Source of the DNA: Histomonas meleagridis
Lineage: Eukaryota > Parabasalia > Tritrichomonadida > Dientamoebidae
Assembly (NCBI GenBank): GCA_020186115.1
Contig: WSYJ01000060.1
Coordinates: 682,001 to 746,000 of the forward strand
Direction of reading: 5' to 3'
DNA length: 64,000 nt
Part shown: positions 1 to 64,000 of the stretch, in pieces
How the letters are laid out: every line of letters begins with the position of its first letter
Numbering within the stretch: position 1 is the stretch's first letter
The notes under the pieces: model-generated
Database searches by the model: none
The model's input: only the letters and a program-made list of their open reading frames with translations
What the model was told of the DNA's origin: nothing
Translations under genes and position numbers: made by a program

Positions 1-2193
1 TATGAAACAGCAATTGAATTTCATCGAAATGATATCTTTAAATATATTTATGAAAATAAAATTATACCAATTGACAATTTAAGTGATTTAGGAAAGATTT
101 GCATTGAATATAGTAATTTTGATATACTTTTATTTTTAGAAGAAGAACGAATGAATATTAATGATTCTTTTATAAGATGCTTAGTGTGTAGTGGAAATAT
201 TTTTATCATAGAAAAATACATTAGAAACAATTCCATTCCTCCAAATATATTAATTAATTCTGTTGAATCTGGAAATATTGAAATTGTTAAATGTTTTATT
301 GAAAAAAAAGAAGTTAATATTAATGCAAAGGATAATTTTCCTTTGTTTTTTATGTTTCTTTTTAATAATTGGTATTTTTATGCTTAACTTATGACTGCAC
401 TAATGGTTGCTTGTGAAAAAAGTTTAACTAACATAATGAAATATCTTCTTATGCAAGAAGGAATCGATTTAAATGCTCAAGATAAATATTTCAACTATTT
501 AATATTTTTTAAACAAATATGAAGTATTAAATGATAACTTGGCTTTTATTCGAATAATTTTGGACTCCACTTATGATTTCTTCTAATGAAAAAATTACAA
601 AATTAATCCTTGAGCAAAAAGATATTGATGTAAACAAGAAAAATATTTCAATCTTTTCTTTATTATTTCTTTTAAATATTTCTCGCTTGTTTATTATATT
701 TGGATTTTATTTTATAAAAATCAAACACCTCTTATGAATGCTTGTAACAATTTTCAACATAAAATAGCTGAATTACTCCTTAATCAAGAAAATATTAAAG
801 TTAATGAACAGGATGATTTTTTTGTTATTTCAATATTTAATTAAATATTCTGAAATTCTAATTTCAGATATGGAATATCTTTATAAATATTTATACAGCA
901 CTTATTTTTGCATCTACAAATAATGATACAGATATAGTAAAATTACTTCTTAGTAAAAAAGGAATAGATATTAATGTTAAAAATATAAATTTTTGTTATT
1001 AATAATGTTTATAAAATTCATATGAAATTTTTGAATATTTTTTGGGATTTATTGTAATGTTTTCAAACAGCATTACATCTCGTATCATTTCTTGAATATA
1101 TAAAAGTAGTTGAATTACTTATTAAAAAAGAAGGGATAGATATTAATGTGAAAGATATTAATTATTTTTTGTTAATGTTTTTCAAAATTTTTTAATATAT
1201 TATATGGAAATTTATCAAATTATATTGGACGCCACTATTAGAAGCTTGTAAAGAAGGATTTATTGAAGTAGTAAAATTACTTATAAATCAAAAAGAAATT
1301 GATATTAATATTCAAAACGTTAATGTTTTTTATAAGATGTTTAATTAAAAAATTTGATATTTCATTTTATTTTATGGTATTTACATATATTATTTCTCTC
1401 AGCACTGATTTGTACATGTTCAAATGGTTTCACAGATATTGTTAAACTTTTACTTGAGCAAAAGAATATTGATGTAAACCAAAGTAATATTTGATGAATT
1501 CTTAAAATGATTATAGTTTTAATTTAATATTCTAAATGGATATTTGGAATTTATATATTGAATTTTGGACACCATTAATTTTTGCAACTGCCAATGAATT
1601 TACAAACATTGTTGAATTACTACTTGAAAAAGCAGAAATTGATGTTAATGCAGAAAATTTTTTTAATTTCTTATTTGATGTTTCATCTAATATATTATTG
1701 TTGATATATTATATTTAATGTTTAAGTAATATATAATGGACTCCACTTACATTCGCATGTGATAAAGGTAATATTGATATAGTAGAAATGCTTTTAAATA
1801 GGATAGAAATTGATATCAATGCAAGAGATATTATCAGTTCATTTAATTTTATATTTCAAATAAGTATTTGGGCTTTATTTTAAAATGATTGGACGCCTCT
1901 TATGTTTGCTTGTGAAAATGGTCATGCAGATGTCGTAAAATTACTTATTAACCAAAAAAATGTAGATATTAATGCAAAAGATATTATTTCTTTTTATTAA
2001 ATGTTTACATCATAAGTTTAATGATTCAAAAATATTATTGGAATTTCTTTATTTATTCTGAAACAGCTTTAATGCATGCTTATAAAAATCAACACACTGA
2101 TATTTTTTGTTTCTTTTAGAACAAGATGGAATTGAAGTTAGTGATGACATTAATTCAAATATAAGAATGGAACAAAAAAGAAAAAAAGCTTAA
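1..2193 (+). CDS. Ankyrin/DUF3447-type protein, 5' partial, repeats split by AT-rich spacers
   Basis: The reading frame is open from base 1 and matches the middle of the gene at 26270, so the start lies outside the window. The first segment (1-333) is the DUF3447-like region plus one ankyrin repeat ending in the residues NINAKD. Ankyrin repeats follow at 394-483, 564-644, 725-814, 895-984, 1067-1156, 1229-1318, 1399-1488, 1569-1658, 1740-1829, 1893-1982 and 2063-2193. Ten of these eleven are fully open despite strong divergence. The spacers between them are 60, 80, 80, 80, 82, 72, 80, 80, 81, 63 and 80 nt and contain stops. The last repeat has a frame slip near 2113, where TTTTAG interrupts the helix. 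The stop TAATAAA overlaps a polyadenylation-like signal. Ankyrin repeats mediate protein binding; the target is unknown. It could be a decaying gene, but the open repeats argue for selection. Confidence 0.7.
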
Positions 2194-2517
2194 TAAAATA
2201 GTGCATATTTTCTTTTCCTTCTTTTATGCGTGCTCATTTGTAAAGAAAGGTTGAATTCAATTTTTTGTTATATTTATCATTATTTCTATAAATTAAATCT
2301 TGTCACTCCCATCAAAACCAGAAGGTTCAATACGTTTAATAAAAAAACAGAATTATAGCATCTGTGTATCAGAATGTAATCTGAGGGTGGGCGCAAAAAT
2401 TTGTTCTTGTGTAACGCGGCTATTGTAAATAATTATTTATTCAATTTTATTTGTATTAAAATGACATTTGATTTGGCGGTAAATTTGCCCGCTGATTCGA
2501 AGAGTTCATTATTTATC
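2194..2517. other. Intergenic, upstream of H2B
   Basis: No gene is seen. The last bases before the H2B ATG contain TTCATTATTTATC, which resembles the trichomonad initiator consensus TCAYWT (family knowledge from Trichomonas vaginalis). This supports the ATG at 2518 over the in-frame upstream ATG at 2461. Confidence 0.4.
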
Positions 2518-2904
2518 ATGTCAACTAAGAAACCAGCTTCAAAGACACCAACAGAAAAAAAGCCAGCTGTAGAGGGAGAAGCTCCAGCCGAAAATGAAAA
2601 GGAAAAGAAGCAACGCCATAAGAAGAGAAATGAATCATTCTCATCTTACATTTTCAAAGTTCTTAAACAAGTTCACCCAGATATTGGTATTTCTAACAAA
2701 GCTATGTTGGTAATGAATAACTTTGTTACAGATATCTTCGAACGTATTGCACGTGAAGGTGCACGTCTTGTAGATATGAACGACCGCAATACACTTGGGT
2801 CTCGTGAAATTCAAACAGCAGTTCGTCTTGTTCTTCCAGGAGATCTTGCAAAACATGCTGTTTCAGAAGGCGGTAAAGCTGTTGCTAAGTTTAATGCTGA
2901 GTAA
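2518..2904 (+). CDS. Histone H2B
   Basis: The 128-residue protein has a Lys/Pro/Ala-rich basic tail (residues 1-37) followed by the H2B histone fold. Diagnostic segments are [37 protein letters not shown], and [22 protein letters not shown] near the C-terminus. H2B pairs with H2A in the nucleosome. The start at 2518 gives a normal-length tail; an in-frame ATG at 2461 would add 19 residues unlike H2B, and an initiator-like TCATTATT lies between the two. The codon use is more GC-rich than its neighbours, as expected for a highly expressed gene. The stop reads TAAAAA, joining the stop to a TAAA signal. No partner H2A gene is adjacent, unlike many divergent histone pairs. Confidence 0.96.
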
Positions 2905-3108
2905 AAATGCTAAGTTTGATTTTTTTGTTTTTTCTCTTGAATGAAAAATTTAATTAAATTACCGAAAAAAATTGATGGATCATATATATTAAATAATGAA
3001 TGTCCACCCTGTAGTTAATATTGGTGCACATGTGTTTGGCATTCTGGTTCAATCCTTTAATGTTAGAGTAAGAAATTTATCAACTAAACTCAAAATAGAG
3101 ACCGCAGA

Positions 3109-3137
3109 GACCGTTTAAATAAGTTCTTTTATCGTTT
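3109..3137 (+). promoter_or_regulatory. Myb-type element plus TATCGTTT before eIF4E
   Basis: GACCGTTTA (3109-3117) and TATCGTTT (3130-3137) lie just before the ATG at 3142. AACGG is the classical Myb core and TATCGTTT resembles the Myb-bound M3 element of T. vaginalis. The role is inferred from position and recurrence at other genes in this window. Confidence 0.5.
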
Positions 3138-3141
3138 AGAA

Positions 3142-3654
3142 ATGTTATATGAAACAAAATTTTGTTTTTTCGACCACATGATTGAAGAACATAAACTTTT
3201 ATCACGCTGGAAATTTTGGGTTGTTCAATCAAATCGCAACTACGAAATCGAGCCAATTGCATCTTTTTCAACAATCGAAGAATTTTGGGATATTTATTCT
3301 CAATTTCCAAATATTGAAAAAATGTCTCAAGGTGGACTTTCTTTGTTTAAGGATGGAATAAAACCAGCTTGGGAAGATAAAAAAAATGAAGATGGTTTTT
3401 CAGTCAGAATAATTAAATCGTTTGATAAAAAAAGCTTTGATGATTTGGTCATGAACATCATAGGTGGCACTCTTGAACAGACCATAAATGATGTAAAGTT
3501 TTGTGGCTTGTATGTTTTGAAAAAACAAATTAATATATGGAACATTGCTCTATGGTTTGAACATGGTCAAATATCGGAAGACTCACTCGAGCTTCTTGCT
3601 TCTTTGCTTAAAATTGAAAGATCAAAGCTTAATGCCAAGAAACATAATACATAA
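3142..3654 (+). CDS. eIF4E-family mRNA cap-binding protein
   Basis: The 170-residue protein matches the eIF4E fold from near its start. HKLLSRWKFWV corresponds to the HxLxxxWxxW entry, EEFWDIYSQFPNI to the first cap-stacking Trp region, and GIKPAWEDKKN to the second cap-stacking Trp plus the Glu that binds the methylguanine. GGLSLFKDG and the ALWFEHG segment fit the remaining core. The family binds the 7-methylguanosine cap and recruits ribosomes. The protein is short at the N-terminus, as is typical in protists. A Myb-type motif and TATCGTTT precede the ATG by only a few bases, implying a very short leader. Which eIF4E class it belongs to cannot be told from sequence alone. Confidence 0.88.
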   Translation: MLYETKFCFFDHMIEEHKLLSRWKFWVVQSNRNYEIEPIASFSTIEEFWDIYSQFPNIEKMSQGGLSLFKDGIKPAWEDKKNEDGFSVRIIKSFDKKSFDDLVMNIIGGTLEQTINDVKFCGLYVLKKQINIWNIALWFEHGQISEDSLELLASLLKIERSKLNAKKHNT

Positions 3655-4076
3655 TGAAAATAATTAATCGAACGTTATCATATTTTGATGACAAGAACTC
3701 CAATTGATCTAAGTGCTCATTTTGTTTAAACGCATCCATTCAGCATTAGAGGTTTCATGAAAATTGCAAAATCGATTTTGCAATAAAAATTTGTTAATTT
3801 TGTAATAAATGCCAAAACCTATACCCGCTCTTCATCTACTTACAAAATTATTAACATTTGCATATCAACGATTGAATCAAGAAACATCAAACACAAGTTA
3901 ATTAACAACAAATTTGATTGATATACCTATATGATTTTGAGATACATGTGGAAACAAGCAAAGCTTGAATTCTAAAAATTTTTAACTTCTTCCAAACGTG
4001 CAAATTTGAAACCCCAATTCAAATAAACGGTCGTCTATGGATACCCATACTATCTATAGAAATTCTATCATTTTTG
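3655..4076. other. Intergenic, no gene seen
   Basis: No open frame of note. It carries an isolated copy of the TAAACGGTCG motif at 4024-4033 (minus orientation) with no gene start nearby. Confidence 0.4.
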
Positions 4077-4244
4077 AAAAGGGTTTAATCGGATGTCCCC
4101 CGGGGACTGTCCCCTGGTAGTCAATTTTTTGACACACGCAGTTAAAAAAATTGACTACATTAACTTATTTGTATAAGTTTGTTTGTTTTTTTAAAAAAAA
4201 ACATCCTCTGGTAGTCCCCGGGGGACATCCGATTAAACCCTTTT
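4077..4244. mobile_element. MITE-like element with 32-bp perfect terminal inverted repeats
   Basis: Bases 4077-4108 and 4213-4244 are exact reverse complements over 32 bp. The tips read AAAAGGGTTTAATCGG and the inner part is the GC-rich GTCCCCCGGGGAC palindrome. The 104-bp interior has its own hairpin, GTCAATTTTTTGAC, echoed by AAAAAATTGAC further in. There is no coding capacity. The GC-rich tips stand out sharply from the AT-rich surroundings. No clear target-site duplication is visible; the flanks TTTTG and GAAAAT are only loosely similar. A non-autonomous DNA transposon is the simplest reading; a structured RNA or a matrix/insulator hairpin is the alternative. Confidence 0.6.
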
Positions 4245-4267
4245 GAAAATAAATTCAGAGATTGAAA

Positions 4268-4460
4268 ACAGCATTTATATTTTCATCAGAACAAAAACAA
4301 ATTAGAACAGTTAAAGTACTTCTTAAACAAAAAGGAATTGATATAATTTAAAGATATTTCTTTATTTTATTTTTTGTTTATTCTGATCATTGGATATTTT
4401 ATAACATATTTTGGAATTTGTTTTGAATATTTATGTCACTTTGTATTAAAAAACATTCAA
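4268..4460 (+). pseudogene. Relic of one ankyrin repeat plus its 80-nt spacer
   Basis: Reading from the ACA at 4268 gives a recognisable ankyrin repeat with VKVLLKQKGIDI. A 2-nt loss then breaks the NAKD codons (GATATAATTTAAAGAT instead of GATATTAATGCTAAAGAT). The following spacer, 4356-4435, is exactly 80 nt and has TTTTGGA ending 20 nt before the next TCACTT. So even a dead copy keeps the spacer layout seen in the intact ankyrin genes. It lies directly beside the MITE-like element. Confidence 0.6.
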
Positions 4461-4674
4461 ACAAATCAAAGTAGTTAACATTACTTTGTTAATACGTATT
4501 ATTTCAGTATACGAAATGTTTTATTATATCTGAGAAATGTGTTATCGAACAAAACTGAATTTTATTTGTACCAGTGCTGTCTCACAACGTTTTTACTATA
4601 AAAAATATCATTTAATTATTTAAATTTTATTAATGAATCCTAACTCGAGAATTAAAGTTTTTCTATTATGTGCT

Positions 4675-7600
4675 TTAAAGGTCAAAATTTGATGTATTAT
4701 TTTCTATATCTTTCGCCATGTAATTTGAGAGTTTTTGGAAGAAATCTTCAGATGATACACTTTCATCATCAGATGACTTTTCGCGTACTGCGATAACAAT
4801 GATAATGATAATAATTAACACAATAGCAATGACACTGCAGACAATTCCGATTATAGTTCCATTTGAGAGACCATTACTTTGGTCACTGTTTAATTGAGCA
4901 AGTTGTGTGTAGTAATCAGAATAGTAACTAAACATAGATGGGATGTATGACTTGGTGTAAGAATATGTTACAACTGTCATATGTGTTGAAAAGCGAGAAG
5001 TGAATACAATAGTTTCTGTGAAGAGTACTTGCTGTACATCGGTCTGAATAAATGAAACAGATTGAACCAAAACATATGAATGGGATAATGTGACATTATT
5101 TGGATACAATGTGATAACAGGATCTGATGGTGTATTTGTGTTTGATGGTGTAAATCCATTAGACGGTGTATATGTATTTGATGAAGTAAATCGATTAGAT
5201 GATGTAAATGTGTTTGATGGTGTAAATCGATTAGATAAAGTAAATGTGTTTGATGGTGTAAATCGATTAGATAAAGTAAATGTATTTGATGGTGTAAATC
5301 GATTAGATAAAGTAAATGTGTTTGATGGTGTAAATCGATTAGATAAAGTAAATGTGTTTGATGGTGTAAATCGATTAGATAAAGTAAATGTGTTTGATGG
5401 TGTAAATCGATTAGATAAAGTAAATGTGTTTGATGGTGTAAATCGATTAGATAAAGTAAATGTGTTTGATGGTGTAAATCGATTAGATAAAGTAAATGTG
5501 TTTGATGGTGTAAATACATTAGATGGTGTATATGTATTTGATGAAGTAAATGTATTTGATGGTGTTAATGTATTACTGAAAGTTGAAGAATCTTCTGTCT
5601 CCGATTCAGTAGTTTTGATTGGAATATGTTCTGATGTTGTTTCTGATTCAGTAGTTTTGATTGGAATATGTTCTGATGTTGTTTCTGATTCAGTTGTTAT
5701 GATTGGAATATGTTCTGAATCAGTTGTTGATTCAGTTGTTATGATTGGAATATGTTCTGAATCAGTTGTTGATTCAGTTGTTATGATTGGAATATGTTCT
5801 GATGTTTCTGATTCAGTTGTTATGATTGGAATATGTTCTGTTGTTTCTGATTCAGTTGTTATGATTGGAATATGTTCTGTTGTTTCTGATTCAGTTGTTA
5901 TGATTGGAATATGTTCTGTTGTTTCTGATTCAGTTGTTATGATTGGAATATGTTCTGATGTTTCTGATTCAGTTGTTATGATTGGAATATGTTCTGATGT
6001 TGTTTCTGATTCAGTTGTTATGATTGGAATATGTTCTGATGTTGTTTCTGATTCAGTTGTTATGATTGGAATATGTTCTGATGTTGTTTCTGATTCAGTT
6101 GTTATGATTGGAATATGTTCTGATGTTGTTTCTGATTCAGTTGTTATGATTGGAATATGTTCTGAATCAGTTGTGGATTCAGTCGTTATGATAGGAATAT
6201 GTTCTGAATCAGTTGTTGATTCAGTTGTTATGATTGGAATATGTTCTGATGTTTCTGATTCAGTTGTTATGATTGGAATATGTTCTGTTGTTTCTGTTTT
6301 AGTTGTTATAATTAGAATATGTTCTAGTTGTTTCTGAATTCAGTTGTTATAATTGGAATATGTTCTGATGTTGTTTCTGATTCAGTTGTTATGATTAGAA
6401 TATGTTCTGATGTTGTTTCTGATTCAGTTATTATGATTGGAATATATTCTGATATTTATTTCTAATTCAGTTGTTATAATTAGAATATGTTCTGAATCAG
6501 TTGTTGATTCAGTTGTTATGATTGGAATATGTTCTGATTCTGTTGTTGTTTCAGTTGTTATGATTGGAATATGTTCTGATGTTGTTTCTGATTCAGTTGT
6601 TATGATTGGAATATGTTCTGAATCAGTTGTTGATTCAGTTGTTATGATTGGAATATGTTCTGATGTTGTTTCTGATTAAGTTGTTATGATTGGAATATGT
6701 TCTGATGTTGTTTCTGATTCAGTTGTTATGATTGGAATATGTTCTGAATCAGTTGTTGATTCAGTTGTTATGATTGGAATATGTTCTGTTGTTTCTGATT
6801 CAGTTGTTATGATTGGAATATGTTCTGATGTTTCTGATTCAGTTGTTATGATTGGAATATGTTCTGTTGTTTCTGATTCAGTTGTTATGATTGGAATATG
6901 TTCTGTTGTTTCTGATTCAGTTGTTATGATTGGAATATGTTCTGATATTTAGTTTCTGATTCAGTTGTTATGATTGGAATATGTTCTGATAGTTGTTTCT
7001 GATTCAGTTGTTATGATTGGAATATGTTCTGGTGTTGTTTCTGTTTTTGTTGTTATGATTGGAATATGTTCTGATGTTGTTTCTGATTCAGTTGTTATGA
7101 TTGGAATATGTTCTGATGTTGTTTCTGATTCAGTTGTTATGATTGGAATATGTTCTGATGTTGTTTCTGATTCAGTTGTTATGATTGGAATATGTTCTGA
7201 ATCAGTTGCTGAGTGAGTTGTTGTGATTGGAATATGTTCTGAATCAGTTGTCTGATTCAGTTGTTATGATTGGAATATGTTCTGATGTTGTTTCTGATTC
7301 AGTTGTTATGATTGGAATATGTTCTGATGTTGTTTCTGATTCAGTTGTTATGATTGGAATATGTTCTGATGTTTCTGATTCAGTTGTTATGATTGGAATA
7401 TGTTCTGATGTTTCTGATTCAGTTGTTATGATTGGATTATGTTCTGAATCTGTTGTTTCTGATTCAGTTGTTATGATTGGAATATGTTCTGATGTTGTTT
7501 CTGATTCAGTTGTTATGATTGGAATATGTTCTGATGTTTCTGATTCAGTTGTTATGATTGGAATATGTTCTGATGTTTCTGATTCAGTTGTTATGATTGG

Positions 7601-10600
7601 AATATGTTCTGATGTTTCTGATTCAGTTGTTATGATTGGAATATGTTCTGATGTTTCTGATTCAGTTGTTATGATTGGAATATGTTCTGATGTTTCTGAT
7701 TCAGTTGTTATGATTGGAATATGTTCTGATGTTTCTGATTCAGTTGTTATGATTGGAATATGTTCTGATGTTGTTGATTCAGTTGTTATGATTGGAATAT
7801 GTTCTGATGTTGTTTCTGATTCAGTTGTTATGATTGGAATATGTTCTGATGTTTCTGATTCAGTTGTTATGATTAGAATATGTTCTGAATCAGTTGTCTG
7901 ATTCAGTTGTTATGATTGGAATATGTTCTGATGTTGTGTCTGATTCAGTTGTTATGATTGGAATATGTTCTGATGTTGTTTCTGATTCAGTTGTTATGAT
8001 TGGAATATGTTCTGATGTTGTTTCTGATTCAGTTGTTATGATTGGAATATGTTCTGATGTTGTTTCTGATTCAGTTGTTATGATTGGAATATGTTCTGAT
8101 GTTGTTGTTGATTCAGTTGTTATGATTGGAATATGTTCTGAATCAGTTGTTGATTCAGTTGTTATGATTGGAATATGTTCTGATTCTGTTGCTGATTCAG
8201 TTGTTATGATTGGAATATGTTCTGATGTTGTTTCTGATTCAGTTGTTATGATTGGAATATGTTCTGATGTTGTTTCTGATTCAGTTGTTATGATTGGAAT
8301 ATGTTCTGATGTTGTTTCTGATTCAGTTGTTATGATTGGAATATGTTCTGAATCAGTTGTCTGATTCAGTTGTTATGATTGGAATATGTTCTGAATCAGT
8401 TGTTGATTCAGTTGTTATGATTGGAATATGTTCTGAATCAGTTGTTGATTCAGTTGTTATGATTGGAATATGTTCTGATGTTGTTTCTGATTCAGTTGTT
8501 ATGATTGGAATATGTTCTGATGTTGTTTCTGATTCAGTTGTTATGATTGGAATATGTTCTGATGTTTCTGATTCAGTTGTTATGATTGGAATATGTTCTG
8601 ATGTTGTTTCTGATTCAGTTGTTATGATTGGAATATGTTGTGAATCTGTTTCTGATTCAGTTGTTATGATTGGAATATGTTCTGAATCAGTTGTTGATTC
8701 AGTTGTTATGATTGGAATATGTTCTGAATCAGTTGTTGATTCAGTTGTTATGATTAGAATATGTTCTGAATCAGTTGTTGATTCAGTTGTTATGATTGGA
8801 ATATGTTCTGATGTTGTTTCTGATTCAGTTGTTATGATTGGAATATGTTCTGATGTTGTTTCTGATTCAGTTGTTATGATTGGAATATGTTCTGATGTTG
8901 TTTCTGATTCAGTTGTTATGATTGGAATATGTTCTGAATCAGTTGTTGATTCAGTTGTTATGATTGGAATATGTTCTGAATCAGTTGTTGATTCAGTTGT
9001 TATGATTGGAATATGTTCTGAATCAGTTGTTGATTCAGTTGTTATGATTGGAATATGTTCTGATGTTGTTTCTGATTCAGTTGTTATGATTGGAATATGT
9101 TCTGATGTTGTTTCTGATTCAGTTGTTATGATTGGAATATGTTCTGATGTTGTTTCTGATTCAGTTGTTATGATTGGAATATGTTCTGAATCAGTTGTTG
9201 ATTCAGTTGTTATGATTGGAATATGTTCTGAATCAGTTGTCTGATTCAGTTGTTATGATTGGAATATGTTCTGATGTTGTTTCTGATTCAGTTGTTATGA
9301 TTGGAATATGTTCTGAATCAGTTGTTGATTCAGTTGTTATGATTGGAATATGTTCTGAATCAGTTGTTGATTCAGTTGTTATGATTGGAATATGTTCTGA
9401 ATCAGTTGTTGATTCAGTTGTTATGATTGGAATATGTTCTGATGTTGTTTCTGATTCAGTTGTTATGATTAGAATATGTTCTGATGTTGTTTCTGATTCA
9501 GTTGTTATGATTGGAATATGTTCTGATGTTGTTTCTGATTCAGTTGTTATGATTGGAATATGTTCTGAATCAGTTGTTGATTCAGTTGTTATGATTGGAA
9601 TATGTTCTGAATCAGTTGTTGATTCAGTTGTTATGATTGGAATATGTTCTGAATCAGTTGTTGATTCAGTTGTTATGATTGGATTTTGTTCTGAATCTGT
9701 TGTTGTTTCAGTTTTTTTGATTTGAATTTGTTCTGAATGTTGTTTCTGATTCAGTTGTTATGATTGGAATATGTTCTGATGTTGTTTCTGATTCAGTTGT
9801 TATGATTGGAATATGTTCTGATGTTGTTTCTGATTCAGTTGTTATGATTGGAATATGTTCTGAATCAGTTGTTGATTCAGTTGTTATGATTGGAATATGT
9901 TCTGAATCAGTTGTTGATTCAGTTGTTATGATTGGAATATGTTCTGAATCAGTTGTTGATTCAGTTGTTATGATTGGAATATGTTCTGAATCAGTTGTTG
10001 ATTCAGTTGTTATGATTGGAATATGTTCTGAATCAGTTGTTGATTCAGTTGTTATGATTGGAATATGTTCTGATGTTTCTGATTCAGTTGTTATGATTGG
10101 AATATGTTCTGATGTTTCTGATTCAGTTGTTATGATTGGAATATGTTCTGAATCAGTTGTTGATTCAGTTGTTATGATTGGAATATGTTCTGATGTTGTT
10201 TCTGATTCAGTTGTTATGATTGGAATATGTTCTGATGTTTCTGATTCAGTTGTTATGATTGGAATATGTTCTGAATCAGTTGTTGATTCAGTTGTTATGA
10301 TTGGAATATGTTCTGAATCAGTTGTTGATTCAGTTGTTATGATTGGAATATGTTCTGAATCAGTTGTTGATTCAGTTGTTATGATTGGAATATGTTCTGA
10401 TGTTGTTTCTGATTCAGTTGTTATGATTGGAATATGTTCTGATAGTTGTTTCTGATTTCAGTTGTTATGATTGGAATATGTTCTGAATCAGTTGTTGAAT
10501 TCAGTTGTTATGATTAGAATATGTTCTGAATCAGTTGTTGATTCAGTTGTTATGATTAGAATATGTTCTGAATCAGTTGTTGATTCAGTTGTTATGATTG

Positions 10601-13600
10601 GAATATGTTCTGATGTTGTTTCTGATTCAGTTGTTATGATTGGAATATGTTCTGATGTTGTTTCTGATTCAGTTGTTATGATTGGAATATGTTCTGATGT
10701 TGTTTCTGATTCAGTTGTTATGATTGGAATATGTTCTGAATCAGTTGTTGATTCAGTTGTTATGATTGGAATATGTTCTGAATCAGTTGTTGATTCAGTT
10801 GTTATGATTGGAATATGTTCTGAATCAGTTGTTGATTCAGTTGTTATGATTGGAATATGTTCTGAATCAGTTGTTCTGATTCAGTTGTTATGATTGGAAT
10901 ATGTTCTGTTGTTTCTGATTCAGTTGTTATGATTGGAATATGTTCTGATGTTGTTTCTGATTCAGTTGTTATGATTGGAATATGTTCTGATGTTGTTTCT
11001 GATTCAGTTGTTATGATTGGAATATGTTCTGATGTTGTTTCTGATTCAGTTGTTATGATTGGAATATGTTCTGATGTTGTTTCTGATTCAGTTGTTATGA
11101 TTGGAATATGTTCTGAATCAGTTGTTGATTCAGTTGTTATGATTGGAATATGTTCTGAATCAGTTGTTGATTCAGTTGTTATGATTGGAATATGTTCTGA
11201 ATCAGTTGTTGATTCAGTTGTTATGATTGGAATATGTTCTGATGTTGTTTCTGATTCAGTTGTTATGATTGGAATATGTTCTGATGTTGTTTCTGATTCA
11301 GTTGTTATGATTGGAATATGTTCTGATTTAGTTTCTGATTCAGTTGTTATGATTGGAATATGTTCTGAATCAGTTGTTGATTCAGTTGTTATGATTGGAA
11401 TATGTTCTGAATCAGTTGTTGATTCAGTTGTTATGATTGGAATATGTTCTGAATCAGTTGTTGATTCAGTTGTTATGATTGGAATATGTTCTGAATCAGT
11501 TGTTGATTCAGTTGTTATGATTAGAATATGTTCTGAATCAGTTGTTGATTCAGTTGTTATGATTGGAATATGTTCTGATGTTGTTTCTGATTCAGTTGTT
11601 ATGATTGGAATATGTTCTGATGTTGTTTCTGATTCAGTTGTTATGATTGGAATATGTTCTGATGTTGTTTCTGATTCAGTTGTTATGATTGGAATATGTT
11701 CTGAATCAGTTGTTGATTCAGTTGTTATGATTGGAATATGTTCTGAATCAGTTGTTGATTCAGTTGTTATGATTGGAATATGTTCTGAATCAGTTGTTGA
11801 TTCAGTTGTTATGATTGGAATATGTTCTGAATCAGTTGTTGATTCAGTTGTTATGATTGGAATATGTTCTGATGTTGTTTCTGATTCAGTTGTTATGATT
11901 GGAATATGTTCTGAATCAGTTGTTGATTCAGTTGTTACGATTGGAATATGTTCTGATGTTGTTTCTGATTCAGTTGTTATGATTGGAATATGTTCTGATG
12001 TTGTTGTTGATTCAGTTGTTATGATTGGAATATGTTCTGAATCAGTTGTTGATTCAGTTGTTATGATTGGAATATGTTCTGAATCAGTTGTTGATTCAGT
12101 TGTTATGATTGGAATATGTTCTGATGTTGTTTCTGATTCAGTTGTTATGATTGGAATATGTTCTGATGTTGTTTCTGATTTCAGTTGTTATGATTGGAAT
12201 ATGTTCTGAATCAGTTGTTGATTCAGTTGTTATGATTGGAATATGTTCTGAATCAGTTGTTGATTCAGTTGTTATGATTGGAATATGTTCTGAATCAGTT
12301 GTTGATTCAGTTGTTATGATTGGAATATGTTCTGATGTTGTTTCTGATTCAGTTGTTATGATTGGAATATGTTCTGATGTTGTTTCTGATTCAGTTGTTA
12401 TGATTGGAATATGTTCTGATGTTGTTTCTGATTCAGTTGTTATGATTGGAATATGTTCTGAATCAGTTGTTGATTCAGTTGTTATGATTGGAATATGTTC
12501 TGAATCAGTTGTTGATTCAGTTGTTATGATTGGAATATGTTCTGAATCAGTTGTTGATTCAGTTGTTATGATTGGAATATGTTCTGATGTTGTTTCTGAT
12601 TCAGTTGTTATGATTGGAATATGTTCTGATGTTGTTTCTGATTCAGTTGTTATGATTGGAATATGTTCTGATGTTGTTTCTGATTCAGTTGTTATGATTG
12701 GAATATGTTCTGATGTTGTTTCTGATTCAGTTGTTATGATTGGAATATGTTCTGATGTTGTTTCTGATTCAGTTGTTATGATTGGAATATGTTCTGATGT
12801 TGTTTCTGATTCAGTTGTTATGATTGGAATATGTTCTGAATCAGTTGTTGATTCAGTTGTTATGATTGGAATATGTTCTGAATCAGTTGTTGATTCAGTT
12901 GTTATGATTGGAATATGTTCTGAATCAGTTGTTGATTCAGTTGTTATGATTGGAATATGTTCTGATGTTGTTTCTGATTCAGTTGTTATGATTGGAATAT
13001 GTTCTGATGTTGTTTCTGATTCAGTTGTTATGATTGGAATATGTTCTGATGTTGTTTCTGATTCAGTTGTTATGATTGGAATATGTTCTGAATCAGTTGT
13101 TGATTCAGTTGTTATGATTGGAATATGTTCTGAATCAGTTGTTGATTCAGTTGTTATGATTGGAATATGTTCTGAATCAGTTGTTGATTCAGTTGTTATG
13201 ATTGGAATATGTTCTGAATCAGTTGTTGATTCAGTTGTTATGATTGGAATATGTTCTGAATCAGTTGTTGATTCAGTTGTTATGATTGGAATATGTTCTG
13301 ATGTTGTTTCTGATTCAGTTGTTATGATTGGAATATGTTCTGATGTTGTTTCTGATTCAGTTGTTATGATTGGAATATGTTCTGATGTTGTTTCTGATTC
13401 AGTTGTTATGATTGGAATATGTTCTGAATCAGTTGTTGATTCAGTTGTTATGATTGGAATATGTTCTGAATCAGTTGTTGATTCAGTTGTTATGATTGAA
13501 TATGTTCTGAATCAGTTGTTGATTCAGTTGTTATGATTGGAATATGTTCTGAATCAGTTGTTGATTCAGTTGTTATGATTGGAATATGTTCTGATGTTGT

Positions 13601-16600
13601 TTCTGATTCAGTTGTTATGATTGGAATATGTTCTGAATCAGTTGTTGATTCAGTTGTTATGATTGGAATATGTTCTGATGTTGTTTCTGATTCAGTTGTT
13701 ATGATTGGAATATGTTCTGAATCAGTTGTTGATTCAGTTGTTATGATTGGAATATGTTCTGTTGTTTCTGATTCAGTTGTTATGATTGGAATATGTTCTG
13801 AATCAGTTGTTGATTCAGTTGTTATGATTGGAATATGTTCTGATGTTGTTTCTGATTCAGTTGTTATGATTGGAATATGTTCTGATGTTGTTTCTGATTT
13901 AGTTGTTATGATTGGAATATGTTCTGAATCAGTTGTTGATTCAGTTGTTATGATTGGAATATGTTCTGAATCAGTTGTTGATTCAGTTGTTATGATTGGA
14001 ATATGTTCTGAATCAGTTGTTGATTCAGTTGTTATGATTGGAATATGTTCTGATGTTGTTTCTGATTCAGTTGTTATGATTGGAATATGTTCTGATGTTG
14101 TTTCTGATTCAGTTGTTATGATTGGAATATGTTCTGATGTTGTTTCTGATTCAGTTGTTATGATTGGAATATGTTCTGAATCAGTTGTTGATTCAGTTGT
14201 TATGATTGGAATATGTTCTGAATCAGTTGTTGATTCAGTTGTTATGATTGGAATATGTTCTGAATCAGTTGTTGATTCAGTTGTTATGATTGGAATATGT
14301 TCTGATGTTGTTTCTGATTCAGTTGTTATGATTGGAATATGTTCTGATGTTGTTTCTGATTCAGTTGTTATGATTGGAATATGTTCTGATGTTGTTTCTG
14401 ATTCAGTTGTTATGATTGGAATATGTTCTGATGTTTCTGATTCAGTTGTTATGATTGGAATATGTTCTGATGTTGTTTCTGATTCAGTTGTTATGATTGG
14501 AATATGTTCTGATGTTTGTTTCTGATTCAGTTGTTATGATTGGAATATGTTCTGAATCAGTTGTTGATTCAGTTGTTATGATTGGAATATGTTCTGAATC
14601 AGTTGTTGATTCAGTTGTTATGATTGGAATATGTTCTGAATCAGTTGTTGATTCAGTTGTTATGATTGGAATATGTTCTGATGTTGTTTCTGATTCAGTT
14701 GTTATGATTGGAATATGTTCTGATGTTGTTTCTGATTCAGTTGTTATGATTGGAATATGTTCTGATGTTGTTTCTGATTCAGTTGTTATGATTGGAATAT
14801 GTTCTGAATCAGTTGTTGATTCAGTTGTTATGATTGGAATATGTTCTGAATCAGTTGTTGATTCAGTTGTTATGATTAGAATATGTTCTGAATCAGTTGT
14901 TGATTCAGTTGTTATGATTGGAATATGTTCTGAATCAGTTGTTGATTCAGTTGTTATGATTGGAATATGTTCTGAATCAGTTGTTGATTCAGTTGTTATG
15001 ATTGGAATATGTTCTGATGTTGTTTCTGATTCAGTTGTTATGATTGGAATATGTTCTGATGTTGTTTCTGATTCAGTTGTTATGATTGGAATATGTTCTG
15101 ATGTTGTTTCTGATTCAGTTGTTATGATTGGAATATGTTCTGATGTTTCTGATTCAGTTGTTATGATTGGAATATGTTCTGATGTTGTTTCTGATTCAGT
15201 TGTTATGATTGGAATATGTTCTGATATTGTTTCTGATTAAGTTGTTATGATTTGAATATGTTCTGAATCAGTTGTTGATTCAGTTGTTATGATTGGAATA
15301 TGTTCTGAATCAGTTGTTGATTCAGTTGTTATGATTGGAATATGTTCTGAATCAGTTGTTGATTCAGTTGTTATGATTGGAATATGTTCTGATGTTGTTT
15401 CTGATTCAGTTGTTATGATTGGAATATGTTCTGATGTTGTTTCTGGTTCGGTTGTTCTGATTGGAATATGTTCTGATGTTGTTTCTGATTCAGTTGTTAT
15501 GATTTGAATATGTTCTGAATCAGTTGTTGATTCAGTTGTTATGATTGGAATATGTTCTGAATCAGTTGTTGATTCAGTTGTTATGATTGGAATATGTTCT
15601 GAATCAGTTGTTGATTCAGTTGTTATGATTGGAATATGTTCTGAATCAGTTGTTGATTCAGTTGTTATGATTGGAATATGTTCTGAAATCAGTTGTTGAT
15701 TCAGTTGTTATGATTGGAATATGTTCTGATGTTGTTTCTGATTCAGTTGTTATGATTGGAATATGTTCTGATGTTGTTTCTGATTCAGTTGTTATGATTG
15801 GAATATGTTCTGATGTTGTTTCTGATTCAGTTGTTATGATTGGAATATGTTCTGATGTTTCTGATTCAGTTGTTATGATTGGAATATGTTCTGATGTTGT
15901 TTCTGATTCAGTTGTTATGATTGGAATATGTTCTGATGTTGTTTCTGATTCAGTTGTTATGATTGGAATATGTTCTGAATCAGTTGTTGATTCAGTTGTT
16001 ATGATTGGAATATGTTCTGATGTTGTTTCTGATTCAGTTGTTATGATTGGAATATGTTCTGATGTTGTTTCTGATTCAGTTGTTATGATTGGAATATGTT
16101 CTGAATCAGTTGTTGATTCAGTTGTTATGATTGGAATATGTTCTGAATCAGTTGTTGATTCAGTTGTTATGATTGGAATATGTTCTGATGTTGTTTCTGA
16201 TTCAGTTGTTATGATTGGAATATGTTCTGATGTTGTTTCTGATTCAGTTGTTATGATTGGAATATGTTCTGAATCAGTTGTTGATTCAGTTGTTATGATT
16301 GGAATATGTTCTGAATCAGTTGTTGATTCAGTTGTTATGATTGGAATATGTTCTGATGTTGTTTCTGATTCAGTTGTTATGATTGGAATATGTTCTGAAT
16401 CAGTTGTTGATTCAGTTGTTATGATTGGAATATGTTCTGAATCAGTTGTTGATTCAGTTGTTATGATTGGAATATGTTCTGAATCAGTTGTTGATTCAGT
16501 TGTTATGATTGGAATATGTTCTGAATCAGTTGTTGATTCAGTTGTTATGATTGGAATATGTTCTGAATCAGTTGTTGATTCAGTTGTTATGATTGGAATA

Positions 16601-18369
16601 TGTTCTGATGTTGTTTCTGATTCAGTTGTTATGATTGGAATATGTTCTGAATCAGTTGTTGATTCAGTTGTTATGATTGGAATATGTTCTGATGTTTCTG
16701 ATTCAGTAGAAATTAATTGACATTCTTCATTAATAATTATTCCCTTAATTACATTTAACGGTCCAAATGAATCATCCTTATAAAACTCTTTTGTCATCAC
16801 AGTATTTACTTTTACATTTCTAAACGCATCAGTTCCGATTGATGGCATTGATTTACCATTAAACCAAATACATTTTAGGGAAACACAATTCATAAATACA
16901 TAATTTCCTATTGTAATAACATTACTACCAATAATTACTGACTGCAATTTAGTACATTGATAAAACGCCATATTCATAATTGTACTTACATTATCTCCAA
17001 TTACAACTGATTCTAATTTGGAACAATATCTAAAAGCAGAATCACCAATAGTTACAATTGAATTCGGAATAGTAAATTCTGTTACAACTCCAGTTGGACA
17101 ACCAATAACTTTTGTAATATCTTTGTTATAAAGAATGCCATCATTTTCATAATTTGAATAATATTTGTTTTCTTTCATAACTTGTATCGATTCTTTAATG
17201 CCCAAAAATGCATAATCGCCAATTGTTGTAACTGTTTTTGGTATTATTATATTCTTTATTGAACACCCATGGAAAGCATATCTTCCGATTGTAACAACAT
17301 TATCTCCAAGTGTAACAGACTCCAATTTAGAACAATAATAAAATGCATATTCACCAATTGTAATAACATTATTTGTAATAATTACTGATTCGATTGTAGT
17401 GCATCGATAGAACGCCATGTTCTCAATGGTTTCAACTGAGTTGGGGGTAACAATTTCTTTTGCATATTCTGTTGGACAACAAATAACTTTCGTAATATCT
17501 TTGTTATAAAGAATGCCATCATTTTCATAATTTGAATAATATTTGTTTTCTTTCATAACTTGTATCGATTCTTTAATGCCCAAAAATGCATAATCGCCAA
17601 TTGTTGTAACTGTTTTTGGTATTATTATATTCTTTATTGAACACCCAGAAAATGCATATTTTCCGATTGTAACAACATTATCTCCAAGTGTAACTGTTTC
17701 TAAATTAGAAGATTTATAAAATGCATGATCACCAATTGTTTTAAGTTTTGATCCATTAATGTTTGCTGATTGCAATTTAATACAATACGAAAATGAATTT
17801 CTACCAATTGTGCTGATGTTGTTACCAAATATAACTGATTTTAAATTTATACAGTGATAAAATGCAATTTCTCCGATGGTGACTAACGAAGGGCCGAGGT
17901 CAACTGTCGTTAGATTTGTCCAATCTTTGAAAGAGTTCTTTGGGATTTCCATTATTCCATTACCAATCAATATGTGTAAAGTAACATCTTTATAAACATC
18001 ATTTGCGAAATCATTTGGTGACGTTATAGTAAGTGTTCCAGTCGTTACATCAAATGCTTCAAATGAGTTTGTGAAAAGCATTATAAAAACAAAAGGAACA
18101 AATGTTTTCAAACTAAAGTTTGAATTAGAATTATGATTTCCTTTAGCCAATAATGCGATTACAATGGAAAACATAACCATACAAAGAACAATCTTTGAAT
18201 AACTTGCAAATATATTGGTAAATTGAAAATTGCAAAATCGATCAAAGTAAGAGTTCATTATGATTGATTTATATGTTGGCTTGCATTGCCCTTGTATCTG
18301 CATGCTTTGTGTCAATGGAGAAAAAAGGGCAATCACCAAAAAATTGGTTACCATAAAAAATAGTGGCAT
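4675..18369 (-). CDS. Giant BspA-like LRR surface protein with 14-residue repeat stalk and membrane anchor (frame broken in assembly)
   Basis: The start ATG is at 18369 (MPLFFM...). The N-terminus has two hydrophobic stretches, the second (near 18081) ending MLFTNSFEA like a signal peptide, so translation could begin later. BspA/LRR_5 repeats follow, with the pattern TIGEYAFYYCSKLESVTLG, to about 16730. Next are roughly 260 copies of a 13-14 residue unit with core SEHIPIITT (5590-16713), then 12-residue SNTFTLSNRFTP repeats. The protein ends with a transmembrane helix (IIGIVCSVIAIVL, then Ile-rich), and a short acidic tail ending NTSNFDL. Trichomonad BspA-like proteins are cell-surface adhesin candidates, and the Thr-rich stalk is probably O-glycosylated. 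At least a dozen single-base frame changes occur inside the repeat; as assembled, translation from the ATG stops at 15658. Net length is still 3n (4565 codons), so the true product may be one very large protein. Confidence 0.7.
5110..5570 (-). repeat. 36-bp tandem repeat encoding SNTFTLSNRFTP
   Basis: On the plus strand a 36-bp unit with GATGGTGTAAATCGATTAG recurs about ten times with almost no change in the centre and more change at both edges. On the minus strand it codes the Thr/Ser/Asn-rich 12-mer next to the membrane anchor of the giant surface protein. The nearly identical central copies suggest recent unequal exchange. Confidence 0.85.
5580..16713 (-). repeat. About 11.1-kb minisatellite of 42-bp (and 39-bp) units inside the giant surface gene
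   Basis: Units encode SEHIPIITT followed by either ESTTD (unit type A), ESETT (type B) or the shorter ESET (type C). Types A and B come in blocks of about three each across 11-15 kb, a higher-order repeat. The edge near the membrane anchor (5.6-7.9 kb) is richer in short and degenerate units. Several one-base insertions recur in identical context. Confidence 0.9.
17115..17646 (-). repeat. In-frame internal duplication (378-bp offset) in the LRR domain
   Basis: About 150 bp at 17115-17268 are nearly identical to 17493-17646, encoding the same KENKYYSNYENDGILYNKD segment twice, 126 codons apart. The offset keeps the frame, so this is a recent duplication of a leucine-rich-repeat block. Confidence 0.8.
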
Positions 18370-20210
18370 TTTTTTCAATAGAAACGTGTTAGGAAGTATA
18401 AAGTTCCCAATAATTGAGTTGACCGCCCAAACATGAACTCAATTATTGGTGGTTATTTTCTGAGACATGATTATTTGGCTAAGAGACCTTGAAAAAAATG
18501 ACCATTGTTATTAATAATGAATAATTTTTTTTCGTATCGTCATAACTTTTTGTATGTGTATATATTGAATTTTGTTCAACATTGCATTTCTGAGGATTTG
18601 AAATCAAATTTTCTGAGGCTTCCAGAAATGTTTGTGAAGGTAAGTTTGCCACAAATGGTCTATGACTTTTCGAAAAAATGCCTAAAACAATAAAGGCGTA
18701 CTAGTTAGAGCGGACAACTTAAAAAATACACATTTACTCAACACCCACTTATCATAAGTTCTTCGTTAAGTATCACATATATTATTCATAATATATTATT
18801 AAAAATTTGATAGACTTATAATATAAGGTTTGCGTTTTTTGCAATAGAATGGAGTAAAAGATTCTATATATTAAGATCATTTTTATATGTGTGTCTTGTT
18901 ATAAAATAACTCAATATTATTTATTCAGTTCTGAGCTAAAATGTAAATTTGCCTTATATGCACAATAAAACAATAAAATTCCAACAATACGGTGTTTTGA
19001 AGGCATTTTTGCTTTGATGTATAATATCAAAACAATTTTTACAAATATTATTAGCAATAATATCTCTCATTATGAGAGCCTCATAATCATATTTCCAGAC
19101 TTTACATCATCAAAAGTGATTTCTTTCTAGAAAGGAAATTGAAGAGTAATCAGACACTTTGATTTCATCAAATGCAGTTACATAAAAATAACGTTTAACT
19201 CGAAATAAATCAATTTCAGAATGAGAAATATTTTATTTCAAAGATGCTTGAAGATTTTTATGAGCGAGCATATTATTCATGAAGTTTCATTCACCAACCA
19301 GCATAATTAATAAAACTTGATTCTACAAATCTTTCTCAATTTTATCACATAGAAGATAATTATAACCTTCTTATTTTGACGTGTGGGTTAATTTTATTTT
19401 GGTCATATTGATTGCAAAACATTACTTATTCCTAAGCAAGCCTTAGCAAACAAAGGATCTTTTCCTTTGAGAAAAACAGATAATGATGTTGTTAAGAAGT
19501 AACTTTTATAATGATAAATATCATTAAACACTTTAAGTTCTTGCTTGCTTGTGTTTAACTTTATTTCTATTGAAGAATGGTTATCGATATTTTCGGTTTC
19601 GTTGTCTTTCTTCCAAGAATTATTTTGGAATACATTCATTCTAAGATTCACGTATAAACGCTGTTTTTTATAAAGTTAGCATTTTTATTTAATGCTAATA
19701 TTTGGTGAATTTTTTAACAAGGTTCATATTAAATTACCATTATTGTTACAAAATTATATGAAAATGGAAAATATGATGGTCTGCAGACAATTTCATTGTT
19801 TATTGAACGAAATGATAAATTATAATTTCATTTTCCAAATTAATTTATATTCATTCATATAAATGGTATTTTCATGATAATGATTGATTTTTTTCATACA
19901 TCGTGTGAAAATACTATTTTGCAAATAGTATACAATTTTTAATAATGCGTTGGGTTTTCTGATCAGTAAGTTCCGGAGAAGATTTTTTTGGCAACTAATT
20001 AAATATGTCATATACCAAAATTAAAAGAAATCGATTTGAGTTTACTAATTAAAAGTATCTTTTCCATATGTTGACTCAATTTCGATCAAAATTACACATT
20101 ATCGACCATGAAACATCATAATAATTATCACAAACTTTTGAATTTATTGATAATATAAATTCTAATTAATAATCATTAAAAACAAAAGGAACGAAGTCAT
20201 TTATTGTCTT
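18370..20210. other. Long intergenic region
   Basis: About 1.8 kb of AT-rich sequence between the giant surface gene and threonine dehydratase. Only short frames occur (a 58-codon plus-strand frame from the ATG at 18517 and a 79-codon minus-strand frame at 19403-19639). No RNA gene or repeat is recognised. Confidence 0.4.
19403..19639 (-). CDS. Small hypothetical protein, 78 residues
   Basis: An ATG-started frame encodes a polar protein beginning MNVFQNNSWKKDNETEN and ending FAKACLGISNVLQSI. No family is recognised. It stands alone in a long intergenic region, with no Myb-type motif before the ATG, so it may be chance. Codon use is not clearly different from the surrounding non-coding DNA. 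Confidence 0.2.
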   Translation of the reverse strand: MNVFQNNSWKKDNETENIDNHSSIEIKLNTSKQELKVFNDIYHYKSYFLTTSLSVFLKGKDPLFAKACLGISNVLQSI

Positions 20211-21461
20211 TTACTCATCGACTGGAGCTGAGCTTAATTCGGATATAATCCAACCTCTCGAAGCGCATTCATTCTTTACGTTTTCGAATGCTGCGTTATT
20301 TGGTACATCAATAGTCATACTATAATGTTCCTTATTAGCATACACATCCACGTGTGGTAATGAAAGTGTTGACAATACACTTATATGGTTATTCACTAAA
20401 ATTTCGCAAAAATTGGAATAATTTGCTGTACCATATGGCAATACTAATTGTATCATTCGACGTGTTTTCCTTAAGAATAAGGCTCTGTCAATACACCGTG
20501 AAAGCATATTAAGTTCGATATTACCACCACTTAAAACACAGCAAACATTTTCGCTTTCTTCAAAGAAAAACTTTTTGGTGTAAACGGCCGCAAGTGATGT
20601 TGCGCCAGCGCCTTCGCAAACAAGCTTACAACGCTCTGCTAAAAGAGCAACAGCAAGTGCTACATCATCCTCAGATACTACAACTACATCGTCAACATAA
20701 TGATATATAATATCAAGATTAAGATTTCCTGGACTTTTCACAGCAATACCATCGGCAAGTGGGGTCTTGGTTTCTTTGGCGATTTTGTTGGCAAATCGTT
20801 TCTTTTCTTTGTTGTAGAGCTCATAAGTGATTGGGCACGATGCCATTTGTACTCCAACAACACGAACTTTGGGATTAAGTTTCTTAATGGTATAAGCAAT
20901 ACCACTAATAAGGCCGCCACCTCCGATTGGAACAACAACGGTGTCAAGCTCTGGGCATTGTTCATGGATTTCAGCAGCAATAGTTCCTGTTCCAGCAATA
21001 ATGTATTTGTCGTTGTATGGTGGAACAAATACCCAATCAGGATTTTCCTTAAGTGCCTTCTCCATTTCAGTTTTGGCATCATCAAAGGTTTCACCAATTT
21101 GGATAACTTGACCTCCATAGTGTTTAGTTGCATTGACTTTTGCCATTGGTGCATTCTCGGGCATATAGATGATGGATTTGCACTTGCAAAGGGTGGCAGC
21201 TAATGCAACGCCTTGAGAATGATTACCTGCACTTACAGCAACAACTGTTGTTCCTTCTTGAAGTGTCTTCATCTTGTTGAGTGCACCCCTAAATTTGAAG
21301 GCTTTGCACTTTTGGAGAGATTCGACCTTTAATGAAAGATTGCATCCACATAATTTAGCAAGATTATCTGGTCGCATTAAAGGAGTCAAAACTGCTTCAT
21401 CTTTGATCCTTTCTCTTGCTTCCCTGACATCTTCGAGCGTGATACACGAATGTTCACTCAT
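20211..21461 (-). CDS. Threonine/serine dehydratase (ammonia-lyase), PLP-dependent
   Basis: The 416-residue protein is a fold-type II PLP enzyme that deaminates L-threonine to 2-oxobutanoate (or serine to pyruvate). Visible motifs are LTPLMRPDNLAKLCG, the Schiff-base Lys in KAFKFRGALNKM, SAGNHSQGVALAA for substrate and cofactor binding, the phosphate-cradle PIGGGGLISG, and a C-terminal CVLSGGNIE. Residues from about 340 on (VLPYGTANYSNFCEILV to the end) look like an ACT-type regulatory domain, as in catabolic threonine dehydratases. Trichomonads rely on amino-acid catabolism, so the enzyme fits. It is GC-richer than flanking DNA, suggesting strong expression. The stop TAAAAG overlaps the TAAA signal. 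AAAACGATCA lies shortly before the ATG. Confidence 0.93.
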   Translation of the reverse strand: MSEHSCITLEDVREARERIKDEAVLTPLMRPDNLAKLCGCNLSLKVESLQKCKAFKFRGALNKMKTLQEGTTVVAVSAGNHSQGVALAATLCKCKSIIYMPENAPMAKVNATKHYGGQVIQIGETFDDAKTEMEKALKENPDWVFVPPYNDKYIIAGTGTIAAEIHEQCPELDTVVVPIGGGGLISGIAYTIKKLNPKVRVVGVQMASCPITYELYNKEKKRFANKIAKETKTPLADGIAVKSPGNLNLDIIYHYVDDVVVVSEDDVALAVALLAERCKLVCEGAGATSLAAVYTKKFFFEESENVCCVLSGGNIELNMLSRCIDRALFLRKTRRMIQLVLPYGTANYSNFCEILVNNHISVLSTLSLPHVDVYANKEHYSMTIDVPNNAAFENVKNECASRGWIISELSSAPVDE

Positions 21462-21802
21462 ATTTTGGTGATCGTTTTCGATGTATTTGTCAGTTATTCA
21501 TTGAAAATTTGAAAGAAGAAGCTTTTAAATTTCATTGTTTTGGAGTGTTCACTTCACTTTTTGTTAAACGTTCGCCTCATTGACATTTTCTGATTTAAAC
21601 GTTCTCCAAATTTGATGTATTTTATATAAAAGTTCACTTATAAGTTATTAATAAATAACGTAATAAATATTATTCCATTATTTAAAAAATAAGTATGAGA
21701 AATACTAATACTAAAATTAAAAATCATATAATGATTTATTCTCTAAGGATTATTAATGTAATGACATTTTATACCATTAAAATTATAATGTATATTTTTT
21801 CC

Positions 21803-21810
21803 TATCGTTT
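21803..21810 (+). promoter_or_regulatory. TATCGTTT element before the CDC7-like kinase
   Basis: The same octamer that precedes eIF4E occurs 24 nt before this ATG. It resembles the reverse complement of the T. vaginalis M3/Myb site TAACGATA. Functional role is inferred. Confidence 0.35.
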
Positions 21811-21834
21811 GAAAAAAGCGGGGTTTCAAAAGAA

Positions 21835-22803
21835 ATGGAGATATCCATCTCCGACTTTGAAATTCTCGATTCAGTTGGAGCAGGATCATTTTCTTCGGTT
21901 TCTCATGCAGTGTACAAACCAAGTGGAAAACATGTTGCTTTAAAACGTCTTTTTTGGAATAATTCTCCACAAAGGATTGTCAAGGAAATCAAATGGTTGC
22001 GAAATTTACATCACCCAAACATAACGAAAATTCTTGGAATATTTCGTGATAAAGATCAAGTCACAATTATATTTGATTATTTTGATCATAAACCTTTTAG
22101 AACCTTACTATTCATGTTGAACAATAACTTAATCAAAGGTTACATGCGGAGTTTGTTACATGCACTTGTTTACATTCATAAGTTAAAAATAATTCATCGA
22201 GATGTCAAGCCTGCTAATTTTTTATTTAACCCAGAAAAAAGAACAGGGTGCTTAATTGATTTTGGCCTTTGTGAAGACGATCTTCATATTGAAACTTCAA
22301 GCAAAAACAAAAATTATATTTGTGATACAAATGATCTTGATCTTAAGTTTCCGAAAAGATTTCAAAACAGACCTCGAATGATTGCAAACAGAGCTGGGAC
22401 TCGAGGATTCCGTGCACCTGAAGTTCTTCTTTCTGCATGGAATCAAAGTAGTGCAATTGATATTTGGAGCACTGGTGTTATACTTCTTTCAATCGTTTCA
22501 AGAAGATATCCATTCTTTCGAGCTCCAGATGATTTAACTGCTCTTTGTGAGATAGCCAAAATTTTTGGCACAAAGAAAATTTATGAAACAGCAATTGAAT
22601 GCAGACGAAAAGTAATTTTCCCAAATGAAGCTGAACCTCTGGATCTTAAGGAACTTTGTTTTGCTTTAAATCCTTCCATTGAGGAAATGGAACTTGAAGA
22701 CAGTATATTTGATTTGCTGGAAAAATTGTTAGAACCAATACCCAGCAAAAGAATTACGGCTGAAGATGCGTTACAACATCCTTTTTTACAAGAAAATTTA
22801 TAA
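21835..22803 (+). CDS. CDC7-like serine/threonine protein kinase (replication-initiation DDK)
   Basis: The 322-residue protein is a complete kinase domain: Gly loop VGAGSFSSV (residues 15-23), VALKR Lys, HRDVKPANF catalytic loop, DFGLCED magnesium loop, and APE-equivalent APEVL. The activation segment carries the RAGTRGFRAPEVLL signature characteristic of CDC7 and is preceded by a Lys/Asn-rich insertion, also typical of CDC7. The end is IPSKRITAEDALQHPFL, a standard subdomain XI. CDC7 with a Dbf4-like partner phosphorylates MCM to fire origins. The protein is short, with smaller kinase inserts than in animals and yeast. An upstream in-frame extension is not needed because TATCGTTT sits just before this ATG. 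The stop TAAATA overlaps a TAAA signal. Confidence 0.85.
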   Translation: MEISISDFEILDSVGAGSFSSVSHAVYKPSGKHVALKRLFWNNSPQRIVKEIKWLRNLHHPNITKILGIFRDKDQVTIIFDYFDHKPFRTLLFMLNNNLIKGYMRSLLHALVYIHKLKIIHRDVKPANFLFNPEKRTGCLIDFGLCEDDLHIETSSKNKNYICDTNDLDLKFPKRFQNRPRMIANRAGTRGFRAPEVLLSAWNQSSAIDIWSTGVILLSIVSRRYPFFRAPDDLTALCEIAKIFGTKKIYETAIECRRKVIFPNEAEPLDLKELCFALNPSIEEMELEDSIFDLLEKLLEPIPSKRITAEDALQHPFLQENL

Positions 22804-23210
22804 ATATATATGTTTAAATTATAATCTAATTTTTCTTACTGTTTCTATGTGTTACTGATCAGTAATTTTCACTATACTTTTTACATGATTCTAAAAATTT
22901 CATGGTTATAATTTTTTGTTGAAAACATTTGTTGATTATTTTTGAGTAAACATATTTAACATCGTTTTATGATGGAAGTCTTTTATTTTAACATGTTTTT
23001 TTTTTTTTTTTAATTCTTACTTTCTTCTATTCAGGCAAAATTAATATAATTTTATTTTGTGTTCTAATAAAATTAGGAGAAGTAAATCATTTGGTTTATG
23101 ATATGAATATAACATTCTTCTAATTATTTATATCTAAACTTATGAAAATATTTTTATTATATGTTATTTAGACGAACAAACATATCAAAATTTCTCTAAA
23201 AAAACATTTT
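22804..23210. other. Intergenic, T-rich
   Basis: About 400 bp of 3' flanks of two convergent genes, with a run of about 18 T near 22994-23011. No gene seen. Confidence 0.4.
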
Positions 23211-25259
23211 TTATTGAATGAAAAAATTCTTTAAATTACTATCATTAAACTCTATTGAACAGATTGGGCATTTCTTTCCTGTTTCCTTATTTAACAAACA
23301 TTCTCTACACAATGCATGACCACAACAATTAAGGATTGTATCTCTTTTTCTACATTTACAAATTGGGCATAAAATCAATTTTTTAAAATTCTCGATTTTC
23401 TCGATATCATTTTGATTCATATTATCATAATGCATATTATCTATTTTTAACATTTCCAATTTTTTTTCTATTTTATCTTTATCATCCAACGCTTCGTCCA
23501 ATTCCATTTTAGCTTTACCAATTTCGGCGCATAATCTATAGTTATAAGCAGATAACTCTTCGATTTCTTTTCTTTTTTGTATAGTTTTCGATTCTATTTC
23601 GTCGATTTTTTTAAATTTTTCTAATTCCGCAATTAAATTTTTCTGTTTTTTTATTGTGTCGAAAAATGAATCACTAATTCCATCAATTATATTACATATG
23701 TTTTCAAGTTCAGACATGTTTAATGTATTTAAAAGTTCTTTTATTAAATCTTCGTATTGTTGGATTTGATCAATTTCTTTTTTATTTAAAAATATTTCTT
23801 CGTCAGCTTTATAATGATCGATTATAAGTTTTAATATTTCGGAATCTTTTTGGTTTATTTGTGTGATTAAATTATTTTGTTCAAATGAAAGTTCTGCTAA
23901 ATGATTACGTAAAGAAATTATTTGTTGAAGAAGTTTTAGTTCTGTTTCTTTATCGGATTCATTAATATATTTTTGTTGTAATTGTTGATATATGTTTTCA
24001 TTAGTTAATGGTTCTATTGTTGGAAGTGGTTCTAATGGAAATATTCGATTAATGAATGGTTGAATTTGTGTTTTGATTTCATTTGTTTGTTGTTTCTTTT
24101 CTTCATTAATTTGCCTTATAACTTGAGTTTGAGTTTCAAGTTCATTAATACATTTCTTTAAAGTTTCAATGGTTTGGGTCAAAAAAAAATAAAGTTTATT
24201 TAATGATTCGTAACAAATTGGAATTAATTCTTGTTGTGATTGAAGCGCTTTATATGAAATATGGAAAAATTGACACGAATTTCGAACACTCGTAAAAAAA
24301 GGTGACGAGTGAAGATCATTGGGATCACAATATGTATAATCGATTTGATTTATAGGGACCATTTGTTTTTTCATGGATTTGATAGATTCATGAGTTTGGG
24401 CAAGTGTTGATAAACGACGTGAAATTGTATGAATAAGCTGGCCGAGTTCAGATATATCATTGTTAGCATCTTCTGGAAGATTTAGTTCGGAATTGAGCCA
24501 ATTTGCAAACGATTCTGGAAGAGTAGAAAATTCTTCACAGTTGAGGATAAAGGATTCGGAATTATTGGCTGGCGGTTGTGAAATGGTTAGGATTTTTTTC
24601 CGGTCTATTTCTTTCTCGAGATTAATTTTTTGCGATTTAAGATAAAGAATAAATTCTGATGTACGTTTTGGTATGTCTAGCGTCCTTATTTCACCTTGAA
24701 GTATTGTAGATGAACATTTGAGTATAAGATTTTGAAGGTATTTGATATGTTGAGTTGCAGATTCAAAGTCTTGAGGAGTACCTCTTGTTAGGTCATACTG
24801 ATGGTGAATGCATTGATCTAAAAATGAATATATTTCATGGGGTTCTGTATTTCCAAACAAGTAATCACAAAAAATAAAATTAAAGCCAAGCATTTCTGTT
24901 GAAGTTAATAGAGAGTTCCATTCTTTCGTTATTATTTCGCATCGGGTTATGTTTTGCTGAATATTAAATTCCATATGTTTAATATTATTTTGTATTTTTT
25001 GGAATTTTGAAATTAAATTATCTGGTTCATCTGGTATTTCAATAATATTTGTAACTAGAGATTCTGTTGGCAATATGCCTTCAAAGGAGATATAAGAAGA
25101 CATTGCCTGCAATTCAGGGGCACCCCATCTCCAAATGAATAAAAAATTTTTCATATAAGTTGATACTTTTTGCATAAAACTTGATAGGATCGAAACAAGA
25201 TCTTTTTTTTTCTGTAGCAAAAAAAATTCATCAATAAGCTTTTGATCAAACTTACTCAT
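23211..25259 (-). CDS. Coiled-coil RING-finger protein, BRE1/RNF20-like E3 ligase candidate
   Basis: The 682-residue protein is mostly polar coiled coil (residues about 350-620, rich in Glu, Lys, Gln) ending in a C3HC4 RING: CPICKCRKRDTILNCCGHAL, then CRECL and CPIC. A long coiled coil with a RING at the extreme C-terminus is the BRE1 (RNF20/40) layout, the ligase for H2B monoubiquitination, and the RING spacing agrees. The N-terminal half has no known domain that I recognise. Other long coiled-coil RING ligases remain possible, since most of the resemblance is in the RING. The start codon is a clear ATG with no open frame far upstream. No Myb-type motif precedes it. Confidence 0.6.
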   Translation of the reverse strand: MSKFDQKLIDEFFLLQKKKDLVSILSSFMQKVSTYMKNFLFIWRWGAPELQAMSSYISFEGILPTESLVTNIIEIPDEPDNLISKFQKIQNNIKHMEFNIQQNITRCEIITKEWNSLLTSTEMLGFNFIFCDYLFGNTEPHEIYSFLDQCIHHQYDLTRGTPQDFESATQHIKYLQNLILKCSSTILQGEIRTLDIPKRTSEFILYLKSQKINLEKEIDRKKILTISQPPANNSESFILNCEEFSTLPESFANWLNSELNLPEDANNDISELGQLIHTISRRLSTLAQTHESIKSMKKQMVPINQIDYTYCDPNDLHSSPFFTSVRNSCQFFHISYKALQSQQELIPICYESLNKLYFFLTQTIETLKKCINELETQTQVIRQINEEKKQQTNEIKTQIQPFINRIFPLEPLPTIEPLTNENIYQQLQQKYINESDKETELKLLQQIISLRNHLAELSFEQNNLITQINQKDSEILKLIIDHYKADEEIFLNKKEIDQIQQYEDLIKELLNTLNMSELENICNIIDGISDSFFDTIKKQKNLIAELEKFKKIDEIESKTIQKRKEIEELSAYNYRLCAEIGKAKMELDEALDDKDKIEKKLEMLKIDNMHYDNMNQNDIEKIENFKKLILCPICKCRKRDTILNCCGHALCRECLLNKETGKKCPICSIEFNDSNLKNFFIQ

Positions 25260-26269
25260 TTCAAATTTTTAAATTCATTTCGAATTGAATGTTAATATTA
25301 TAATACTTATTAACAATGCGTTAACATTAAAAACAATGTAAACAATATAAGTAACACTGAAACTGTACCGTATTTTTATTTAAAAGTTTAATATATAGAT
25401 GATATATCATTATTTAATGGAAAAAGGTAAATTTTTACATGAATATGATGGAGAAACCCTATTGCATTTAAGATTTTTAATGGTACAATAACATTTTCTT
25501 TCAAACAACTATATTCCCAAAGATTTACTTATCTCAAATTAATTTCTGATGAATGCAACATTTTAAATTCAATAAAAATATTTTATACATTCACATTAAT
25601 TCCTTTTTTTCTAAGGAGCAAAAAAGATAATAATTCTCATGCTTTAATGTCAATTACTCTTTTAAATAAACGTAAAACCTGAAAATTTATTTTTTATTTC
25701 ATATGTATCAAATTATGTTATCTTCATTGAACTTGTTAAATATATTCTAGATAAAATGAAATAAATTGTATATAATATAACTAATGTACCTATGATAACA
25801 ATAAAAATAATGTATTTGGTATTGATATGATAATAATTATTTCTAAATCATTTTTAGTAATAATCATATTTAATTCATTTTTTATAAAATGTAAATATGT
25901 AATTTATTTTAACATTTGTAAATTGGATCTCCCCGAAGTACAATAATACTTAAAGGTTTTTTTTAAAATTTAAAATCCAAAATATTAATTAGAGTTAAAC
26001 GACAATTTAAAAAAAGATACAAAAGTAAAACAATTAATTTTTTTATATTTGGAATTATTTTTTGCCGAAGGCAAAAAATAAATCCGAGGTTAAAAAAGTT
26101 TTTTATTTCCGATATCGTTTTACATGACCACGCTTTTTGCTTGATGAGGATCGATTTTATTTGTCTTTTTTGCTTTGTTTTCTAATCACAAAGACCGGTT
26201 TTACAATTTGTGAAATATCTCACTTTTTGAAATAGAATTGAATTCTAATGTAAAAAAGTGCCATAATTA
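25260..26269. other. Intergenic, 1 kb
   Basis: AT-rich spacer between two divergent genes. Apart from the perfect hairpin at 26056-26080 nothing is recognised. Confidence 0.4.
26056..26080. other. Perfect 11-bp stem hairpin
   Basis: TATTTTTTGCC, loop GAA, GGCAAAAAATA: a perfect inverted repeat with a 3-nt loop, about 190 bp before the ankyrin gene start. It looks like a bacterial-style terminator, but in a nuclear trichomonad genome its role is unknown. Confidence 0.5.
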
Positions 26270-29200
26270 ATGAAAAAAGAAAAACAAACCCACAAAAATG
26301 AATGGGAAGAATTTCTATCGATTAATCATATGGCCTTTGGTCTGGATAAAAGAAGTGTAGAACAACCAACAATAATTGACAAGCTTACTAAATCTTACCC
26401 ATTATCTATTAACTTAGTTATAAGCCAATTAACATATATATATTTTTCTGTAAAAATGAGTGCGTTTGATTTATTTTTAAATTTATTACAAGAAGATGAT
26501 ATTTTTAAAACTAACGATCAGAATAAATCAATTTTTATTGAAGTGTTCTCACAGTTTCTTTTGAATAAAAACACTCAAGAATCATATTATATTCTTGAGA
26601 ACATGATTGAATATAATTTAATTGATTCAAAAATTATTCAAAAAAAATTCATACCATATTTTGTTCATTATAAGTCTAAAGAAGAAATAATAAATGATAA
26701 CGAAAATTATATTTTTTTCCATCATATCATAGAAAATTATGACGAACTATCAAAGAATGATTGGGAACTTCATAAGAAATATATAAAAGAAGGACATAAC
26801 CCAAATGAAATTGCAAAAATAATTCGAAATGATGAAATCGAAAAACTTCAGGAAATATCAACACAAAATAATTTTGATTTCAATCAAAAAATTGTTCCAT
26901 CACTTTATGAAAGATGTGATTTTATTAATCAAAGAAATGTTACATTAATTAATTATTCAGCATTTTTTGGATCAGTTAAAAGTTTTAAATATTTACTTAT
27001 GAATGGAGCAAAATTAGATAAAACAGGTAAATATGCAATTGCAGGAGGAAACATCGAAATCGTTCATTTATGCGAACAAAATCATTCAGCATTTGAAGAT
27101 TCATATGAAATAGCAATCAAATTTCATCGAAATGATATCTTTACATATATTTATGAAAAAAACATTGAAGGAACTAAAAATTTAGAACAATTAGGAAGCT
27201 TATGTATATTATATAATAATTTTGAAGTTTTTTCATTTTTGATTGAAGAAGGTATGAAAATTAATGATTGCATTATTAATGAAGCTGCAAAAATGGGAAA
27301 TATGTTTTTGGTCAAATATTTTCTTGTAAAAAATGATATCTCTAAAAATATGTTAGTTTACTCATCAGAATCAGGAAATATTGAACTTGTAAGATATGTT
27401 TTAGATCAAAAAGGAATTGATATCAATGCTAAAGATATTTATTTGTTTTATTTGAAATTGATTTTAATAACATAACAATTCAAATTAATATTTGGAAATT
27501 ATTTAAATTATTTAATACGGCAATTATGTTAGCATCTCAAAAAGGTTATACTGAAATAGTTAAGTTACTTCTTGATCAAAATGAGATTGATATCAATGCT
27601 AAAAATATTTATTTGTTTTATTTATTATTTATTATAACAATTTAATGCTTCAAATTAATATTTGAACATTATTTAAGTTATTTAATACTGCACTTATTTA
27701 TGCATCTTTTAATGGTAATGTTGAAATAGTTGAATTGCTTCTCAAACAAGAAGGAATTGATGTTAATGCTAAGGAAATTTATATGCTTTATTTAAAGTTT
27801 TTTTAAATAGTTTTGGATTATTTTTTGGAAATATATGAAATTTATTTTGTTAATTTTTATCAGCACTTGCGGGTGCATCTCAAAAAGGTTATACTGAAAT
27901 AGTTAAGTTACTTCTTGAACAAAAAGATATCGATATAAATGATAAAAATATTTATTTGTTTTGTTTGCTATTTATTTTAATAATTTCATATTTCAAAATA
28001 ACATTTGGAATTTATTTAAGTTATTTAATACTGCGCTTATGAATGCATCTCATAAGGGTTACATAGAAATCGTTAAATTACTTCTTAAACAAAAAGATAT
28101 CGATATCAATGCTATAAATATTGATTTGTTTTATTTAATATTTATTTTAATAATATATTGTTTCAAAACTGTATTTGGTAATTAATCAAAGTATATTCAA
28201 CAGCACTTATGCAAGCATCTGAATATGGATATACAGAAATAGTTAAATTATTTCTTAAACAAAAGGGAATTGATGTTAATATAAGAAATGTTTAGATGTT
28301 TTATTTGAAATTTGTTTTAATAATTTGATGTCAAATCTTAAAATTTGAAATATTTTTGATTTATTTGAAACAGCACTTATTATAGCATCCTTAGATGGCC
28401 GAACAGAAACAGTTAAATTGTTGCTTGAACGTAAAGGAATTGATATTAATGCTAAAGAAATTTATTTGTTATCTTTAAAATTCAACTTAATAATTTAATA
28501 TTGCAATACAAAATTTGGAAATTTTTAAAATTATTTAAAACTGCACTTATTGCTGCATCTGAAAATGGTCATATTGAAGTGATTAAATTACTTTTGAAGC
28601 AAGAAGGAATAGATGTGAATGTTAAAGATATTTTTTTGTTTAGTTTGATATCAATTTTATTGACTTTATATAACATAATAATATTTGGAAATGATTTAAA
28701 TTATTTTTTACAGCAATTATGTACCCAGCTCAAACTAATTATATTGAAATAGTCCAATTATTTCTTAAACAAATAGATTTTTACATAGATGTCAATGCTA
28801 AAAATATTTATTTATTTTGTTTGATATTTATTTTAATAATTTTATATTTCATTTAGATACTTGGAAATTAATAATAACATTTGCAACAGCTCTTATGTTA
28901 GCAATTGATAACGGAAACATAAAAATAGTTAAATTACTTCTTGAACAAAAAAGTATTAGTGTAAATGATTCTGATATCTATTTGTTTTATATGATATTTA
29001 TTTTATTAATTTTGGATTTCAAAATAATTTTTGGAATTTACACATTTTATTTGATACGCCACTTATATACGCATCTCAAAATAATCGAATAGAAATAGTC
29101 AAATTACTTCTTGAACATAAAGGAATAAATGTTAATGCTAAAAATGTTTTTTTATTTCTCTCAATTTTTATAATAAAAATTTGAAATTTTAATGAATTCT

Positions 29201-29309
29201 ATGGTGCATATTTATATTATTTAAAACAGCACTTATGGTTGCGTCTGAAAATGGTTACACAGAAATTGTTCAATTAATTGGCACAAAATGCGAAAAATAT
29301 TTTGATTAA
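26270..29309 (+). CDS. DUF3447/ankyrin protein with eleven frame-breaking spacers
   Basis: The first exon-like segment (26270-27436, 389 codons from ATG) holds the DUF3447-type domain common in trichomonad ankyrin proteins (for example SLYERCDFINQRNVTLINYS) and initial repeats ending GIDINAKD. Ankyrin segments follow at 27517, 27687, 27860, 28030, 28200, 28370, 28540, 28710, 28886, 29056 and 29226. Nearly all are exactly 90 nt and read TALMxAS..GHxEIVKLLLxQKGIDINAK. All are open; the last ends in YFD and a TAA. Spacers are 80 nt in ten cases and 83 in one, giving a 170-nt period. Taken literally the frame closes at 27475 after a hydrophobic tail; if spacers are removed the product has about a dozen clean repeats. 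The binding partner is unknown. Confidence 0.7.
27437..29225 (+). repeat. 170-nt periodic array: 90-nt ankyrin unit plus 80-nt AT-rich spacer
   Basis: Spacers lie at 27437-27516, 27607-27686, 27777-27859, 27950-28029, 28120-28199, 28290-28369, 28460-28539, 28630-28709, 28806-28885, 28976-29055 and 29146-29225. Most start ATTTATTTGTTTTATTT and carry TTTGGA with the A at spacer position 60. The ankyrin halves vary in sequence as diverged coding repeats do. Confidence 0.85.
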
Positions 29310-29645
29310 ATAATATTGTTTGATTATTTTTTTTTATATTTTCATATTTGTGTCTTGAAGCCAACTTCTTTATTGCTATAGTTTTATTAAAATAATAATA
29401 AAATAAAATTTATAATGATAAAACATTTTTCAAATAATTCAAAAGTTAAAGAATTATTCAACATGATACATCATTTTTAATTAATAAAAAAATATATTTC
29501 ATAGAGCGATGGTTCAATTATTTAATTAAAATCATGATCATGATATGTTAATGTTTCTTGAATTTTTATAGCTAAAGATTTTATATACTACATAAAAAAA
29601 TGTTGAAAATACAATGTCTTTTTAATAGTGAATTTTTTAACAGTT

Positions 29646-30854
29646 ATGTTAATTTTACCAATGGTGTTGCCTCTTCTAATACTACTTTCATGTACTGGGA
29701 TTTTGTTTGCATTAGTATATCAGAAGGATATTGATCCATATCAATTTTTTTACGAAATCACATCTACAGATCAAAACCTTTTCAAGACATATTTAATTCT
29801 TTTTATTTTTCTTTTATTTTTTGCATACGGAATTCAAAGATTTTTCATTAGGAGAATAAAACTTGTAGAGGCTTCATTTGTTATATTCCATTTTATTAAT
29901 ATGATTATCACAGTCACTTTAACTATAGATTCTAACTTAAGTAACGTTCTGCAAAACTATCATGAGGTGTTTACCAAGTTAATTATTCCACTTATTTTTT
30001 ATCAATTAAATCTAAATTACCAAACCAAGATTCTTTCTATTATTACAGAAATGAAAAAAGATGCCAAACACATCGCAGGCATTGTCACAGGTCTTACTTT
30101 TACCCTTGGACTCATATGCACTTACATACAATTTGTTAATTCTGATACCAAAATTGACATAATGTCACATATAATCTTAAAACATTCACAAATACAAATA
30201 TCTTATAACATTATTAAGACAATGTTATATGTTCTTCATATCAATTTTTTTTATCAACAATTCCATCGAATTGACTGTTTTTTGTCGACAGATTTTATAT
30301 TTTATTTGTTACCAATTTTTTATGATTTTTATCATTATTTCTTTAAATATCATTTCATAATATTGACCAACATTATATTTTTATTTATATCATTTCGCGA
30401 ATTCTTTAAAGATATTTCATTTATATTAATTGTGAATAACTTAGAGATCGCAGAAGAAATTGATATAGACCAACAAAAGAAATGTAAAATATGTAAAAAA
30501 TATTTTAATAATGATGAAGAAATCATTAAAAAGTTATCATGTGGACATTGTTTCCATGAAATGTGTTTAATGAAATCTGTTATCATGAATAAAAAATGTC
30601 CGATTTGTAATTGTAATATTGAAAACATAAAGAAAAAAGAAACAAAAATTAATAAAAAATTAGTTGAAGAAAATAAGAAAAAAGAAAATGTTATTGTCGT
30701 TGTTGATGATGATAAAGATAAAGATAAATGTGAAGATAAAAATGAAATACAGAAAATGACAGACGAAGAATTAAATGAAAGATTAAATAAATTGAACGAA
30801 AAATTAGAGAGCTTAAAAATTAAAGCAAAATCTTCTGTTGAAAATAAATGTTAA
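29646..30854 (+). CDS. Multi-pass membrane RING-H2 protein, HRD1-like ubiquitin ligase candidate
   Basis: The 402-residue protein has about six hydrophobic helices in its first 270 residues and a cytosolic RING-H2 around residues 285-325: CKICKKYFNNDEEIIKKLSC, then GHCFHEMCL and CPICNC. A Lys/Glu-rich coiled tail ends it. The membrane domain followed by RING-H2 is the layout of HRD1 and gp78, ER-associated degradation ligases, with the usual His-His pair present. The start chosen is the ATG at 29646; the frame extends 18 nt further upstream only with GTG. Other membrane RING-H2 ligases cannot be excluded. The 3' flank is AT-rich and unremarkable. Confidence 0.65.
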   Translation: MLILPMVLPLLILLSCTGILFALVYQKDIDPYQFFYEITSTDQNLFKTYLILFIFLLFFAYGIQRFFIRRIKLVEASFVIFHFINMIITVTLTIDSNLSNVLQNYHEVFTKLIIPLIFYQLNLNYQTKILSIITEMKKDAKHIAGIVTGLTFTLGLICTYIQFVNSDTKIDIMSHIILKHSQIQISYNIIKTMLYVLHINFFYQQFHRIDCFLSTDFIFYLLPIFYDFYHYFFKYHFIILTNIIFLFISFREFFKDISFILIVNNLEIAEEIDIDQQKKCKICKKYFNNDEEIIKKLSCGHCFHEMCLMKSVIMNKKCPICNCNIENIKKKETKINKKLVEENKKKENVIVVVDDDKDKDKCEDKNEIQKMTDEELNERLNKLNEKLESLKIKAKSSVENKC

Positions 30855-31990
30855 TTGTAAAAAAATTATGATTTTTTATATTTTATTGAATATTATTATT
30901 CATTCCATACATTTCACTGCAAAAAACACATTTCCCACTCTTTGTTTTAATGAATAAACGATTTATCGAAATTCGATTTTAGAATGCAAAGAAGAAATTT
31001 AAATGTAGAAACAGAGGGGTGACAATCGGATTTGAATGGAAAACGATCCCCATTTGAATAAACTGATCAATCAATTTTTGTCACTTTTTATTTGCTTCCA
31101 AAAAAAAAAAAAAAAAAATCATTCAAAATGCTTTTTTAACAAAAATAATGAACTGGAACTGAAAGGCTAAGGTTTATATGCAATAGGCCTTCCATCATAC
31201 CTTTAAATATTGTCCAATTCAATCAAATTGATCAATTGAAATGGTAGGTACGACCAAATCTATACTGAATTTTAAATGAACAATATCTTAAATTTTAGTC
31301 GGTAAAAGTTTTAATAATTGTTATATTTCATGAAATAAGTATGTAAATGATTATTTTAGGATTAAAAAAAATCGTAGGAGCGAATTTCGCAAAAAAATGA
31401 TTTAAGTTTTTTGCATGTAAAGTATTCAAACAAACCACTTTTACAATTGTTTTTGATCGTGAAAATCGATTTTTGTGTTAAAAATATTCGGTGTTTGCTT
31501 CCAATTCAATTTTTTGAGTCATATTTGACATCTTATCGTGAATAAATGAATGAATTTTGATCGCTCGACGTGATTGCCATCTTATCTGTAAAAACACAAT
31601 TTTGATTTGTATAAAATTGTTACAATATCAACATATAAATTGATCTGATACAATCCATTAAAATATATTAAAAACTTTTTTATTCACTAAAATATTATGT
31701 GAAAAAAATTCCATGATCAAATATATGTAAAATGAAAATGCTGTTAAAGATGGTAAAATATGCCATTAAGAATTCTTGCATCGAACTTCCCAAAAAATAA
31801 AATTAATTATAAGCACTTGAAAAATAAATTAAATTTTATGGTATTTATTAATAATATTATTAATATGGATTATCATCAGAGATAAAATTTATTACTATTT
31901 GTCATCATTCTTTTTCAAAATCATTCAAAGGAAGGAAATGACGTTTAAAACGAAACATCGATCCATTGAATTTCACCAAGAATTCTTAAA
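30855..31990. other. Intergenic, 1.1 kb
   Basis: AT-rich, with a run of about 19 A near 31100-31118. No gene recognised. ACGTTTAAAACG at 31940-31951 sits about 40 nt before the following Myb gene. Confidence 0.4.
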
Positions 31991-32830
31991 ATGTACGTTT
32001 ACATTAAAACCATGAATTGTCATCAAGAAAAAGCCCTTGCTCCAACAAGAGCATGCAGAAATAGAAAGCAAAACCCTTCTTCAGCAGTTTGGACGGAAGA
32101 AGAAAAAAAGTTGCTTATTAACCTCATGAACACAGAAATAAGAGGAAATTGGAAAAAGATTGCAGAATATTTTATAAACAAAACACCTCAACAATGCGCT
32201 GAACAGTGGACAAAAGTCCTTAATCCAATCATTAAGAAAGGCTCATGGACTTTTGAAGAAGATGAAATTCTCAGAAGAGAAGCAGAAAATTTAAAGAATA
32301 ATGGTAAAAATTGGTCATATATATCTACGTTTTTGCCAGGACGTACTGGAAAGCAATGTAGAGAAAGATGGATGGATCATCTCGATCCAAATTTAAATAA
32401 AGGACCTTGGTCAGAAATCGAAGACCAGCAATTGATATCTTTCCAAAAGATATATGGGAATAAGTGGGCAGAAATTGCTAAAAGAATGCCTGGTCGTTCT
32501 CAAAATAACATAAAAAATCGTTGGAATAATAATGTAAAAAAGAGACTTCCCGAACAGCCTTCGGTTAGCCTATACACAACCCCCGTTTCTAATAGAAGCC
32601 ATGTAATTGAAACACCTGATTCGATTCCAAATGATTTTCCAAAGCCTGAAATTGAAAGCCTCAACTATAGTACAGAAACTGGTTACTATGATTCACCACC
32701 TGAAGAGATTTTATTGACACCGTTCAATTTTGATTTCAACTTTTCATTCAGTTCTCCTACCTTTTTGCCAACTCCACGCAACGACCATAAGCATTTCGGA
32801 GATCAAACAGATCACCAAGAATCCCGCTAG
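31991..32830 (+). CDS. Three-repeat Myb transcription factor (R1R2R3)
   Basis: The 279-residue protein has three Myb/SANT repeats between residues 32 and 186: VWTEEEKKLLINLM...CAEQWTKVL, SWTFEEDEILRRE...CRERWMDHLDP, and PWSEIEDQQLISF...IKNRWNN. Each has the spaced tryptophans, and the third contains the NNIKNRWNN recognition helix typical of DNA-binding R3. Three repeats match animal c-Myb and differ from the two-repeat type common in trichomonads. The C-terminal 90 residues are Pro/Ser-rich and acidic, a possible activation region. The start could also be the second ATG at 32012. The Myb-like motifs before many genes here make it a candidate regulator of them. Confidence 0.9.
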   Translation: MYVYIKTMNCHQEKALAPTRACRNRKQNPSSAVWTEEEKKLLINLMNTEIRGNWKKIAEYFINKTPQQCAEQWTKVLNPIIKKGSWTFEEDEILRREAENLKNNGKNWSYISTFLPGRTGKQCRERWMDHLDPNLNKGPWSEIEDQQLISFQKIYGNKWAEIAKRMPGRSQNNIKNRWNNNVKKRLPEQPSVSLYTTPVSNRSHVIETPDSIPNDFPKPEIESLNYSTETGYYDSPPEEILLTPFNFDFNFSFSSPTFLPTPRNDHKHFGDQTDHQESR

Positions 32831-33449
32831 TTCCTTCGCTTTGCGATTCTTCTGCTTATGTTACGAATGATGTAAAATAATAAACGTTTTTTGTTGTTTG
32901 TAAATATTTAAACGTAAAATATAAACAAAGCACTTTTTTGAAACACGAAGAAAAACACACAAGAAAACATTAAAAATATTGTTTTGTAAAAGTATCATTT
33001 TTTACTTTCAACAAAATGAATATTTTAATGACCATTAAATCATTGTATATGGAAATCTGATATGTCTTATTTCTATCCATGGTAAAAATACCTTGATAAA
33101 AATTAATGTGTTTTTTGTAGAAGCTTTAAAGCTGATTTAATTAAACGAACATTCAAACTTGTGTATTGATATATATGTATATAACATTTCAATTCAAAAA
33201 GCATATTATATGGATATTAGGAGTACGTGCTAGTTTTTATTGAAAACACTGTGAAAGAGAAACTGTAATTAATGCATTTTGTTTTAAATTATGTAGAATA
33301 TTTTACAACACAAGAAAACAAAATCAAACAAAAGCCTGGGCCAAGTTTTATAGGATGCTACTCTGGTGGTTAGTATAGTTCATATTTATGTTTTGTTTAG
33401 TCTACTTTCATTCTTGGAATAAATTGACTATGTTTGTTCGAACAATTTA
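32831..33449. other. Intergenic, no gene seen
   Basis: AT-rich spacer of about 620 bp between two plus-strand genes. A short stretch at 33355-33385 superficially resembles a tRNA D-arm but no cloverleaf can be drawn. Confidence 0.4.
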
Positions 33450-34118
33450 ATGAATCAACCAATCCAAGACGTTCAAAACCCAATCACTTCAGCGAGTTCA
33501 ATTGTTGGTGTAAAATATGACAATGGAATTCTCCTAGCATCAGACAAAGCTGTTTCTTATGGAAGCTGTTTTAAATTTGCAAATGTATCACATTTTCATC
33601 AACTCACACCACATCTTATCATAGGTTGTTCTGGAGAAATGGCTGATTTCCAAGAACTCATTGATTCACTCACAAGTATTATTCGTCAATATGAATGTCA
33701 ACATAACGGTGAAGATTTAACTCCATCTGAAGTAAGCAATTACATTAAAAGACTTATGTACCAACGAAGGTCGAAGTTAAATCCACTTGTAATGAGGTGT
33801 ATTCTTGCAGGTGTTAATCCAGACGGTTCATTCTATTTAACATCAACTGATTTATATGGCTCACAATGGGAAGACGATTATGTTGCTTCTGGTTATGCAG
33901 CCCACATTCAAGGCCTTCAACTTCAGAATGCTGCCAAAAAAACACGTGAAGAGGTATATGAAGCTATTAAACAAGTATTTGTCGGGTTGTCGGCACGCCA
34001 CTCAGTTATGGCCGGGCCAATAGAGTTTATTGATATTACACATGATGGCATCAAATTTGAGGACCCAATTGAGATCCAACCAAATTGGGATATTATTGAT
34101 GCAACTTGGGACCAGTAA
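33450..34118 (+). CDS. 20S proteasome subunit beta-7 (PSMB4-like)
   Basis: The 222-residue protein carries NPITSASSIVGVKYDNGILL, SYGSCFKFANVSHFHQL and IIGCSGEMADFQELIDSL, which match the PSMB4/beta-7 subfamily rather than catalytic subunits. There is no mature N-terminal catalytic Thr in the active-site context, as expected for this non-catalytic subunit. It forms part of the inner beta ring. The length fits the family. The ATG is the first in the frame after a short AT-rich leader. The stop TAAATA overlaps the TAAA signal. Confidence 0.92.
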   Translation: MNQPIQDVQNPITSASSIVGVKYDNGILLASDKAVSYGSCFKFANVSHFHQLTPHLIIGCSGEMADFQELIDSLTSIIRQYECQHNGEDLTPSEVSNYIKRLMYQRRSKLNPLVMRCILAGVNPDGSFYLTSTDLYGSQWEDDYVASGYAAHIQGLQLQNAAKKTREEVYEAIKQVFVGLSARHSVMAGPIEFIDITHDGIKFEDPIEIQPNWDIIDATWDQ

Positions 34119-34455
34119 ATACTTCATTTTTTGCATTCATTTCGACTCTTAATAATAAATCATAAAATGCTATCCTGTGATTCATTCAAAATCGAAATAT
34201 TATTCATTATGGCTTATCCCTCAAAACGACATTCTTAAGTTGGGCCGCTTTTGGTGTTCACAAATTGGTAAACAGGAGCGAATTTGTGGGACAATTTTGT
34301 ACAGTAGCTAATGTGAAGTGTTTAGCCGATAGGGAAATTGACTAGCAAACGTTTAAAAATAAAGCATTCAAAATATAAATAAAACATTTAAAAAGTGTGC
34401 ATAAGAAACAGCAATCCTGCTTACCTAAACCTACCTTTACTTTTTTGCTCAGCAA
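34119..34455. other. Intergenic, 337 bp
   Basis: No gene seen. CTCAGCAA directly before the next ATG resembles the trichomonad initiator (TCA at the start point). Confidence 0.35.
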
Positions 34456-35739
34456 ATGGAAAATCACAGAAGTAATTCTCCTTTAGGCGAAGTTATTGAA
34501 AATGGAAGTAATATCAAATTCGTCTCTAAATCAGACATTTCTTATAATTTTTATGCAAGCCCACGTTTTCGGATAACTTTATCAAATGAATTTTGCTTAT
34601 TATATGAAGAACAATTCCATGACGGAAAAGTTAGTCCTTTCTTGTTTTTACTTGACCGGTGCGATAAAGTCCGAATTTCATGCCAATTTCAACCTCACGA
34701 AAAAGTTGAAAAATATGTTTTTGTTATTAATTTTAATGAAACCTATTTTTTGCTTTCCTGTAACACATCATTTTTAGTAACACCTAAAGAAATCAAACTT
34801 ATTAAAATCAAATGCCTTTCATCTTCAAATATCCCAATTCCCGTTGAACAAGTTTTGGGTTGTTTTGCCAGCTGCCTTGATTCTGAATCCATCAAATCAT
34901 ATGTAATTCCAACACAACTTTTTGAGGATAAATATTACATAATTTTAAATCCATATTTATTCCGATTTGAATTTGAAGGAGATGACGTTCTTCTTCAGTG
35001 CGTTGATGAGAACTTAGATATTTTCAATTATTCTTCCATTTCATTTTTCTCAAAGGGAATATTATCAAATGATCCGATAAATCATAAAGCGAAAGAAATT
35101 GCGTTTACCCTCTATCATCCAACAAAACATGAGTTATACATAGCAAAAATTAAGTGTCCAAACCTTGTTTTTGTTCATTGTTTATCTGTAATATCAGGTA
35201 ATCGGATTGCAATTGTATCAAAGGAGGATAAGGTAGTTCGAAGGTTTGCTCAAGTTTGTGTGACCAGTAAAGAATATCAAGTTTGCGCTGTTATCAATAT
35301 ATCTGATATCAATTTTGAACTTAGCAACTACAAATATTCGACACCCGTTCTAACTGTTTCTTGCAAAAACTATAAACCAAAATCTGATTCTGGATTTCAG
35401 GTCATCAAATCCAAAAAAGATATCTTTTTTTATCAACCAATTCTTCCAATTAAAAGTTACCATGTTGTTTGTGGGTTTGGTGACATTCCATCTTCGTTTA
35501 AAGCCCCAAATTATCAGCAACTTGATGACAAAGAAATTAACTCACAATTGGGTGCCCCAATTTTATTTGTCTTCGATTTTAATGACAAAGTGATCCAAAA
35601 AGGATTTATAAATGAACTCCCCGATAAATTAGCTCTTACTTCATGGGTTACAGTCTCAATTGACTCTGACCCAGAGTCTTCTTCTACATATAAAAGAGAA
35701 GGTGTTAAGTGGTTAGGAATTGTTGAACCAATTAGTTAA
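34456..35739 (+). CDS. Conserved-looking hypothetical protein, 427 residues, beta-rich
   Basis: I do not recognise a family. The frame is long, ATG-started and has codon use like its neighbours, so it is a real gene. It alternates hydrophobic and polar residues (for example KYVFVINFNETYFLLSC and AICNISDINFEL-like strands), suggesting a mostly beta-sheet protein. There are no transmembrane helices, signal peptide, coiled coils or repeats. Many Cys are spread along it without a zinc-finger spacing. It lies between the proteasome gene (same strand) and the LRR gene (opposite strand), with no shared promoter. An initiator-like CTCAGC sits just before the ATG. The stop TAATAAA overlaps a polyadenylation-like signal. 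A beta-propeller or scaffold role would be speculation. Confidence 0.75.
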   Translation: MENHRSNSPLGEVIENGSNIKFVSKSDISYNFYASPRFRITLSNEFCLLYEEQFHDGKVSPFLFLLDRCDKVRISCQFQPHEKVEKYVFVINFNETYFLLSCNTSFLVTPKEIKLIKIKCLSSSNIPIPVEQVLGCFASCLDSESIKSYVIPTQLFEDKYYIILNPYLFRFEFEGDDVLLQCVDENLDIFNYSSISFFSKGILSNDPINHKAKEIAFTLYHPTKHELYIAKIKCPNLVFVHCLSVISGNRIAIVSKEDKVVRRFAQVCVTSKEYQVCAVINISDINFELSNYKYSTPVLTVSCKNYKPKSDSGFQVIKSKKDIFFYQPILPIKSYHVVCGFGDIPSSFKAPNYQQLDDKEINSQLGAPILFVFDFNDKVIQKGFINELPDKLALTSWVTVSIDSDPESSSTYKREGVKWLGIVEPIS

Positions 35740-35928
35740 TAAATTTTCAATAATTTTTTTTTTAATTTTCTATTTATTCATATCATGTTAACATGTTAAA
35801 ATCTTTGCATTAAAGCAAAAAATTGTTTCAGTTTTTGAATATAAATACGATGATTTTTCATTCATTTATCTCTATCGTCGAAATCACTTTATATAAAGTT
35901 CAGAAAACTTAAATTTTTTCGTTTGATG

Positions 35929-38900
35929 TTAATGTTTATGTCCTTTTGTTGAAGGACTCAATTGAGGCAAGCTTGAATAACCACTCCGTGGACTCCTTAT
36001 AGCGATAGATGAATTAAATTGTTCCATTAAAATTCTCATTTGAGCCAAATCATTTTCTGTTACCATTTTCTTATTCATTTCCTTTAAGCTTGGCAACATG
36101 CATAGACATTGTATTCTTGGTGAAATATTTTGTGTTAAAGGGTTATCATTAAAATCGAAACTTTTTAGTTCTATACAACATTTTAATTTTGCTACCTCAT
36201 CAACTGTTGTAATTCTATTGTGAGATACGTCAAGTGATTTTAAAGTAGGAATTCCTATATTATCGAGTTTTCTTAATGAGTTATAGCCCAGATTCAAGTT
36301 CTGAATATTTTGACAATTCAATGAAATTTCGGTTATATAATTGTGTGATAAATCCAAATCGATCAAATTTGGGAAGTTTAATACAATTTTTCTTATGGAG
36401 TTGTTTTGTAAAATCAGTTTATTTAAGTTTGGCAAATTAACCATTGAAAGCGAACCGATTTGTAAATCATTCAATTTGTTTGATGAGATATTTAAAATTT
36501 TAATTTGAGGAATAAACATCAAAAAATTCAAATTTTGGAGTTGATTAAAAGATAAATTTAAGTCTAAAAGGTTTGGAATCGATTTTAATGTCCATTCGAT
36601 ATTACTAATTAAGTTATTTGATAAATTTAATTCTTTTATTGATTTTGATGTAAGTGCATTTACATCTTTTAACTTTTTACTTGATAAATCCAAAATTTTT
36701 TGGTTTATTTTAATAAACTTTGGTAAATCTTCAGTAAATAGAATGCCATTATATTGTTTTTCTACTTTTGAACGAAGTTGTGAAGAAATTCGTAATGAAT
36801 TTAACATTTTTAATTTCGGCAGAATGAAAATGAAACGATTTTCATTAAATAACTTAACACATGGATTATCATTAACATTTAAAACGATTAATTCAGGGAA
36901 ACCATTAAAAGAATTTATATTTTCTATTTTATTGTTTGATGCAAATAATATAATTAATGTTTTATGAGGTATTAAATCTTTTATTTCATTATTATTCACA
37001 TTTAAGATTTCGATATTTGGTAATTGTTCGGAATTTGGAAACTCTTTTAAATGGTTATAAGAGAAATCGACAAATTTTAATGAATTGTTATTAAAATCGA
37101 TTTTTTCTAAGTTGTTTCCACACGCAAATAACTTTTGAAGATTTGGTAAATTCGAAACAAAAGAAAAAGAATTTAAACATTTCCAATTTAAGTTTAGAAT
37201 TGTAATCGAATTTATATTTATATTATTTGGATTAAATATTTTATTATCGAAAAAATTATTATTTATTACATTATTTTCGGATATTAATTTCAATGTTTTA
37301 GGTAAACAAATTGGATTTCCATATATTAATAATGTTTTAATATTGTTTATAGTTATTAAATCATTTAAATTGGAAATTTCATTAAATGAAACATCCAAAA
37401 TTTGAAGTTTCGGAAGATTTGGTAAATCGGAAATTGTTTTAATTTTATTAAATGGAACTCTTAATTCGATTAATTGTTCGAGTCCATTAAATATATTTAA
37501 TGTTTCAATATTACAATTAACTAATGTAATTACGGAAAGATTTTGATTTGTTAATAAATCATTTTCGAATTTATTATATAAAATGATCGAATTATTTTCG
37601 TTATTTTGTATATTATTCTCTTCATTTAAATTCGAATTTATTTCGTCACAAATTTGTGAAATTTTATTATATATTTCATCATAATTTAATCCAAAAATAT
37701 ATAATTTCGTTGGAGATAAAATTTCATCATTTTGAACATATTCAAGAATAGAAATAATTTCCTTGTTTATTATTAATTTTGTTTCTTTAATTAAATTCCT
37801 CGAATTTGATACCCAATTTTTTATTACGTTTATTACATCTGAAAGTGAATCAAAACTTATGTAATAATTTTGAATTGATTCATTCGATGCGTTTTCGTAT
37901 GGAATATATGAAATATCATATGATTTGATAATCGATAATTGCGTTTCAAATTTAAAGTTTTCTGGAATAAAATCTTTAACGCATTCATTAAATTGAATGG
38001 TTCCACTTGTTTCATATGTTAGTTCACCGCTAAGTTTAATGAATTCTGTGATTTGTTCGGTAATTTGTTCTGCAATCTCAATTAATGAATAAATTTTTTC
38101 TAATTTTTCGACGTCAATTTGATGGTTAGGTTTGATTTTACTTATAAGGTCTTTTGTGTTAGATAGAAATTTGAAGTAATTCGATGATTTATCTGAGATT
38201 TGTGAAATTGATTGTGACGTATAATAAAGATGGACATCATTTGCCTTTGAGGTGACTGATTGCCTGGCTTGGGGAGTTATGATAAAGGTATCAATAATGT
38301 TTATTTGCGGAAGTCGAGCTAATGAAATAATGTTATAATTAGGAAGTAAACAAAGTGGATTACTACCATAACAAGGATCATATATATTAAGTTCTCTGAG
38401 CTTATTAAGCTTTGATAATGGCCCAAAAATGGAGAAATCATTGAATTGATTTCCTCCAAGATATAATGTTTGCAGATTAATTAAAGATGTAATCGAATCA
38501 GAAAGAAATGAAAGACCACACGAAGAAATATTTAAGAATTTAAGTGATGTAGAACTTGGAAATTTTTCAATTGTATTTATTGGATTGTTTGAAATTGAAA
38601 GATGTTCAAGTTGACTTAAAAAAGATATATCGGGAAATTTTTCAAGTTTTCCGCGTTCCATAATCAATTTTTTAAGTTCAAGTGAATATTTAATTCCATC
38701 GCAATTTGATAAACATGTATGAAAAACAATTAAAGAAGTAAGTTTTGGTAAATCTGAAAGCCAGTTTAAATCAACAATATCTTGTTCAATTATACTCAAT
38801 TCACGAAGATGTGAAAATTGAGAAAAATTTGGATGAATTGATATATTAAAATGAAAACATTCAATTTTTGTAAATTTGTCTGGATTTTCTTTAAAATCAT

Positions 38901-38952
38901 TAGCATTAATTTGATTGTCAATTAGGATATTTTGTAGTTCTTTCTCATCCAT
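35929..38952 (-). CDS. Large SDS22-type leucine-rich-repeat protein, LRRC9-like candidate
   Basis: The 1007-residue protein has three blocks of 22-residue leucine-rich repeats (about residues 45-215, 480-730 and 760-960). Their pattern is LxxLxLxxNxIxxI, for example LPKLQILDVSFNEISNL and IPNLLDLNLSFNQLQNL. Each block ends with LRR-cap-like segments (FIFILPKLKMLNSLRISSQ). Between the blocks is a helical region (260-440). There is no signal peptide or membrane helix, so it is probably cytosolic; SDS22-type repeats bind phosphatases or axonemal proteins. Multi-block LRR proteins such as LRRC9 are known in flagellates, but the assignment is tentative. Two TAACGGTC motifs precede the ATG, the nearer only 3 nt away. 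The gene is divergent from importin alpha. Confidence 0.75.
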   Translation of the reverse strand: MDEKELQNILIDNQINANDFKENPDKFTKIECFHFNISIHPNFSQFSHLRELSIIEQDIVDLNWLSDLPKLTSLIVFHTCLSNCDGIKYSLELKKLIMERGKLEKFPDISFLSQLEHLSISNNPINTIEKFPSSTSLKFLNISSCGLSFLSDSITSLINLQTLYLGGNQFNDFSIFGPLSKLNKLRELNIYDPCYGSNPLCLLPNYNIISLARLPQINIIDTFIITPQARQSVTSKANDVHLYYTSQSISQISDKSSNYFKFLSNTKDLISKIKPNHQIDVEKLEKIYSLIEIAEQITEQITEFIKLSGELTYETSGTIQFNECVKDFIPENFKFETQLSIIKSYDISYIPYENASNESIQNYYISFDSLSDVINVIKNWVSNSRNLIKETKLIINKEIISILEYVQNDEILSPTKLYIFGLNYDEIYNKISQICDEINSNLNEENNIQNNENNSIILYNKFENDLLTNQNLSVITLVNCNIETLNIFNGLEQLIELRVPFNKIKTISDLPNLPKLQILDVSFNEISNLNDLITINNIKTLLIYGNPICLPKTLKLISENNVINNNFFDNKIFNPNNININSITILNLNWKCLNSFSFVSNLPNLQKLFACGNNLEKIDFNNNSLKFVDFSYNHLKEFPNSEQLPNIEILNVNNNEIKDLIPHKTLIILFASNNKIENINSFNGFPELIVLNVNDNPCVKLFNENRFIFILPKLKMLNSLRISSQLRSKVEKQYNGILFTEDLPKFIKINQKILDLSSKKLKDVNALTSKSIKELNLSNNLISNIEWTLKSIPNLLDLNLSFNQLQNLNFLMFIPQIKILNISSNKLNDLQIGSLSMVNLPNLNKLILQNNSIRKIVLNFPNLIDLDLSHNYITEISLNCQNIQNLNLGYNSLRKLDNIGIPTLKSLDVSHNRITTVDEVAKLKCCIELKSFDFNDNPLTQNISPRIQCLCMLPSLKEMNKKMVTENDLAQMRILMEQFNSSIAIRSPRSGYSSLPQLSPSTKGHKH

Positions 38953-38954
38953 TA

Positions 38955-38999
38955 GACCGTTACATTTAGAACGTTTATAATTTTAGGTGACCGTTAACC
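38955..38999. promoter_or_regulatory. Shared divergent promoter with two GACCGTTA motifs
   Basis: GACCGTTA at 38955-38962 and GACCGTTAACC at 38989-38999 lie in the 62-nt gap between the LRR gene and importin alpha. Read from the minus strand both are TAACGGTC, a Myb-type core; the second, with AACC added, is partly palindromic. Both genes may be driven from here. Confidence 0.5.
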
Positions 39000-39014
39000 T
39001 AATATTTTCGTAAA

Positions 39015-40328
39015 ATTAAATCAAATCCATTTAAGCAATTTCAACAAAATTATTTATCAGACACCAGAAGGGAAGAAAGGTTTGGAGAAGGGGTTACTAA
39101 AAGAAAACAAAATTTACTTCATAAATCAATTTTAGATTCAATTTTTCAAAAACTTTCTAATCCTGAAACAGTTCAAGAAGGCCTGAATGAACTCCAAAAT
39201 TTATGTGATGAATACATAATAGTTTTTTCTGTACCTCAAATTAATTTTTTATTTTCATTACTTCAAGCCGCTTCAAATACCCAAGCACTAGAGCAAGTCA
39301 TTTTGATTATCCATGAGATTATTTCTTTTTGTGAAGAATTTAATAATGAACCGATTTCTAAACCTGAACTAATAAGATTTTTCCTTAACAATATTAATCA
39401 TCCTCTAATCTTTGAATGCCTTCTCTTCCTTGCTCAAACCAATGAAACGTGTGCAACTGTAATTTCTGAAACTATTACTCAGTCGGAAGTCCAAAATCTT
39501 ATTGAAACCACAAATCCAAATCTTCAACTTAATATTGATTTATTAAGCTCATTTGTTGAATATGAGTCACTTTCACAATTTTCTTTAACTTTTTTACCAC
39601 AAATCATTCAAATTTCAAATCTGACCACCGACGAAAACATTTTATTTTTATGTTTACAAACCATTAACATATCATTAAGCAACTCTGTTTTACGAAAATA
39701 TTTGAAACGCTCCAAAGAATTTCGACTTCTTTATACAAATTGCACAAATTCAATTCGATGTATTAACGAACGACTTGAAATCTTACAAAACTTTAAATAT
39801 CATTGTTATCAAGTTATTATTAACAATGAATTATTTCCATTTGTTTTGCAATGCATAAACATTGATAATTGCGGTATTAAATGCAATTGTTCGAATATTT
39901 TTTACGAAATATCGCAAATGAATTTAATTGATTCGCTTCATTTTTTATACCAAAATAATTGTGTTAACATATTATTTTCATTTCTTGAAAATAATCCATC
40001 AGTGGAATTAATCATTTGTTGTATTACTGCACTGTCTTCGATTTTTTGTTATTCGCAAACAGAACAAAAAATTTCTTTTTTCGAAAACGGTTTTTTTGAT
40101 TTGTTTTGTAATTATTTTGATTTGATACCAATGAATAATCTCGAGCTGATAACACGCGATTTGATGCAAGTGATCAGAGACGCGGAAGTACATAATGATA
40201 TTGTGATCATAGAAAGATTTAAAGCAATGACAAAGTTAATAGAATTGTATGAAGAAGTGTTGGAAGTGGAAAAAGAAGAACCGTTTTATACCATTGCGTA
40301 CTCATTTATAGTAAGAATTAAAGAATAA
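39015..40328 (+). CDS. Importin alpha (karyopherin), with ATT at the expected start codon
   Basis: The frame is open from the stop at 39000 through 40328. Immediately after an ATT at 39015 it encodes a clear importin-beta-binding domain: NPFKQFQQNYLSDTRREERF, followed by GVTKRKQNLLHKS. Armadillo-like helical repeats fill the rest (for example NPETVQEGLNELQNLC and ILIIHEIISFCEEF). Importin alpha carries nuclear-localisation-signal cargo with importin beta. The first in-frame Met is far downstream and would remove the IBB domain. An ATT where ATG belongs (AAA ATT AAA TCA) means a non-AUG start, a strain polymorphism or a sequencing error. At about 437 residues it is shorter than usual (about 520), so ARM repeats are fewer or degenerate. 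The stop TAAAAA overlaps TAAA. Confidence 0.8.
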   Translation: MKSNPFKQFQQNYLSDTRREERFGEGVTKRKQNLLHKSILDSIFQKLSNPETVQEGLNELQNLCDEYIIVFSVPQINFLFSLLQAASNTQALEQVILIIHEIISFCEEFNNEPISKPELIRFFLNNINHPLIFECLLFLAQTNETCATVISETITQSEVQNLIETTNPNLQLNIDLLSSFVEYESLSQFSLTFLPQIIQISNLTTDENILFLCLQTINISLSNSVLRKYLKRSKEFRLLYTNCTNSIRCINERLEILQNFKYHCYQVIINNELFPFVLQCINIDNCGIKCNCSNIFYEISQMNLIDSLHFLYQNNCVNILFSFLENNPSVELIICCITALSSIFCYSQTEQKISFFENGFFDLFCNYFDLIPMNNLELITRDLMQVIRDAEVHNDIVIIERFKAMTKLIELYEEVLEVEKEEPFYTIAYSFIVRIKE

Positions 40329-40643
40329 AAATTTTTAAAATAATTTTTTAAGATAAAAGAATGTGATTTAAAACTTCGCTGTATGCATGTGAAAGTGTAT
40401 GAATAATTTTGTGCACAAAATTTATTTTTTGATATTAAAATGGTTATTGTTGAACAATTTATTTGTATCTTTTACTTCCATAGTAAATATATTACAAATT
40501 GTAGTGATTGTGATGAAAGCTCAGTTTAAAATTGATCAACTACTTAATGTTTGTAATATATTTTAATTTGTTTGAAATTATTTTTTGAATAAAAATGAAG
40601 AAATTTTTAAGAAAGCCGTTTTATTATTTCTAATTACACAAAA
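40329..40643. other. Intergenic between convergent genes
   Basis: About 315 bp of AT-rich 3' flanks. Nothing recognised. Confidence 0.35.
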
Positions 40644-41480
40644 TTATCCCTCCGTGAACTTTATGAATTCTTGTACTTTATCACGTAACGCAATTCTATA
40701 GACCAAGAAGCCAATCAAAGCAATGACTAAAATAGTACAAACCATTGTTATAGCTACTACAGCACCTGTTGAAAGTCCTTCTTTCATTGATTCTTCTTGA
40801 GCAATTTCATCATTTGTTTGCTGTGCTTGTTCTGTGTTTGATGGATAATGTGTATTTGTTGGATTCTGTGTATATGTTCTAGTTTGAGTATTCGTTTTTG
40901 TATTTGTTGGCGCATATGTTTTAGTTTGTGTATTTGTATATGTTTCATCGGGTGTATTAGTTGCAGTTTGAGTGTTTGTTGCATCCTGACATTCATTATC
41001 AGTACCAATTGTAACTTGTGTTAAGCCAAAAGTTGTTCCTTGATATGATGACACAACTTTAACATCGGAAACTGGTGCTGAGCCAAAGATATCATTGAAC
41101 CCATTTAGCATAGACGGATTATAATAACCACAAAAACAAACAGTATTTAATTGGTGGCAGCCATCAAATGCATACTTAAAAATATTAGAAACTGTACTTG
41201 GTAATGTGATAGATTGTAAACCAGTGCAACCTTGGAATGCATATTCTCCAATTGTAGAAAGTGTGCATTCCATACAAAATTCCAATGCAATGATTCGTGC
41301 TTTGTTTTGAAATGCTCTATGACAAATAATATTAACTCCTGGTCCAAAAAATATTTTAGAATATGTATCAGTAACGTTATTTACATCTGTTGAAGTAACA
41401 TATTTTTCATCACTGATAGAAAGTATTCCATCTTGCACATTATATGCTGAAAATGAGAGAGTAAAAAATGAAAGCAACAT
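40644..41480 (-). CDS. Small BspA-like surface protein with Thr-rich stalk and membrane anchor
   Basis: The 278-residue protein begins with a signal peptide (MLLSFFTLSFSAYNV), has one or two BspA/LRR_5 repeats (TIGEYAFQGCTGLQSITLP and FKYAFDGCHQLNTVCF), and a Thr/Asn-rich stalk (residues 165-215, repeated TNTQT). A membrane helix (VVAITMVCTILVIALIGFLV) and a short tail, RDKVQEFIKFTEG, end it. It is a miniature of the giant protein at 4675-18369: signal, LRR, Thr-rich repeats, anchor, short tail. Such proteins are cell-surface adhesin candidates in trichomonads. The ATG at 41480 gives a normal signal peptide, so the start is secure. No Myb-type motif is visible upstream. Confidence 0.88.
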   Translation of the reverse strand: MLLSFFTLSFSAYNVQDGILSISDEKYVTSTDVNNVTDTYSKIFFGPGVNIICHRAFQNKARIIALEFCMECTLSTIGEYAFQGCTGLQSITLPSTVSNIFKYAFDGCHQLNTVCFCGYYNPSMLNGFNDIFGSAPVSDVKVVSSYQGTTFGLTQVTIGTDNECQDATNTQTATNTPDETYTNTQTKTYAPTNTKTNTQTRTYTQNPTNTHYPSNTEQAQQTNDEIAQEESMKEGLSTGAVVAITMVCTILVIALIGFLVYRIALRDKVQEFIKFTEG

Positions 41481-42725
41481 GAAAGGAATTTTTTAATAAT
41501 GAACTGCCAGAAGGTGGAATGGCATTGAAAAATTCAAAGCAAAAAATCAATAACATTCAATTGTGCACTTTTTAGAGGTACCCCAAACTTGAAGTCGCAA
41601 TACACATTCTTCACTCGTTCTTCAAGTGTTGATTTCAGTTATAGTAATTGTCATGTAAGCAATCTTTATTTTTCAAACAAAGTTAACTCTAAGAGTTTCT
41701 AAGAGAAACAAAGTTAACTCTTAGAATAAAAGAATAAAAGTCAACAGTAGTTACCATTATTTGTGGAAATCCATCAATCAAAAAAATTTATGTTAATTTG
41801 TTTAACATTTTTATCATTTGTCGGATACAATAAAAGTCCGAATCCAAAAAAGTTGTAATCAATAAACACTTTTCATTTGAGATAAATTGATCTCATAAAA
41901 ATGTTGATAATAACTTTATGTAGAATTAAGTAACACTTTTGGGAACATAATATTGACAATAAATAATGAAATTAAAGGAATCCTGATTAAAATTTAGAAA
42001 TTCTGAAATAAGTAAGAAATAAGAAATATTTTTTGGACAAATTACTGACAACTTACAGACGTGACATTTTCATAGTGGTCATTCAGGAAATAATGGAATT
42101 CTTTAAGATCTTCAATAAATTGTAAATATTAACATCAGAAAATGATATGGAACATTTTAACTTTATCACCATCGTTATGACAATGATATTGTAACATATT
42201 CATATTTTTTATTGGGATAAAAAATTGATTATTATATTATTATTAAATGTAATGTTTCTCGAGATATAGGAGTAGGAAGTTGTACATGTAATAGATTTGG
42301 TCTCTTCAAATTTGATCTATATAAGTGAGAACTGTAAAAAAAGAGAAAACATTTTTGTGCAACTAATTGTGAGTGCTGACCGTCATAACTTTTTGATAGG
42401 AATTTTGTGAATAAAAAATATAATTAATTCAATTTTGAGTTATGGAGATTGCTGGTGAACTGAATATACACTTGCTTTGAAATCATGGTGGTTCCTGTGA
42501 GCATTCTGGACTTTTTCTGTCGAAAAAGTACTGATTTCAATGACTTGAAGCGTTTTAGCACTCAAATTTACCAGAAGACAAAAACAACAAGAACATTTTT
42601 ATACGAAAAAAAAAGTAGATACTGTCATTTGCCAATTGAAATTTAGAGCCAAAATGTTTTCTATTGAAACGAATGCTAAAATTATTTTTACTTAAAGAAG
42701 GTTATAAGGGGAGGATTACGTCATA
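41481..42725. other. Intergenic, 1.2 kb
   Basis: AT-rich; includes a short direct repeat CAAAGTTAACTCT at about 41680 and 41710. No gene recognised. Confidence 0.4.
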
Positions 42726-43289
42726 TTACACAGTCTCAGGAAGCTGGTTCAATAAATTATTAATCTGCACAAAGTAAAAAGGATCGAATTGTTGATTGTT
42801 TTCCTGATTGGTATCTTTCAATATTTGATCTTCATCATTTATATCATTATGAAGATTCGGAGGGTTTTTTGTTATTAATCTTCCACAGTAAAAGAAGTCT
42901 TCTTCTGACTTCACATTCAAGTTTAATGCCTTGATCTTCCTCATAATAGAATTCCATCGATTTTTGACATTATTAAGTGATCTGTTATCGAAATATTCTC
43001 TAATGATTGACCACTTCGGACCATATATATTATATTTATCAAATAATATACGATCTTCTTCAGGCGTCCATGGGGAAAGGTTCACACTCGGGCACAAATA
43101 GAATTTCCATCTTTCTCGGCATTGCCTAGCATTTCTAGTTCCAATCTCAGATGAAATAAAATCCCAATTTTTTGTTCCATGTTCTTGTACAAGCATTATG
43201 AGCTTTTGATCCTCTTCATATAAGAATGTTTTTCTTTTCTTTTTATTATTTGGTTCATGAGATATTTGTTCTTCAGTACGATATTCCAT
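42726..43289 (-). CDS. Two-repeat (R2R3) Myb transcription factor
   Basis: The 187-residue protein has two Myb repeats between residues 18 and 120: FLYEEDQKLIMLVQEHGTKN...CRERWKFYL and PWTPEEDRILFDKYNIYGPK...VKNRWNS. The first repeat begins with Leu/Tyr in place of the first Trp, a common substitution. The second carries the NNVKNRWN recognition helix. Trichomonads encode many such small two-repeat Mybs, several of which bind core promoter motifs (knowledge from T. vaginalis). The C-terminal 65 residues are Asp/Asn/Gln-rich and probably flexible. The gene stands alone with long flanks on both sides; CAGTTAAA precedes the ATG by about 12 nt. Its target could be the motifs seen elsewhere here, but that is inference. 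Confidence 0.9.
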   Translation of the reverse strand: MEYRTEEQISHEPNNKKKRKTFLYEEDQKLIMLVQEHGTKNWDFISSEIGTRNARQCRERWKFYLCPSVNLSPWTPEEDRILFDKYNIYGPKWSIIREYFDNRSLNNVKNRWNSIMRKIKALNLNVKSEEDFFYCGRLITKNPPNLHNDINDEDQILKDTNQENNQQFDPFYFVQINNLLNQLPETV

Positions 43290-44163
43290 TTGATTTAACT
43301 GTTTTTTATTTGTTCAGAATTAAATATTGAAGGCAAATTTGAGATTTGTGTGATATGTTCTGGATATTCTATACTAGATTTTCTATCAAAATTTGTTAGC
43401 CGCACACAAACCGCTGGTGAAAACAAATTTAAAACACGATTTTCTTATTATTATTAAGGAATCATCATTATTTCACCATTTCTATTAATAACAAATATCA
43501 GTAAATTGAAAATTAATATAAGTTTCATTATATAATTAATACCAACAGAAATAATATTATTTTTCATATTGAACTTATGGTTCAAGGTTTGTGAGAAAAG
43601 CGTTCAGTTCTATCAAAAAGTTAAGATTTTTAATCCGACGAAACGTCAAACGATCGACCATAGAAAGTTTCGCATTTGCATGTCCACTGATAAACCATAC
43701 AAAACTTTACATGAAAACCTGTAAATCTTCTAACACAACAACAAGCATGTTTAATATATATATAAAATTGTTTTGCATATAAGTAAAATAACTAATAAAG
43801 ATAGAGACATATTTGATAAGCTGTAAATCCTCCATATCAATTTAGATTGTTCAAAAACATTTAATTTATGAAACAATAGATGGGATTTAGAGTTCTATTT
43901 ATTTTATTTAAATTTTTTCTATTCTATAATATTACAAAAATAATTTGAATTTGATATTTCAAGAATAGTTTTAATAACAAAAATATTTATTCATTGTAAA
44001 TTTCATTGAAGAGACCTAGTAATATTACATGAAGTAGTTCCATAGAAGCGATGGAAAACATAATTTTGTACAACCAGACTAATCATAAATTTATGGCAAA
44101 AAGTGACACACGTATACTATTCAAAAAGTTGTATCGTACTAACTTTGGCTGTTGGAAATTTTT
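43290..44163. other. Intergenic, 870 bp
   Basis: AT-rich gap between divergent genes. A 64-codon plus-strand frame at 43591 starts only with TTG and is not convincing. Nothing else seen. Confidence 0.4.
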
Positions 44164-45135
44164 ATGGAACCAAAAACAAAAGAAGAGAAAATTCAGGAAA
44201 TACTTGAAACATGTAAAAGTCCATACATATTGGCACCAATGTTTCAAGTTAATGATTTAGCTTTTCGATTAATGTGTCGAAAACATAATGTAAAAATATG
44301 TTATACAGGTATGATTAATTCTCATTTATGGGAAATTAACAGAACAGATCGTCCAAAGATGTTTGAAACATGTAAGGAAGACAGGCCATTAATTATTCAA
44401 TTAAATGGAAATGATGAAAAAGAACTTATTGACGCAGCAAAGGATCTTGAACCATTTGCAGATGCAATTGACATTAATTTGGGGTGTACTCAACATATAG
44501 CAAGGCGTGGTCAATATGGATTTTATATGGTTAATACAGATGAAAAGCGTCAAAACGTCATCAAAATTATCACCAAAATTACCAACACAATATCTGTTCC
44601 AATGACAGCAAAAATCCGTGTTTTTAGTGATAATGAGAACAATGTTGATGTAGAAACAACTGTTGAATTTGCCAAAAAACTTGAATCAGCAGGAATTTCA
44701 TTAATTGCTGTTCATGGACGTTCCAAGCAGCTTGACAAAGCTGGTGATGTAGATGTTTCTATTATTAAATCCATTGTTAGCAGTGTTAAAATTCCAGTAA
44801 TTGGAAATGGTGGAATCAAATCAAAAAGTGACGCAGATTCAATGCTTTACCAAACTGGTGCTAAAGCGGTTATGATCGGTCAAGCTCTTCTTAATAATCC
44901 GCATCTTTTAGAAACAAATGATCCTGATCCTGTTGACCTTTCATATGAATATCTTGAATTCAACAAAGAACATCCAAATTCTGATTTTATTCTAATTAAG
45001 AGACATATTTTCTGCTTTTTTAATCAAGTTCTTTCAAAGTCTCCTGACATATCATTGAAACTCAAAAATGTTCATACATTTGAAGATTTAGAGACATTTC
45101 TTAATGATTATCGTGAAGCACACAAACAAGAATAA
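44164..45135 (+). CDS. tRNA-dihydrouridine synthase (DUS1-like)
   Basis: The 323-residue protein is a flavin TIM-barrel reductase that converts uridine to dihydrouridine in tRNA D-loops. Motifs: ILAPMFQVNDLAFRLMCRKH near the start, TGMINSHLW, IQLNGND, INLGCTQHIARRGQYG with the catalytic Cys, MTAKIRVF, AVHGRSKQ (FMN/tRNA contact) and VIGNGGIKS. The Cys-Thr-Gln in place of the usual Cys-Pro-Gln is a mild variant. The start is the ATG at 44164; the frame upstream opens only with TTG. DUS1 type (modifies U16/U17) is likelier than DUS2-4 from the RRGQYG context, but this is not certain. Confidence 0.9.
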   Translation: MEPKTKEEKIQEILETCKSPYILAPMFQVNDLAFRLMCRKHNVKICYTGMINSHLWEINRTDRPKMFETCKEDRPLIIQLNGNDEKELIDAAKDLEPFADAIDINLGCTQHIARRGQYGFYMVNTDEKRQNVIKIITKITNTISVPMTAKIRVFSDNENNVDVETTVEFAKKLESAGISLIAVHGRSKQLDKAGDVDVSIIKSIVSSVKIPVIGNGGIKSKSDADSMLYQTGAKAVMIGQALLNNPHLLETNDPDPVDLSYEYLEFNKEHPNSDFILIKRHIFCFFNQVLSKSPDISLKLKNVHTFEDLETFLNDYREAHKQE

Positions 45136-45243
45136 CAATGATAAATGTAACGATAGAAAAACATCAAATGATTGTGTGCAATATAATCGTTCTCTATTCA
45201 ATTAAACGGCTTGTATAATAAAAACAAAATATTTTTTATAAAA

Positions 45244-48200
45244 TTATTTCTGTTGTTCATATTTTGTAATCATTTGATAACTCATTAGATTTCCGCTTTT
45301 TGTACCGCATGCAAATATTGGCAAACAAGGATGGAAAGCCGAAAAGTTTGCGATATCAATATCTGGTACATAATTAGTAATTGCTGTATTCGACAATGAT
45401 GTTAAAAATGGAGGCTCTTCTTTCGGTGAAAACAAAATCATTCCTAATTCCTTATGTACATCGAATGACAACAAGTTTGATCTTTTTAAACCACAAGGAG
45501 CAATAATTTTGGTTTTCATATTAAAGGAAACACATCTACCACTTTCAGCTGCTGCATAAACATTATAAGAATCACCACATATTTTCACTACTTTTGAATC
45601 AAGCATTGTTTTTGTAACGTCAGTGTTTAACGGCTCCCTCAAATCCACGCCGATCAAATAACCGTCGTTGTACCCTGCGAAACAAATGTTTTGATCAACG
45701 GAATTCAAGAACAAAGCGGAGATAATATGATGAGATTGGAAGGACCATTCTCCTATTAGTTTTTGAGTGTTTATATCCCAAAGAGATATTCCACTATTTC
45801 CACGAGATGTAACTATTCGATTTGAATCTTGAGCCACACCACAAAATTGGGATATTTCCTCACAACGAAAATTAGCGTCTGCTCTCCACACAATAGAAGA
45901 AAAAAGATGAGAAGGATTCCATATTTGAACGCATCCATCATTTGTACAAATCACGGCCGTATTGGAATTCACGAAATGTATATCCGAAACGCAATGTTCA
46001 AGTTGATGTTCATATAGTATATTAAAGTCCTTATCGAGGTGATAAAACTTATTATCGAAAGTTGCTGCGATCAAATTTAATGAGTCAGGAGAATAAGCCA
46101 AGTTAATAATTCTCGAGTCCAGTGTAATTTTAGCCGACATCTTTGGCTGTGTTTTTTTAGGCAATGAAGCAGGCAAACAAGAACAAGATTTTAATGATAT
46201 CTCTTCATTTGAGTTATTATTTTTGTTGAGAAGATGATGTAAAGAGCTATTAAAAACTGATTCCGATTCATCTTCGAGTGAAATTGTTGCTTCTATTGGC
46301 TCATCTGCTTGTATGTTCAATAGCGCTTCATCTTTAGGGTCACTCATCCAATTTATATAACTTTCGTAACTTGAAGGCGATGGTTGTTGTGATTGGATTT
46401 CATGTTGTTTTTTATAATGTATTAAAAGTTTAATACTTACTGCTGTTTTACGTATGAAAGGATGTGGATCTTTACATAAATATTCGATGATCCCATATAT
46501 AACATTACAGAAATATGAATATTTATTTGTTCGATGTGATGCATTATCTACGAGTTTAATAAAGTCATAAAAGTTGTTGTTGTATAACATTTGTATGTCG
46601 ATTTTTTTATCGAACCAAAATGATAAAAGATCAGAAAATGTGTTATGTGCATTAGTGAGCTCACTTTTTTGTAACGATGAAACAAATAAATTTGTACGAG
46701 TTTTAATGAATTTGGTTAAAAAACATAAAACTTGATGACGGACTAAATATGACATATCTATAGATGAAGGAATTATCATTAATAAAAGTTCAATGTTATT
46801 AATGTTTTCAGTGCCTAAAACAAATGTACATAAAGTTGATAAAGAAATGGCTCTAATTTGATGTGACGAATGAATTAAAGATTTCGAGATTTGTAAATAA
46901 TATTTACGTACTTCATTTTCTGGTAATTCGTATACTGAAAATGTAAAAATCCGTTTGAGAAATATATATATCCATAATAATAAATTCGAATCTTTCTCTT
47001 TAAGAATTTCACGAATCTTTAATAAGAATTGGATTTTAGTACATGTTAATCGTATAGATCGTGATGTAGGGACAGTACATGATAATATCGAGAAAATATT
47101 AATTCGTGATTTTATTGGTATATTTTCATCGAATATTTTCTCTGTTATTTCATCAAAATCTAATTCTTTATTAATTAATAATATTAAATTCGGATTTTCC
47201 GAAAACAAAAACAAAATTAAATAACAAACAGCTTGAAAAACATCAGAATTCACGTCACAAATCATAAACTTCGAAAATAACTTTGGAAATAATTGTGTAT
47301 AAAATATTTGTAAATTATTTTTCTCATTGTTCTTTAAATATTTCACTAATAATATTAATATTTCATCATATTTATGTGTCTCGATAAAAGGGATTTTAGT
47401 GATGATTGATAACAATGAATATTTGACTTGATTTGGACTTAAAGTTTTAAACGATTGAATCGCTTGTTTAAACAAATGATTCGAAAAAGAAGGTTTAGGA
47501 GTAAATATCGAAGTGACCCAAATATCTATGATTGATTCCCAATGTTTCCATAGTTCGCTCCCTCTTAAATCAGGTATAAATGGATAAGAAATCGGATGAA
47601 CGTCATAAGGTAATAAAAGAAACTTTGCTAATATAAACCCACGTGATAAAGAAGTCATTATTTTATCACTTTGAAATAACTTTACATATATTTCGGGACT
47701 TAAATAATCAGAAGCAATTGCATCAATAATCGATGAAAATGATAATGTCATTGAATTAATTTCTTCATTACTAATTTTACTATTAATAAAATTCGTTAAT
47801 TGTTTATTATTACTAAATGTAATTCGATAATATTGTAAGATATACCATATTATCGAAATACGAACAGGAGTAAAAATACATGATGTTAAAAAATCACGTG
47901 GCAAATATGGATTTATTGGTAATGTCTCATTCTCAGAGGTCAAACAAAAGATATAATAATCTTCGTTTGATGGGATTTTAAAAAAAGATGAAGAACTTGG
48001 CATAGAAGTGGTGTTCCGCACTTGCGAAAGTTGCTTAAAATATGGTATTATTGATCCAGAGTTATTACAATCAAAAATATAACAGGAAGGTAAATAAATA
48101 TTCTGAAATAATTTCTTTAAAGGATATTTTTGGACTTCATTACTATGTGTTTCTGATGCATAGATGTTTGTACCATCAGTATCAAGTGAACTAAAGCCAA

Positions 48201-48753
48201 TATAATGAAATACAACTCGACCTGTTGGAATGTTTTTTCTCATTTTTGATAAATCATCTAAAACTTCAATTGTTGGTGAGACGTATTGATAAAACCGGAG
48301 TTGATAACATAATGTTTGGTAAAAATTTTTATATGTGGAATTAATAAAAGATGGAAAATCTGAGGGTGTCATTATTTTAATGTTTTTCCACGCAAATAAT
48401 AATGGACATTCTGTAAAATAATCTGAGGTGACCTTGATACTTTTAGATGGATATTGTGTAACTGTTATAACACATTCTATTTCTTCAAATGAATCATCAG
48501 GATGTGTGACATTTTCTTTTCGAGTTTGATCTAAATTATAATCATAATCAGTTAATGAATATATAAAATCACCATTGCTTTCTGGAATTTTAAAATCATC
48601 TTCTGGATATAATTGAGACAATGGAATTACTTGATTATCACTTGAAGGATCAGACATATCTGTTTTAGAAAGTGTATCTGAGCTATCATCAATGATTGAA
48701 TAACTATCTGGAGAACTGATGGATAAATTTAATGTTTTCTTCATTGATGACAT
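45244..48753 (-). CDS. Raptor, TORC1 scaffold protein
   Basis: The 1169-residue protein has the three-part Raptor layout. First is the conserved N-terminal caspase-like domain (about residues 115-290: WKNIKIMTPSDFPSF, RVVFHYIGFSSLDTDGTNIY, CYIFDCNNSGSII). An all-helical HEAT-like region (about 380-790) is next, and then a C-terminal WD40 propeller (about 870-1165, for example IINLAYSPDSLNLIAATFDN). Raptor presents substrates to TOR kinase. In other Raptors the caspase-like fold reads HYNGHG; here it is HYIGFS, so the His-equivalent is lost, fitting a non-protease role. The linker (790-865) is acidic and low-complexity. It is divergent from the REC-PDE gene with a 90-nt gap. No other TORC1 gene is in the window. 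Confidence 0.9.
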   Translation of the reverse strand: MSSMKKTLNLSISSPDSYSIIDDSSDTLSKTDMSDPSSDNQVIPLSQLYPEDDFKIPESNGDFIYSLTDYDYNLDQTRKENVTHPDDSFEEIECVITVTQYPSKSIKVTSDYFTECPLLFAWKNIKIMTPSDFPSFINSTYKNFYQTLCYQLRFYQYVSPTIEVLDDLSKMRKNIPTGRVVFHYIGFSSLDTDGTNIYASETHSNEVQKYPLKKLFQNIYLPSCYIFDCNNSGSIIPYFKQLSQVRNTTSMPSSSSFFKIPSNEDYYIFCLTSENETLPINPYLPRDFLTSCIFTPVRISIIWYILQYYRITFSNNKQLTNFINSKISNEEINSMTLSFSSIIDAIASDYLSPEIYVKLFQSDKIMTSLSRGFILAKFLLLPYDVHPISYPFIPDLRGSELWKHWESIIDIWVTSIFTPKPSFSNHLFKQAIQSFKTLSPNQVKYSLLSIITKIPFIETHKYDEILILLVKYLKNNEKNNLQIFYTQLFPKLFSKFMICDVNSDVFQAVCYLILFLFSENPNLILLINKELDFDEITEKIFDENIPIKSRINIFSILSCTVPTSRSIRLTCTKIQFLLKIREILKEKDSNLLLWIYIFLKRIFTFSVYELPENEVRKYYLQISKSLIHSSHQIRAISLSTLCTFVLGTENINNIELLLMIIPSSIDMSYLVRHQVLCFLTKFIKTRTNLFVSSLQKSELTNAHNTFSDLLSFWFDKKIDIQMLYNNNFYDFIKLVDNASHRTNKYSYFCNVIYGIIEYLCKDPHPFIRKTAVSIKLLIHYKKQHEIQSQQPSPSSYESYINWMSDPKDEALLNIQADEPIEATISLEDESESVFNSSLHHLLNKNNNSNEEISLKSCSCLPASLPKKTQPKMSAKITLDSRIINLAYSPDSLNLIAATFDNKFYHLDKDFNILYEHQLEHCVSDIHFVNSNTAVICTNDGCVQIWNPSHLFSSIVWRADANFRCEEISQFCGVAQDSNRIVTSRGNSGISLWDINTQKLIGEWSFQSHHIISALFLNSVDQNICFAGYNDGYLIGVDLREPLNTDVTKTMLDSKVVKICGDSYNVYAAAESGRCVSFNMKTKIIAPCGLKRSNLLSFDVHKELGMILFSPKEEPPFLTSLSNTAITNYVPDIDIANFSAFHPCLPIFACGTKSGNLMSYQMITKYEQQK

Positions 48754-48817
48754 AATTATTTATTTACAATTTTTATGGCATTTTATATATAAAATTTGAA
48801 TACAACTTCCGCCATTT

Positions 48818-48827
48818 TAAACGGTTG
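48818..48827 (+). promoter_or_regulatory. TAAACGGTTG Myb-type motif before REC-PDE gene
   Basis: The motif lies 16 nt before the ATG at 48844 and about 65 nt from the Raptor start, so it may serve either or both of this divergent pair. It argues against a start further upstream for the REC-PDE gene. Confidence 0.45.
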
Positions 48828-48843
48828 TAATCTGTTCAAAAGT

Positions 48844-50655
48844 ATGACATGTGATATGAAACCAACAACAAAAAATATCAAAATGGCTTTACCTTTTACT
48901 AGAGATGATGTTCATATATTAGTAATTGATGATGATATCATGCAATTAACTGTCGTTTCAAAATCTTTAATATCTCTTGGTTATAAAGCTACTAATGCAA
49001 ATAATGGAAAAGAAGCATTAGACATTTTAAATTCTGGTATTCATATCGATTTAATATTAAGCGATGTTATGATGCCTGTTATGGATGGCCCTCAATTTCT
49101 TTCTGCGGCGCGTGCTGATCCACGTTTTACTGAAATCCCAATCATCATGATGTCATCTAATGACCAATATGAAATTGTTTTTAATTGTCTTTCACGAGGT
49201 GCTGATGATTATATGATTAAACCTTTAACGCCACAAGTTCTTAAAAACATTTATGCAAATGTATGGCTGAAACGTAAGCAACAAGCTATTGCAGCTAAAG
49301 TTCAAAATCAAATTGTAAGTACTGCAGCTCTTACAAAACAAATTCAACAACTTAAAACTAATTATAATCAATCTTTTCATTCACCAATCCAAGATATTAA
49401 GACATCATTGGAAAATCTTTTACAAACTAAAACACTAACTCCTGACATACAAGAATCCTTAACTCAAACCATCAATAAGCTTAAAGGGCTTGACTCAAAT
49501 GCAAATATTCCAATGACTTCTTCACCACAACAACAAATTCCCCAAAAAATGCAAAACTATTTTTCCTCACAATATGGTGTTAAAATGCAACCAAGCAATT
49601 CCAGTAATAACACGCCAACTGTTACACCAGTATCAATCCCAGCTGTTCGTAAACGTGTAGGCGCACCAATACCAGCACCAGCGCGACCAGTAATAGACAT
49701 ACCACAATTATCATCCTTAAATTTAGGCGAATCATTATTCCAACTTCATTTTAACATTTGGAATATCAAAGAGTCACTTTTGATAAACCTCGCAAATGAT
49801 TTATTGAATTCCACCGATGTAGTAAAGACATTAAATTCCAAACCTGGTGAAATAGAACATTTCTTAAAGCGAACATTACAAAGTCATAATGCTAATCCAT
49901 TTAATAATTTCCGCCGTAGTTGTGATTGCTTACAATTTGCAGTATATCTCTTACGAAAAATTGGAGATAATTTCACTGAAATTGAGAAAACGGCATTGAT
50001 ATTATCCACTCTTTTACATGACATTGATCATCCCGGCACAAATAATTTATTCCAAATTAATACATGTTCAAAGATATCAATTATATATAACAACAAGCAT
50101 CCAATCGAAAGTAACTCAGCTTCTTTAGGCTCAAAAATCATCCAAGAATGTTTTTCGTTAAATCTTAATGATAATAATTATATTGAAATCCGGAACATTT
50201 TCATTAATTGTGTTTTAGGTACTAATTATTCGAAGTTACAAAAGTTTTTGATGAAAATTTCTTATAATGACAAAATCGATTTCAATAATAAAAATCATAA
50301 AATGTTAGTTCTAAAGTTAATTGTGTTAATGGCGGACTTAAGTTTCGCGATAAGGAAATGGGACATAACAAATTATTGGTACCAAATGTTAAAAGACGAA
50401 CAGCTGCAACAAGGAGATATGGAAAAGAGATTGGGAATGAACGTAGAACCTTTAATGGATAGAAGGAATTCGACAACTAAATATGCGGTGCTGAAAACAT
50501 ATTTTAACATTGTCGTGCTGCCAGTGTTCCAAACTGGTATAAGAATATTCCCAGAATTGGAGGAGGAGTTGCTGAAGGCATTGCAAGAAAACTTAAGCAT
50601 TATAGAGGAAATAGATGCAATGCAAGAAAAAGATAACGATAACGAAAATAAATAA
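48844..50655 (+). CDS. Response-regulator receiver fused to cyclic-nucleotide phosphodiesterase (RegA-like)
   Basis: The 603-residue protein starts with a receiver domain (residues about 24-135): acidic triad DDD at 29-31, phospho-acceptor Asp74 in LILSDVMMPVMDG, Ser104, and Lys126 in MIKPL, all present. A Gln/Pro-rich linker follows. The C-terminal half resembles class I PDEs: STLLHDIDHPGTNNLFQIN, MADLSFAIRKWDI, and a final helix KYAVLKTYFNIVVLPVF. Receiver plus PDE is the layout of Dictyostelium RegA, where a phosphorelay controls cAMP breakdown. However, the first metal-binding motif (NPFHNxRHC in PDEs) reads NPFNNFRRSCDC, with both His lost, and the LENHH segment reads IESNS. The PDE may be inactive or act only as a binding domain. 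The start is chosen because the promoter motif lies just before it. Confidence 0.85.
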   Translation: MTCDMKPTTKNIKMALPFTRDDVHILVIDDDIMQLTVVSKSLISLGYKATNANNGKEALDILNSGIHIDLILSDVMMPVMDGPQFLSAARADPRFTEIPIIMMSSNDQYEIVFNCLSRGADDYMIKPLTPQVLKNIYANVWLKRKQQAIAAKVQNQIVSTAALTKQIQQLKTNYNQSFHSPIQDIKTSLENLLQTKTLTPDIQESLTQTINKLKGLDSNANIPMTSSPQQQIPQKMQNYFSSQYGVKMQPSNSSNNTPTVTPVSIPAVRKRVGAPIPAPARPVIDIPQLSSLNLGESLFQLHFNIWNIKESLLINLANDLLNSTDVVKTLNSKPGEIEHFLKRTLQSHNANPFNNFRRSCDCLQFAVYLLRKIGDNFTEIEKTALILSTLLHDIDHPGTNNLFQINTCSKISIIYNNKHPIESNSASLGSKIIQECFSLNLNDNNYIEIRNIFINCVLGTNYSKLQKFLMKISYNDKIDFNNKNHKMLVLKLIVLMADLSFAIRKWDITNYWYQMLKDEQLQQGDMEKRLGMNVEPLMDRRNSTTKYAVLKTYFNIVVLPVFQTGIRIFPELEEELLKALQENLSIIEEIDAMQEKDNDNENK

Positions 50656-51402
50656 AAATATTTTTATGCAAAATTGGAAATATTGTTAAAATGAGGTACA
50701 TCCATAGTACTCATTTAGGAAGTTTTGTTTTCACATTAGATAAGCTAAAGAAAGCTGAATATTTGTATTTATTGATAATGATTGAAGATATTTTCTGATA
50801 TACATTTCGATGTGACTTTTTTTCTAGGTTTGGATATAACCATATTCTATAAAATCTTAATAGCTTCATTTAATTTATAGTGTTGCATTTAGAGAAAGAT
50901 GAAAAAAATGAATAAGATATTCAAGAAGTGATTTAACTATTGCTTGGTGTTTTCATATTTTTTGAATGAGTAGTACGTTCGTAATAAAACATTAGCTATG
51001 CAGATTAAAAACTTGACTATCTAAAACAATCAAATTTAAATTTGAAGCATTTCCAGGTCACCATAATTTAATATGCCAGAAAAATTGAAATTAATATCTA
51101 TTGCTCCCTTTAATGTTTTTTTTTTGAAACTTATTTATTTTAGAAGAAAAAATAATAGATGAACTAAACTATGTCATGTTCATTATGTATCCTTGTAATT
51201 GAGAAATATTTTTTGTATTAATATACAAAAGGTAAATTCAGGATATCAAATTCGATGATACAATTAAAAATGTCACACTATTCGTAAGTCAGCACTTGAA
51301 AATCATTTTCGCTTAGCATTTTGCAATTTACTTCTTTTAACTGTTATTTTCTAACAAATAAAATCGATTTCACAAATGTTTATGAATTCATTCAAACATT
51401 TT
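50656..51402. other. Intergenic, 750 bp
   Basis: AT-rich gap between convergent genes; nothing recognised. Confidence 0.4.
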
Positions 51403-52926
51403 TCATTGTATTTGTTGCTTCGGCTTAATAATTCCCTGTCTTACCAAATCCTGGTACACCTTCAAACTCATTACGTCGCCCGATTCTGTCTCTATTTCCT
51501 CATCTCCTTTTTGCCAAACCTCCTTTGACAATGTCTTCTTAATCTTTTCGAACAGTGCAACTGCCTCAGACACCTTTGTCACATAAACGAAGTGTCTTGT
51601 AGGCGGAATGCCCAAAGCTTTTAAGCCATTGATATGACGCACATCAAAAAAGTGACGCTCAAATGCCAGGGCACCCCAATAACTACGGTTACCGCAAATT
51701 TCGCATTTGTACTCAACAGACAAGCCATGAAGTTTGTAGAGCCAATATGGAATAGGCTTACCATCCCAACCTAACGGTAATCCTTTCGGATTATAAAAGT
51801 GTTGTTCATCTTCACTATCACTTTCATCAAATACAATTGGAGAATCTAAATCTTGTTCTGCTTCAATGACTGCAGCTGTTAATGTTTCACGTCTACTTGT
51901 GTTTTCGATTGTATTGTTAAGGGTATTACGTACGGTATTAATTAGTTGATATAATGTGTATGCTAATTCTTCATAATGCAATTGTCTTAAATGACGTTCT
52001 TCAATGAGCTTATCAACGCCACCTAATTTCTCTGCGCGTTGAACATTCTTTGAATGACTACGCTGCTTTTGATGTGATTCAAGTAACTCGGGGCTTTCGA
52101 ACGAACGATCGCAATAATGGCAGTAGTTTGGCGGTAACGGTTTCGGGCCACCCCTATATTGAGAGAGGAATCCTTTGTGAATTGATTGCATCGTGGACTC
52201 GATGTCATAAAATGGATGGGAGCGTTCAATAAAGGAAACGAGATAGTCTATGAAGTTTTGGAGGAATTTCTCTCCTTGTGGGGATTTAGGAATGAATAAA
52301 AAATTGTTGGAATCATTAACCATGTTAAGAAAGTCAAGATATCGCATGTCGGCGCCACTTAAGGTTAAATATTCACGATGAATTTGGGTTAGATCAAGAT
52401 ATTTGCCATAACATTCTTCGCCACTAAATTTGGAAAGAGCTTCATCATTTTCGGGAACAACAATGTGACGCTTGTGACTGCGGTGACGTTTCTTCTCTTG
52501 CTCTTTTCGTTGGTTTCTCCATTCTTGATATCGATCATTATCATAAAATAAACTGAGATGAATAGTGCCTTTGATATCAAGTACAAGATCATTCATTGAT
52601 ACTTCCTCAGGAATTGGCGCTTGTGGTTGTATATTGACTTCAGGTTCTATGTCACTGACTTCTTGATGAAATTTAACACGCTTATTAAGCTCTTCATAAA
52701 ATGACTCGACTGGATTTTCAACTCGCGGAAATCCCTCATTGACTTTTTCGAGAACTTGCTTGCTCAAATCTTGGATTTCGTGGCATAAACGAGCAACATG
52801 ATGATTAATATAGGCTTCTTCTTTAACTGTCTTTGGCTGATTAATTAGAAGCCTTACCGCCCTTTTTCGCTTTTCCTCAATATCTTGGTACATTTGACGT
52901 AATTTTTCAAGAGGTGTTGAAGACAT
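51403..52926 (-). CDS. Splicing factor SF3a60 (SF3A3/Prp9)
   Basis: The 507-residue protein matches SF3a60 end to end. The N-terminal helix region (residues 5-75, RQMYQDIEEKRKRAVRLL) binds the SF3a complex. A first C2H2 zinc finger is at about 272-300 (NYCHYCDRSFESPELLESHQ). The C-terminal matrin-type finger is YKCEICGNRSYWGALAFERH, followed by GLKALGIPPTRHF. SF3a60 joins SF3a120 and SF3a66 in U2 snRNP and helps choose branch sites. Its presence shows a working spliceosome, which matters for the odd spacers in the ankyrin genes. Length equals yeast and human homologues. TAAACGGTCG lies 19 nt before the ATG. The codon use is GC-richer than flanks. Confidence 0.95.
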   Translation of the reverse strand: MSSTPLEKLRQMYQDIEEKRKRAVRLLINQPKTVKEEAYINHHVARLCHEIQDLSKQVLEKVNEGFPRVENPVESFYEELNKRVKFHQEVSDIEPEVNIQPQAPIPEEVSMNDLVLDIKGTIHLSLFYDNDRYQEWRNQRKEQEKKRHRSHKRHIVVPENDEALSKFSGEECYGKYLDLTQIHREYLTLSGADMRYLDFLNMVNDSNNFLFIPKSPQGEKFLQNFIDYLVSFIERSHPFYDIESTMQSIHKGFLSQYRGGPKPLPPNYCHYCDRSFESPELLESHQKQRSHSKNVQRAEKLGGVDKLIEERHLRQLHYEELAYTLYQLINTVRNTLNNTIENTSRRETLTAAVIEAEQDLDSPIVFDESDSEDEQHFYNPKGLPLGWDGKPIPYWLYKLHGLSVEYKCEICGNRSYWGALAFERHFFDVRHINGLKALGIPPTRHFVYVTKVSEAVALFEKIKKTLSKEVWQKGDEEIETESGDVMSLKVYQDLVRQGIIKPKQQIQ

Positions 52927-52944
52927 TGTTTAGGAAAATGAAAA

Positions 52945-52954
52945 TAAACGGTCG
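52945..52954 (-). promoter_or_regulatory. CGACCGTTTA motif before SF3a60
   Basis: On the minus strand CGACCGTTTA lies 19 nt before the ATG. It is the fullest form of the Myb-type motif seen in this window. Confidence 0.5.
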
Positions 52955-54004
52955 TATATCCTTATCGAGAAAAGTGACATATAAAGGAACAAAAAACCAC
53001 TTATTTTGATTTTTGTTCATTATAGAACTAATGTTTCAAAACGCCATTTAAATGTTTTGACAACACTTCACACCCTAAATCTCTATTTTAAACACTTCCA
53101 ACAGGCGGCAATCGTGTCATATTGCCATTTTCAATATCGCTTGATAAGAACATGCTCAGATAAATAAACGGTCGAAAATTGTAGGTTGATTTTAAAAAAT
53201 GAATGTTTCCACAATGGATATCAAAGTAATGGTAAAATCATAAGGTCACCAATCATTAAGAAACATTAGTGCTGTTAATAATGATTCTTTCATGGTAATA
53301 AATCATATGTATCCAAAGATCTTATAGACATTTAATGCTAAAAACATTTAATTTTTTTAAATAAAATTTAGTTTAATAATATATGTTTTTTAATGCATAG
53401 ATTTGATTAATGCTATTGTAATTTTAAAATAAAAATATTTTTTCATCATTGATCATATCTCATTTTGAATTTAATTTTTTGAAGATTTAATATTAATTTA
53501 TTTTGTTACTTTGTTTAAGCTATATCATATATTAATTTTGTCGAAAATCTTTATTTTTGAAGTTTCTAAAAAATCAAAAAATGATTTGGAATTTTTTATG
53601 GCTAGATTCGGCGTATATTCAAAAAGTGCATATTTGAATAGTTTATTACTAAAAGCGAGTATGAAAGTGTGTACAAACTCCCTCACGCGTGGGTGCTGTT
53701 TTTCATGTAGTTTCACTTTTTCTCAAATTTTTTTAAAAAAACAAGATAATGATTTGGAAAATAAACATATCTAACATACAACATTGCTATGTAGGAAATA
53801 TTCCAAGATTCCCTAAAAAGTATGGTCGAAATCAGATCGAATTTGGAAAGATTGAACAGTCTAAATTTCATGATGATGGTGTTTTTGTAATCTCTTACCT
53901 ATGTCATTCTTAACCCAAAATTACTGCTGAAAAAATGCAACAGGATTTTGAATTTGAGGAACTCTTTTTTAATTAATTAATTTCCTAAGTGACCAAATAA
54001 AATA
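52955..54004. other. Intergenic, 1 kb
   Basis: Holds a second CGACCGTTTA (minus orientation) at 53165-53174 without an evident gene. The frames at 53511-53774 (plus) and 53525-53716 (minus) overlap each other and start with non-ATG codons or no promoter; no family is recognised in them. Confidence 0.4.
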
Positions 54005-54012
54005 ACCGTTTA
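54005..54012 (+). promoter_or_regulatory. ACCGTTTA motif 3 nt before HSP90 start
   Basis: AACCGTTTATATATG: the motif nearly touches the ATG at 54016, so the mRNA leader must be extremely short or start inside it. Confidence 0.4.
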
Positions 54013-54015
54013 TAT

Positions 54016-56346
54016 ATGATTTTTTTCCTTTTTTTAACATGCATCCAATCTGAAGGAAAAAGTAATAATATTGAATATATCGACGAAGGTCTTAGAGGTC
54101 GTGTGGAGCATGTTTTTTCAGAAGAACAACTAAATCAATTACAGAATACATCAGAAGCACATGAATATCAAACAGAAATTACACGTTTGATGAATATCCT
54201 TGTTGACAATCTTTACCAAAACAAAGACATTTTCTTAAGAGAAATGATTTCAAATGCAAACGATGCATTAGATAAAATACGTTTTTCTGCTCTTCGGAAT
54301 CAATCAGTTCTTGATGGCGGACCAAAGGAACTACAGATTCTTATAGATATTGATGAGGAAAGTAAAACTTTATCAATTACTGATACAGGAATCGGTATGA
54401 CGAAAAAGGACTTAATTGAAAAATTAGGAACAATTGCAAAGTCTGGAACTAATGATTTCCAAAAACTTCTTCAAAGTGGAGATGCAACATTAATTGGTCA
54501 ATTCGGAGTTGGTTTTTATTCAGCATTTCTTGTTGCAGACAAAGTCACTGTTATTACTAAGCACAACAACGAACCCAAACAACTTGTTTGGATTGGCGAT
54601 GTTTCATCACAATATACAATTAGTGAAGATCCACGTGGTAATACTCTTGGCCGTGGCACGCAGATTATTCTTCATCTTAAAGAGAACTCATATAGCTATC
54701 TTGATCGAGATCGATTGATATCAATAATTCGACATTATTCCATGTTTGTCGATTTTCCTGTCAAAATTTGGCACTACCATCAAGTGTATACCGAAGAAGG
54801 TGAGATTGAAGAAGATGATATTGATGTATCTGAGGGCGACGATATTTTCAAAGGTGACGATGTAACCGAAGAATCAGACTCCACTGAATACGTCACGTTT
54901 GAAGACGGCCAGAAGGAGAAGAAAGGCATCAAAAAGAACGTTTGGCAGTGGGAGCTCGTTAATAACCGTAAACCGCTATGGCTTCGTGATCCTGACGATG
55001 TTCCCGAGTCGGATTATTCCGATTTTTACCAAGCATATTTCAAAGAGAGTTCTCCGCCTCTCCATCATATTCATTTTAAAGCAGAAGGAGGACGTCTAAC
55101 GTTTAGTGCACTTTTATTCATTCCATCAACTGCACCTCCTGCCGATCAATCGATGGAACGTATTACCAAAAATGTTCGCCTTTATGTTCGGCGTGTGTTG
55201 GTACAAGATGAATGGGGTGATGAACTTCTTCCAGATTATTTACATTTTATCAAAGGGATAATTGATAGTTCTGACCTCACATTAAATGTTGATCGAGATC
55301 GACTATCAAAGATGAATACACTTAAACTTATTAAGAGAAGGGTTACATCAAAGGTTTTATCAACTCTTCGACATTTGTTTCAATTTGAACCAGGAGTATA
55401 TTATACCTTTTATAAGAATTTTGCTGGAAATCTTAAGTATGGAGTTATTGAAGATTCAACAAATAAAAGAGCATTATCAAAATTGCTCATGTTCTATACA
55501 AGTTATTCACCTAATGATCTAACAACACTTGATGATTATGTCCAACGAATGAAGAAAGGACAAAAGAAAATTTATTATATTGGTTCAAGTACCCGTGAAT
55601 CAGCAGCAGTCTCTCCTTATCTTGAAGATTTATACAGTAGAGGCATTGAAGTAATCTTTGCTATTGAGCCCATTGATTTATATTGCTTAGATAGGATGGA
55701 AGAATACGAAGGCTTCCAGCTCGAAAACCCTGAGCAAGAAAGCAACAAGAAACACGGCCATACAACCGACATGTCAAACTTTAACATCACTCAAAAAGAC
55801 TTTCAAACGATTTCGAGGTGGTTCAAAAAGACGATAGGAAACCGTTTAGAAAAAGTGGCAATATCAACACGATTAAAGTCTACACCTGCTATAGCTACTT
55901 GTACTAATTGGGGTTATACGGCAAGCCATGAAAGATTAATTAGGGCTCAGACAGTACATGACCACAAGTTAACAGATAGTATTTCAATGAATCGAAAAAT
56001 ATTGGAATTAAATCCAGAACATCCAACAGTTTTGGAGATGTTTGAACGAATAAAGAAGAACCCGGATGATAAGGACTTAAAAGAAGATGCTTTGTTGTTG
56101 TTCGATACTGCATTAATCGCTGGCGGATTTACTGTAGACGGAATCATGAATTATACCAAAAAGGTCTTTAGGATGTTGGGGAAGTCGCATGGATTGTTGG
56201 ACGAGATTGATGAGTTTGAAACTAAAAATGCAGTATATTATACGACCATGGACGATGAGATTAAAGCCGGGAAAGAGTTTGAAACTAAAAACGAGAACAA
56301 GAAAGCGGATAAAGGAAAAGATAAGCCGAACTCTATGGAACTGTAA
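54016..56346 (+). CDS. HSP90 chaperone, ER type (GRP94/endoplasmin-like)
   Basis: The 776-residue protein starts with a hydrophobic signal (MIFFLFLTCIQSEG) and then the HSP90 ATPase domain: NKDIFLREMISNANDALDKI, DTGIGMTKKDL, GTNDFQKLL, IGQFGVGFYSAFLVAD. The charged linker is acidic (about 260-305), and the middle domain has PLWLRDPDDV and VRLYVRRVLV. The C-terminal dimer domain ends near residue 745 with a Lys-rich tail ending SMEL. An ER isoform is inferred from the signal and acidic linker; a KDEL-type end is replaced by MEL. A frame shifted by one base continues past the stop with a transmembrane segment. ACCGTTTA lies 3 nt before the ATG. The start Met at 54016 is the only one giving a signal peptide. 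Confidence 0.88.
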   Translation: MIFFLFLTCIQSEGKSNNIEYIDEGLRGRVEHVFSEEQLNQLQNTSEAHEYQTEITRLMNILVDNLYQNKDIFLREMISNANDALDKIRFSALRNQSVLDGGPKELQILIDIDEESKTLSITDTGIGMTKKDLIEKLGTIAKSGTNDFQKLLQSGDATLIGQFGVGFYSAFLVADKVTVITKHNNEPKQLVWIGDVSSQYTISEDPRGNTLGRGTQIILHLKENSYSYLDRDRLISIIRHYSMFVDFPVKIWHYHQVYTEEGEIEEDDIDVSEGDDIFKGDDVTEESDSTEYVTFEDGQKEKKGIKKNVWQWELVNNRKPLWLRDPDDVPESDYSDFYQAYFKESSPPLHHIHFKAEGGRLTFSALLFIPSTAPPADQSMERITKNVRLYVRRVLVQDEWGDELLPDYLHFIKGIIDSSDLTLNVDRDRLSKMNTLKLIKRRVTSKVLSTLRHLFQFEPGVYYTFYKNFAGNLKYGVIEDSTNKRALSKLLMFYTSYSPNDLTTLDDYVQRMKKGQKKIYYIGSSTRESAAVSPYLEDLYSRGIEVIFAIEPIDLYCLDRMEEYEGFQLENPEQESNKKHGHTTDMSNFNITQKDFQTISRWFKKTIGNRLEKVAISTRLKSTPAIATCTNWGYTASHERLIRAQTVHDHKLTDSISMNRKILELNPEHPTVLEMFERIKKNPDDKDLKEDALLLFDTALIAGGFTVDGIMNYTKKVFRMLGKSHGLLDEIDEFETKNAVYYTTMDDEIKAGKEFETKNENKKADKGKDKPNSMEL

Positions 56347-56533
56347 GAATTATAAACAGATAATTATTTTTTCGAAATCAATTATTTCAACATATGCAAA
56401 CACAGCTTTGTTTGTCTTAATATTTATAGTTTTTGCTTTCTTTTGTAAAAGTTATTTTAATCATAAAAATGTTAATCATCCGTATTGGAAAAGAAAACTT
56501 GATGACACCAAAGTAAATGTTCTTGTAACATAA
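56347..56533 (+). other. Shifted-frame continuation with transmembrane tail after HSP90
   Basis: In the frame one base ahead of HSP90 there is no stop from 56189 to 56533. Beyond the HSP90 stop it encodes YANTALFVLIFIVFAFFCKS and a charged tail ending VNVLVT. It has no ATG of its own in the tail. It could be chance, a frame error at the HSP90 end, or a second C-terminus that anchors the chaperone in the ER membrane. Confidence 0.3.
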
Positions 56534-56853
56534 AAAAAAATAATATTTTTGCGAATTAATATAGAGGAAATAATATAATTTTCATTGAAAACAGAATGAT
56601 TTAACTCGATTTGTTATAAAAAAAAATCATATCACTAAAATAAAATTAAAATATTATTTTATCTATATCATATTTTTTTTTAATAAATTCGATAAATAAA
56701 TAATTTTCCAGATCATAGATAATATAAATATATAAAAAAAACAATATTATAACACTTTTTTATTTCAGACTTTGAGATTCAGGGAATTGATGTTGATTAT
56801 AAATTAATGTTTATCTCATTATAAATAGGATGTATCAAGATATGACCAAATTA

Positions 56854-56858
<5 letters not shown>

Positions 56859-56928
<70 letters not shown>
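56859..56928. repeat. (AT)n microsatellite, 35 units
   Basis: An uninterrupted run of 70 bp of alternating TA lies about 130 bp before an ankyrin gene. It is likely length-variable. Confidence 0.95.
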
Positions 56929-56932
<4 letters not shown>

Positions 56933-57056
56933 TTACTTTATAAAAATATTAATATTTTTATATCAACTATTACCAGTCTGGAGATCATATATTGAAAAAG
57001 AAAACAAAGATAATAAAAAATGCCGAAAATAAAAGTGTCAAATATATTGAAAACCA

Positions 57057-58066
57057 GATGCTTCCTCAACACCAAAAAGAATTTGTATCATTTATTAAAT
57101 GGCAAATCGGACAAAAAATATTTGATATTAATGGTAAATACGTTTTTCATGAATATTGAATGTTTAATAATTTTTTTTGGAATTAATATAAAATTAATGA
57201 AACAGCACTTCATTGGGCAACACGCCAAGGTCATTCTGAAGTTACAAAAGTTCTTCTTGAACAAGAAGGAATTGATATTAATGCTAAAGATATTTATTTG
57301 TTTTATTTAGAATTTATTTTAATAATTTTATATTTCAAAATAATATTTGAAAATTATTTAAATTATTTTGGACAGCACTTATGTTTGCATCTAGAAATGG
57401 TCATACAGAAATCGTTAAATTACTTCTAGAACAAAAAGGAATTGATATTAATGCTAAAGATATTTATTTGTTTTATTTATAATTTATTATAATAATTTAA
57501 TATTTCAAAATAATATTTGGAAATTATATAAATTATTTTACACAGCACTTATTAAAGCATCTTGGTTTGGTCATGCAGAAACAGTTAAATTACTTCTAGA
57601 ACAAAAAGGAATTGATATTAATGCTAAAGATATTTATTTGTTTTATATAAAATTTATTTCAATAATTTTAAATTTCAAAATAATATTCGAAAATTATTTA
57701 AATTATTTTGGACAGCACTTATGTTTGCATCTAGAAATGGTCATACAGAAATCGTTCAATTACTTCTAGAACAAAAAGGAATTGATATTAATGCTAAAGA
57801 TATTTATTTGTTTTATATAAAATTTATTTTAATAATTTTATATTTCAAAATAATATTTGGAAATTATTTAAATTATTTAAAACAGCACTTATTAGAGCAT
57901 CTGAAAATGGTCATACAGAAATAGATAAATTACTTCTTGAACAAGAGAATATTGATATCGATACTAAAAATATTAATTTGTTTTGTTTCAAGTATTTTCA
58001 AATAATATGATATTTCATATAAACATTTGGAATTACTTTCAAAATATATTGAAAGTGATAATATAA
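57057..58066 (+). CDS. Short ankyrin protein with spacer-interrupted repeats
   Basis: A short first exon-like segment from the ATG at 57057 encodes MLPQHQKEFVSFIKWQIGQK and ends FDIN at 57132. A 69-nt spacer follows. Five ankyrin repeats come next at 57202-57291, 57372-57461, 57542-57631, 57712-57801 and 57882-57971, all exactly 90 nt and open (for example TALMFASRNGHTEIVKLLLE). Four spacers of exactly 80 nt separate them; a sixth spacer (57972-58051) ends 20 nt after TGGA and is followed by KVII and a stop. Internal repeats are nearly identical, so this is a recent expansion. The layout (short first exon, then ankyrins) matches the minus-strand gene at 62248. If the spacers are real introns this is a complete small gene of about 190 residues. 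It may instead be a fragment next to the microsatellite. Confidence 0.55.
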
Positions 58067-58518
58067 TGTGCGGTACCCTTCGAACAGTAGTAAACTTTTA
58101 GATAGAATTTTCGTGGTTATAAATCTTTTTAATCAATAATTGATAAACTTATTAATATATTTTAATAACTGAAAAAATTGCATATATTTTACTATAAAGA
58201 GCTAGCTATAGGAAATTTTGTAATAAACAGACAAAAGAATTTTATCTTTGGTTAAGTGATCTATAAATTACAATATTTTAAACATGATAGTGAAGGTGAT
58301 GTCAATGATATGATTTAAAAAAATTGAATTTAATACTGAAGCAATTGTCACTAGAACTTCATCAAATCATAAAATGAAGAAAAAATATTGGAAACAAAGA
58401 AAAAAAGAAATAAAGAAGATGAAGACAATGAATTTGAAGAATTGATGAATACAGATATGACAAAACATAATGTACAGAAATTTGTTCTTAGCCTCAAAAT
58501 ATTAATGTTATGAATTGT
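58067..58518. other. Intergenic; possible relic of an acidic C-terminus
   Basis: A 45-codon open stretch ending at 58513 reads KKKRNKEDEDNEFEELMNT and VQKFVLSLKIL. It lacks a convincing start and may be the leftover 3' end of an ankyrin gene. Low support. Confidence 0.25.
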
Positions 58519-59175
58519 TTATCCAATTTTGTCATATTCAGTTGTGGTATTGATTGGTTCTTTTTGACCGTCAGCGCCGCTAGAAGCGCCGCCCTTCATA
58601 GCAATTATCAAACCAATGCAGGCAGAGATGATTCCACCAATGAACCATGCAGCAACTGAAATAGAAATTCTTCTGCCAATTGAACTAGTTGATACGCAAA
58701 CAAGAAGTGCTGCAATGAAAGATGTGATGAGATTTGATGTGATGTAAAGGATTGCTTCGTTAACTTTGTCAATTGATGCTGATTCAAGAACTGATGCTGC
58801 AAACAAATTTGTTAAATATGGCCAAAACACACAAACAGCTAACTCGATTCCAGCAACTATGATGAAGTAGACCACAGTTCTGTTTAAGTAATGTCCTATA
58901 AGGTGGAAATTTTTCGGAACAGAAATAGCAACAATGCCTGCAAAAATTGCAGTAGAGGCTGCTATAATATATACCGTGCGACTCTTTGGATTGTCGTTGT
59001 GGAAGAATGCTAAGAATAAACAAAGTCCTGCTAAAACAAGTAAAATAATTAAAATAATTATGCCATCTGCAATGCCTTTAATGAGAAATACTGCTAAAAA
59101 GGTAGAAATAAAAGTGGTGACGAAACCAAGTCCAAGCAGCACCAACGTAATTGAAAGAAGGGAACGGATTTCCAT
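58519..59175 (-). CDS. Four-to-six-helix membrane protein, tetraspan-like, function unknown
   Basis: From the ATG at 59175 the 218-residue protein has about six hydrophobic segments: LLSITLVLLGLGFVTTF, IIILIILLVLAGLCLFLAFF, VYIIAASTAIFAGIVAI, VVYFIIVAGIELAVCVFW, LITSFIAALLVCVS and WFIGGIISACIGLIIAM, then a short polar tail NTTTEYDKIG. No family is certain; trichomonad tetraspan or MARVEL-like surface proteins are possible. The same frame extends upstream to a TTG at 59265, while an ATG at 59269, close to the promoter motif at 59281, is out of frame. So either the leader contains a small upstream frame or there is a one-base error. It lies between two ankyrin genes. Confidence 0.75.
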   Translation of the reverse strand: MEIRSLLSITLVLLGLGFVTTFISTFLAVFLIKGIADGIIILIILLVLAGLCLFLAFFHNDNPKSRTVYIIAASTAIFAGIVAISVPKNFHLIGHYLNRTVVYFIIVAGIELAVCVFWPYLTNLFAASVLESASIDKVNEAILYITSNLITSFIAALLVCVSTSSIGRRISISVAAWFIGGIISACIGLIIAMKGGASSGADGQKEPINTTTEYDKIG

Positions 59176-59280
59176 TTTTTCGATTTGGGTTAAACTGTTT
59201 GAAAGCGTCAATTCAAAGGGCGCATCGTTTCTGTCAAATTTGACATATATCGATAGGACAGTCAAACATTTTTGAGGTTA

Positions 59281-59290
59281 TTAAACGGTC
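59281..59290 (-). promoter_or_regulatory. GACCGTTTAA motif before the membrane-protein gene
   Basis: On the minus strand the full CGACCGTTTAATAACC precedes ATGs at 59269 (12 nt) and 59175 (about 105 nt). It is the same motif as before SF3a60. Confidence 0.5.
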
Positions 59291-59925
59291 GATTTAGTCA
59301 GTAAGGGGGTCCAACACCTTTAATGTTGCACTTCTTTGGTCTGTTCTAGGAAATAATAATAAGAAAAATATATTTGATAACAAGTTTTTCTGTTCCAATT
59401 TTTTAGGTCTTTTCTATGCTTTTTGATCGTATTTTCTTTCATTATAAACATTTTATCTCCAAATCAAATTATAATTTAATAAAATAATATCGTTGTATCA
59501 ATTGTGATTATTATGTAGTTCATTATATTTCGAAATCAATATTCATAATTTTTTGATTTTAAAATGAATAGGACTCAATATTAATCGAATATAAATCAAA
59601 ATTAATAAAAAATTAAAATATACCATATAATCTTAAAAAATGTAATAGAGAGATTTTTAAACTTTTTAATTTAAAAGTTAAATTGATTATCTATCATGAT
59701 AAAAAAATTAGAATTAAAATCAAAATAATTTAGTATTTAGCATAGAGCATTAATAATTATAAATATATTTTGGGTTTACAAATTAAGTTTATAAATGTGT
59801 ATAAATTTATTATTAACAAAACAATATTTTTATGGTGGCAACAGTTTGGAGTACAACTTTAATAACTCGTTATCTGTGGTATAATACATCACAATATATA
59901 AAAACAATATTTTTTAAAAAATATT
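59291..59925. other. Intergenic, 630 bp
   Basis: Very AT-rich gap between the membrane-protein gene and the 3' end of the ankyrin-TM gene. Nothing recognised. Confidence 0.4.
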
Positions 59926-62248
59926 TTACTTTTTGTTCAAACTTAAGAAGAAAAATGTGTTTTGGCAAATTAGTACTAAAATTATTATTGCAAATAATAA
60001 TTTCGATGATACTTTTCTTGAACATGTTTTGATTCCATCTGTTTGTATACATTTATCTCCTGTTTGAACACATTTATCATCTGTTTCTATGCTTTTATCA
60101 TCTTTTATGACAGCAGAAATGTTTTTTTCATCATCATAAAAAAATTTCTCTTTTCTCATTTCTATTGGATTCTGAATGTTTCTTTTTGCTTCGGAAAATG
60201 ATAAATTATTATTTTCATTGAACTTATTTTGAAATAGTTTCATGACGTCATCTCTTTGCGTTCTATTTGAACTGAAACCATTGAACCCCATTGAATTTCC
60301 CGAATTTTTATTTGTTTTCTTACCAGAATTTTCAACAGCTCCTTTTTTGCGAAGGAGTTCAATTATTTCTGTATGACCATTTTCAGATGCTAATATAAGT
60401 GCTGTTTTAAATAATTTAAATAATTTCCAAATATTATTTTGAAATCCAAAATTATTAAAATAAATATAAAATAAAACAAATAAATATTTTTAGTATTAAT
60501 ATCAATTCCTTCTTGTTCAAGAAGTAATTGAACTATTTCTGTATGACCTTTTAAAGATGCCCACATAAGTGCTGTGTAAAATGTTTGAAGAAATTTCCAT
60601 TTATTATTTTGAAATATTAAATAATTAATATGTATTCTAAACATAAGAAAGTAATACTTTTCATATTGACATCAACTAATTTTCGTTCAAGGAATAATTT
60701 TACAATGTCAATATGATCATAATCACATGCAAGCATAAGTGCTGTTTGAAATAATTTTAATAATTTCCAAATATTATTTTGAAATCCAAAATTATTAAAA
60801 TAAATATAAAATAAAACAAATAAATATTTTTAGTATTAATATCAATTCCTTCTTGTTCAAGAAGTAATTGAACTATTTCTGTATGACCTTTTAAAGATGC
60901 CCACATAAGTGCTGTGTAAAATGTTTGAAGAAATTTCCATTTATTATTTTGAAATATTAAATAATTAATATGTATTCTAAACATAAGAAAGTAATACTTT
61001 TCATATTGACATCAACTAATTTTCGTTCAAGGAATAATTTTACAATGTCAATATGATCATAATCACATGCAAGCATAAGTGCTGTTTGAAATAATTTTAA
61101 TAATTTCCAAATATTATTTTGAAATCCAAAATTATTAAAATAAATTCCAAATAAAACAAATAAATATTTTTAGCATTAATATCAATTCCTTCTTGTTCAA
61201 GAAGTAATTGAACTATTTCTGTATGACCTTTTAAAGATGCCCACATAAGTGCTGTGTAAAATGTTTGAAGAAATTTCCATTTATTATTTTGAAATATTAA
61301 ATAATTAATATGTATTCTAAACATAAGAAAGTAATACTTTTCATATTGACATCAACTAATTTTCGTTCAAGGAATAATTTTACAATGTCAATATGATCAT
61401 AATCACATGCAAGCATAAGTGCTGTTTGAAATAATTTTAATAATTTCCAAATATTATTTTGAAATCCAAAATTATTAAAATAAATTCCAAATAAAACAAA
61501 TAAATATTTTTAGCATTAATATCAATTCCTTCTTGTTCAAGAAGTAATTTAACGATTTCTGTATAGCCATTTTGAGATGCATAAATAAGAGCTGTACAAA
61601 ATGTTTGAAGTAATTTCCATTTATTATTTTGAAATAGAAAATAGTTAATAAATTTTATAAATATAAGAAAGAAATACTTTTTATATTGACATCAACTAAT
61701 TTTCGTTCAAGGAATAATTTTACAATGTCAAATTGACCAAATTCACATGCAAGCATAAATGCTGTATCAAATGATTTGTATATTTTTTAATATTTTTGAA
61801 ATATAATTAAGTAATTTGAATAAATATCATATAAAACGAATAAATATTTCGAGCATTAACATCAATTCCTTTTTGTTCAAGAAGTAATTTAACTGTTTCT
61901 ATGTGACCATTTTCAGATGCGCGCATAAGTGCTGTATAAAATAATTTAAATAATTCCCAAATATTATTTTGAAATAAGAAATAAAACAAATAAATTCTAA
62001 ATAAAACAAATAAATATCTTTAGTATTAACATCAACTTTTTCTTGCTCTAGGAGTTGTTTTACAATATCTGTAATACCGTTTCCAGCTGCTTGTATAAGT
62101 GGAACTCGAAATTATTTAAGTAATTCCCAAATATTATAAAATATCAAAATCTTATAATAATTATCAAATAAAAGAAAACAATTTTTAGGTCATTGATATG
62201 GTTTCTTTTTTTCTCAATGAAAAGACTAGTTTCTAGTTGGTTTGACAT
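59926..62248 (-). CDS. Ankyrin protein with C-terminal membrane anchor, eleven spacers
   Basis: A complete-looking gene. ATG at 62248 opens a 22-codon first exon (MSNQLETSLFIEKKRNHIND). Eleven ankyrin segments follow, starting at 62105, 61935, 61765, 61595, 61425, 61255, 61085, 60915, 60745, 60575 and 60405, in a strict 170-nt period. The last ankyrin (TALILASENGHTEIIELLRK) runs on uninterrupted into a 130-residue tail ending with a transmembrane helix (LLFAIIILVLICQNTFFFLS) and LNKK. The first spacer is 77 nt; the other ten are 80. Every coding segment that I read is open, while the spacers carry stops. AACGGTTTTG lies 22 nt before the ATG. This combination of promoter, start, clean segments and a functional-looking tail argues against a pseudogene. 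As a tail-anchored ankyrin protein it would sit on a membrane facing the cytosol. Confidence 0.75.
60406..61425 (-). repeat. Three tandem copies of a 340-bp unit (two ankyrins plus two spacers)
   Basis: Copies 61086-61425, 60746-61085 and 60406-60745 are nearly identical, each made of ankyrin types ending VDVNMKS and GIDIN(A/T)KN with their 80-nt spacers. 340 equals 2 x (90+80). The duplication carried spacer and coding parts together. Confidence 0.9.
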
Positions 62249-62270
62249 TTTGAAAATGAAAATTCCTAAT

Positions 62271-62280
62271 CAAAACCGTT
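62271..62280 (-). promoter_or_regulatory. AACGGTTTTG motif before ankyrin-TM gene
   Basis: Minus-strand AACGG core, 22 nt before the ATG at 62248, consistent with the Myb-type motif before other genes. Confidence 0.45.
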
Positions 62281-62714
62281 CAATAAGTAGTCAATTTTCA
62301 GAAGTTTATGGTTAACTGCACCCACGAGCCAACCCATCCACAAACATAAATCAACCAATTTTGATGTTTTATTCGAGACCAAATAAGCTCATTAGTTATG
62401 GCGCCCACTTTGTCTACTGGTATACCTTTTGTCAAAATAATTTCGAATCTACAAGAACTCATAAATTTATTTATTATATTAATTGCTTTCTACAAATTTA
62501 CATAAATATATATTAATAATGTTCGTACGAACTGTATATATTAATACCCAAAACATGAACAAGTTCTCCAGGAAGTCGAATTTTCGTTTATTTTATCGTC
62601 CTACCAAAAGCCACATAAACCATGCAAAATCCACTTTTTCATTAACAAATAACAACAAAATTTATATTTACATATGATTAAAAAAAGGTTCCAGAAATTG
62701 TATTACAAAATTTA
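62281..62714. other. Intergenic, 430 bp
   Basis: No convincing gene. A 52-codon plus-strand frame (ATG at 62519) shows no family resemblance. Confidence 0.4.
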
Positions 62715-64000
62715 TCACCAACCAAAATAAATTTTTTGTTTCATAGGTTTACATTGATTCGGTGTTATACATGGAACATCTCCAACTTCAATATATGGAA
62801 AGAATGACTTATTTCCACAACATTGTAAGTTCAGTTCCATTATTAAACGATTCCAATTACTATTTAAAGTGCCAATCACGTGCTTCACGTCAATTGACTC
62901 CTTTAAATTAGCAAAAGAAGTCACTGCTTCTCTATAATGATCACTGATTTTATATAAGTTAAATCCGCCTTCTGTTCGTTTGTAATCAAAATATGAAAAA
63001 TCGAATTCATCCGAATATTTCAAGATTTTATCAATTGCATTTTGATCATCACTACTTACGAAAACGGAAATTTTTTTATTATCATAAATTTTCTTTAATA
63101 CTCTTAAAGGGTATATGAAATAGTTCGGATCAACAACTTGCATTTCCAAACTTTTATCGCCGCATCGGATATGGACTGATACGTCGTAATGATTTTTAGG
63201 GTTTACTAAATGTTCTTTTCGGAATTTGAGAATAATATCATTAAACTCGTCGTTAAACTTGGTGAGAAAAAATGCTGTTTGAAGACGCCAATAATAATAA
63301 TATAATGACTTCGGCGTCGCTGTGTTTTGAATGATATCTATGATTCGCTTTGGTACAAGTGTACGCGCATATATACCTGTCTTCATATACTTCGGATTAG
63401 AGAAGTTGATCTCTTCGGGCCTTACCGAACATGATGATAAAGGTTTGAAGTAACAATCAAATAATTTCTTGCCGTGACAATTCGGCGTGTTAGAAAATGC
63501 ATAATGATATCGAGGATCATATATTACTGTGCGATTAAGTTCAAGACCTCGGCCAATATAAGTGCCAATAACATGGATATATGAACCAATGCCTGACGAA
63601 TAAATGTTTGGAATAAAAAGAAAGTTTCGTTCACTACAATTCTTGGGAAACTGATTTTCATAAATGATCTTTTGAACTTCTTCTGTTCCTGGAATACCTT
63701 GTTTCTCTGGTGGATATGGATTATCCAGTGTAGGATCAAAAAAAAAGACTTTCTGATGCATTGTATGATAAGGATATAGATGATCGAATATCGCTAGAAG
63801 TCGTTCTTTGGTATAATTTTTCTCTAGCATCTCTTCATATAACTTGTACTGAAGCGTGGTGTTATCAAACTCGGAAATGGGTGAGAAGCCATTGACATAT
63901 ACTAGGCGATGTAATTTATCTTTATCTGTGTAAAAAACTGTAATAAATAACAATAATGTTATCGTAAACAAAGGGATAAATATGAGAAAACTTTTACATT
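62715..64000 (-). CDS. Fucosyltransferase-like type II membrane protein (GT23/O-FUT related), 5' partial
   Basis: The frame is still open at the window edge, so the start lies beyond 64000. It begins with a hydrophobic anchor (SFLIFIPLFTITLLLFITVF), then a lumenal region with several Cys and N-glycosylation sequons, and near residue 265 the segment VSVHIRCGDKS. That is the HxRxGDK-type donor-binding motif of alpha-1,6 and protein-O-fucosyltransferases. Later GTLNSNWNRLIMELN matches the region where FUT8/NodZ enzymes have TxxSNxxR. The family transfers fucose from GDP-fucose to glycans in the Golgi or ER. Acceptor specificity cannot be told. Other glycosyltransferases with a similar motif are possible. 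The stop is followed by AT-rich DNA. Confidence 0.6.
   Translation of the reverse strand, partial: CKSFLIFIPLFTITLLLFITVFYTDKDKLHRLVYVNGFSPISEFDNTTLQYKLYEEMLEKNYTKERLLAIFDHLYPYHTMHQKVFFFDPTLDNPYPPEKQGIPGTEEVQKIIYENQFPKNCSERNFLFIPNIYSSGIGSYIHVIGTYIGRGLELNRTVIYDPRYHYAFSNTPNCHGKKLFDCYFKPLSSCSVRPEEINFSNPKYMKTGIYARTLVPKRIIDIIQNTATPKSLYYYYWRLQTAFFLTKFNDEFNDIILKFRKEHLVNPKNHYDVSVHIRCGDKSLEMQVVDPNYFIYPLRVLKKIYDNKKISVFVSSDDQNAIDKILKYSDEFDFSYFDYKRTEGGFNLYKISDHYREAVTSFANLKESIDVKHVIGTLNSNWNRLIMELNLQCCGNKSFFPYIEVGDVPCITPNQCKPMKQKIYFGW

What the first reader, a model, noticed from the sequence alone, without database searches (positions are those of the whole stretch)
59926..62248. Intact ankyrin gene interrupted by eleven spacers that lack GT-AG ends
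This gene has a Myb-type promoter motif, ATG, a short first exon, eleven open 90-nt ankyrin segments and a transmembrane tail. Yet the literal frame breaks between every pair of repeats, because the spacers are 3n+2 long and contain stops. Random decay would also hit the coding segments. The ends are not GT...AG and no ACTAAC-type branch site, as in known trichomonad introns, is seen. In-frame stops near the edges (for example GTT TAG at 28290 and TAA TGG at 1734-1739 in sister genes) limit what can be kept to at most about 5 nt each side. For 80-nt spacers that suggests removal of about 71 nt to rebuild a 33-residue repeat. Non-canonical introns, as in euglenids, are the best-fitting reading; DNA-level excision or recoding are alternatives.
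Basis: partly seen in the sequence, partly recalled or inferred. Interest (0 to 1): 0.92.

Follow-up and report, generated by a model that had tools for sequence, protein, structure and literature searches.

The report
Seventeen-base inserts between single ankyrin codons
In the poultry parasite Histomonas meleagridis, hundreds of ankyrin-repeat units are cut by non-coding inserts of almost exactly 17 bases that sit between single codons of one loop, an intron-like gene layout that I know of nowhere else and that would need a very precise removal step.

Summary
The gene (62248 to 59926, minus strand) has eleven 90-nt ankyrin segments and eleven non-coding spacers (ten of 80 nt, one of 83). Each spacer is four 17-nt AT-rich inserts separated by single codons. 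Counting only those codons gives D-x-x-G-x-T, the ankyrin hallmark. In 163 distinct 80-nt spacers the four triplets hold 2 stops in 652 (third-base shuffles: 35), the third is Gly in 134, and codon usage matches the segments. Spacer lengths follow 17a+3b. In 28 of 244 distinct spacers element 1 is cleanly absent with its codon kept. Six of twelve ordinary ankyrin loci examined carry such inserts, nearly always at the same codon boundaries; the kinase genes looked at do not. The genome has normal GTATGT...CTAACACATAG introns; the 17-mers show no GT-AG, branch motif or folding. Best reading: ultra-short, phase-0, intron-like inserts removed from RNA by unidentified machinery. No RNA evidence could be reached: removal is inferred, not shown.

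The parts
62189..62248 (-). first exon, ATG + 19 codons (M S N Q L E T ... N D)
   Evidence: reading
62106..62188 (-). spacer 0, 83 nt = 4 x 17 + 5 x 3; clearest parts from its 3' end: codon CGA, 17-mer AATTACTTAAATAATTT, Gly codon GGG
   Evidence: sequence; length and decomposition by hand, first half ambiguous
62016..62105 (-). ankyrin segment 1 (VPLIQAAGNGITDIVKQLLEQEKVDVNTKD)
61936..62015 (-). spacer 1, 80 nt: [17] aga [17] ctt [17] ggg [17] tat
61846..61935 (-). ankyrin segment 2
61766..61845 (-). spacer 2, 80 nt; on the positional grid the codons are gat, aat, aaa, gat (Lys, not Gly, as third)
   Evidence: the script preferred another split, the grid reading is by hand
61676..61765 (-). 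ankyrin segment 3
61596..61675 (-). spacer 3, 80 nt: [17] ata [17] tct [17] gga [17] tgt
61506..61595 (-). ankyrin segment 4
61426..61505 (-). spacer 4, 80 nt: [17] gga [17] tgg [17] gga [17] caa
61336..61425 (-). ankyrin segment 5
61256..61335 (-). spacer 5, 80 nt: [17] aga [17] aat [17] gga [17] tac
61166..61255 (-). ankyrin segment 6
61086..61165 (-). spacer 6, 80 nt: [17] gga [17] tgg [17] gga [17] caa
60996..61085 (-). ankyrin segment 7
60916..60995 (-). spacer 7, 80 nt: [17] aga [17] aat [17] gga [17] tac
60826..60915 (-). ankyrin segment 8
60746..60825 (-). spacer 8, 80 nt: [17] tat [17] tgg [17] gga [17] caa
60656..60745 (-). ankyrin segment 9
60576..60655 (-). spacer 9, 80 nt: [17] aga [17] aat [17] gga [17] tac
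60486..60575 (-). ankyrin segment 10
60406..60485 (-). spacer 10, 80 nt: [17] tat [17] tgg [17] gga [17] aaa
60316..60405 (-). ankyrin segment 11 (capping repeat, runs into the tail)
59929..60315 (-). C-terminal tail, 129 residues, hydrophobic stretch near the end (by reading); stop codon 59926-59928
1..2240 (+). sister array A, diverged: 11 spacers of 60-82 nt; by hand 8 split wholly into 17-mers and codons, and 10 have GGN as third codon
   Evidence: sequence; decomposition by hand (the script split some of them otherwise)
26270..29300 (+). sister gene C: 401-aa N-terminal ORF running into an interrupted ankyrin array (tandem repeat 27409-29276)
57253..58017 (+). sister array B, 170-bp tandem repeat with interrupted ankyrin segments

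Best explanation
The gene encodes an ordinary ankyrin-repeat protein. In its DNA the loop D-x-x-G-x of each repeat is split by up to four non-coding inserts of 17 nt (consensus R-T/A-T-T-A...A-T-T-T), each lying exactly between two codons (phase 0), so that the codons x, x, G and x stand alone as 3-nt exons. I infer that the inserts are removed from the transcript one by one, as ultra-short intron-like units, before translation. Shown: the 17+3 grid, its reach across many loci, coding constraint on the single codons, exact boundaries, presence/absence of single inserts, and no such insert found outside ankyrin loops in the DNA examined. Inferred: removal at the RNA level. Unknown: the machinery. 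It could be a relaxed mode of the spliceosome or an endonuclease with an RNA ligase; the genome has two RtcB matches and matches to the RNA_ligase family at three places, which is opportunity, not evidence.
For: (1) Lengths: of 273 spacers of 40-110 nt (overlapping loci L022/L030 included twice), 181 are 80, 38 are 63, 13 are 83, 12 are 81, 6 are 60, 4 are 100 and 3 are 66. Of 244 distinct spacers the script wrote 223 as 17-mers plus at most six codons, 215 of them with a codon between every two elements. (2) Codons: in 163 distinct 80-nt spacers (31 locus strands) triplet 1 is N/K/D/E-rich, triplet 2 Y/N/D/E/W-rich, triplet 3 Gly in 134, triplet 4 N/K/W/D/E/R/Q/Y-rich; 2 stops in 652, against 35 +- 4 (minimum 23 of 2,000 trials) when third bases are shuffled within a site. 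So the third base is read, and the boundary is exact. Of 78 triplet windows in the spacer the three most diverse are at offsets 37, 77 and 17, with 1, 1 and 0 stops. K, E, N, D and Y codon usage there resembles the segments (AAA 69 of 69 vs 691 of 719; AAT 93 of 98 vs 586 of 625). (3) Presence/absence: 28 distinct spacers lack element 1 but keep its codon; single ones lack element 4 or an inner one; the 63-nt length occurs in 17 locus strands. (4) Ordinary ankyrin genes L040, L041, L046, L049, L050 and L051 carry one to three inserts per junction, nearly always at the same codon boundaries; L046 and L049 look like diverged relatives (by eye) with inserts at matching sites and little sequence in common. 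(5) Selection: second-base difference between copies is 0.07 at nine core codons, about 0.21 in the elements and 0.54 at four surface codons (the two codon classes were chosen by me; over all 30 codons it is 0.18).
Against: No RNA or peptide was seen. Three searches of 5.8 billion proteins showed no joined product among the hits listed (one search listed 120 of 354), though I do not know whether any Histomonas cDNA is in that collection. Related ORFs from unnamed short contigs end at or in the first insert, as they would if inserts were kept in RNA, or if those contigs are DNA. Whole-segment pN/pS among close repeats is 0.88 and an out-of-frame control gave 0.30, so that test gives no purifying signal. 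21 of 244 spacers do not fit the grid and a few inserts are 16, 18 or 8-9 nt. A spliceosome working on 17-nt introns with 3-nt exons and no GT-AG has no precedent that I know.
Confidence: 0.7

Rival explanations
1. Dead or dying arrays: a once intact ankyrin family was hit by 17-nt insertions, the interrupted repeats spread by tandem duplication, and only the N-terminal ORF before the first insert is expressed.
For: N-terminal ORFs of about 400 codons are open and end at or in the first insert here and in relatives. Some arrays are homogenised by recent duplication (340-bp units, 93%). pN/pS over whole segments is 0.88. 19 of 256 segments contain a stop; by eye 5 of these have one stop inside an otherwise normal repeat.
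Against: 2 stops in 652 loop codons where shuffles give 35 and one element-like dose of mutation gives 36. 7% of segments with a stop against 20-56% expected for a quarter to one dose. Core second bases are about three times more conserved than the elements, surface codons more than twice as variable (classes chosen after the fact). The inserts keep length 17 although their sequences differ widely.
Confidence: 0.1
2. The inserts stay in the mRNA and the ribosome skips them (programmed translational bypassing, as in T4 gene 60 and the inserts of Magnusiomyces mitochondria).
For: [quoted passage not shown]
Against: Take-off codon and last triplet of the insert match at chance (7 of 652, shuffled 7.5 +- 2.2), no insert begins with a stop codon (0 of 652), the take-off codon is hypervariable, and there is no structure. 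About forty-four skips in one nuclear gene would need near-perfect efficiency.
Confidence: 0.1
3. Ordinary spliceosomal introns: each spacer is one intron with cryptic splice sites.
For: The genome has canonical-looking introns in kinase genes.
Against: The triplets inside the spacer are under coding constraint, so one 80-nt intron would delete the hallmark Gly and three variable loop residues. GT-AG in 0 of 334 elements, ACTAAC in 0, GTATGT in 1.
Confidence: 0.05
4. The inserts are removed from DNA in some life stage, like ciliate internal eliminated sequences.
For: The element consensus begins and ends with ATTT, a short direct repeat.
Against: The assembly of this parasite still carries the inserts; nothing known to me suggests programmed DNA elimination in parabasalids (recalled, not searched); both ATTT copies lie inside the 17 nt that must go.
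Confidence: 0.02

Closest known systems
Ultra-short spliceosomal introns of mikrocytids (16-17 nt), heterotrich ciliates (15-16 nt) and chlorarachniophyte nucleomorphs (18-21 nt)
   Same: Nearly uniform length at the short limit, many per genome (figures from section 7 of PMC10245619).
   Different: Those are reported as spliceosomal, in Mikrocytos 224 introns in 179 genes. Here there is no GT-AG, inserts come in chains separated by single codons, they lie between codons, and they were found only in one loop of ankyrin repeats.
Trichomonad spliceosomal introns, types A and B (T. vaginalis; type B about 23-25 nt, thymine-rich)
   Same: Same phylum; type B introns are short, uniform and T-rich, and some introns lie in ankyrin genes (passages of PMC12316389).
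   Different: T. vaginalis introns carry recognisable 5' and CTAA-type branch/3' motifs. The two Histomonas introns read here (L044, L045) carry GTATGT and CTAACACATAG. The 17-mers do not. Chains of inserts with single-codon exons are not described in the passages seen.
Euglenid and diplonemid nonconventional introns
   Same: Non-canonical ends, unknown removal mechanism, short direct repeats at the ends (passages).
   Different: Those fold so that both ends meet and are longer (medians 91 and 37 nt in two diplonemids). These do not fold.
Bypassed inserts of Magnusiomyces mitochondria and T4 gene 60
   Same: Blocks of non-coding bases that disrupt coding frames and are skipped.
   Different: Skipped by ribosomes; T4 uses matched GGA codons and a stop after take-off, the yeast inserts are mitochondrial (passages of PMC5009743). 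Here nuclear, 17 nt nearly fixed, no codon match.
Ankyrin repeat proteins (Pfam Ank)
   Same: Once the loop codons are counted, the repeat has D-x-x-G-x-T-A-L and a 34-residue length as in uninterrupted repeats of the same genome (gap of 12 nt).
   Different: Gene layout only.

Membership tests
Trichomonad spliceosomal intron | 5' GTATGT-like site and CTAAC-type branch/3' AG motif | tested here: not met
   Of 334 distinct elements: GT..AG 0, AT..AC 0, GTATGT 1, ACTAAC 0, CTAA 7; GT..AG at shifts of 1-3 nt in 1 of 652 instances. Contrast: L044 and L045.
Ultra-short uniform introns (mikrocytid, heterotrich) | Very narrow length range at 15-21 nt | tested here: met
   223 of 244 distinct spacers written as 17-mers plus at most six codons; single inserts of 17 nt in L041, L050, L051.
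Ultra-short uniform introns (mikrocytid, heterotrich) | Removal shown by cDNA, by the spliceosome | not testable with these tools
   No RNA reads on hand; no joined product among the hits of three protein searches.
Euglenid/diplonemid nonconventional intron | Base pairing that brings the intron ends together | tested here: not met
   17-mers unstructured (334), 80-nt spacers mean z +0.35 (40 of 163).
Group I/II self-splicing intron | Conserved catalytic core | not tested
   No covariance search was run; 17 nt is too short for any core known to me.
[quoted passage not shown]
   Match in 7 of 652 against 7.5 +- 2.2 shuffled; stop after take-off in 0 of 652. The yeast inserts do not always match either, so this bears less on them.
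Pseudogene | Stops and frame-shifts accumulate without regard to codons | tested here: not met
   Loop codons 2 stops of 652 vs about 35 expected; 19 of 256 segments with a stop vs 20-56% expected. pN/pS of 0.88 does not help.
Ankyrin repeat | D-x-x-G-x-T-A/P-L hallmark | tested here: met
   Third triplet Gly in 134 of 163; by hand GGN there in 10 of 11 spacers of diverged array A; GGN also in L040, L041, L046, L049, not at every junction.

The most novel reading that the evidence does not exclude
A trichomonad runs, beside its few normal GTATGT...TAG introns, a second class of introns: 17 nt, phase 0, RTTT...ATTT, with exons of a single codon between them, confined to the ligand-facing loop of ankyrin repeats. 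One gene would need about 44 such excisions. Because each variable residue of the loop lies in its own 20-nt module (17 + codon), duplication and gene conversion of modules could reshuffle the binding surface, which is indeed hypervariable at the positions varied in engineered ankyrin binders (positions recalled, not from a call).
Probability: 0.55. Interest if true: 0.97.

Novelty: categorically new. Interest (0 to 1): 0.9.

Why it matters
If the inserts are excised, this is a gene architecture with no counterpart that I found: chains of 17-nt inserts with one-codon exons, in hundreds of repeat units of one genome. It would test the lower limits of intron and exon definition, or reveal an RNA-processing route outside the spliceosome in a parabasalid. 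It would also give back a large ankyrin family that an annotation with at most one intron per gene (573 introns, PMC8529796) cannot represent. If instead the inserts are skipped by ribosomes, it would be nuclear bypassing on a scale that I have not seen described. Either way one RNA experiment decides it.

Tried and rejected
Euglenid-type folding: rejected. Matched-codon bypassing: not met. Reading the 63-nt spacers straight through, since 63 is a multiple of three: 19 of 30 distinct ones contain an in-frame stop. Inserts in other gene families: of 133 protein-kinase matches (132 of 635 first-look candidates were scored) 7 have stops inside; 6 of the 7 contain a CTAACACATAG site and the seventh has one 46 bases beyond its end, i.e. 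canonical introns. LRR_5: one row with a stop among the rows listed (202 matches, not all listed, 150 of 3,722 candidates scored). A scan for single inserts that would reconnect two open frames found 3 cases in the held DNA, all in ankyrin genes, against 1 in six column-permuted controls (the script labelled the L051 case as outside ankyrin, it is an ankyrin junction by reading). Relatives in IMG/VR and GTDB contigs: none (one query or pattern each). T. vaginalis motif ACTAACACACAG: 3 matches vs 2 reversed, not the form used here; CTAACACATAG: 76 vs 21, part of them in a tandem repeat. Promoter motifs: inconclusive; TCAYT is commoner before array genes (11 of 21 vs 6 of 51), AACGGTT is not. 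My first neutral simulation (87% of segments with a stop) is not used: its consensus contained a stop codon; one search replaces it. The out-of-frame pN/pS control (0.30) was lower than the in-frame value, so that test does not speak for purifying selection.

Sampling: the 20 ten-kilobase loci were chosen from places that match element 1, so they favour typical arrays. The ordinary ankyrin genes came from a Pfam search (six loci L038-L043) and six small stretches picked for short open frames (L046-L051). Of these twelve, inserts were seen at ordinary junctions in six (L040, L041, L046, L049, L050, L051); L038 holds a typical array beside an uninterrupted gene; in L039, L042, L043, L047 and L048 I saw none. 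Of 16 junctions looked up one was not found and one (L050, 31 nt) does not fit 17. Ankyrin hits below 8 bits and gaps outside 40-110 nt were left out of the spacer counts, and overlapping loci L001-L008 were dropped.
Full report
Where it is. The window is a stretch of a 43.28-Mb genome in 121 contigs. One of its contigs has 3,384,422 bases, the length of the largest contig of the virulent Histomonas meleagridis assembly in Table 1 of PMC8529796 (passages read), and an ORF of the window's family matches proteins named Histomonas meleagridis. I therefore take the organism to be H. meleagridis, a trichomonad parasite of poultry. That paper gives 187 contigs where this record has 121, reports 573 introns in the virulent strain and at most one per gene; the word ankyrin does not occur in its main text.

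What was claimed and what is there. The gene on the minus strand from 62248 to 59926 has a 20-codon first exon, eleven 90-nt ankyrin segments, eleven spacers and a 129-residue tail ending in a hydrophobic stretch. Ten spacers have 80 nt, the first 83. The claim of eleven open segments, spacers of 3n+2 with stops and no GT-AG is right. In the ten 80-nt spacers the third loop codon is Gly in nine (spacer 2 read on the grid by hand).

The spacer is made of four inserts. Aligning 80-nt spacers from many arrays showed hypervariable triplets inside an otherwise conserved AT-rich sequence. They lie at offsets 17, 37 and 77, with a Gly triplet at 57. Between them are four elements of 17 nt. Counting the triplets as codons gives D-x-x-G-x-T-A-L, the ankyrin hallmark. 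The triplets hold 2 stops in 652 against 35 +- 4 when third bases are shuffled among spacers at the same site. Among all 78 possible triplet windows the three most diverse are exactly 37, 77 and 17. Third bases follow the codon usage of the ankyrin segments. Shifting the removed block by one base would make the third base irrelevant, so the stop avoidance fixes the boundaries.

Length arithmetic. Spacer lengths are 80 (181 of 273), 63 (38), 83 (13), 81 (12), 60 (6), 100 (4), 66 (3) and a few others. All of these but 81 are 17a+3b with a of 3 to 5 and b of 3 to 5. Of 244 distinct spacers the script wrote 223 as 17-mers plus at most six codons, 215 of them with a codon between every two elements, and failed on 21; several of the 81s look like one 18-nt element or one extra A in a run of A (by hand). 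In 28 distinct spacers of 63 nt element 1 is cleanly missing with its codon still there; the 63-nt length is found in 17 locus strands, the 80-nt length in 31. Single cases lack element 4 or an inner element. One junction without any insert (gap of 12 nt, four codons) was seen in L032.

Not just one homogenised satellite. In array A of the window (1-2240) the spacers are strongly diverged, yet by hand 8 of 11 split wholly into 17-mers and codons and 10 of 11 have GGN as third codon (sequence). In ordinary ankyrin genes elsewhere many repeats join with a 12-nt gap and no insert, but other gaps are 29 (one insert), 46-47 (two) or 63 (three): L041 has gaa aat gga [17] aat and aaa ttt gat [17] atg; L050 one insert after the Gly position; L051 one insert before it; L049 aaa [17] ttt [17] ggt [17] caa. 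Of 15 junctions split three contain an 18-nt element and one (L050, 31 nt) a 16-nt one or does not fit. L046 and L049 look like diverged relatives (by eye); their inserts sit at the same sites (one junction of L046 split by hand, against the script) but share little sequence. So position and length are kept while sequence drifts, as with introns. Five of the twelve ordinary loci looked at showed no insert.

Specificity. Chains of three or more elements occur only in ankyrin arrays in the DNA held (171 against 1, that one being an array at a locus edge). Kinase genes are clean apart from canonical introns: 7 of 133 matches have stops inside, 6 of them with a CTAACACATAG site inside and one with a site 46 bases away. 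Two were read: GTATGT...CTAACACATAG inside the kinase motif ALLA/GYLPFDD. One LRR_5 row with a stop was listed. The N-terminal domain before the arrays lies in open frames of at least 391 codons in every row listed.

Selection. Second codon positions differ between copies by 0.07 at nine core residues, 0.54 at four surface residues and about 0.21 in the elements; I chose the two classes, and over all codons the value is 0.18. Amino-acid entropy peaks at segment positions 5, 8 and 9 and at the three loop codons. This is the pattern of a functional binding surface. It is not a simple purifying signal: pN/pS over whole segments is 0.88, with 0.30 in an out-of-frame control. Segments with stops are 19 of 256 against 20-56% expected under neutral change.

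Relatives. Proteins P0001-P0018 (262-517 residues, short unnamed contigs) are 36-55% identical to the window's N-terminal ORF, and five (P0003, P0005, P0007, P0009, P0014) end one residue past the NAKD position. The best-scoring match in this genome is 60% identical for P0002 and 51% for P0015, the only two tested, so these two come from another species or a gene not held. Of five proteins that continue 21 or more residues past the NAKD position, three (P0001, P0015, P0016) have Gly where the 80-, 63- or 83-nt grid puts it; P0011 and P0021 do not (by hand). If those contigs are cDNA, the inserts are kept in that RNA; if they are DNA, the layout is older than this species. I could not tell which.

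Mechanism. The least strained reading is removal from RNA. The element logo is R1 W2 T3 T4 A5 ... A14 T15 T16 T17. There is no GT-AG, no branch motif and no folding. Precise loss of one insert with its codon kept is what intron loss through a processed RNA would leave, though a DNA route cannot be excluded. Matched-codon bypassing fails. Two RtcB matches and RNA_ligase matches at three places exist and are possible players.

Literature. Uniform 16-17-nt introns are known in Mikrocytos (section 7 of PMC10245619 read), 23-25-nt ones in Trichomonas (passages of PMC12316389), nonconventional ones in euglenids and diplonemids (passages), and bypassed inserts in a yeast mitochondrion (passages of PMC5009743). 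Ten searches of the held library listed no title or abstract start that describes such inserts in Histomonas or in ankyrin genes; listings were capped and the library is open-access only. One proteome paper lists an ankyrin protein (KANK1) among quantified H. meleagridis proteins (one passage of PMC10063853); whether its gene carries inserts is unknown.

Verdict. The explanation as introns is likely but unproven, and the unit is 17 nt, not 71.

Noticed in passing
window 5596-16707: An 11-kb minisatellite of 42-bp units (266 copies) that on the minus strand encodes repeats such as ESTTDSEHIPIITT behind an LRR-like ORF (15658-18369); open frames in it are short, possibly broken by unit-length changes or assembly.
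   Followed up: no
G000:C78:376002-376739: A protein-kinase match lies in an uninterrupted open frame of 22,955 codons, a titin-sized ORF.
   Followed up: no
G000:C9:2518-24247, C84:1707642-1717695, C55:913585-928639, C53:618886-620502: CTAACACATAG recurs at steps often near 825 bp, a tandem repeat family that carries the 3' splice-like motif.
   Followed up: no
L020 +5427 and L023 +4624; window 1157-1228: Spacers of 71-72 nt in which one element looks shortened to 8-9 nt: decayed inserts or a second permitted length.
   Followed up: partly
window 29646-30854: ORF of 402 aa with several hydrophobic stretches and a C-terminal RING-like cysteine pattern (by eye) right behind array C; probably a separate gene.
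   Followed up: no
L011 +4436: A 100-nt spacer holds two identical copies of element 2 with its codon TAT in tandem, which looks like a duplication of one 20-nt module.
   Followed up: partly
60 nt before the ATG of array genes: TCAYT, which resembles a trichomonad initiator motif (recalled), occurs before 11 of 21 array genes and 6 of 51 other ORFs.
   Followed up: no
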